Shown piece by piece: positions 1 to 37,755 of a DNA stretch of 37,755 nt; the stretch's first letter is position 1; the number at the start of each line of letters is the position of its first letter. The DNA is taken from NCBI GenBank assembly GCA_012267425.1, contig JAAXGO010000012.1, positions 1-37,755 of the forward strand. Direction: 5' to 3'. Under the pieces are notes generated by a model, which was not told where the DNA came from, searched no databases, and was given only the letters and a program-made list of their open reading frames with translations. A program made the position numbers and the translations under genes. The stretch is from Rhodothermales bacterium. GTDB lineage: Bacteria; Bacteroidota; Rhodothermia; Rhodothermales; Bin80.

Positions 1-469
1 GCGGAAGGCCGTTGACGAACAGGACGATGTCCGGCCGCCGCTCGTGCTCGCCCTCGACGACGGTGAACTGGTTGACCGCGAGCCAGTCGTTGTTCGCGTA
101 CTTCTCGTAGTCGAGGACCGAGACCTGCGCTCCGCGCAGGGCACCGCCGGCCCGGTATTCGATGGTCACTCCATGCACCAGCAAGCGATGGAACGCACGG
201 TTGCGGGCTTCCAGCGTCGAGCCTTCGGGCTGGATGAGCTTGCGCAACGCGTCGTCCAGAGCTTCGGCGGGCAGGCTGGGATTCAGCCGCTCCAAAGCGT
301 CCCGCAGCCGGTGTGCCAGAATGACTTCGCGGTAGTCCGTTCGTTCCGCGCCCGCCGTGTGCGGGGCGATGTCGGGACCGTGGGCCACCCTCCACCCGAG
401 GCTTTTCAGCCATTCGAGCGCCGCGGCTTCGACCTCCGACTCGGTGAAAGAAGAAGAGACGTGTGTCAT
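1..469 (-). CDS. hsdR: Type I restriction endonuclease subunit R (HsdR), N-terminal part, truncated by window edge
   Basis: Minus-strand translation from ATG at 469: [67 protein letters not shown]...[56 protein letters not shown]; typical HsdR N-terminus. Overlaps the hsdS stop (ATGA). Confidence 0.88.
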
Positions 470-1581
470 GTCACGGACTCCAATACCCTCTCCGCATCCG
501 GGACACGGATCTCGCCCGAAATGAGCTTGGGAAGGAGTGTGTCACGGAGCACGGCGAGCGTCTCCATCTCTCCAACATTTGCCACTAGCCGATCTCGCCA
601 AAGACCCACCACGCCAGCGAACACGCAGACGATAGCGGTGGGCGGAGCCACTATCGGAAATCGGCTCAAAACCTTCGCGTTCAGGCTCCGGCGTGTCGTT
701 CCGGTCGCACGCCCTCTTACGAGATGCCAGTAGGCGTCAGATCGCAGCCAATACTGCAAGAATCGTCCGGTGCCACTCGCAATTGGCCTGAAACGAATCA
801 AGTATGAAGCGAATACCGCCTCCAGGTCCTCCTCAACCACGACTCCATGCCCTGGATCTGCCATCCGAGCGATCAGCACATCCCCCCTGTTGAGCCGATA
901 CTTCGAGAACTCCTCGTCCGATGCCCTACAGTACGGGACACGCGACCACGACACCCACGATTCCTTGTTTATGTCAGTAATCCTCAGGAATCTCGGCCCG
1001 ACGGGCTCGTCCTGGGCGGATGCAGTGAATCCGTACTGCGGCTTGTGGCATAGGTCGCCCAACGTTCTTACCTTCCACCCCTCCGGAATCTCGCCCAATT
1101 CAGAATCCACCAGCCGGCCGGGGAACAGGTCGGCGATATCTCTCGGCAAGCCCGTGTCCCGGCCCGCCATCTTCGCGCGCACCGGATCAAAATCGATGAA
1201 CCATGACTTGAACAGCGCCCGAGCAATCTGCTCCAGCGTCGCGCTCATCCGACGGTTCACCTCGATCCTGTCGTCCAACGTGCCGAGGACATGGGCAATG
1301 GCGCGTTGCTCGGGGAAAGGGGGGAGCGGAACATCGAGTTCTGCCAATGCGTCCGTCGACACTCGTTGGCGTCCGGACGTGCCGGTCATCTGGCCAATCG
1401 CGTACTCCCGAACGAAATCTGACCGTGCAACGTAGAATGCGTACTCGGAATCGGTTACCCCGGGTCGACCGCGAACTACGATGAATTCCGTCGACCCATG
1501 GGCGACATCTCCTCCTAGGTCGGAGTTCGCGTAGTAGCGAGCAATCTTGCCGTTTTCCAAGCACGGCGTGATCCGGGCAAA
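466..1581 (-). pseudogene. hsdS: Type I restriction specificity subunit S (HsdS), 5'-truncated
   Basis: FARITPCLENGKIARYY..., PLPPFPEQRAIAHVLGTLDDRIEVNRRM, ALFKSWFIDFDPVRAKM, LGEIPEGWKVRTLGDL are HsdS hallmarks. The region upstream of FARITPCLENGK (residual N-terminal target-recognition domain) is replaced by transposase-derived DNA. Confidence 0.78.
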
Positions 1582-1692
1582 TTTGGCTTTCGACGATTCA
1601 GCTTCCGGGGGCTCGAGAAGGTCCAGGCCAAGTGGATCCTCGTGTGCCTGGCACTTAACGTGAAGCGGCTGTATACGCTTCAGGCGGCATGA
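1582..1692 (+). mobile_element. Remnant of a DDE transposase C-terminus (IS1182/IS5-like)
   Basis: In-frame plus-strand translation FGFRRFSFRGLEKVQAKWILVCLALNVKRLYTLQAA* ending at TGA 1690-1692; resembles C-termini of IS1182-type transposases. No N-terminal part present. Confidence 0.68.
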
Positions 1693-2038
1693 GCCCCTAA
1701 GGCGGGCCTTCCAATCGCAGGCCTGCGGGCTGCCACGGGTCCTCCGGCCAGCCCGATGCGATCATCTTTCCTTCTTGATCCGTCGGCGGAACCGTCTCGA
1801 ATCCGTCGTTACCGAATATCCAGCAAATGCGCCCACAACCGCCGCCTGCGTTTCTGCGGCGCAGGCTCCCAGGAAGAACGCACTCAGTACAATCGAACAG
1901 CGTGCGTCATCAAACACCTGCACCGGTCGCGGGCCCTAAGGACTATCGCTTGAGTTTCGGGGGGTAGGTATCTATTTTGCCCAGCGTGCGTATACGCGAA
2001 CCAGGCAGTGCGCAAACGCCAATTTCGCGGAGTTGGAC

Positions 2039-2494
2039 ATGCCTTTTAGATTTTCGGACGAGGACTTCGGCCGCATTGCAGACGTGCTGGGATCCCCGGT
2101 TACGAAGGATAGGTCGAATGCACGCTTCGTGCTGCAGGACACAGCCAGTGGACGGCAGATCACGCTAGAGATTGCCGTTGACCTAACATTGCCCGAGGCA
2201 CTCGAAAACGGGCAGTCGGCCACGCTTGTAACCGTCATGGCGCCGTGCTCACTGCTGCAACTGCAGGGTTGCACCGGTTTCATCGCTAGTAAGGAGTTGG
2301 GCGAAGTCATCTTTTTCGCTCGGCGTGCGGGAGTCACCAATGGACTCGTCGTCGAACGCGAGGCGGGTTGCTCGCTCTATGCCAACTTCGATCAGCGACT
2401 TTTGTCAACAGATTTTACGAAGCTTGCGCCGGAGCTCATCATGAGCACGGTGGCACTGTCGATGACTGAAACGCTCTTCGACGATTTCGGCTGA
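2039..2494 (+). CDS. Conserved hypothetical protein upstream of ybeY
   Basis: ORF MPFRFSDEDFGRIADVLGSPVTK...; ATG preceded by GGAG; TGATG overlap with ybeY. Confidence 0.7.
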   Translation: MPFRFSDEDFGRIADVLGSPVTKDRSNARFVLQDTASGRQITLEIAVDLTLPEALENGQSATLVTVMAPCSLLQLQGCTGFIASKELGEVIFFARRAGVTNGLVVEREAGCSLYANFDQRLLSTDFTKLAPELIMSTVALSMTETLFDDFG

Positions 2495-2958
2495 TGATAG
2501 CCTTCACGGCGCACGGCGGCCCCGCGAAAGGAACCATCGAGATCCATCAAGTTCACCCGGCTCTGCGCCTGGACGACGCATCGCTTCGCCGCCTCGTTCG
2601 CTGCGTCCTCGAAGGAGAAGGCCGCCGTGTGCACGTCCTTAACATCATTTTGACGGATCACGCATCCGTTCGAGGCCTTCATGGACGCTGGCTGGGTGTC
2701 GACGAATCCACCGACGTGATTTCATTCTCACTCGGTGACGGCGAAGACATCGACGGAGAGATATACGTGGATCTGGATACTGCTATGGAGCGGCACACGC
2801 ATTTTTTCTCGACGTTCGAGGACGAAACGCGCCGCTACATAGTCCACGGCCTGCTACACCTTATCGGATATGATGACGACGACCCGCAGCGGCGTGAAGC
2901 CATGCGGCGGAAGGAGGATTACTACCTCACCACATGGAAGTCAGGCGCGGTTGCGTAG
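2494..2958 (+). CDS. ybeY: Endoribonuclease YbeY (rRNA maturation)
   Basis: VDESTDVISFSLGD...GEIYVDLDTA...YIVHGLLHLIGYDDDDPQRREAMRRKEDYYL: UPF0054/YbeY metal-site region HGxLHLxGYD. Confidence 0.9.
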   Translation: MIAFTAHGGPAKGTIEIHQVHPALRLDDASLRRLVRCVLEGEGRRVHVLNIILTDHASVRGLHGRWLGVDESTDVISFSLGDGEDIDGEIYVDLDTAMERHTHFFSTFEDETRRYIVHGLLHLIGYDDDDPQRREAMRRKEDYYLTTWKSGAVA

Positions 2959-3897
2959 GGGACCCGCAACACGGCGTACGACCGCGGTGCGCTGCATGAT
3001 ATAGAAGTGTAGGCACGGCACATTTGCCGACATGAGCTCATCGCACTGCTTCAGCGCCCACTCGACGCCCACGTCCGCCACGCTGTCCGGCTTCGCAGCC
3101 TCTATTTCGGCCGCCAGATCTTCGGGAATTTCGACGTGGAAGCGGCTGGGGATAAGTTCGAGCTGCCGCTTGTTCGTGAGGATCTTGACACCCGGAATGA
3201 TCGGCACCGTGATTCCTGCGTCCCTGCAACGCTCGACGAAGCTGAAATAATGCCGGTTATCAAAGAACATCTGCGTGGTGACGTAATGAGCTCCGGCGTC
3301 CAATTTTACCTTGAGTGCCTGAATGTCGCGCGTCAAGTTGGGTGACTTGTAGTGCTTTTCGGGATAGCCCGCCACGCCGACACAGAAATCCGACGGATCC
3401 GCCTGGATAAGCTCTCCGAGGTACGTGCCCTCGTTCATTGCGGCAATCTGGCGTACGAGCTCCACGGCGGACGAGTTGACCATGGTACCCGGCGGAACGG
3501 TCTTTTGGAACCCTGTGTCGTCTCCGTGGAGCGCCATCAGATTGTTGATACCGAGATATGACAGCTCGATGAGTGCGTCTTCGGTTTCGTTTCGAGTAAA
3601 CCCATGGCAAAGCAGGTGGGGAACTGTCTCAATGCCGTAGCGCCCTTTAATGGCGGCGCAGATCCCGATGGTACCGGGTCTCTTGCGCTTGACGCGACGG
3701 ATCCACGTACCGTCCGGCATTTCCTCGTACTGGGCCTCCGCACTGTGGCTCGTCACGTCGATGAATGGAGGATCGAATACCATCAGTTCCTCGACCACGG
3801 CCATCAGATGGGCAGCCGAGCTGCCCCGCTTCGGCGGAATGATCTCGTAGGATATCAGCGGCTCCGTCGCCCTATCCAAGAGCTCTGTAATTTTCAT
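2941..3897 (-). CDS. metF: 5,10-methylenetetrahydrofolate reductase
   Basis: MKITELLDRATEPLISYEIIPPKRG...IDVTSHSA...LGINNLMALHGD...FCVGVAGYPEKH...AGAHYVTTQMFFD...VPIIPGVKILTN; ATG at 3897 fits family N-terminus better than the 3984 ORF start. Confidence 0.92.
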   Translation of the reverse strand: MKITELLDRATEPLISYEIIPPKRGSSAAHLMAVVEELMVFDPPFIDVTSHSAEAQYEEMPDGTWIRRVKRKRPGTIGICAAIKGRYGIETVPHLLCHGFTRNETEDALIELSYLGINNLMALHGDDTGFQKTVPPGTMVNSSAVELVRQIAAMNEGTYLGELIQADPSDFCVGVAGYPEKHYKSPNLTRDIQALKVKLDAGAHYVTTQMFFDNRHYFSFVERCRDAGITVPIIPGVKILTNKRQLELIPSRFHVEIPEDLAAEIEAAKPDSVADVGVEWALKQCDELMSANVPCLHFYIMQRTAVVRRVAGPLRNRA

Positions 3898-4007
3898 CGG
3901 TCGCAGCGGACAATAGTGATTAGGTGTCGGCGACGGACACGGTGCAGAGTATACAGGGCGGTCTCTCGGTCCGGTGCCGTACACCGATGTTAGGGCGGCA
4001 TTGCTCC

Positions 4008-5171
4008 CTACATGTACCGGAATCGGTCCAGTACCTTGGGATCCTTGCTGCGTTTGACGACCTCACCCGTACGGACGTTGCGAAAAACGATCTCTTTCGG
4101 CCGGGGTGTGACGTTTGCAAGGAACAGGAACCATCCCAGAAACCCGTATCGCGCCTGTGTTACGATGCTCGGATTGGTATACAATTCCTCGACGGTCGAC
4201 TGAGTGCTATGCGCTTCAGGGACGACCAGCATGGTCACAGGATCGATGAACGGCCCTTCCGCCGGCACCGCGTGAAGGAGAATCTCCTCAGCGCGCTCCG
4301 TACGTGCCATCACGGCAGGCGTTGCAGGACGCTTAAAAAGAAAATGGTCGGAGGACCACTTGCCGGAGCCGTACAGGAAAATGAGAACCAAAAGAAACAG
4401 CGTGAGGGCTGCGAGTTCCAGGTTCTGTGAACTGGCAAGTAGACCTCCCTGCTGGCTAACGAATGTGGCTCCGATGAGGATCGGAATCTGAATGAGAGCC
4501 GCAATGCGGGTCAGTAGACCGGCCGTCATCATGAAGCCGCCGAAAATGTGTGCCAGGGCCACGTAGTGCAACAGTACGGTAGAGCGTAAAAACACTCCGG
4601 GATCTGGTCCAACCAGCTCGAAGAAATTTCCGGCATCCGAGATGAAGAGTATCCCGCGCAAAAACAGACCGATGCCGAGGTATATCCGCAGCGCGTCGAA
4701 GGCAACCGACCGGTACTCGTACAGTCCGTCAAGGAGGCGCTGGAAACCGTGCCGCTTCCGCTTCAATAGTTGATCCACCGACCACCGCCCAGACCCGTAT
4801 ACGAAGACCAACGCCAACAAGAACAGCACGAGCGTCGAGAGCTCGAATGACTCGTTGGGACCGAACAGGCCCGCGAGGCTCAGAAACACCGCGCCGAAGA
4901 GAACTGGTATCTGCAGCAGCGCCGCCAGGCGCGTATACACGCCCACGGCGATAGCAGCGCCGCCGCCGACATGAACACATGCCACGGCGACGAATAGGCC
5001 CGGTAACGAAACCCACGCCGGAGCGTCCGCCGGAACGAGTGCCGTGTAGGCCGCAGGGTCGTACGCAAAGAGTACGCCGCGCACGAACAGTCCAATCCCG
5101 AGATATATGCGGATCAGATCGAAGGCGATCTCGCGGTATGTGTCCAGCCACGAAATAAAGCGCTGCAGCAT
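4008..5171 (-). CDS. Membrane protein with two tandem DoxX/DoxD-like domains
   Basis: Two internally homologous halves: YREIAFDLIRIYLGIGLFVRGVLF...GSGRWSVDQLL and YRSVAFDALRIYLGIGLFLRGILF...GSGKWSSDHFL. Confidence 0.72.
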   Translation of the reverse strand: MLQRFISWLDTYREIAFDLIRIYLGIGLFVRGVLFAYDPAAYTALVPADAPAWVSLPGLFVAVACVHVGGGAAIAVGVYTRLAALLQIPVLFGAVFLSLAGLFGPNESFELSTLVLFLLALVFVYGSGRWSVDQLLKRKRHGFQRLLDGLYEYRSVAFDALRIYLGIGLFLRGILFISDAGNFFELVGPDPGVFLRSTVLLHYVALAHIFGGFMMTAGLLTRIAALIQIPILIGATFVSQQGGLLASSQNLELAALTLFLLVLIFLYGSGKWSSDHFLFKRPATPAVMARTERAEEILLHAVPAEGPFIDPVTMLVVPEAHSTQSTVEELYTNPSIVTQARYGFLGWFLFLANVTPRPKEIVFRNVRTGEVVKRSKDPKVLDRFRYM

Positions 5172-5420
5172 TCGACTCGGTAGTCCGTCTGAAAGACAAG
5201 CAATCTACTTCAGAGAGTCGGAACCGACAAGTGGCGGGCCTTTGAGGCACCCTGGGCACCTCGCTTTGCGGATTCTCGTTCAAGAATGGCTGTACAGTCC
5301 GGTTTACGGCGTTCCTGGAAATAGCATGTCGCCGTCATCGCTTGACAATCTGTTTGACGATGGAGTTCTTTACGGGCGCTGACCACGAGATACTCCCTTC
5401 CTGCCGATTGTAGCCGGCCT

Positions 5421-7160
5421 ATGAACAGTTTCCGCTGCGCGGTTTTCCTTCGTGCTATCACCGTCGGAACCCTCGCCCTTCTTGTGGCCGTACTGACAGG
5501 CGACCCGGCGTTCGGTGCCCCCCAGGAGGCTGCCGGTGACTATCGGACGCTCCCGTTCGTTAGCAGCCGTGTGGTAATGTGGGTTGTCGCGGAGTTGCAC
5601 CTGATGTTCGCCGCATTTGTGCTCGCGGTTCCGATGTTTGCGCTCATCATCGAGTACATCGGATACAAGACCGGCGACAAGCGCTTCGATGAGCTGGCGC
5701 ATGACTTTACGAAGCTGCTGAGCGTGTCTTTTTCGTTCACGGCCACACTGGGCGCGCTGCTCACGTTTCTGCTCATTGTTCTCTACCCGACTCTGTCGCA
5801 GTATCTCGTCAAGATCTTCAGCTGGACGTTTCTGCCATACGTCTTGCTGTTTTTCCTGGAGGCCATCTTTCTCTACTCCTATTACTACGGATGGGGCAAG
5901 TTTTCGCCGCGCGTCCATTTGTTCTTGGGCCTCATGCTCAACATCGTCGGCACGGCCATCATGTTCATTGCAAACGCGTGGCTCACGTTCATGAACACGC
6001 CTAACGGCATCGACGAGTTGGGCAACTTGACGAGTATCTGGGACGCGATCAACAATTACATCTGGATGCCGATTAACATTCACCGGCTGATTGCCAACAT
6101 GGCTTTCGGCGGCGCGATCGGTGCAGCGTACGGAGCCTACAAGTTTCTGGGCGCCCGCACTATGGAAGAGAAGGCGCACTACGACTGGATGGGCTACATC
6201 GGCAATTTTATCGCCATCTGCGCGTTGCTCCCGCTGCCGTTTGCCGGCTATTGGCTGGGAGTGGAAATCTACGCCTACGACCAGAGCCTGGGCATTACAC
6301 TCATGGGCGGGACGTTTTCCTGGCTCTTCATAATCCAGGCGGTTCTCATCGGCAACCTGTTTTTGGCCGCGAACTACTACCTCTGGTTGAGTATGGGGAG
6401 GATCGAAGGCGCTGAGCGGTACCGAAAGTTTATCAAGTACCTCTTGGCGGTCATCACGCTCTGTTTCATCGTATGGGCGACTCCACATTCTCTGGTGGCG
6501 ACAGTTGAAGAGGCGCGCGCGATGGGTGGGTCGCACCACCCGATACTCAACGTTCTGGGCGTGATGTCGGCCAAGAACACGGCGGTCAACCTGCTCATTC
6601 TCACCACGTATGTCAGTTTCCTGCTGTACCGCCGTGCAAACAAGCAGGCAACGGTCTCATGGGCAAAGGCAGGCAACCTCGTGCAGTTTGGGATTTTTGC
6701 GGTCGTCGTGATCTTCGTCGTATTCCTTGGCGTGTACGGGTACTTCGTCGATGCGCAGACGAGAATCGGGCTGTCACAACCACAGGTGATAAGCGTGCTG
6801 TTTGCGATGGTCGCCGTGACGGTGATCGACATATTTCTTTTCCGAGGTGCCGAAAAGCGCGGAGAAATCGCATGGGGCACGATTCCGAAGCGGGCCCAGT
6901 ATTCGCTCTTCTTCTTGGCCATCACGTTTGCCTGGCTCATGGGCTTAATGGGATACGTCCGGGCGGGTATGCGGCAGCACTGGCACGTATACGGAGTCAT
7001 CCGCGATACATCCGTGGACGCATTCACGCCAACGCTCGGGTATGCCGGTCTTATCGTGTCGATTACGGTCATCATCTTTTTCTTATTTATCGCGATTGTC
7101 TTCTTCCTGTCGGGGCTCTCTGGTAGGAAAAAGTGGGTTCCCAAGATCGCCGAGGCGTAA
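5421..7160 (+). CDS. CydA-like cytochrome bd-type oxidase subunit I (non-canonical, cytochrome c-associated)
   Basis: Polytopic protein with CydA-like helices: FSFTATLGALLTF, LLFFLEAIFLYSYYYGW, NIVGTAIMFIANAWLTFMNTP, NIHRLIANMAFGGAIGAAYGAY. No recognisable GRQPW motif; no cydB in the window. Confidence 0.78.
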   Translation: MNSFRCAVFLRAITVGTLALLVAVLTGDPAFGAPQEAAGDYRTLPFVSSRVVMWVVAELHLMFAAFVLAVPMFALIIEYIGYKTGDKRFDELAHDFTKLLSVSFSFTATLGALLTFLLIVLYPTLSQYLVKIFSWTFLPYVLLFFLEAIFLYSYYYGWGKFSPRVHLFLGLMLNIVGTAIMFIANAWLTFMNTPNGIDELGNLTSIWDAINNYIWMPINIHRLIANMAFGGAIGAAYGAYKFLGARTMEEKAHYDWMGYIGNFIAICALLPLPFAGYWLGVEIYAYDQSLGITLMGGTFSWLFIIQAVLIGNLFLAANYYLWLSMGRIEGAERYRKFIKYLLAVITLCFIVWATPHSLVATVEEARAMGGSHHPILNVLGVMSAKNTAVNLLILTTYVSFLLYRRANKQATVSWAKAGNLVQFGIFAVVVIFVVFLGVYGYFVDAQTRIGLSQPQVISVLFAMVAVTVIDIFLFRGAEKRGEIAWGTIPKRAQYSLFFLAITFAWLMGLMGYVRAGMRQHWHVYGVIRDTSVDAFTPTLGYAGLIVSITVIIFFLFIAIVFFLSGLSGRKKWVPKIAEA

Positions 7161-7182
7161 CCCATTCCAACGACACACCACC

Positions 7183-7989
7183 GTGAAACACGCGCTACAG
7201 ATTTTTGCCTTCACCATTTTGGTATCGGCCTTCTATTGGTACGTCAGTCTATGGGTACCGCAGAAGCGCACCGAGCCGCCTGAAGACATCATCATCGCGG
7301 CAGACCTCTCGGTCGAGCAAATGGTCGTGATCGGCGAAGAAATCGTGGCGGGCAAGGGCACCTGTCTAACGTGTCACACGATGGGCGAAAGCGGCACGGC
7401 GCTGCGGTTTCCGGATCTCGGTTCGATCGGTGCACTCGCCGGCATGCGCGTTGAGGGGATGAGTGACGTAGACTATCTTGCCGAGTCCCTCTACGACCCG
7501 AATGCTTACATCGTGGAAGGCTTCGTAGCAGGCATGCCCCCGGCAGCGAAGCCACCGGTAGCACTTGCCGACGACGAAATTTTGACGGTCATCGCCTACC
7601 TGCAGTCCCTGGGCGGCACACCGTCTGTGACGATGGATACGGAGTTCGAGTGGCAGGGAGCAGAGCCTGCTGTAGCGGCCACACCGTCCGCAGAACTTGC
7701 AGCCGCTGCGGCAGGCAGCAACCGTGACGCGGAAACTGTCTTTATGACCTACCTCTGTAATACCTGCCACACGCTTGACGGAACGCCGGGCGTGGGACCA
7801 AGTCTGCAGGGAGTCGGAAGCCGTCTCGATCGCGGCGAACTTTACGAATCGCTGATGGACCCGGATGCCACGATAGCCGACGGCTTCACACCGGGTGTGA
7901 TGACGGCAATGCTGACAGCAACCGCGTTTCACGAACAGGTATCTTCTGCCGAGCTGAAGACGTTGGTCGATTACCTGGCATCCCTCTAG
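7183..7989 (+). CDS. Membrane-anchored dihaem cytochrome c
   Basis: GTG start; N-terminal TM helix; CLTCH and CNTCH haem c motifs. Confidence 0.88.
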   Translation: MKHALQIFAFTILVSAFYWYVSLWVPQKRTEPPEDIIIAADLSVEQMVVIGEEIVAGKGTCLTCHTMGESGTALRFPDLGSIGALAGMRVEGMSDVDYLAESLYDPNAYIVEGFVAGMPPAAKPPVALADDEILTVIAYLQSLGGTPSVTMDTEFEWQGAEPAVAATPSAELAAAAAGSNRDAETVFMTYLCNTCHTLDGTPGVGPSLQGVGSRLDRGELYESLMDPDATIADGFTPGVMTAMLTATAFHEQVSSAELKTLVDYLASL

Positions 7990-8007
7990 CAGTTAGCACC
8001 TGCGGCA

Positions 8008-8835
8008 ATGAACATTCTAGTCCTTCTCGCCATTGTGGTCGGCTTGGTTGCCGTGCAGCTAGGGCTGACGCGATACGTGAAACTCAACCGGATGGCCTGG
8101 ATGGCAATCTGGTGGGTGGCCACGTGGCTGGCGCTGAGTTTCGGCATCAACCCGCCACTTCCGACCTCGATAATTGTCCTGTTCATGGCGATTGTGACTC
8201 TCGCGCTGGCTGCTTATCTGTCGGCAGACTCCGAAGAGCTGAAAGCAGCCGCGGACGTCAGCGTGAGCTTCATGGTGGACCCCAAATACAAGACGGCGTT
8301 GCTTGTAGTGGTCATCCTGATTCCTGCGCTGGTCTCCCTCAAGGTGTATTCGGATATGACGAAGCCGCCACAGCCTCCATCGAGTGGGCGCACGATCCAT
8401 CCGCCACCGCCGGCCACAATCGGTTTCGGAAATGTCACCATGCAGCTCGCGACGGCGAACAACCCGTACAGGGCGCTCGAGCATTCGGACCCCGACGCGT
8501 TCGCGCAGCACGTACAAAACGGGCGCAAGATTTATTTCCAGAATTGCTTCTGGTGTCACGGCGACAATATGCAGGGTGCTGGAATGTTTGCGCACGGATA
8601 CGACCCGATTCCGGCCAACTTCAATGATCCGACGACGATCGCCATGCTGCAGGAGTCGTATCTGTTCTGGCGTGTAGCGAAGGGTGCACCGGGGCTGCCA
8701 CCCGAATCGACACCGTGGGCGTCGGCGATGCCTGCATGGGAGAAATTCCTGACCGAAGAGGAGATCTGGGACGTGATCATCTTCCTCTACGAATACACCG
8801 GCTACGAACCACGCGCGCAGGGCATGCCGCACTGA
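8008..8835 (+). CDS. Membrane-bound monohaem cytochrome c
   Basis: N-terminal TM helices; GRKIYFQNCFWCHGDNMQGAGMFAHG (CFWCH) and distal methionine candidates. Confidence 0.85.
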   Translation: MNILVLLAIVVGLVAVQLGLTRYVKLNRMAWMAIWWVATWLALSFGINPPLPTSIIVLFMAIVTLALAAYLSADSEELKAAADVSVSFMVDPKYKTALLVVVILIPALVSLKVYSDMTKPPQPPSSGRTIHPPPPATIGFGNVTMQLATANNPYRALEHSDPDAFAQHVQNGRKIYFQNCFWCHGDNMQGAGMFAHGYDPIPANFNDPTTIAMLQESYLFWRVAKGAPGLPPESTPWASAMPAWEKFLTEEEIWDVIIFLYEYTGYEPRAQGMPH

Positions 8836-8849
8836 CGGGATTGTTAAGT

Positions 8850-10376
8850 ATGTTCCGACTCTTACTTATCGTCGCCACGTTGACACTCGCACAGCCGGGA
8901 CTGGCACAGGAGCCAGACCTTGGCACCGAGGGCCAGCGCGCCGAAGGTCAGGTGATTTACGATGCCAAGTGCGCTCACTGCCACGGCTTTAGTGGCGATG
9001 CCGAGAGCGTGGCTACGCCATTTTTGCGTCCGTCGCCGCGGGATTTTGTGTCCGGCAACTTCAAGTTTCGCTCTACGGCCAGCGGAGAGCTGCCGACCAC
9101 CGAAGACATAGAGCACAGCATCCGCGAAGGCATGCCGTACACGAGTATGCCCGCCTGGAAAGGCATTCTGTCAGAGGCAGAAATCTCAAGTCTGGCCTAC
9201 TACATCAAGTCATTCAACTCTGACTTTGCTGGACCCTATGGCACGCCGGACGTTATCGAGGTGCCCGACGCACCGGACTTCGACGAATCGAATCTGTCAC
9301 GCGGCCGCGAGGTCTTCGATGCAAATCAGTGTGCGGACTGCCACGGACAAAACGGACGCGGTAACGGGGAGTCGGCCACCGAGTTGATGGACGACTGGGG
9401 CTATCCGATCCGTCCGGCGGATATGACGAAGCGCTGGACCTTCCGCGGCGGCTCCACGCGCGAGGATATCTACCGCACCTTCACAACCGGGCTGAACGGT
9501 ACTCCGATGCCGTCTTATCAGCAGACGATCGACGAAGAGGATCGCTGGGCGCTTGTTGACTACGTGTATTCGCTTTCGCGCGACGAGCCGGACTACGGCA
9601 CCGTCGTTACGGCGCAGGGATTACTTGCTCCAATCGATGTCATTCAGGGAGCGGAACTCTTCGAGAATGCTCCTGCGACCTATTTCCCGATCGTGGGTCA
9701 GATCATCGAACCTGGGCGGTCATTCTATCCAGGCGTCAACGGCGTGGAAGTGCGCGCGGTCTACAACCAGCGTGACATTGCCGTGATGTTGTCGTGGAAC
9801 GACATGACTCAGGAAATAACTGGCTCGAACGGTCTCGCAATGGAGGTTCTACCGTTTGATTCTGACGTTCCCAGCACTGCTGATACTGTGTTTTCAGACG
9901 CTGCTGCGGTGCTACTTCCTTCCGCAGCCGTCGAGGGCATAGAGAAGCCGTACTTCATGTTTGGCGACTCTAAACGTCCGATGAGGATCTGGTATACAGA
10001 TCTTGCCACGGACAGTGCGGGCGTATTTACGAGCACGGGGTCGTCGTCGTTTGTCGCGGACGGTGAAGAGATCGAACGCTTTGCGAGCTACGAGGATGGC
10101 GTGTGGACTGTCATTTTCAAGGCCCGGCGGCAGGCAGAGAGCGGATTGTACTTCGAGGAAGCGGCATTTACGCCGATTTCATTCTCCATCTGGGACGGTT
10201 ACAGCCAAGAGCGCGGCAACAAGCGTGGACTATCGGCTTGGTACCACGTGTATCTGGAACCGCTCGAGACCATATCGCCGGTGGGCCCGATGGCAAAATG
10301 GGCGTTCATCGTCATCATTCTGGAGTTGGGCCTGATCGGAACCGTGCGCTATCGCCGGAGGAAGCAGAGAGCGTAG
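8850..10376 (+). CDS. Dihaem cytochrome c fused to ethylbenzene dehydrogenase-like haem b domain, C-terminal TM anchor
   Basis: Signal peptide MFRLLLIVATLTLAQPGLAQ; CAHCH and CADCH; C-terminal half with VEVRAVYNQRDIAVMLSWNDMTQ...YFMFGDSKRPMRIWYTDL...WTVIFKARRQ...FTPISFSIWDGYSQERGNKRGLSAWYHVYLEP resembles the EB_dh/DMSO-reductase gamma type domain; TM then RYRRRKQRA. Confidence 0.85.
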   Translation: MFRLLLIVATLTLAQPGLAQEPDLGTEGQRAEGQVIYDAKCAHCHGFSGDAESVATPFLRPSPRDFVSGNFKFRSTASGELPTTEDIEHSIREGMPYTSMPAWKGILSEAEISSLAYYIKSFNSDFAGPYGTPDVIEVPDAPDFDESNLSRGREVFDANQCADCHGQNGRGNGESATELMDDWGYPIRPADMTKRWTFRGGSTREDIYRTFTTGLNGTPMPSYQQTIDEEDRWALVDYVYSLSRDEPDYGTVVTAQGLLAPIDVIQGAELFENAPATYFPIVGQIIEPGRSFYPGVNGVEVRAVYNQRDIAVMLSWNDMTQEITGSNGLAMEVLPFDSDVPSTADTVFSDAAAVLLPSAAVEGIEKPYFMFGDSKRPMRIWYTDLATDSAGVFTSTGSSSFVADGEEIERFASYEDGVWTVIFKARRQAESGLYFEEAAFTPISFSIWDGYSQERGNKRGLSAWYHVYLEPLETISPVGPMAKWAFIVIILELGLIGTVRYRRRKQRA

Positions 10377-10407
10377 ACGGGTCGAACAGACGTACTGAGA
10401 GAACGAC

Positions 10408-11622
10408 GTGGAGTACCGGCCTTCGCTAATTTCGTGGAACCTCACCAAGCGGTGCAATCTGCGCTGCCCACACTGTTATATGGAGGCGGGGCGCAAGGCG
10501 GACCGCGAGTTGACGACAGATGAGTGTCTGGCTCTTTTGAGTGAAATGGAAGCTCTAGGCACCGAAATGCTTATCCTCACCGGAGGCGAACCGCTTTTGA
10601 GGAAGGATATTTACGCGATTGCGGAGCGTTCGAGCTCTCTCGGTATCTGGGTCGTAATGGGGACCAATGGAGTGCTGATTACGGATCGCGTCGCACGGAG
10701 AATGGTCGACTGTGGCGTCAAGGGCGTCGGAATTAGCATTGATTCGGCCGATCCGGCGCGCCACAACCGGTTCCGGGGAGGCCCTAACGCGTGGGAGTAT
10801 TCCGTGCGGGCTCTCGACATCTGCACGAAGCATGGCTTGGAAGTACTCGTGCAGACAACGGTAATGGAAGAAAACGAGCACGAAATCCCTGAGCTCCTCG
10901 AGTTTGCACGCGACAAGGGTGCCTGGTCGTTCAATCTGTACTTTTTGGTGCAGACTGGGCGCGGCAAGGCCATGACCGAGCTTTCCGCGGTTCAGACCGA
11001 GGCGATGCTCGAGCGGTTGGTTGACGAACAGGATCGATACCGTCCGATGCTCGTGCGTTCGAAATGCGCTCCGCAATTCAAGCGAATTGCCTGGTCGAAA
11101 GGGCTCGGCGGCATGGAAAGCGGGGGCTGCATGGCGGCCACGCAGTACTGCCGGATCACGCCTGACGGTGAAGTCACACCATGCCCATACATGACGGTGT
11201 CCGGCGGAAACGTCCTCGAAATGTCCTTTACAGACATCTGGACAACGTCCCCGGTTTTCCGGAACCTGCGCGACCCCGCTCTACTCAAGGGCCGTTGCGG
11301 CGCCTGTGAATTCAAAGAGCTCTGCGGCGGTTGCCGCTGCCGTGCGTTTGCTCGGACCGGCGATTACCTGGACGAAGATCCGGCCTGCACGTACGAACCG
11401 AAGGGCTTGCATCTCGAGGATGTAGAATGCACGTGGTCGGACGATGCACTGCTCCGGCTCGAGAGGATTCCGATCCGGTTCATTCGTGAAAAAACCCGTA
11501 GTGGCGTCGAGGCCTACGCACGCCGGAAACGTGTCGTAACGATCACGCCGGAGGTGATGACGGGTGCGCTATCTGGAATGGATCGCCCGCGCGCGTTTAC
11601 GATGCCGAAACGCCACGCCTAA
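10408..11622 (+). CDS. Radical SAM/SPASM protein (NirJ/AhbD-like) with C-terminal PCP_red-like domain
   Basis: SWNLTKRCNLRCPHCYMEAG (CxxxCxxC), LTGGEPLLRKD, SPASM cysteines CRITPDGEVTPCPY...GRCGACEFKELCGGCRCRA; C-term WSDDALLRLERIPIRFIREKTRSGVEAYARRKRVVTITPEVM. GTG start. Confidence 0.88.
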   Translation: MEYRPSLISWNLTKRCNLRCPHCYMEAGRKADRELTTDECLALLSEMEALGTEMLILTGGEPLLRKDIYAIAERSSSLGIWVVMGTNGVLITDRVARRMVDCGVKGVGISIDSADPARHNRFRGGPNAWEYSVRALDICTKHGLEVLVQTTVMEENEHEIPELLEFARDKGAWSFNLYFLVQTGRGKAMTELSAVQTEAMLERLVDEQDRYRPMLVRSKCAPQFKRIAWSKGLGGMESGGCMAATQYCRITPDGEVTPCPYMTVSGGNVLEMSFTDIWTTSPVFRNLRDPALLKGRCGACEFKELCGGCRCRAFARTGDYLDEDPACTYEPKGLHLEDVECTWSDDALLRLERIPIRFIREKTRSGVEAYARRKRVVTITPEVMTGALSGMDRPRAFTMPKRHA

Positions 11623-11627
11623 GCCGT

Positions 11628-11822
11628 ATGCCGTACACGATAACGGACGACTGCACGGCCTGTGACCTTTGCATCGATGTGTGCCCGATCGGTGCGATTG
11701 CGGAGGGCGACCCAATTTATGTCATTGATGACACATGCTGCGAATTCGAGGAATGCCTAGTGATGTGTGACGATAACGCCATCGTACCGAGCGAGGACGT
11801 AGAAGACGCCAAAGGTGGTTGA
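11628..11822 (+). CDS. 4Fe-4S ferredoxin (atypical second cluster motif)
   Basis: CTACDLCIDVCPIGAI canonical; second motif TCCEFEECLVMCDDNAI unusual. Confidence 0.85.
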   Translation: MPYTITDDCTACDLCIDVCPIGAIAEGDPIYVIDDTCCEFEECLVMCDDNAIVPSEDVEDAKGG

Positions 11823-12150
11823 AAACGAAGTCTACTTCCTAAGTTTTCAGGAATTCCGGCAGATGGCGCCGGCGATCCTGGATCTCGAGGTCAAGCGGTT
11901 GGCTGGTCTCATCGACGATGTCAGCGCTGCTGAACGGAACGATCTCGTGTGGGCGCGACACAACGTAATGGAAAGCGTGGCCGCGATTGAACAACTGGAC
12001 AAGGACAGACTGGAAAGCGACTGCGCCCCGCTTCTAGAAGCCGCGATGATTACTATCGGTCTATTGACCGACAGAGTAGACCGTGTAACACTTCAGTACG
12101 TTCTTAACCGGCTCACGTACGTTCGCGAGCGTATACCATATGTCGTATGA
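11815..12150 (+). CDS. Small conserved hypothetical protein of the PCP_red cluster
   Basis: GTG start overlapping ferredoxin stop; 111 aa; soluble, helical-looking sequence; no recognised domain. Confidence 0.62.
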   Translation: MVENEVYFLSFQEFRQMAPAILDLEVKRLAGLIDDVSAAERNDLVWARHNVMESVAAIEQLDKDRLESDCAPLLEAAMITIGLLTDRVDRVTLQYVLNRLTYVRERIPYVV

Positions 12151-12232
12151 CCACGGCCAGGGTCTAAGGACCCTCACTCCATACTGCCCAGTTCCTTAAG
12201 CGGTCTGGCATTCTTTCCACAGACTGAGCGTC

Positions 12233-14143
12233 ATGTACAAGAAGATCTTCGTTCCCGTAGACAATTCGGAGCATTCCATCGCCGCTGTCGACCTGGCCGT
12301 TGACTTTGCCAAGCGGTTCGACGCCGATGTAGTGGGGAGTCATGCCTACGCTGCACGCATGCACGACTACCGTTTCAAACAGATGGAATTCACGCTGCCG
12401 GAGGAGTATCTGATCGAGGATCAGATGGAGAAGCAGCGAAAGATCCACGACACGCTCATCACGATGGGGCTCGAGCTGATTTCGGATTCCTACCTGGTAG
12501 TAGCGGACGCGCGATGCAAGGAGGCGGGTGTGCGGTTTACCCCCAAGATGTACGACGGCAAGAACTGGAAAGTGATTGTCAAGGACATCGAAGATAGCGG
12601 CTACGATCTCGTGATAATCGGTGCCTTGGGGCTCGGCGCCGTCAAGGACAGCGTCCTGGGCAGCGTTTGCGAGCGTGTCACGCGTCGGGTTAGAACGGAC
12701 ACGCTCGTCATCAAACATCTGGAGTCAGTCAGTGCTGGTGGCGATGGAACGGCACCGACGGGCAGTATCGTGGTCGGTGTAGACGGCAGCCCCGAGTCGT
12801 TCGCGGGACTTAAGACGGCGCTTTTGCTCGGTCGTGAAACCGGCCGCCAGGTCGAAGCCGTGTCAGTATACGATCCGTATCTGCACTACGCGATGTTCAA
12901 TAGCATCGTCAACGTGTTGACCGAAAAGGCGTCCAAGGTGTTTCGGTTCAAAGAGCAGGAGCAGCTCCACGAAGAAGTGATTGACACGGGGCTGGCGAAG
13001 ATCTACCAGTCGCACCTCGAAGTTGCACGACGTATTGCCGAAGAGGAAGGGGTGGATCTTAAGATCACACTTCTGGACGGCAAGGCCTTCGAGAAGCTCT
13101 TGCAATACGTGCGTCGGGAAGAGCCGTGGTTGTTGGTTCTCGGCCGGATCGGTGTCCACAGCGACAGCGAAATGGACATCGGTAGCAACACGGAGAATCT
13201 GCTGCGAACCGTTTCCTGCAACGTTTTGCTGTCAAGCCAACGATACACGCCGCCGATCGACGTAAGTGCTGAAGAGTCGATGCTCTGGACTGAACCTGCC
13301 ACGCGCATTCTCAATACCGCGCCTGATTTCGCGCGCGGTATTGCACGCACCACAATCCACCGGTGGGCGACGGAACGCGGGCATTCGGTAATAACAAGAG
13401 GGATCGTAGAACAGGCCATGGGAAACATCCTGCCCAGGTCGTCGATGGTCAAAATGGGTATCGTCGCGGCAGATGCGGCGGTAGAGGAAATAGAGGCGGT
13501 GGATTCCGCCACGTACGTGTGCAGCAATTGTGGGTATGCAGCTCGCGGCTTCGAGCCGGTTACATGTGCCGTATGCGGCAAGGACGCAGCAGTCTTCCAT
13601 AAACTCGACAAGGAGACCATCGAGCGTCTCATTCCGCTCGAAGGAGGCATTGAAGAGGAATCAACATTCGACGACGTGAAGCTCAGGTGGTCGAAAGAGG
13701 CCCGTGCCCGTCTCCGCGAGGTTCCGGACGGTTACCAGATGCGCCGCGCAAAGGCTCAGATTGAAAAGCGCGCCCGCGTGCAGCGCGTCCCGATGATCAC
13801 GCTTGACATGGTGAGGGCCGTGGTTGACGACCATGCGGTGGATACGCAGTTCCTTGCCGAGCGCGGGCAGCTCAAAAGAGACGCCGACGGTGTCGAGCGC
13901 CCTGCAGCCTCAAAGCCCGTCATGGAAGACCTCGTGCAAGACGGAGGTTTTCTTTGGACCAAGCGCGCTGTTGCACGCATTGACCGCGTTCCGGAAGGAT
14001 TCATGCGGACGCGGACGAAAGAGCGCGTCGAAGGTGTGGCACGCCAGCGCTCGACGACGCTGATAACGCTCGAGATCACCGAAGAGGGCATCAAGGAAAG
14101 CCTTAAGCTGATGGAGGAGATGATCCAGCAGCAGGCGAGGTAA
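12233..14143 (+). CDS. Double universal stress protein (UspA) domain protein with three PCP_red-like domains and a zinc ribbon/rubredoxin-like insert
   Basis: USP1 MYKKIFVPVDNSEHSIAAVDLA...DLVIIGALGLGAVKDSVLGSVCERV; USP2 GSIVVGVDGSPESFAGLKTA; PCP_red-like at LWTEPATRILNTAP, LRWSKEARARLREVPDG, FLWTKRAVARIDRVPEG; Zn ribbon YVCSNCGYAARGFEPVTCAVCGK. Confidence 0.87.
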   Translation: MYKKIFVPVDNSEHSIAAVDLAVDFAKRFDADVVGSHAYAARMHDYRFKQMEFTLPEEYLIEDQMEKQRKIHDTLITMGLELISDSYLVVADARCKEAGVRFTPKMYDGKNWKVIVKDIEDSGYDLVIIGALGLGAVKDSVLGSVCERVTRRVRTDTLVIKHLESVSAGGDGTAPTGSIVVGVDGSPESFAGLKTALLLGRETGRQVEAVSVYDPYLHYAMFNSIVNVLTEKASKVFRFKEQEQLHEEVIDTGLAKIYQSHLEVARRIAEEEGVDLKITLLDGKAFEKLLQYVRREEPWLLVLGRIGVHSDSEMDIGSNTENLLRTVSCNVLLSSQRYTPPIDVSAEESMLWTEPATRILNTAPDFARGIARTTIHRWATERGHSVITRGIVEQAMGNILPRSSMVKMGIVAADAAVEEIEAVDSATYVCSNCGYAARGFEPVTCAVCGKDAAVFHKLDKETIERLIPLEGGIEEESTFDDVKLRWSKEARARLREVPDGYQMRRAKAQIEKRARVQRVPMITLDMVRAVVDDHAVDTQFLAERGQLKRDADGVERPAASKPVMEDLVQDGGFLWTKRAVARIDRVPEGFMRTRTKERVEGVARQRSTTLITLEITEEGIKESLKLMEEMIQQQAR

Positions 14144-14146
14144 GTT

Positions 14147-15067
14147 GTGAAGAGGTACCGTGACATTGCCTCCGACGGGGGCTCCGACATCGCACAGCAG
14201 GTGGCTGCTCAGGCGCAGCGAGCATCAGCGCGTCTCGCCCAAGTACACCATGTTGTGGCCGTCATGAGCGGTAAGGGCGGCGTGGGTAAGAGTACGCTGA
14301 CCGTAAACCTGGCAGCGGTACTTGCACGCAAGAGTCATGCTGTCGGAATTCTGGACGGTGACATCAACGGCGGGTCCGTCGCCAAGATGATGGGCGTCCG
14401 TGCTTGGACGCCGAGGGCGACGTCCCAGGGGATGCTGCCGGCCGAAGCGGAGTTTGGCATTCGCGTGATGTCGATCGATCTCTTCCTGCCCCAGGACGCG
14501 ACGCCTGTGCTCTGGCGTGCTCCGAGCCAGGAAGGTGCCTATCACTGGCGCACGATGATGGACGTGGCGGCACTTAGGGAAATGCTCTCGGACACGAAGT
14601 GGGGCGCACTCGACATCCTTTTCATCGATCTGCCTCCGGGCGCGGACAAGCTGCCGAACGCCTCCGACGTCGTCCCGAAGCTGTCCGGGACTGTTGTTGT
14701 AACCGGCCCATCCGACGTGTCGAGGCTTGTGGTCGGGCGCTCGATGACCATGGCACGTGACGTCGTACACACCCCCGTGATCGGGTTGATCGAAAACATG
14801 GGCCCATACACGTGCAGCCGGTGCGGACACGAAGAGGAACTGTTTCCGTCGGGGCATGCCCGCCGACTGGCTGAGGAGCACGACGTCGAGTATCTGGGCT
14901 GCGTGCCGTTCGACCCACGACTTTCCCGTGCCATGGACGACGGCGGACTTTTTGCCACGCGGTTTCCCGACCGCCCGGCTTCCCGTGCACTGAGCAGCGC
15001 TGCCGATCGGGTCGCGGAGTTTTTGGGCCTTTTGCCTCAATCATCAATGAACGGACATACCTCATGA
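14147..15067 (+). CDS. Mrp/ApbC/NBP35-family P-loop ATPase (Fe-S carrier-like)
   Basis: VVAVMSGKGGVGKSTLTVNLAAVLA (deviant Walker A), DGDINGGSVAKMMG, LDILFIDLPPGADKLP, GLIENMGPYTCSRCGHEEELFPSGHARRLAEE. GTG start. Confidence 0.88.
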   Translation: MKRYRDIASDGGSDIAQQVAAQAQRASARLAQVHHVVAVMSGKGGVGKSTLTVNLAAVLARKSHAVGILDGDINGGSVAKMMGVRAWTPRATSQGMLPAEAEFGIRVMSIDLFLPQDATPVLWRAPSQEGAYHWRTMMDVAALREMLSDTKWGALDILFIDLPPGADKLPNASDVVPKLSGTVVVTGPSDVSRLVVGRSMTMARDVVHTPVIGLIENMGPYTCSRCGHEEELFPSGHARRLAEEHDVEYLGCVPFDPRLSRAMDDGGLFATRFPDRPASRALSSAADRVAEFLGLLPQSSMNGHTS

Positions 15068-15546
15068 AATTTCTCTGCGTCCCCTGCGACGAGCCGATGA
15101 AGATTCACCAGGCGCAGGGTCCCGACCGCGGCTCGATGGCCATCGTCTACCGATGTGGCACGTGTGGACACGACATAGCCATGCTGACAAACAGCATGGA
15201 GACGCAGATGGTGCGCTCACTCGGTGTCACTATCGGTGGGCGAAGCGAGCCGGAAGAGCCCATGGATATGCTGCGGTCTTCGCTCGCCGCTGCGCGCTCC
15301 GACGTAGCGACCGAGAAGCGGGCGAGTAGCTCGAAATGCCCCTTTACCGGCGTCGTCGAGGAGGCGTACAGCCAAAAGCCAAGTGAGCTGGTATGGACGG
15401 CAGAGGCGCGAGACCGAATCGGGCGGGTTCCAGACTTCGTGCGCCCCATGGTCAAGAAGGGCGTCGAGGAGTACGCCCGATCGCGCGGGTACGCGGAAAT
15501 CAGTTCCGCGGTGATGGACGAAGCGAAGGGACGTGTCGGGGCGTAG
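15064..15546 (+). CDS. Zinc-ribbon protein with C-terminal PCP_red-like domain
   Basis: CVPCDEPM...YRCGTCGHDIAM zinc ribbon; LVWTAEARDRIGRVPDFVRPMVKKGVEEYARSRGYAEISSAVMDEA; ATGA overlap with preceding gene. Confidence 0.83.
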   Translation: MKFLCVPCDEPMKIHQAQGPDRGSMAIVYRCGTCGHDIAMLTNSMETQMVRSLGVTIGGRSEPEEPMDMLRSSLAAARSDVATEKRASSSKCPFTGVVEEAYSQKPSELVWTAEARDRIGRVPDFVRPMVKKGVEEYARSRGYAEISSAVMDEAKGRVGA

Positions 15547-16066
15547 GGTGATTCAATAGTTTCGGCTTCTCAAGTGCTTCGCGCAGTGCGATCGCCGGCG
15601 TAAGCGCACGCGTAACATAGGCGGCGAGCGCATCCTGAATCCGCTTGGCGTCTGGTTCCAGCTCGGCCAAAACGTATTCGGCGTGTTTGATGAGCCCGCG
15701 CCAGGAGTCGTTCTCGGGAAAAAAGGCGCGTCCGCCAGCACTGTTGGTCACGAAACCAAGACGGAGTTCCCAGAATCCATGGAAGCGTGCCAGTGCCGCG
15801 AGTTCGCCTTCCGTAAAGCAGGCATCGAAGCGGGCGAGGTCAAGATCGCAGGGGTGCCCCTTAAACTCGTCGAGATACTTCTCGGCCGGTACGTAGACCT
15901 CGTCGAACCAAAGGCGGGAGATCGCCGCCGCAAGCTCTTCAGGTCGTGCATACTGCCGGCATGCGGCCTGACATTCGGGGCTTGTCAGAAACGCCAACAG
16001 CACCGTGACGCGGTCGCGGTCGTCCGCGCGAGAAAAAACGGAATCCTGTGGCGGGGTGTCAGTCAC
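15500..16066 (-). CDS. Conserved hypothetical protein
   Basis: ORF with likely GTG start at 16066, just after the stop of the upstream minus-strand gene; no recognised domain. Confidence 0.55.
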   Translation of the reverse strand: MTDTPPQDSVFSRADDRDRVTVLLAFLTSPECQAACRQYARPEELAAAISRLWFDEVYVPAEKYLDEFKGHPCDLDLARFDACFTEGELAALARFHGFWELRLGFVTNSAGGRAFFPENDSWRGLIKHAEYVLAELEPDAKRIQDALAAYVTRALTPAIALREALEKPKLLNHPTPRHVPSLRPSPRN

Positions 16067-16070
16067 GAAT

Positions 16071-16436
16071 TCAGAATTCGATTTCGGGCAACTCCTTCCA
16101 ACGCGGCTGACCCGGTGGTTTGAAGTTCTGCGTCGCGACGAAATGCCAGCCACGGTGGAAGTTCAGCTTGAACTTGCCGCCGCCGTAGTGCGTGGAGAGA
16201 TAGCCCATCGGGTCGTGGACGAGGTCCATCATCGCCGCAAATCTCCCGCGTGCAAGGCCTTTGAAGCGGACCGAATTCATGTACGGCTCCTGCACGAGAA
16301 TTGTGATGAAAGATTCGCCGAGCGCTTCGAAGAAGGCACGCTCCATTTCGTCTTCCGTCGGCTCGGCATCACCTGCCTTGGCAAGCAGCTTCGTGACGTA
16401 CTGTTTGTAGAGGGCCCACACCCAGTCCATGGCCAT
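16071..16436 (-). CDS. Conserved hypothetical protein
   Basis: MDWVWALYKQYVTKLLAKAGDAEPTEDEMERAFFEALGESFITILVQEPYMNS...; tight linkage with 15500-16066. Confidence 0.6.
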   Translation of the reverse strand: MAMDWVWALYKQYVTKLLAKAGDAEPTEDEMERAFFEALGESFITILVQEPYMNSVRFKGLARGRFAAMMDLVHDPMGYLSTHYGGGKFKLNFHRGWHFVATQNFKPPGQPRWKELPEIEF

Positions 16437-16577
16437 CCTGGTCGTCCTTAAAGAATCAGCGAACCATGCCGTGACATGTTGACATTCATGGATATATTCG
16501 ATAATTCGTTTGCGATTTCACGTGGGGTTGCCCCGCATTCCGATCCACGCAGGATCTACCCAAAATAGGAGAGAATC

Positions 16578-17351
16578 ATGCGACTGACTGCACTTTTGGT
16601 TGCCTTTCTGCTGTTGGCCACAGGTTGTGGTGGCGGCGGAGATACGACAGCTCCGGCACCCGAACCGGACGCCGATGAGGGAGGGACCGTGGAAGAGGGC
16701 ACGGCAATGGGAGCGGCCTCGATTACCGGTACCATTTCATTTGCTGGCGATGCGCCGGCAAGAACCCCTGTGCGGATGAAGCCGGAGTGTATGGACGAGC
16801 ACGATTCGACTCCGCTTTCCGAGAGCGCTCTTGTTAGCGAGAGTGGTGGACTGAAGTCTGTCTTCGTTCACGTGACCATGGGTCTGCCTGATGGCTATTC
16901 GTACCCGGCGCCAAGTGAGCCTGCTATTCTTGATCAGGAAGGCTGCCAGTACGTGCCGCATGTCATGGGCGTGCAGGCGGGGCAGACGATCCGCATCGAA
17001 AACAGCGACCCGTTCCAGCATAACATCCACCCGGTTCCCGAAAAAAATCGCGGCTTCAACGAGTCGACTCCGAACGAGGGCGACTACTTGGAAAAGAGAT
17101 TTCTTGTCCCGGAAGTCATGGTTTCGGTCAAGTGCGACGTCCACAGCTGGATGCAGGCGTACATTGGCGTGCTCGATCATCCTTATTTTAGCGTATCGGA
17201 CGCAGACGGTAGCTTCTCAATCGAGGGGCTCCCGGCAGGTGACTACACGATCGATGCTTGGCACGAGGAATTCGGCTCGCAGCAAATGCAGGTGACTGTC
17301 GGAGACGGCGAAGCGGCAACTGCCGACTTTTCTTTCTCGGCTAGCAGCTAG
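16578..17351 (+). CDS. Lipoprotein with cupredoxin-like domain and carboxypeptidase-regulatory-like C-terminus
   Basis: Lipobox LLLATGC; QAGQTIRIENSDPFQHNIHPV...VSVKCDVHSWMQAYIGVLDHPYF (possible type 1 Cu ligands H, C, H, M); SDADGSFSIEGLPAGDYTIDAWHE. AGGAGAG upstream of ATG. Confidence 0.78.
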   Translation: MRLTALLVAFLLLATGCGGGGDTTAPAPEPDADEGGTVEEGTAMGAASITGTISFAGDAPARTPVRMKPECMDEHDSTPLSESALVSESGGLKSVFVHVTMGLPDGYSYPAPSEPAILDQEGCQYVPHVMGVQAGQTIRIENSDPFQHNIHPVPEKNRGFNESTPNEGDYLEKRFLVPEVMVSVKCDVHSWMQAYIGVLDHPYFSVSDADGSFSIEGLPAGDYTIDAWHEEFGSQQMQVTVGDGEAATADFSFSASS

Positions 17352-17365
17352 GGGCATAGTCGGAG

Positions 17366-17399
17366 GCGCTCGGGACTACGGACCGAGCGCTTCTTTTTT
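17366..17399 (+). terminator. Rho-independent terminator
   Basis: Perfect 8-bp inverted repeat GCGCTCGG / CCGAGCGC (17366-17373 / 17383-17390) followed by TTCTTTTTT. Confidence 0.85.
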
Positions 17400-17436
17400 G
17401 GCTTGATGCCGCCGAATCAAGATTTGCACGCACAAT

Positions 17437-19209
17437 ATGGCAGAGTCGACCAACGGGGAGGTTGTCCTAACTAACGGGCACCACGAGTCTAATCACTCCG
17501 CTGGGTTTTGGCGGACGTATTGGTTTTCCACCGACCACAAGATGATCGGGCTGCAGTACGGGATCACCGCACTGTTTTTCCTGCTTTTCGGTTTTGGCCT
17601 GATGCTGCTTATGCGGTGGCAGCTCGCTACGCCGGGTGTAGAGATTCCGCTACTGGGGGCGCTCACTCCGGAACTCTACAACCAATTCGGAGCCATGCAC
17701 GGCACCATTATGGTGTTCATGGGCATCGTTCCGCTCGCCGTAGGGGCGTTTGGCAACTACGTCGTTCCGCTGCAGATCGGGGCTGTAGACATGGCCTTCC
17801 CGCGGATCAACATGGCCAGCTATCACTTCTTCTTCTGGGGAGGTGTGGTCATGCTTGCGAGCTTCTTCGTACCGGAAGGAGCAGCGAAGGCAGGCTGGAC
17901 GTCATATCCACCGTTGGCGGACATCGAGACGATGGGCCAGACGATGTGGCTCTTAGGGATGGTTCTTTTGATCACTTCGTCGCTCCTTGGTGCCATCAAT
18001 TTCATTACGACGATCATCCAGCTACGGGCAGACGGAATGACGTTTTTCCGCATGCCATTTTTTGTCTGGGCGCAGTTCATTACGGCGTTCCTTTTGCTCC
18101 TTGCGTTTCCGCCCCTCGAGGCGGCGGCCATTTTGCAGCTTGCTGACAGGCTGCTCGATACGAGTTTTTTCTTGCCGAGTGGTCTCGTGACGGCGGACGG
18201 TCCGCTGGAGGTCTCTGGCGGCGGAAGCCCGCTGCTTTGGCAGCATTTGTTCTGGTTCCTGGCGCATCCGGAGGTGTATGTTCTCATTCTGCCCGCGATG
18301 GGCATCGTTGCCGAAATCATAGCAAACAATACGCGCAAGCCGTTGTGGGGCTACCGCCTCATGGTGTATTCCCTGATCTTCCTCGGCTTCATGTCCTTCA
18401 TCGTGTGGGCACATCACATGTTCATCACGGGCATGGGCACGGCGATTAGCGCCTTCTTCCAGGTTACCACGATGATCATTTCGATTCCTTCGGTGGTCAT
18501 CTTGTCGGCGCTGTTTCTGTCGCTCTGGGGTGCTTCGATGCGATTCTCGGTACCTATGCTGTTTGCGCTGGGCTTTCTGCCCATGTTCGGCATCGGTGGG
18601 CTTACGGGGCTACCGCTCGGCCTTGCGCCGACGGACATTCCGCTTCACGACACGTACTACGTGATCGGCCATTTCCACTACGTTGTGGCGCCCGGGAGCA
18701 TCTTGGCACTGTTTGCCGGAATCTACTATTGGTTTCCTAAGGTGACCGGCCGGGAAATGAATGACACCCTGGGACGGATTCACTTCTGGGGATCGTTAAT
18801 TACCATGAACGGGATCTTCTTCCCGATGCTCATTCAGGGGATGGCGGGTGTTTCCAGGCGCCTTTTTGACGGCGGGTTGGCATATAGTTTTTCCGAGCCG
18901 GTACTCCACTACAACACGTTCATGTCAGTATCTGCATTCGCTTTGGCGATTGTGCAGATACCTTTCATCTGGAACTTCTTCTGGAGCATCCGCAACGGCA
19001 AGGCGGTCGTGAAGGACAATCACTGGGATGCGACTACGCTCGAATGGTCGGCTGCGCCGACGCCTCCGGTGGGTCACGGCAATTTCGTCACCGTTCCGCG
19101 CGTCTATCACGACCCGTACGAATACAATATGCCGGGTGCCGGCAAAGAATTTGTCGCGCAGAACGATCCGCTTTCTGCGCGGTCCATGCCCGAAACTGTA
19201 GAAGTCTGA
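17437..19209 (+). CDS. ctaD: Cytochrome c oxidase subunit I, A1-like (HPEVY)
   Basis: WFSTDHKMIGLQYG, WQHLFWFLAHPEVYVLILPAMGI, VWAHHMFITGM, LHDTYYVIGHFHYV. Confidence 0.95.
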   Translation: MAESTNGEVVLTNGHHESNHSAGFWRTYWFSTDHKMIGLQYGITALFFLLFGFGLMLLMRWQLATPGVEIPLLGALTPELYNQFGAMHGTIMVFMGIVPLAVGAFGNYVVPLQIGAVDMAFPRINMASYHFFFWGGVVMLASFFVPEGAAKAGWTSYPPLADIETMGQTMWLLGMVLLITSSLLGAINFITTIIQLRADGMTFFRMPFFVWAQFITAFLLLLAFPPLEAAAILQLADRLLDTSFFLPSGLVTADGPLEVSGGGSPLLWQHLFWFLAHPEVYVLILPAMGIVAEIIANNTRKPLWGYRLMVYSLIFLGFMSFIVWAHHMFITGMGTAISAFFQVTTMIISIPSVVILSALFLSLWGASMRFSVPMLFALGFLPMFGIGGLTGLPLGLAPTDIPLHDTYYVIGHFHYVVAPGSILALFAGIYYWFPKVTGREMNDTLGRIHFWGSLITMNGIFFPMLIQGMAGVSRRLFDGGLAYSFSEPVLHYNTFMSVSAFALAIVQIPFIWNFFWSIRNGKAVVKDNHWDATTLEWSAAPTPPVGHGNFVTVPRVYHDPYEYNMPGAGKEFVAQNDPLSARSMPETVEV

Positions 19210-19213
19210 CTAC

Positions 19214-19858
19214 ATGGAATTACAGATTCCCTACGAGGTAGTGCCGCGCCGGGACACGGGCGTTAACAATGCCAAGCTCGGCATCTGGCTGTTCCTCGCG
19301 TCTGAAGTAATGCTCTTCGGCGGTCTGTTCGCTGCCTATGTGTTTCTGCGCATGGGTGCAGAGGCCTGGCCTGGAATGATGATTCCGGACACCACGGAAA
19401 TGGCAGCGCGGGCAGATCAGATTCTGAGCGTGCCGCTTGCGACGCTGAACACCTTGGTTCTGATCGCCTCGTCGGTCACAATGGTGATGTCGTGGGCATC
19501 ACTGAAAATGAAGGATCTTGGTAAGTACAAAATCTACATGGGGCTGACGATTGTTCTGGCCTTTGTCTTCCTTGTTGTAAAGTATTTCGAGTACGGGTCC
19601 AAGTTTGGCCACCACCTGTACCCGGAAACGAACATGTTTCTGGCAGTCTACTTCGTGCTCACGGGACTGCACGCGCTTCACGTGACAGGCGGCATCATCG
19701 TAAACGCGTACTTCTGGGGCCCCGGCACAAAGATGTGGACGCAGGGCAATGACCACGATAAAGAACACTTCACTAACCGAGTCGAAGTAGCCGGGCTCTA
19801 TTGGCACTTCGTGGATCTCGTGTGGATCTTCCTTTTTCCGACGATCTACCTCCTATAG
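19214..19858 (+). CDS. ctaE: Cytochrome c oxidase subunit III
   Basis: GIWLFLASEVMLFGGLFAAYVFLR...LTGLHALHVTGGI...VEVAGLYWHFVDLVWIFLFPTIYLL. Confidence 0.93.
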   Translation: MELQIPYEVVPRRDTGVNNAKLGIWLFLASEVMLFGGLFAAYVFLRMGAEAWPGMMIPDTTEMAARADQILSVPLATLNTLVLIASSVTMVMSWASLKMKDLGKYKIYMGLTIVLAFVFLVVKYFEYGSKFGHHLYPETNMFLAVYFVLTGLHALHVTGGIIVNAYFWGPGTKMWTQGNDHDKEHFTNRVEVAGLYWHFVDLVWIFLFPTIYLL

Positions 19859-19890
19859 TCACGTTTCCAAGCGAAAAGCGAACAGGTTCA

Positions 19891-20226
19891 ATGGCCGAGA
19901 ACATGACGGTGGAAGACATCCGTAAACATGTCCGGGTGTATGTGATGGTTTTCGCAGCGTTGGCTGTACTGACGGTGGTGACCGTTCTGGTGTCCTGGCT
20001 GGACATGACCATAGTGCCGGCTCTCGTCGTGGCGCTCGTGATCGCTCTTGTCAAGGGATCACTTGTCGCCGCGTACTTCATGCACCTGGTCAGCGAAAAG
20101 CAAGTGATCATGTGGGTGCTGCTCGTAACGGCGGCTTTCCTCGTGTGCATGTTCATTCTGTTCGTCGCCGCGCTTGCGGATCAGGAATACGTGTCGTTAC
20201 TCTTCGAGGCGATGCATGTCGCTTAG
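19891..20226 (+). CDS. Cytochrome c oxidase subunit IV (prokaryotic COX4-like)
   Basis: Small three-TM protein IRKHVRVYVMVFAALAVLTVVTVLVSWLD...VIALVKGSLVAAYFMHLVSEK, position after subunit III. Confidence 0.82.
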   Translation: MAENMTVEDIRKHVRVYVMVFAALAVLTVVTVLVSWLDMTIVPALVVALVIALVKGSLVAAYFMHLVSEKQVIMWVLLVTAAFLVCMFILFVAALADQEYVSLLFEAMHVA

Positions 20227-20422
20227 GGTCTTTCACCTCGTTTTCATCGTCTGCTCGACGCTCTTGGCATTCGGCTTCGGAGTGTGGGGAGTTTACATGC
20301 ACATGGCCTTCGACCGGATCGGGCTATTCCTCACGGGCGTATGCTCGCTTGCAGCCGGGATCGCACTCGTGTTCTACGGGCTGGGTATTGCGAAGAAATT
20401 CAAGGAGCTGCGGCTTAGATAG
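20216..20422 (+). CDS. Small two-TM membrane protein of cox operon
   Basis: MSLRVFHLVFIVCSTLLAFGFGVWGVYMHM...; overlaps end of subunit IV gene. Confidence 0.6.
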   Translation: MSLRVFHLVFIVCSTLLAFGFGVWGVYMHMAFDRIGLFLTGVCSLAAGIALVFYGLGIAKKFKELRLR

Positions 20423-20431
20423 AAAGACGTC

Positions 20432-20707
20432 ATGACTTGGGCTCGGAAGGTAGTTTCGGTTCTCGTGCTCATTGTGCTCTCGCCCGCCGCTGCGTTGGCC
20501 TGTGAGCAGTGTCTCGGCATCGGTGGTGCCAACGGGCCCACCATTCGTGCGCTCGTGTTGTCGATGGCGTCATTGCTGGCAATCGTAGGCTTCGTGTGCA
20601 CCGGGATCAGCATGTTCTTCGTGAGGGTGCACCGACGGTCCAAGATGCTCGAGCCGGGTGATTTAGCGGTCAACCAGTACGGTGATCTCCGCCCGAACAC
20701 TCGGTAG
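20432..20707 (+). CDS. Small exported/membrane protein with CEQC motif, cox operon
   Basis: Signal-like N-terminus ...SPAAALACEQCLGIGGANGP then a TM helix. Confidence 0.6.
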   Translation: MTWARKVVSVLVLIVLSPAAALACEQCLGIGGANGPTIRALVLSMASLLAIVGFVCTGISMFFVRVHRRSKMLEPGDLAVNQYGDLRPNTR

Positions 20708-20736
20708 AATTCTCTTCTTCAATCAAGGACCAAGAC

Positions 20737-21672
20737 ATGTTCGATCTGGCCGAATTTATGGGTATGCCGCTGGACGCGTCAGGCCACGGGGCGCCCATCG
20801 ATTCCATGATGGGGTGGGTCCACTGGCTCATGGTGGCGCTATTTGTCATCTGGGCTCCGTTTTTCCTCTACACGCTGTACCGGTTCAGGGCCACGAAGAA
20901 TCCGAAGGCGAGCTATCATGGCGTTAAGAGCAAGTTTTCTTCGTACCTCGAAGGCGGTGTCGTCGTAGCGGAAGGCGTCCTCCTGGTGGGGTTTGCTTTC
21001 CCCATCTGGGGTGATATCAAGAATGATTTTCCGCCGGAAGAGGCGTCGACGGTCGTCAACGTCATTGCAGAGCAGTTTGCCTGGAATATCATCTATCCCG
21101 GTGCCGACGGTGAATTTGGACGCACGACGCTCACCAAGCCGATCGAGATCGATGCTACTGATCCAAGGGGTGCCGACGACATCATTGTAGCCGACGAGCT
21201 ACACGTCGTCAAGGGCAAGCCCGTTATCGTCCATCTGATGTCGCGGGACGTCATTCACAGTTTCGGTCTGCCGAACATGCGCGTAAAGCAGGATCTGATT
21301 CCGGGGCTTACGATTCCGGTTTGGTTCGTACCGGAGATGTCGACGGCGGAGTTTCATCAGGAAATGAAAAAGCGGTTGCCGATTTCTGACGAGCAGCAGC
21401 GTCGCCGCCAATGGCCGCCCTACCGCTGGATTGCGATGGAGGAGGTCGCGGGAGCAGGTGGTGAGGTACTAGTCGGAATGAATCAACGTCTTTCGACGCG
21501 TGTCCTGGATCGGCTGCACGAAGCTGGCGTCGCGGATATATTAGCGGCTCCCGACATGGAAATCAGCTGTGCACAGCTCTGCGGTGGTGGCCACTACAGC
21601 ATGCGGGGAACCGTCATCGTCCACGAGACCGAAGAGGATTTCGACGCGGCATTGCAGACGTACGTGTATTAG
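20737..21672 (+). CDS. ctaC: Cytochrome c oxidase subunit II (CuA, no fused haem c)
   Basis: SRDVIHSFGLPNMRVKQDLIPG and CuA motif CAQLCGGGHYSMRG; no CxxCH. Confidence 0.92.
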   Translation: MFDLAEFMGMPLDASGHGAPIDSMMGWVHWLMVALFVIWAPFFLYTLYRFRATKNPKASYHGVKSKFSSYLEGGVVVAEGVLLVGFAFPIWGDIKNDFPPEEASTVVNVIAEQFAWNIIYPGADGEFGRTTLTKPIEIDATDPRGADDIIVADELHVVKGKPVIVHLMSRDVIHSFGLPNMRVKQDLIPGLTIPVWFVPEMSTAEFHQEMKKRLPISDEQQRRRQWPPYRWIAMEEVAGAGGEVLVGMNQRLSTRVLDRLHEAGVADILAAPDMEISCAQLCGGGHYSMRGTVIVHETEEDFDAALQTYVY

Positions 21673-21928
21673 CGTGCCGGGGTCTTGCGGCAGATCAGTG
21701 ACATTAGGGGCGGAGCCGTAGCCGTGCGGACGCGGGGAGGTTGATTTTGCAACTGGAGGGCTATCGTATCAGCGCGTACTGAATTCGATACGTGTTTACC
21801 GAGAGCTCTGTTGAATGTCACACTGGTTGGGCGTCCTAGGTCTGCGAAGATACCGTTGATTTTGTAGAGCAGAGCCGCTATGTTGATGTCGTTAAGCTGG
21901 GCCGGTGCTCCCCTGACCAAACAACACG

Positions 21929-24220
21929 ATGCGGATCACGGACCTCCTACTGACCGCTTTCCTATCTCTGACGATTGGCACTGCATTTTTGGTCGACGCC
22001 TCGGCTCAACAGATCTCTGGATCGACCCCGATTGAACGCAGCGGCTTCGTCGCCTCTTATACGGATGCTACGCCAAGTGCGTCTGCGACGTCTCTCGTTG
22101 CGACTGACAATGCTCTTGGGCACGACTACTTTGGAGAAGGTGCCCAGCTGGGTCGACGTGGTACGGAATCGTGGCAGGTGATGTCTGACCAGTCGATCCT
22201 ACCCTCTGGCAGTAATCGGCGTGGCGCTGCAATGAAGCTACGGCAGAACAGTTTGTCAGAGCACCGTACCGACAATTCAGTCAGTAATGAGCATCATGAG
22301 CCGCTAGAGCATAGTTCTACGTGGTCGGAACTTAGTGATCTGACAACTGAACTAACTATTTACTGTGGACGAGGTTTTTATTATCAGCCCGTTCTTTTCT
22401 TGCGCGCTGGGCAACACAAATTGGTCTTCGAGATCGGTACTGTTTTCTTGCAGATGGACGTATCCTGGGACAATGGTGAAACGTGGATCACTGTAAGTAG
22501 CGGCGTCAACATTTTTCCGGTCACAGTCACTCCTCCATCTGCTTGGGCAACCCCTGGAAAATACAATCTGAAGATGCGCTGGCTAGACCTATCTGACTGG
22601 GAGCTGTGTAATTACACGGTCTACGTCGTTCCTGCAGCGAGTCGCATGTTCAGCGATACGGATGGGAATTACATGGTCCTCTGGCAGGGAGGCACTCAGT
22701 CACTCGATGAGCCATTGCTGCTGGTGGAAGGCTTTGATCCCGATAAAGGTAATTATGCTAACGAGAACTTCCCTGAGCGATACTATGCAGGCGGGTCAGA
22801 TTTTCTTGGTAAAGCGCGGGCACTTGGCGCTGATGTCTTGATCTTTAACTTTGAAGACGGAGGAGCCGACCTATTGACCAATGCAGGGCATGTGCAGGCA
22901 GCGATTCGGTATATTAATACGATAAAGACCGGAAGCGTCCAAACGCGCGTGGCTGGCATGAGTATGGGTGGAGTCATTGCTCGCTATGCGTTGGCGCAGG
23001 CTGAAGAAGCTCAAGATGCGCTGAACGTATCCCATTTTGCTTCCTTGGATGCCCCCCAACAGGGCGCAGTGGTTGACAATGCACTGCAGGACTATGTTCT
23101 GGAAAAGACTCCGGGAGCAAGTTTGGGGGCGACTGCAGCACAGCAAATGCTGCAGTATAGCGCATGGGATACGGACGGCAGCGCGCACGATAGTGTTTAT
23201 GCAGTCATTAATGATGCGAATGGAAGTGGCTATCCTACTCTCACCCGAAATATTGGTGTCGCCTTTTCGACGAACAATCCAAATTCAGTGACTGGCAAAT
23301 GGATGAGGGTAAAGCTTGAGTGGTGGCTACCCTTCAACCCATGGCCCACGGCAGCCAATTTCTATATAAATGAAGACGATGGTACAGCGGATGCCGGCAG
23401 CTATCTGCCCAAGTCATCAACACTGCTACTCGGCGCCGGTGTTTGGGGTGTGTCGCTTTTTTCGTATGTGTGGGTCGCAACACGGTGGGATGATCCCACG
23501 TTTGTTCCGCACGAGAGTGCGCTCGACACAGTTGATGGAGAATCCAATTTTGATGTGACGATCGTGCCAGTCCGTACCTATTATCATGACGAGTTTCCCA
23601 AAGAAATCACTGTCCCACTGCTCTGTCAGATGGACCTCTATTCCTCCACACTCGATGTGACTATATCTGGTCCAGAGAGTGTCGAGCCAGGAGGCTCGAT
23701 ACTCTCGAGAGCCTCAGTGTCTGGCGGTTCATCATCGTATCAATACGATTGGCAATACATGCCACAGTGTCCTCATGAATCATCCGTCGTTGATCTGGAG
23801 GTACACTGTGGAGAATGGAGGCATGGGGGTACTGCTTCCAGTTTCGAGTTTACGCCGGATAGAAAATACACGCCCATAGACATCAAGGTGTCAGTGAAGG
23901 ACACCGAGTGTTCCCGGGTAGCGAGCCAAACGGCAAGCAAGCGTGTTTACGTTGAGCCCGACCTGGATCTTGAAGGCGCCTATCCAAATCCGTTCAATCC
24001 AACAACCACGATACGCTTTAGCGTACCGGATCCGACTGCGGTGACGATAACGGTGTATGATATTTCGGGCCGTGAGGTTCGACGGCTTGCAAATCGTGTT
24101 TTCGCTGCTGGCGTCCACGAAGTGCGTTTCGATGCGTCGGGCGTTCCCAGCGGCGTATACTATTATGTCGTCCGCACGAAAGAGCATAGTGTGACTCGCT
24201 CCGTATTGCTACTGAAATAG
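21929..24220 (+). CDS. Secreted alpha/beta-hydrolase (lipase/PGAP1-like) with T9SS type A C-terminal sorting domain
   Basis: Signal peptide; VAGMSMGGVIARYALAQAEE (GxSxG) and SHFASLDAPQQGAVV; C-term LEGAYPNPFNPTTTIRFSVPDPTAVTITVYDISGREVRRL...SGVYYYVVRT. Confidence 0.82.
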   Translation: MRITDLLLTAFLSLTIGTAFLVDASAQQISGSTPIERSGFVASYTDATPSASATSLVATDNALGHDYFGEGAQLGRRGTESWQVMSDQSILPSGSNRRGAAMKLRQNSLSEHRTDNSVSNEHHEPLEHSSTWSELSDLTTELTIYCGRGFYYQPVLFLRAGQHKLVFEIGTVFLQMDVSWDNGETWITVSSGVNIFPVTVTPPSAWATPGKYNLKMRWLDLSDWELCNYTVYVVPAASRMFSDTDGNYMVLWQGGTQSLDEPLLLVEGFDPDKGNYANENFPERYYAGGSDFLGKARALGADVLIFNFEDGGADLLTNAGHVQAAIRYINTIKTGSVQTRVAGMSMGGVIARYALAQAEEAQDALNVSHFASLDAPQQGAVVDNALQDYVLEKTPGASLGATAAQQMLQYSAWDTDGSAHDSVYAVINDANGSGYPTLTRNIGVAFSTNNPNSVTGKWMRVKLEWWLPFNPWPTAANFYINEDDGTADAGSYLPKSSTLLLGAGVWGVSLFSYVWVATRWDDPTFVPHESALDTVDGESNFDVTIVPVRTYYHDEFPKEITVPLLCQMDLYSSTLDVTISGPESVEPGGSILSRASVSGGSSSYQYDWQYMPQCPHESSVVDLEVHCGEWRHGGTASSFEFTPDRKYTPIDIKVSVKDTECSRVASQTASKRVYVEPDLDLEGAYPNPFNPTTTIRFSVPDPTAVTITVYDISGREVRRLANRVFAAGVHEVRFDASGVPSGVYYYVVRTKEHSVTRSVLLLK

Positions 24221-24254
24221 GTGGTATCCAGTTGACTACTCGACCTAATTCGAT

Positions 24255-24758
24255 ATGAGCAGCCTGCGAATCATCACACTCGGGTCAGTAGTGCTTGCGC
24301 TATCGGCAGCTGGATATGCCCACGCGCAGGAGCAAAAACCGCTCAAGCCAAATTTGTGGTGGAGTGTTCATGTGGGGCCTTCTGTTACGCCTGGAACGAT
24401 GGTCAGCGGAGGTTTAAGTGTCAGCAGGGGTCGTAGTATAATATATCAACTATCAACCAATGCACTCATGAAGGACCTAACGGAGGGTCTTTGGGTCCAC
24501 AGTATTTCGATAGGAATCGCTCAGTTGCGAAGGTATACTATGCTGTCAGTATTTATAGGACCTTCGCTAGTCGGCTATTCGGACACCGCACCCCAACGTA
24601 CAAAGATCAGTCGTACAACAGCCGGGCTGTCTTTGAATGCACAAGCTGCATTCTTGCCTCTTGAGGGACTTGGCCTCGGCATCGATCTACTTGGCGTTGT
24701 CAGTCCAGAAGGGAGTTCTGTTACTATCCGAACAGCATTTGTCTTCGGCAGAATGTAA
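24255..24758 (+). CDS. Exported hypothetical protein (possible outer-membrane protein)
   Basis: Signal peptide MSSLRIITLGSVVLALSAAGYAHAQ; alternating beta-like sequence ending in aromatic-rich VFGRM. Confidence 0.6.
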   Translation: MSSLRIITLGSVVLALSAAGYAHAQEQKPLKPNLWWSVHVGPSVTPGTMVSGGLSVSRGRSIIYQLSTNALMKDLTEGLWVHSISIGIAQLRRYTMLSVFIGPSLVGYSDTAPQRTKISRTTAGLSLNAQAAFLPLEGLGLGIDLLGVVSPEGSSVTIRTAFVFGRM

Positions 24759-24948
24759 ATTGCTGGTGATCGAAGCAGTTATTGTGTTCCGGTCAGGATT
24801 ACGCACTCTGGCGAACGAATACGACGTACCTTGAAGAGTCTTAGTAGAGTCAGGGGGGTGGCGCGGTAGGGTACGGTGCATTCTCCATCGCTTTCGTTAT
24901 GGTGCTCAGCTCGGTTCCTATAGGTCCGTTGCCACTTCGTTGCTCGTC

Positions 24949-24982
24949 GAACCGGACGTGTGGATTTTCCCGCATCCGGCTC
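24949..24982 (-). ncRNA. Group II intron domain V (remnant)
   Basis: Minus strand 34 nt GAGCCGGATGCGGGAAAATCCACACGTCCGGTTC matches the domain V hairpin consensus (AGC triad, GAAA-type loop, complementary arms). Confidence 0.85.
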
Positions 24983-24991
24983 TCAGTCGGA

Positions 24992-25087
24992 TCATGCTTT
25001 CGCCCTCGTAAGATTCTTCGTCGTCGACCCAAGACGTATCAGACCGTATTCACCATACAGCCTTGCGTAAGGAAAGCGCACTTGGCC
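24992..25087 (-). pseudogene. C-terminal fragment of group II intron reverse transcriptase/maturase
   Basis: Minus-strand translation GQVRFPYARLYGEYGLIRLGSTTKNLTRAKA*, typical C-terminus of group II intron-encoded proteins, ending 9 nt before domain V. Confidence 0.78.
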
Positions 25088-25208
25088 TCCTGAGGGACAT
25101 CTGATCAAGTGCGCGTAGCACGTAGAGGGTGTCGGATCTGATCAGATGTTCCCAAAGTTTTTTCATCGCTGTGCTCCTTGAGCACTCGCAAATCGCCGCC
25201 AGCGAGGG

Positions 25209-25913
25209 CTACTGTCGTACGATCCAGTCAACGAGTGCCTCGAATTCCTCTGATGTCACGGTTGCATCAAACTGCAGTGCGTTGAGCGTAGCCGCCATGA
25301 CACCGGGAGTGTAGCCTTCAACGACTATGGCGTCAGGCTCCTTGATTGAGGCGATAATCTCGTCCCGTGTCTGCCGCTCACCGATGGTCTGCAGTGTAGG
25401 CCCCGCAAGCGGCGAGCCGTCGAAGGAATGGCATGTATTGCAGAGATACTTGGTGAAAATCGCCTCGCCGTCAAGACTCGAGGTAGCCTGCACCAAACTA
25501 GCCACAGAATCGTCTAACTCGGGGGCGACAGTGACCGGCTCGGCTTCGATCTTGGGTTCCAGAGTAAACACATCAGCGTCCACGGCGACTTCGACGGGCG
25601 AAACCACCCCCGCAGGCTGGATGCCGAGAATGCCGCGCAGTGCGGTATCGCTGAGGGTTAAGGCCAAAAAGACGAGCACGAAGACGCCGCCGATAGACAA
25701 GATGAGCGCATTGACCCTGTTGTCCCAGCGAAGTGCCATGAAGACCATAACGACGAGCAACGTCTTCGCTGATGCGATCGCAAGGGCCAGCGGCATGTTG
25801 AGGACGCCGAGATCAACTTGCGCAGTAACCACGGTAATTACCGTCAAGAGCACGAGCGCGCCGAAGACTCTGCCCAGAACCCGGATCGGGATAACGTGAT
25901 GATGCGCGGACAT
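25209..25913 (-). CDS. Cytochrome c oxidase subunit IV-like membrane domain fused to cytochrome c domain
   Basis: MSAHHHVIPIRVLGRVFGALVLLTVITVVTAQVDLG...SAKTLLVVMVFMALRWD (COX4-like) then linker and TKYLCNTCHSFDGSPLAGPTL (CxxCH). Confidence 0.85.
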   Translation of the reverse strand: MSAHHHVIPIRVLGRVFGALVLLTVITVVTAQVDLGVLNMPLALAIASAKTLLVVMVFMALRWDNRVNALILSIGGVFVLVFLALTLSDTALRGILGIQPAGVVSPVEVAVDADVFTLEPKIEAEPVTVAPELDDSVASLVQATSSLDGEAIFTKYLCNTCHSFDGSPLAGPTLQTIGERQTRDEIIASIKEPDAIVVEGYTPGVMAATLNALQFDATVTSEEFEALVDWIVRQ

Positions 25914-25918
25914 GTCGG

Positions 25919-26581
25919 TCAGATCAGATACAAGAGCGGAAAAAGAAAAATCCAAATGATGTCCACCAGGTGCCAATACAGTCCGGTCAGCTCGATCGGC
26001 GTGTAGTAAGCGGACGAAAAATGGCCGCGCACGACGCGCGTGACGAGCCACACAAACAATCCCATACCTACAAGTACGTGAAACCCGTGAATGCCGGTCA
26101 TCACGAAGTAAATGCTGAAGAACTGGGCTGCATAGGGGACGTCGTAGGCGACATAATCCAGTCCGTGGGATTCGCCGTGTGGCGAGAATCCGGCTCCCGG
26201 AAAAACGCCGTGGGCAAACTTACCCGAGTACTCGAAATACTTGACGACCATAAAGGCCGCAGCACAGAGGAGCGTCAGAATCAGGAGCACGGCCACCTTT
26301 TCCCTCTCGTCGCGCTGCGCAAAGTGGATTGACAGCGCAACGGTGAACGAGCTCGCAAGAAGTACGAGCGTGTTCAGCCCTCCCAGACGCCAGTCCAACA
26401 ACTCGCTAGACTGCGCAAAGACCTCTGGGTGTCCGATCCTGTATACCGTATAGGCCACGAACATGCCGCTGAAAAGGAGCACCTCTGTGACCAGAAACAG
26501 CCACATACCTGTCTTCGCTGAGTCGAACTGCTGTTCGCTCGAAACGAAATGCGCATGAACGTGGGAGGCAGTAGCTGCCAT
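25919..26581 (-). CDS. ctaE: Cytochrome c oxidase subunit III
   Basis: GMWLFLVTEVLLFSGMFVAYTVYR...MTGIHGFHVLVGM...IELTGLYWHLVDIIWIFLFPLLYLI. Confidence 0.93.
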   Translation of the reverse strand: MAATASHVHAHFVSSEQQFDSAKTGMWLFLVTEVLLFSGMFVAYTVYRIGHPEVFAQSSELLDWRLGGLNTLVLLASSFTVALSIHFAQRDEREKVAVLLILTLLCAAAFMVVKYFEYSGKFAHGVFPGAGFSPHGESHGLDYVAYDVPYAAQFFSIYFVMTGIHGFHVLVGMGLFVWLVTRVVRGHFSSAYYTPIELTGLYWHLVDIIWIFLFPLLYLI

Positions 26582-26587
26582 GCGTCG

Positions 26588-28261
26588 CTAGGGTGTGGCG
26601 ATCTCTTCCGGTGATGCAACGTCGGCCGCGGAATCGCCGCCGAAGACGTCGTCCGCGAGGTGAAAATCATACGGCCCCCGCACGACCTGTGGCACGCGGT
26701 AGAAGTTGTGCGGACTCGGCGGTGTCGCCGCATGTGTCCACTCCAGCGTCACGGCGCCCCAAGGATTTCGTCCCGCACGTTTGCCGCGCACGAGCGAGTG
26801 CATGCCATAAAGGAGGATTAGAAAGAGCCCGGCGGCGAGTATGTACGATCCAATGGTTGACGCAAGGTGCAGCCCAGCAAATTCGGGAAAACGCTCAAGG
26901 AGCAATTCGTAGTCGTGGTACCGCCGCGGCATGCCGCGGCTTCCGAGGATGAATTGCGTAAAAAATGTGAGATTGAATCCCACGAAGACCAAGCCCGCGG
27001 CAATCTGCGCTAGCTTTTCGTTGTACATGCGCCCGGTGATCTTCGGCCACCAGTAATGAAGCCCGCCGATAAGCGCAATGAGCGCACCGCCCATCATCAC
27101 GTAGTGGAAATGCGCGACGATGAAATAAGTATCGTGCAGGTGCACGTCAACGGCGAGGACGCCAACCATGATGCCGGTGAAGCCGCCGATCGTAAACAAA
27201 AACAGGAACATAAGGGCGTAAATCATCGGCGTCTTGAGCCACACCGAGCCACGGTACATGGTCGCTACCCAGTTGAAGACCTTGATCCCAGTAGGGATGC
27301 CGATCAAAAACGTGAGCATCGAAAAGATGATCGAGGAAATCGCGCTTTGCCCGGACACGAACATATGGTGCCCCCACACCAGAAAGCCCAGAAACGCGAT
27401 TGCTACCGACGAAAGCGCAATGAACGTGTAGCCGGACACCTGCTGGCGCGAAAAAGTGCCCATCAGATCGCTAATGATTCCCATCGCCGGCAGGATCATG
27501 ATGTAGACCGCAGGGTGGCTGTAGAACCAGAAGAAGTGTTGGAACAACACGGGGTCGCCGCCCAGGGCAGGATCGAAGATGCCGATCTGCAGGAAGCGCT
27601 CAAGAAAAAGCAGGATCATGGTGATGCCGATCACGGGCGTGGCCAGAACCTGCACCAACGCCGTGGCATAGATGGCCCAGACGAACAGAGGGAGGCGATT
27701 CCACGTCATGCCCGGCGCGCGCATCTTGTGCACCGTAACAATGAAGTTGAGTCCCGTGAATATGGACGCAAAACCGGCTATGAAGACCGCCGAGGTCAGC
27801 CACAATACCGCAGCCGAGGATTCACTTGAATACGGCGTATAGAACGTCCAGCCCGTATCGACTTGCCCGACGACCAGCCAGCCACTTAGGGCCAAGAGCG
27901 CACCCAGAATGAAAATGTACCAGCTCGCCAGATTGAGCCGCGGGAAGGCCACGTCCTTTGCACCGATCTGGAGCGGCAACACAAAATTGCCGAGAATGCC
28001 TGGGATGGCCGGGATAATGACCAGAAAGACCATCACGACGCCGTGCAGCGTGAAACTCTGGTTGAACTGGTCCTGGTCCATGATCGTCTCGCCCGGCGCG
28101 GCGAGCTCTGCCCTGACGAGTAAGGCGAATATGCCGCCCAAGAGGAAAAACGCCGCAATGGCCACCGCATACAGTATTCCGATGCGCTTGTGATCATGCG
28201 TCAGGAGCCAGGACTTGATCAGACCCGTATCCGCTTGCAAGTAGCTACGGGTGTGGCTCAT
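26588..28261 (-). CDS. ctaD: Cytochrome c oxidase subunit I, A2-type (YSHPAVY)
   Basis: [76 protein letters not shown]. Confidence 0.95.
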
Positions 28262-29205
28262 TGCGTACTCTCCTGTTCCTGTATGAAGGCAATGAGCGCG
28301 TCGATTTCCGCAGATGAGAGCGTGGCACCATACTGGCCGGGCATGACTGCCTCGTAGCCGTCAACAATCACGGCGGAGGGATTGATGATCGCTTCACGGA
28401 GATAGTTTTCGTCAGCAGTTGCCGAGGTTCCGTCCGTAAACGATCGCACGGCGCCTGCCAGGTCTAGAAAGGTAGGGCCGACCGAAGCAGCACCGTCAAG
28501 CGAATGGCAGGTCTGGCATCCTTGCTGCACATAGAGCAGTTCGCCATGGCGAGCCGGCGGCAACGACTCGTCGATCATACTTTCAGCAAGCCACCGTGTG
28601 AAGTCGTCTTCGGACGCGACGACGACCTTGGCGAGCATCGTAGAATGTTGCTGCCCGCAATACTCCGTGCAAAGGACCCTGAACGTATCCCGTTGCGTGG
28701 CTTCGAACCAGACGTACGTATATCGATTCGGGACGACGTCCTGCTTGACACGAAAGGCAGGGACGAAAAAGCTGTGGATGACGTCGCTGCTGCTCATCTT
28801 CAGCCTCACCGGGCGGTGCACCGGCACATGGAGCTCGTTGGATCGCACGCCGTTCGGATACTCGAATAGCCAGCTCCATTTGGCGGCGCGGACGGTGATC
28901 TCGTACGCGTTGGGCGGCGCGATGCTCATCTTGATAAAAAGCTTGAAACCCCACGTAAAGACGATCACGACAAGAAGCGTGGGGATGATGATCCAAGATG
29001 CTTCAACCCACTTGCTTTCCTTGAAGGGTTGGGGCCGATCTGCGTCCGAGCGTCTGCGGAACTTGTAAGCGAACCACGCGGCAACTCCGATGACGCCGAC
29101 AAACAGCACGAGGCTCGTGTTGAGGATGAAATAGAACAGGCCGTCAACGTCCGAGGCGACCGTTGAGGCCGCTTCCGGAAGCCACAATGTCGATCCATCA
29201 CCCAT
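28258..29205 (-). CDS. ctaC: Cytochrome c oxidase subunit II with fused cytochrome c domain (caa3 type)
   Basis: CuA motif [13 protein letters not shown]-terminal [21 protein letters not shown] overlap with subunit I. Confidence 0.94.
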
Positions 29206-29208
29206 CGT

Positions 29209-30027
29209 CTATGGCCGTCTTTTTCGTCTCAATTCCCGCCCCCAAAGCGTGCACAATCCCGCGGCCAGGAGCAAGACCGTCAGGAGCCCGCCGATCCGCA
29301 TTGCGACAGTGGCGCTCATGACGTACGAGTTGCGCTCGGGATCGAATCGAAAACAGTACAGGAAAGCCCTATCCAATGCGTTCCCGACGGATCCACGGGA
29401 CGCCTCAACGAGCGCTACCTTGACATCGCGCGCCGGAGGCGTAAGATCCGCCAGGTACCGCGTGATAGTGCCGTCCGCCGCAATGAACACCACCGCGGCA
29501 GGATGTGCGTATTCGCCTTGATCTTCTACCCATCGGTACCGAAAGCCCACCGCGTTGGTAAGAGTCGCGATCGAGGAATCGCCGCCGGTCAAGAAATGCC
29601 ATTCTGCGTCAGGTTTGCCGAGCTGCTTCAGCGTGCGTTCCCGTTGGTTCCGTGCCGTTTCAGGCGTGTCATTCGGGTGAATGCTGACCGACAGCATTTC
29701 GAATTCCCGCCCCGGCAGGACATTCAGCTTGCGCAGTGAAGCGACCACGCCGTCAGTAAGCGACGGACACAACATAGGGCACGTGTGGTAGACGAACGTC
29801 ATCACGACCGGTCGTTCTCCGTCGAAATACGTTCCAAGATCCACGGCATGCCCGTCGTAGCTCAACAGTGGCAGCTCGAACGGAACCCGCTCTCCGAGGC
29901 GTTGCTCAAGACCGACACCCTTGAAAGCGCGGGCGGCCTGTAAGGATACTTGAGCGGCCACGGGTATCGACATGCACGCTGCCAGCGTCGCAATGGCACA
30001 TGTCGAACGGACGTGCATGGCTGTCAT
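29209..30027 (-). CDS. SCO1/SenC family copper chaperone
   Basis: ERPVVMTFVYHTCPMLCPSLTDGV (CxxxC) and EYAHPAAVVFIAADGTITRYL; signal peptide and C-terminal TM. Confidence 0.88.
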   Translation of the reverse strand: MTAMHVRSTCAIATLAACMSIPVAAQVSLQAARAFKGVGLEQRLGERVPFELPLLSYDGHAVDLGTYFDGERPVVMTFVYHTCPMLCPSLTDGVVASLRKLNVLPGREFEMLSVSIHPNDTPETARNQRERTLKQLGKPDAEWHFLTGGDSSIATLTNAVGFRYRWVEDQGEYAHPAAVVFIAADGTITRYLADLTPPARDVKVALVEASRGSVGNALDRAFLYCFRFDPERNSYVMSATVAMRIGGLLTVLLLAAGLCTLWGRELRRKRRP

Positions 30028-30401
30028 TCCCAGATGGGGTGAATAATGGCTGAATCCGGCATGGCCTGGCGAGCAACAACTTCCATGGCACGCTCGATCG
30101 GTATCCGATATATGCCCTGGTCACGGTCCAGCACCTCGTAGCGCGAAAGGACCCGCTCAGCCTCGAGGTCCATCAGACGCCGGTCTGGGTACTCCGCCTC
30201 GGCTGCCACCGATGCACGTACCGCATCCGCTTCAGCGGCGAACCATCCGGTGCTCGCCCATACGACGACAGCAATGGCGACGAACAAAACCAGTATGAAC
30301 GCGGCGATGCGGCCTGCTTCAAGCCCTTCGCGTTGCACCGCCACCTGCCCCTCTTCGAGGAAAAGGGGACCGATACGGGCCATATCGGAACGATCGCTCA
30401 T
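30024..30401 (-). CDS. Small membrane-anchored hypothetical protein between ACIII and caa3 genes
   Basis: Single TM helix AAFILVLFVAIAVVVWAS; 4-nt overlap with SCO gene. Confidence 0.65.
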   Translation of the reverse strand: MSDRSDMARIGPLFLEEGQVAVQREGLEAGRIAAFILVLFVAIAVVVWASTGWFAAEADAVRASVAAEAEYPDRRLMDLEAERVLSRYEVLDRDQGIYRIPIERAMEVVARQAMPDSAIIHPIWE

Positions 30402-30464
30402 CCGGTTTGCGGTTCAGTGTTCGAAGGGCCGATCCGCACAAACCTTGCCCGAGTCGGGCTGCAA

Positions 30465-31748
30465 TCAATAGTTTTCGAATCGTAACGATCGTTCTAGAAA
30501 AGGATCCCGCTGCGGCACGAGTGGATGACGGCTCAATCGCCACACGAACGCACCAAAGAACACGCAGCTCAGGCCGATCCAGCAGCTTATATCCAACCAG
30601 TGAATCGTCGCGTGGTCCGCGTGAAGAACCGGCATCGCCATCCAATGATGATCGAACCACTGCATCACAAGAAGCCACACCGCCATCCCGCCGAGTAGAG
30701 GCAGGAACCGCTTGGAGGCGCGAGGCAAGAGAATTAAGAACGGAAGAATGAAGTGAAAAACGAGCAGCACCCCACTGTGTTTTTCCCACCCGTGCTCCAG
30801 TCGGTGCTTGAACCAGGCCGTTTCTTCCGGAATGCCGCCGTACCAGTAGAGCATGTACTGGCTAAAGGCAATGTAGGCCCAGAAGACCACGAACCCGAAC
30901 ATGAGTTTGCCGAGGTCCTGGTAGTGTTCCTTCGTGACCAGTCCGCGTAGCATCCCCGTTCGCTGGAGACCCATTGCCACAAGGGCGGTGACCGAAAATG
31001 CCGCGAGAATGGAGCCGCTGAAGAAGTAAACGCCGAAGATCGTAGAGAACCAGTGCGGGTCCAGCGACATAAGTATGTCGTAGCTGGCGAATGCCGTCGT
31101 CAGAGCGACCAAGGGCAGCCCCCACGCGCTTACGCGGCGCTGCAGTACCGGTGTGGCGTGATCGGCGTCTACGTCCTGCCTGAGCGACAGGCGGTACAGC
31201 CGGTGCGAAATGAGAATCCAGATCGAAAAATAGACCGCGATCCGGGCAACGAAGAATTCAACGTTAAGATACGCGACCTTACCGGCTAAGATTTCGTCGA
31301 AGTGCGGATCAGCTGGATCGGCAATACCTGCTTGTGTCCAGTGGTGGTAGAGCCCGTGGCTTTGGTCGAACAGCCCGATCAGTACGGGAATGAAGAGTAC
31401 GGCCAGAAGCGGGAAAGACCACGCGAGAGCTTCCGGAATGCGGCGCACGGCAACGATCCAGTGTGCTTTCGTGAGGTGCTTGATCAGTACAAGGAACAGC
31501 GCCCCTAAGGAGAGCGACAGGCAGAACGACCAGCCGACTAACCACGAAAAATAAAACTGCTCTCGTACGGTCTCGGACCACCCGACCACGATGCTGACGG
31601 CCAAGAGCGCAACGCCGACCAGCGTCGGCACCATGTACGACATCGGCCCGGCCGTAAACCGGAAGCGTGGATCGGCATGGCCAGCGGTCGACTCGAGGCA
31701 GTCGATAAGCCACGTGATCGGGGAGCTACGCTTGACCGATCCAGCCAT
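30465..31748 (-). CDS. actF: Alternative complex III subunit ActF (polytopic)
   Basis: Polytopic; FSWLVGWSFCLSLSLGALFLVLIKHLTKAHW, LLVFHFILPFLILLPRASKR; syntenic with actE/D/C/B. Confidence 0.85.
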   Translation of the reverse strand: MAGSVKRSSPITWLIDCLESTAGHADPRFRFTAGPMSYMVPTLVGVALLAVSIVVGWSETVREQFYFSWLVGWSFCLSLSLGALFLVLIKHLTKAHWIVAVRRIPEALAWSFPLLAVLFIPVLIGLFDQSHGLYHHWTQAGIADPADPHFDEILAGKVAYLNVEFFVARIAVYFSIWILISHRLYRLSLRQDVDADHATPVLQRRVSAWGLPLVALTTAFASYDILMSLDPHWFSTIFGVYFFSGSILAAFSVTALVAMGLQRTGMLRGLVTKEHYQDLGKLMFGFVVFWAYIAFSQYMLYWYGGIPEETAWFKHRLEHGWEKHSGVLLVFHFILPFLILLPRASKRFLPLLGGMAVWLLVMQWFDHHWMAMPVLHADHATIHWLDISCWIGLSCVFFGAFVWRLSRHPLVPQRDPFLERSLRFENY

Positions 31749-31762
31749 TTGAGCGGGTGATT

Positions 31763-32362
31763 TCAGCGGAGTTCGGAGAGGATGTCGTCGGGGATATCAC
31801 CCTGCGACGCATTCTGGCTCAGCTGCAGCGCGCGTATATAGGTGACAATGGCCCATCGGTCAGCCACCGGGATCTGCTTCGTGTACGCAGGCATTGTCCG
31901 TATGCCGTCGGCAATGACCTCATACAAGTATCCGTCTTCGATCTCGCGTAGCCGGTCGTTGTGGTAGCTGATGGGGGCGAAACCGTATCCGCCCGTCATG
32001 ACGGGGCCCAGCCCGTCGCCGGCCTTGCCGTGACAGACGGCACAGTAGATGTCGTAGCGCTCACGCCCGCGAAACACCACCCTTCGAGATACGCCTAGCG
32101 GTGAGGATTCCACATACCTGCCGTCAGCTTCGCGCCCTTCGTAATAGCGCGTGTCGCTCTTGAGCATCCCGCGTGCGACCGTACCGGGCACCGGTGGGCG
32201 CATCGCGCGGCCGTCCGCAAAGAAGTCGTTCGCTTCCTGGGCCTCAAAACGCTCCATGTAGTCCATGTTCAGATTTACATGGACCGGCGGTTTCTCAGAA
32301 ACTTCTCCCCGACAGCCGCCGAGCACGAGACACGCAAATAGCATGGACAACATTGATCGCAT
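31763..32362 (-). CDS. actE: Alternative complex III subunit ActE (lipoprotein cytochrome c)
   Basis: Lipobox LVLGGC; RYDIYCAVCHGKAGDGLGPVMTGGYGF (CxxCH). Confidence 0.88.
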   Translation of the reverse strand: MRSMLSMLFACLVLGGCRGEVSEKPPVHVNLNMDYMERFEAQEANDFFADGRAMRPPVPGTVARGMLKSDTRYYEGREADGRYVESSPLGVSRRVVFRGRERYDIYCAVCHGKAGDGLGPVMTGGYGFAPISYHNDRLREIEDGYLYEVIADGIRTMPAYTKQIPVADRWAIVTYIRALQLSQNASQGDIPDDILSELR

Positions 32363-32366
32363 GCGC

Positions 32367-32984
32367 TTACGTCGTAGAATGGATTTCCGAAAAACCCTTG
32401 TCCTTGATGACTTCGACGTGGGTCGCGTGAGCGGAAAGCAACAGTTCTTCCGTCCGCTCGAGATCGAAGCGGTCGTCACTGGCCGCGATGTGGAGGAAGA
32501 AGGCGTTGTCGGTCACACTGGCGAACCGCCGGGAGTAGAAAAGCGGATTGTATGGGCGGGGCAATCCGTTGAGTGCCAGCATTCCGCCAGCTGCGGCGAA
32601 GGCAGCAAACAGCACTGTCAGCTCAAACATAATCGGGATCGCCGGCTCGAAAGCGAAAAACGGCTTGCCACTGATGTTGATTGGATAGTCTACCGCCGAC
32701 GTCCACCACTGAAGCCAGGTGGCGAGCGCGAGACCTGCCGCGCCGCCTATGAACGTGATATACCCGACCTTGGACTGCCCGAGTCCCATCGCGCGGTCCA
32801 TGCCGTGAATGGGAAACGGACTGTGCGTGTCGAAGTGTCTGTATCCCGCCTCCCGGACGACCTGTGCGGCATGGAAGAGCCTGCCGGGATCCGAAAACTC
32901 GGCGAGGAGGCCGTACGTAGAGTCCTCGCGAGCCTGGTAGATGCCCATCGACGCCTTTATGACCAGAATGAATTCCTTGAGCAT
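32367..32984 (-). CDS. actD: Alternative complex III subunit ActD (DUF3341)
   Basis: YGLLAEFSDPGRLFHAAQVVREAGYRHFDTHSPFPIHGMDRAMGLGQSKVGYI. Confidence 0.92.
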   Translation of the reverse strand: MLKEFILVIKASMGIYQAREDSTYGLLAEFSDPGRLFHAAQVVREAGYRHFDTHSPFPIHGMDRAMGLGQSKVGYITFIGGAAGLALATWLQWWTSAVDYPINISGKPFFAFEPAIPIMFELTVLFAAFAAAGGMLALNGLPRPYNPLFYSRRFASVTDNAFFLHIAASDDRFDLERTEELLLSAHATHVEVIKDKGFSEIHSTT

Positions 32985-32990
32985 CGGCCT

Positions 32991-34418
32991 CTAGCTGCTT
33001 TTGGCGTGGTCGTCCCAATAGTGAGGATCGGACTCGGGGAGCACCATCTTGACTTCCGCCATTGCTATCATGGGAAAGAAGCGCAAAAAAATCAGAAACA
33101 GCGTCAGAAACAGCCCGAAAGATCCAACGAGTGTCAAAACGTCCACGATCGTGGGATTGAAGTAGTCCCAACTGGACGGCAGAAAATCGCGGTGCAACGA
33201 CGTGACCGTGATCACAAAGCGCTCGAACCACATACCGACGTTGACGACGATAGAGGTTACGAATAAGAAGGGGATGCTGCGGCGGAGCCGCTTTATCCAG
33301 AAAAACTGCGGGAACAACAGGTTGCACGACATCATCGTCCAGTACGCCCATGCGTACGGACCCGTCGACCGGTTGAGGAAGGCGTACTGCTCGTATTCGA
33401 CCTGGGAATACCACGCCATGAAGAATTCCGTGATGTACGCGAAGCCTACCATCGTTCCGGTCACCAAGATGATGATCGCCATCTTTTCTAGGTGATCCAT
33501 CGTGATGATATTCCTGATACCGTAGACCTTGCGGGCGACGATAAGCAGCGTCATCACCATGGCGAAGCCCGAAAAAATGGCTCCGGCCACGAAATAGGGC
33601 GGAAAGATGGTCGTATGCCACCCCGGGACAATTGACACCGCGAAGTCGAACGACACGACACTGTGCACCGAAAGTACAAGCGGCGTGGCGAGTGCGGCGA
33701 GGAGCAGGTAGGCTTTTTCGTAATTGCGCCAGTGGCGGTTGGCACCCGTCCAACCGAGCGCGAAAAACGCCGTGACGCGCCGCCGAACGGCCGTTCGGGC
33801 GCGATCGCGTAACGTACCGATGTCGGGAATTAGGCCGACGTACCAAAATATGAGCGATACGGTGAAATAGACGCTAACAGCGAAGACGTCCCAGAGGAGC
33901 GGGCTTTTAAACTGTGGCCACATTTCCATCTGGTTTGGAATCGGCAGCGTCCAGTAAATGACCCATACTCTGCCCACGTGGATCGTCGGAAAGAGCAGCG
34001 CGCAGATCACCGCAAATAGTGTCATCGCTTCTGCCGACCGGTTGATGGCCGTGCGCCATTTCTGGCGGAACAGAAACAGGATGGCAGAAATCAACGTCCC
34101 TGCGTGTCCAATACCGACCCAAAACACGAAGTTAACAATCGGCCAGCCCCAGCCCACCGGGTTGTTGTTGCCCCATACGCCGACCCCGTTCCAGAACAGG
34201 TACGCGATCATCGCCAGCAGCATGACGAGCGCCGTCGACGAGACGGCGAATACCATGTACCACATCGCTGGCGGCTTCTTCTCCGTATGGTAGGAGACGA
34301 GCTGCGTGATCTCGTGGAACCCGAGATTTCCGGTTACGAGCGGTGGCTCACCTGCAGTGTGTGAGGCCGTGTCCACCTTCGTACGGGTCTCGTGGTCAGC
34401 CAAGGTCAGGGCCTCCAT
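32991..34418 (-). CDS. actC: Alternative complex III subunit ActC (NrfD/PsrC-like)
   Basis: [40 protein letters not shown]...[32 protein letters not shown]. Confidence 0.93.
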
Positions 34419-37400
34419 TCCTCACGCGCGCCAGATATGACACGCGCGGCTTGACATTCAGCTCGGCGAGCATTGTGTAGCTGCGCTCGTTCCGGCGCTC
34501 AGCACTGACACGGCTGCCCGGATCGTTGATGTCTCCGAAGACGATAGCATCCGCCGAGCAGGCGTCCTGGCATGCCGTCGTCACCTCATCGGTCAATAGA
34601 GGCCTATCTTCGAGCCGAGCACGCTTCTGCGCGTCGCGGATGCGGTGAATGCAAAACGAGCATTTTTCCATCACGCCGCGGAATCGGATCGACACCGTCG
34701 GATTCTGTGCCATCTGGACGGTTTCCGGAATAGTCTTCGACCAGTTGTAAAAATTGAAGCGGCGCACCTTGTACGGGCAGTTGTTCGCGCAATACCGCGT
34801 ACCGATGCACCGGTTGTAGATCATCTGGTTGGTGCCGTCGGGAGAGTGGACAGTTGCAGCCACTGGGCATACTGCCTCACACGGTGCGTTCTCGCAATGC
34901 TGGCACGGAATCGGCTGGAGTACCATCTCTGGCTCGTCGGTCAGAGCGCCGTCGCCACGCGTGACGAAATATCTGTCTACGCGCAGCCAATGGAGTTCAC
35001 GGCCATTACCTACTTCTTCCTTGCCGACGACCTGTACGTTGTTTTCCGCTTGGCATGCCACGATGCACGCTCCACATCCAGTACACGTGTTGAGGTCGAT
35101 CGTCATGCCCCACTGGTTACGGAAGTACCCGCTGTCGCGGAAGGCCGCAGCCTTTTCAGGGTGGTCATCCTCCCACAGCATCGGGTACGTCTCGAATGAC
35201 GTCTTTTCGTCCGACCCAGGCGTGGGTACCTCGCTCTTGAGCGCAAACCGGGGGTTGTCGCGATATTCTTTCAGTGACCCGATTCGCAGCAGCGGGCGTG
35301 CCTCCAGATCGAGCGTGCCGTGGTCTTGTGTCGTAACGATACGGTACGTTTCTCCAGTTGCCTCGACGCGTGCGCCCGTGACGACTGCCCGTCCAGCCTC
35401 GCCCCGCAGTACGGCTACGTTTTGCCCCACGCCCGTCCCTAGTGCTCCGTGCCCGTACACGTCCGTGCGATCGTCGGTATCCCAGAAGGGGGTGTGACGC
35501 TCTTGACGGTCAGAAGAAATGTCGCACCCGTAGCCGAGCGTAAGGGATATCGAATCATCGGCGTGCCCAGGAAGAATCCACGCGGGAATGTCCACGTGGC
35601 GCCCGTTCGCCGAGATGGTCACGACATCCACGTAGTAGCGACCCTTCCGATACGTCACGGCAACGCCCAGATCGGAGGCCGTCTTCGGACTCATCACCGC
35701 AACGTTGTCCCACACGATTTTGGTGACCGGGTCAGGCAGCTCTTGGCACCAGGCGTTGTTGGCGAAGCTGCCGCCGAGCACCGTGGAATCTAGCCTGAAA
35801 ACGAGCTCGAGTCCTTCGGGAGCCATCGTCATTGCGCGCGTTTTGACGGCAACGACCTCAGGTTGCACTTCGGCGTATTCGGAACCAGGTAGGAATCCGT
35901 CGTGGAGAACCTTGCGGAAGGCGCTTTCAAAATTGCCAACCAACAATTCTCTCCACGTGTCGCGCACAAGTTCGTACCCGGAGCCACTTTCTCCGGTCAA
36001 CACGGCGTGGAGTACTTCAATGTCAGACTTAGCATCCTCGTAGAGGGGCGCGATAAGCGGTTGGATAACCGATCGGATGCCGCTCGTGGAGCGCCCGTCG
36101 CCCCATGCTTCGAGGTAATGCGCAGACGGCACGTGCCAGCGCGCGGCCCTGGCTGTCTCATCCACGTGGAGTCCGACGTGGATCGTGTTTACCACGGTAC
36201 GCAGGGCCTCGGCAAATTCCAGGTGCGCCGGTGCATCGTACACCGGATTGACACCGAGAAAAAGGATAGCATCTACCGAGCCTGCCTTCATGTCAGCTGC
36301 GAGCGCCTCCATGGCATCTGTCTGCGGCGAGGCGGCCTCTTCGTCCGTGTCGAGGAGCGTCATTGTCGTGCCGATACTACCGAGCGCGGCGTTGACCGCC
36401 GCACAGGCGGCATGGACGTCGGCATCCTGCGATTCACCGGCGAGTACAATGCCTTGCGGTCCGGCGGCCAAGAGGTCGCGCGCCATTGCGGCGATGAAGG
36501 GATCGCTGTCGTCGGTGTCCGCATCCCCGACTCCGAAGTAGGCCGCGAGGCGGGCGGCCAGGACCGCGATGTCCGACGAGCGCATGCGCTTGCGCCGGTC
36601 AGCCATGCTGCCGGTTACCGAATACGTGCTTTCGACGACGTACAGGCGGCTCATCCGGTCAGCAGGACCATTCAGTCGGCGGCCCCGCGCGAACGACGCG
36701 GTTGCTCCCGTCACATTGCGGGCATGAGGCCCGAGAAAGTCGGCGCTAAGGCTTACAATCACGTCCGCCGACCCGAAATCGTATACTGCGCGGTAGGGCT
36801 TGCCGAAGATCGCCTGATGTCCTAGCGCGGCGTTGTCGTCACCTTCAGGGCGGTATGTAATCCAGGTCAGGCTGCCGTACGTGTCGGCAAGGCGCTGTCT
36901 GAGTACCCGTACAGTTGGCGAAGTCGTTTCGCGACTGACGACGACAATCCGCTTGCCGGCGCTGCCTTCGCGCAGGCTCCGGCAGAACGCCAGAAAATCG
37001 TCCCATGTCGATGCCTGAGAGCCGTGTCGTACGTGCCGCGAGCGGTCCGGGTCGTAGAGATTCAAGAGCGAGGCCTGTTCGAACAAACCCGCCTTTCCGA
37101 GGGAGTCCGGGTGCTGTGGATTGCCTTCGATTTTTGTGGGTCGCCCGTCGTTACTCTTGACAAGTAGAGGGCTCAGCGCTCCGCGATGCGGCATGGCCGT
37201 GGCGTAGCGCAGCGGAACGCCCGGGGTGAGGTCGTCCGGGCGATCGGCGAACGGCATGACTTTCTCAATCGGGCGGCGGCAGCCGACGACACCCGCCATG
37301 GCCATCGACGCGCCCAGTATCTGTAGAAAATGGCGCCTGGACGTTCCCGTCGGCGGATCTGAAGCCCCCGGCAAGAACTCCTGCCGGTTGGTCTCGGCGA

Positions 37401-37479
37401 AGGCCGGGTTTTTCGAGAGGTGGGCGGAGCTGCGCCACTGCCGCTCTTGTATGCCCTCAACAACGGGAAGGGGAATCAT
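34396..37479 (-). CDS. actB: Alternative complex III subunit ActB (molybdopterin oxidoreductase-like plus Fe-S domain)
   Basis: Tat-like [92 protein letters not shown] at 37479 preferred over ORF start at 37650. Confidence 0.93.
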
Positions 37480-37487
37480 CGCCTCGC

Positions 37488-37755
37488 CTAGTAGTGACAC
37501 GCAGAGCAGTTGGTCGGCGGCCGGATACCTGCACTCTGAATCCGGTCCAGATTTCGTTCCACAAAGTCTGGCGGCTGCACGTAGTCCATGTTTGTGACCT
37601 GGCCAGGAGGCCTCAGGTACAGCTCCGGCTGCCTGTGGCAGTCGAGACACCAGCCCATCGAGAGCGGCTCGACCTGCCGGATGACATCCATTTCGTTAAC
37701 CGGGCCGTGGCAGGTTTCGCAGCCGACACCAACGTTGAGGTGCACGGCGTGGCTA
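37488..37755 (-). CDS. actA: Alternative complex III subunit ActA (multihaem cytochrome c), C-terminal part, truncated by window edge
   Basis: GCETCHGPVNEMDVIRQVEPLSMGWCLDCHRQPE...NCSACHY: three CxxCH motifs. Confidence 0.9.
   Translation of the reverse strand, partial: SHAVHLNVGVGCETCHGPVNEMDVIRQVEPLSMGWCLDCHRQPELYLRPPGQVTNMDYVQPPDFVERNLDRIQSAGIRPPTNCSACHY

Follow-up and report, generated by a model that had tools for sequence, protein, structure and literature searches.

Gene content of the locus

The window analysed here is a stretch of 37,755 nucleotides from a Rhodothermales bacterium, and all of the features described below lie on its + strand. One gene (5421..7160) encodes CydL, a non-quinol CydA-like protein of 579 aa with about 14 hydrophobic helices, which was assigned using PF01654, an AF2 model, Foldseek and a tree. 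Three cytochrome genes follow at intergenic gaps of 22, 18 and 14 bp: cyt2c (7183..7989), a TM-anchored dihaem cytochrome c with a GTG start and CxxCH motifs at residues 61 and 192; cyt1c (8008..8835), a TM-anchored protein with three hydrophobic helices and a monohaem cytochrome c; and cytEB (8850..10376), in which domain matches and an AF2 model delineate a dihaem c part, an EB_dh/NxrC-type haem-b domain and a C-terminal TM helix. Both the domain matches and the gene layout agree with the succession of dihaem, monohaem and dihaem-plus-haem-b cytochromes described in an earlier note on this DNA.

Downstream, a radical SAM/SPASM protein of NirJ2/AhbD-like type with a C-terminal PCP_red domain (rSAM-PCP_red; 10408..11622) was recognized by TIGR04055, TIGR04545 and PF08369. 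It is followed by a 111-aa protein (11815..12150) that matched none of the families in the Pfam/NCBIfam search and was present in only part of the loci compared, by a protein with tandem universal-stress-protein domains and three PCP_red domains (USP-PCP_red; 12233..14143; PF00582, PF08369), by an Mrp/NUBPL-type P-loop ATPase (14147..15067; PF10609, 2.3e-70) and by a zinc-ribbon-like protein with a C-terminal PCP_red domain (15064..15546; PF08369, 1.4e-16), the gene for which shares 4 bp with the Mrp gene. The interval 5421-10376 given in the earlier note encloses the four oxidase-type genes but ends too early, as linked genes run to 15546; the tetrapyrrole-type module thereby left out is rated here as the most informative part of the locus.

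A CydL-type gene and the three cytochromes form one operon in 75-80 of 80 loci from many phyla, with cyt1c kept in 79/80; at two loci (L149 and L151) a cyt2c-type haem-c domain is fused to the CydA-like protein. Homologues of ActB and ActE were found upstream in 32/58 and 31/58 loci, respectively, and haem-copper oxidase genes lie close by in ten loci; neighbours of either kind are consistent with aerobic respiration. A search for named relatives on plasmids gave only weak partial matches, none of which reached 80% query coverage.

Residues, fold and phylogeny of CydL

The Pfam search matched CydL to Cyt_bd_oxida_I (PF01654; 3.6e-27) over profile positions 2-240 of 418 only, and the NCBIfam search returned zero matching models. 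The AF2 model (pLDDT 84.5, pTM 0.84) was submitted to Foldseek, which gave ten matches at E<=0.001, all of them bd-oxidase CydA chains, in keeping with the earlier description of the protein as CydA-like.

In cytochrome bd, haem b558 is ligated by H186 and M393 and the high-spin pair by H19 and E445, the latter being the b595 ligand (Escherichia coli numbering). H19, E107 and H186 are conserved in CydL as H60, E147 and H221, and the CydL alignment contained no conserved counterparts of M393, E445, K252 or E257. The last two, which are quinol/Q-loop positions, are occupied by G291 and G296, and the Q-loop itself is gone, with helices in its place. Two residue changes reported by eye in the earlier note were borne out. 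Residues 517-522 read MRQHWH where canonical CydA has GRQPW, with R518 and H522 retained across all of the non-canonical homologues, and the first acidic residue of helix III (E99) is matched by an invariant Tyr140 in the large alignment and by Pro139 in a smaller one. Judged from these sequences, the loss of E99 and E445 could leave CydL with an altered or missing catalytic centre.

In the tree CydL falls outside the quinol-oxidising CydA clades (split support 100/100, on a very long branch) and groups with bd-like proteins of Nitrospinota (support 100/100), the CydA of which has been typed as OR-N, a non-quinol form (PMC10839748). CydL has the CydA core and active-site residues and lacks the quinol site, as do the non-quinol bd-like proteins (OR-N/OR-C), and it departs from canonical CydAB in its residues, its b558/high-spin ligand set, its clade and the want of a CydB. 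Its identity with canonical CydA was ruled out by the residues, the tree and the missing CydB.

Neither the window nor its genome (89.9% complete) contains a CydB gene (PF02322), so that the absence of cydB behind CydL noted earlier extends to the genome, and a CydB encoded elsewhere in it was rejected. PF02322 is likewise absent from 21/22 Rhodothermia carriers. A single PF01654 gene was detected in the window's genome, so no CydA' paralogue was found at this completeness, and PF01654 matches were single in 12 of the 18 carrier genomes scanned. That CydL is a quinol oxidase working in the canonical cytochrome bd mode through a new quinone site is hardly credible: its fold is that of CydA, but K252/E257 and the Q-loop have been lost, CydB is missing and cytochromes c nearly always lie alongside or are fused to the protein.

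The rSAM/PCP_red/Mrp module

The rSAM-PCP_red protein scored 339 bits with TIGR04055 and 302 bits with TIGR04545, both below the 500-bit cut-off; it lies below all NCBIfam equivalog cut-offs and does not rank as a NirJ2 or AhbD equivalog. C16, C20, C23 and the SPASM cysteines are invariant, and NirJ2 and AhbD were also the top family matches of four further rSAM homologues. The USP-PCP_red gene is present in 49 of the 52 loci with at least 9.5 kb of downstream sequence. The zinc-ribbon-PCP_red protein matches the C-terminal domain of subunit B of light-independent protochlorophyllide reductase (DPOR; 2kru, 2xdq), and this homology points to PCP_red as a tetrapyrrole-related domain.

Counted without correction for relatedness, PCP_red was found in 22/22 carriers of the non-canonical CydA and 0/127 others in Rhodothermia, in 57/57 and 0/3 in Nitrospinota, and in 17/17 and 4/182 in Acidobacteriota. 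It was absent from Rhodothermia having ordinary CydAB only. The module genes are physically linked in Rhodothermia, so co-transfer could account for part of the co-occurrence; in Nitrospinota, orthologues of rSAM-PCP_red and of the Mrp-PCP_red genes are retained although they lie away from the oxidase genes. A literature search for a link between PCP_red or NirJ and bd-like oxidases found none.

Genes for haem b, among them those for ferrochelatase and a PPOX-like protein, are clustered in the nearest complete relative, so the rSAM is dispensable for haem b; a reading of the rSAM as a plain haem b synthase was rejected for this reason. The module might instead act on a target other than the haem of the oxidase, for instance by modifying a peptide, delivering iron-sulphur clusters or regulating a stress response, and simply travel with the operon. 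The rSAM has a PqqE-like score of 152 bits and SPASM radical SAM proteins also act on peptides, Mrp ATPases are known iron-sulphur carriers and the genes are adjacent in Rhodothermia. We consider this rather unlikely, as the top rSAM matches, repeated in the four further homologues, both act on tetrapyrroles, PCP_red is otherwise known from DPOR, the association persists where the genes are non-adjacent or on separate contigs, and the CydAB-only Rhodothermia are without PCP_red. As favoured here, rSAM-PCP_red, USP-PCP_red, the Mrp ATPase and zinc-ribbon-PCP_red would make, modify or insert a tetrapyrrole cofactor specific to the non-quinol family. We propose, tentatively, that the non-quinol bd-like oxidases as a class may hold a modified haem foreign to canonical cytochrome bd, and that the NirJ2/AhbD-like rSAM, the Mrp ATPase and the PCP_red proteins may constitute an undescribed pathway for making or installing it.

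Proposed function and comparison with known systems

The best explanation, to which we assign a probability of roughly one half, is that the locus encodes a bd-like reductase that depends on cytochrome c and most likely acts on O2, together with a dedicated module for maturation of a tetrapyrrole cofactor; activity, substrate and cofactor are all deduced indirectly. In the putative membrane complex, periplasmic cytochromes c would feed electrons to a haem-bearing CydA-like core, which would reduce O2 using neither a quinol site nor CydB. Electrons would pass from the haem-b/dihaem domains of cytEB and/or from cyt1c to cyt2c, then to the haem on H221 and finally to the high-spin haem(s) on H60. 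E147 would belong to the proton path; Y140, R518 and H522, which are specific to the family, may stand in for E99 and for E445, the ligand of b595.

The cytochrome-c-dependent bd-like reductase put forward in the earlier note retains the support of the tree, the absence of CydB and CydA', the cytochrome operon and the haem-c fusions, but NO, which that note had allowed as a substrate, is unsupported. Altered ligands could fit a different gas, NO is encountered by nitrite oxidisers and anammox bacteria, and the PF00115 (NorB-type) genes of the genome are two oxidase subunits I, with no further one. A cytochrome-c-dependent nitric oxide reductase is nevertheless highly improbable and was rejected, since association with NirK is absent: in Rhodothermia NirK occurs in 1/22 carriers and 34/127 non-carriers (p 0.03 in the wrong direction, kinship ignored), and the neighbouring genes are those of aerobic respiration.

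The AF2 model of cytEB matched 6h5l_B (40% identity), 2ivf_C (EbdC) and 7b04_C (NxrC), and its second half is NxrC/EbdC-like in fold. This would suit a membrane electron relay rather than an oxidase: the complex would anchor a periplasmic nitrite oxidoreductase and let electrons run in reverse between cytochrome c and the quinone pool, a role proposed for the four-gene cluster described alongside alt_NxrC in Nitrospira, Nitrospina and anammox bacteria (PMC6606698, PMC3578206). Such a relay is improbable here: numerous carrier lineages have no known nitrite oxidation, the quinone residues are missing from CydL, and a NarG/NXR-like gene was not found in the 2.4 of 3.2 Mb covered in the nearest relative (the CydL region, at 2.73 Mb, lies outside). 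The same cluster has been placed in anaerobic anammox bacteria (PMC6606698), where the role of an O2 reductase is less evident.

Some Nitrospinae are without a canonical haem-copper oxidase, and bd-like proteins are their candidate electron route to O2 (PMC8026999). The Rhodothermota form, with one CydA, three cytochromes and hosts that are not nitrite oxidisers as far as is known, can tell the oxidase from the nitrite-oxidoreductase-anchor hypothesis. Were this family to require a dedicated tetrapyrrole module, attempts to express it in a heterologous host lacking the module should fail, and haem extraction would address the cofactor directly.

CydL shares with canonical CydAB the CydA fold and equivalents of H19, E107, H186 and R448, whereas E99, M393, E445, K252, E257, GRQPW, the Q-loop and CydB are missing from its system. 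The window rSAM has the radical SAM plus SPASM architecture of NirJ, NirJ2 and AhbD, to which it gives its best family scores; it differs in falling below their equivalog cut-offs, in its attached PCP_red and in adjoining Mrp, USP-PCP_red and zinc-ribbon-PCP_red. NirJ removes propionate side chains during haem d1 synthesis (PMC12505453). The PCP_red domain of DPOR subunit B (2kru, 2xdq, 2ynm) is a homologous 45-residue domain, but in the window it is attached to proteins of the radical SAM, USP and zinc-ribbon types, and the hosts are not known phototrophs.

The OR-N CydAA' proteins, putative cytochrome-c-oxidising O2 reductases (Murali et al. 2021, cited in PMC10839748 and PMC12342949), resemble CydL in being cytochrome c-linked and in lacking a quinol site and CydB. 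CydAA' is proposed as a pair of paralogues, unlike the single PF01654 gene of the window's 89.9% complete genome, and OR-N5 adjoins ACIII genes in Nitrospirales, as the CydL-type gene adjoins ActB/ActE homologues in Acidobacteriota.

The closest counterpart is the bd-like_3/alt_NxrC_2 cluster of Nitrospira, Nitrospina and anammox bacteria (PMC6606698, PMC3578206, PMC8026999), the gene set of which is present in the CydL operon: a bd-like protein of about 14 helices without quinol residues, two cytochromes c, and alt_NxrC_2, which has the architecture of cytEB (NxrC-like, signal peptide, one TM helix, two haem c motifs). The Nitrospinota locus L141 has the four genes in the order of the window, with CydL 47% identical. 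The CydL hosts differ in not being known nitrite oxidisers, in having a single CydA paralogue in most carriers and in the linked rSAM/PCP_red module; the cytochromes c are dihaem and monohaem in the window but dihaem and trihaem in Nitrospinae (PMC8026999). Publications already cover both the OR-N/OR-C families of non-quinol proteins and the occurrence of the four-gene cluster in Nitrospira, Nitrospina and anammox bacteria (PMC10839748, PMC12342949, PMC6606698, PMC3578206, PMC8026999), and the CydL operon is therefore no new kind. It extends them in two respects: a stand-alone, single-CydA form occurs in further phyla, including Rhodothermota, Calditrichota and Acidobacteriota, with related proteins bearing a fused haem-c domain that resembles cyt2c, and downstream rSAM/PCP_red/Mrp genes co-occur with the non-quinol CydA-like protein.

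Operon layout and CydL

Three cytochrome genes lie downstream of the CydA-like gene (CydL, 579 aa; 5421-7160, plus strand), separated by 22, 18 and 14 bp. The first, cyt2c (7183-7989, GTG start at 7183), encodes a TM-anchored dihaem cytochrome; the monohaem product of cyt1c (8008-8835) has three hydrophobic helices; and cytEB (8850-10376) is a dihaem protein that also contains a haem-b domain and ends in a TM helix. The earlier note had these positions right; its end at 10376 was wrong, as linked genes run on to 15546. The gene 31 bp beyond cytEB encodes a radical SAM/SPASM protein that includes a PCP_red domain (rSAM-PCP_red); after it come those for a 111-aa protein with no family match (11815-12150; found chiefly in Rhodothermota and Calditrichota loci), a universal-stress-protein/PCP_red fusion (USP-PCP_red), an Mrp-type ATPase (mrp) and a zinc-ribbon-like PCP_red protein (pcp, ending at 15546). 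Elsewhere, an ORF at 466-1560 (minus strand) looks by eye like the specificity subunit of a type I restriction system, and the large secreted protein encoded at 21929-24220 has a type IX secretion sorting tail (PF18962).

The Pfam Cyt_bd_oxida_I match is limited to the N-terminal half of CydL. Ten PDB chains matched the AlphaFold model (pLDDT 84.5, pTM 0.84) with E<=0.001, all CydA chains. Fourteen hydrophobic helices were assigned, as many as the bd-like protein of Nitrospina is reported to have (PMC3578206). In the alignment, H60, E147, H221 and R518 are equivalent to E. coli CydA H19, E107, H186 and R448; for M393, E445, K252 and E257 no conserved counterpart was found in CydL and the non-canonical homologues. 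The E99 position is an invariant Tyr in these homologues and CydL carries MRQHWH instead of GRQPW, bearing out two by-eye claims, that the first acidic residue of helix III is replaced and that GRQPW is absent. R518 and H522 of MRQHWH are invariant in 123 non-canonical sequences, and helices stand in place of the Q-loop stretch in the model. Judged by the positive-inside pattern, the MRQHWH loop would face the periplasm.

The window genome (89.9% complete) contains one PF01654 gene and no PF02322 match, in agreement with the proposed lack of a CydB partner. Among 149 Rhodothermia genomes, full-length CydL occurs in 22 and canonical CydA in 20, CydB (above cut-off) in exactly the latter 20, and both systems together in G028 only. 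A single PF01654 match was found in 12 of 18 carrier genomes drawn from several phyla.

From a genome scan, 80 of 264 loci (55-91% identical) were kept, from Rhodothermota, Calditrichota, Acidobacteriota, Fibrobacterota, Verrucomicrobiota, Lentisphaerota, Myxococcota, Nitrospinota and others. The CydA-family phylogeny called for in the earlier note (maximum likelihood, 41 rows) placed CydL outside canonical CydA, which was split from CydL and all bd-like Nitrospinota proteins with support 100/100. Closest to CydL, with weak support (82/83), was the Nitrospinota type L119/L116/L079/L118; Nitrospinota CydA have been typed as OR-N1/OR-N2 (PMC10839748). A myxococcotal locus (L047) has two divergently transcribed CydL-type operons (genes at 6768-8903 and 9809-11626), each with its own cytochromes, their CydL-type proteins being 46% and 66% identical to CydL; L026 also has a second paralogue. 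At L107:2617-3618 (Nitrospinota) a NarH/NxrB-like iron-sulphur subunit gene immediately precedes a bd-like gene of a shorter kind (type B).

Cytochrome partners

Adjoining CydL were cyt2c at 80/80 loci, cyt1c at 79/80 and cytEB at 75/80. The order of all four genes is kept in a Nitrospinota locus (L141) at 25-47% identity. Structural matches of the cytEB model are 6h5l_B, a dihaem protein from Kuenenia (40% identity; TM-score 0.88 by target), ethylbenzene dehydrogenase gamma (2ivf_C) and NxrC (7b04_C). L151, which shares 50% identity with CydL across 541 aa, and L149 are CydA-like proteins from Nitrospinota that both end in a haem-c domain, fused behind an extra TM helix. The domain is homologous to cyt2c (37% identity, E 8e-19 in a two-sequence database). 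This fusion is the most direct evidence that cytochrome c feeds the CydA-like core. A c-linked complex of CydL, cyt2c, cyt1c and cytEB is well supported.

The PCP_red module

PCP_red (PF08369) is a domain known from light-independent protochlorophyllide reductase; in 14 control genomes it was found in the cyanobacterium only. In Rhodothermia it is present in 22/22 CydL genomes versus 0/127 others (Fisher 9e-27, relatedness ignored), the latter including those with canonical CydAB only. Nitrospinota have PCP_red and non-canonical CydA in the same 57/60 genomes (p 3e-5, relatedness ignored), and Acidobacteriota have PCP_red in 17/17 carriers versus 4/182 others (p 4e-21, relatedness ignored). 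In three of these four non-carriers the frames are 527-580 aa long and might represent BchB of phototrophs; the fourth has a 112-aa frame. One-block transfer may explain part of the Rhodothermia pattern. It does not explain Nitrospinota, because rSAM-PCP_red (46% identical) and mrp-pcp (about 40%) are located away from the oxidase, nor some Acidobacteriota, because certain PCP_red genes and the oxidase are on different contigs. In L032 (Verrucomicrobia) the module is a separate group on the opposite strand. A conserved protein of ~300 aa, acetyltransferase-like by eye, is encoded together with USP-PCP_red at L032:15823-16734 and L049:17294-18232 (Acidobacteria).

The families nearest to the radical SAM protein are NirJ2 and AhbD, both acting on tetrapyrroles, with scores below their cut-offs; its radical SAM and SPASM cysteines are invariant. 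Ordinary haem b does not require the module, given that a single cluster in the nearest complete relative contains hemA, hemB, hemE, ferrochelatase, a PPOX-like flavoprotein and a hemL-like aminotransferase. Co-occurrence and homology suggest a role in a cofactor. In the part of the literature searched, no paper was found that connects bd-like oxidases with PCP_red or with NirJ-like radical SAM genes.

Substrate and known systems

Our reading, at roughly even odds, is a bd-like reductase that depends on cytochrome c, most likely reduces O2, and has a haem cofactor that would be made or inserted with the aid of the module. O2 is suggested by the kept residues of the family and by neighbouring haem-copper oxidase and ActB/ActE genes. 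Two haem-copper oxidases are encoded at 17437-21672 and 25209-37650, one beside alternative complex III genes and SCO (minus strand); the first cluster is directly upstream of CydL in relatives (e.g. L014, L023, L032). ActB-like and ActE-like genes immediately upstream of CydL in Acidobacteriota (e.g. L034, L037, L050, L074) suggest that the CydL oxidase is linked to part of an alternative complex III. The earlier note had left the substrate of its c-dependent reductase open; the c-linkage stands, and NO as substrate is disfavoured because an association with NirK is lacking. A role as anchor of nitrite oxidoreductase (NXR) loses weight, as most carriers here are not known to oxidise nitrite; the NXR check covered part of one relative.

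The main counter-argument to O2 reduction comes from the literature, which places the bd-like_3/alt_NxrC_2 cluster in anammox bacteria. The cluster was described in Nitrospira, with conservation reported for anammox bacteria and for Nitrospina (PMC6606698; also PMC8026999). In Nitrospira it comprises bd-like_3, alt_NxrC_2 and two cytochromes c; alt_NxrC_2 is dihaem and has a signal peptide and one TM helix (PMC6606698). CydL and its three cytochrome genes correspond to this published cluster, and the oxidase is a variant of an already described kind.
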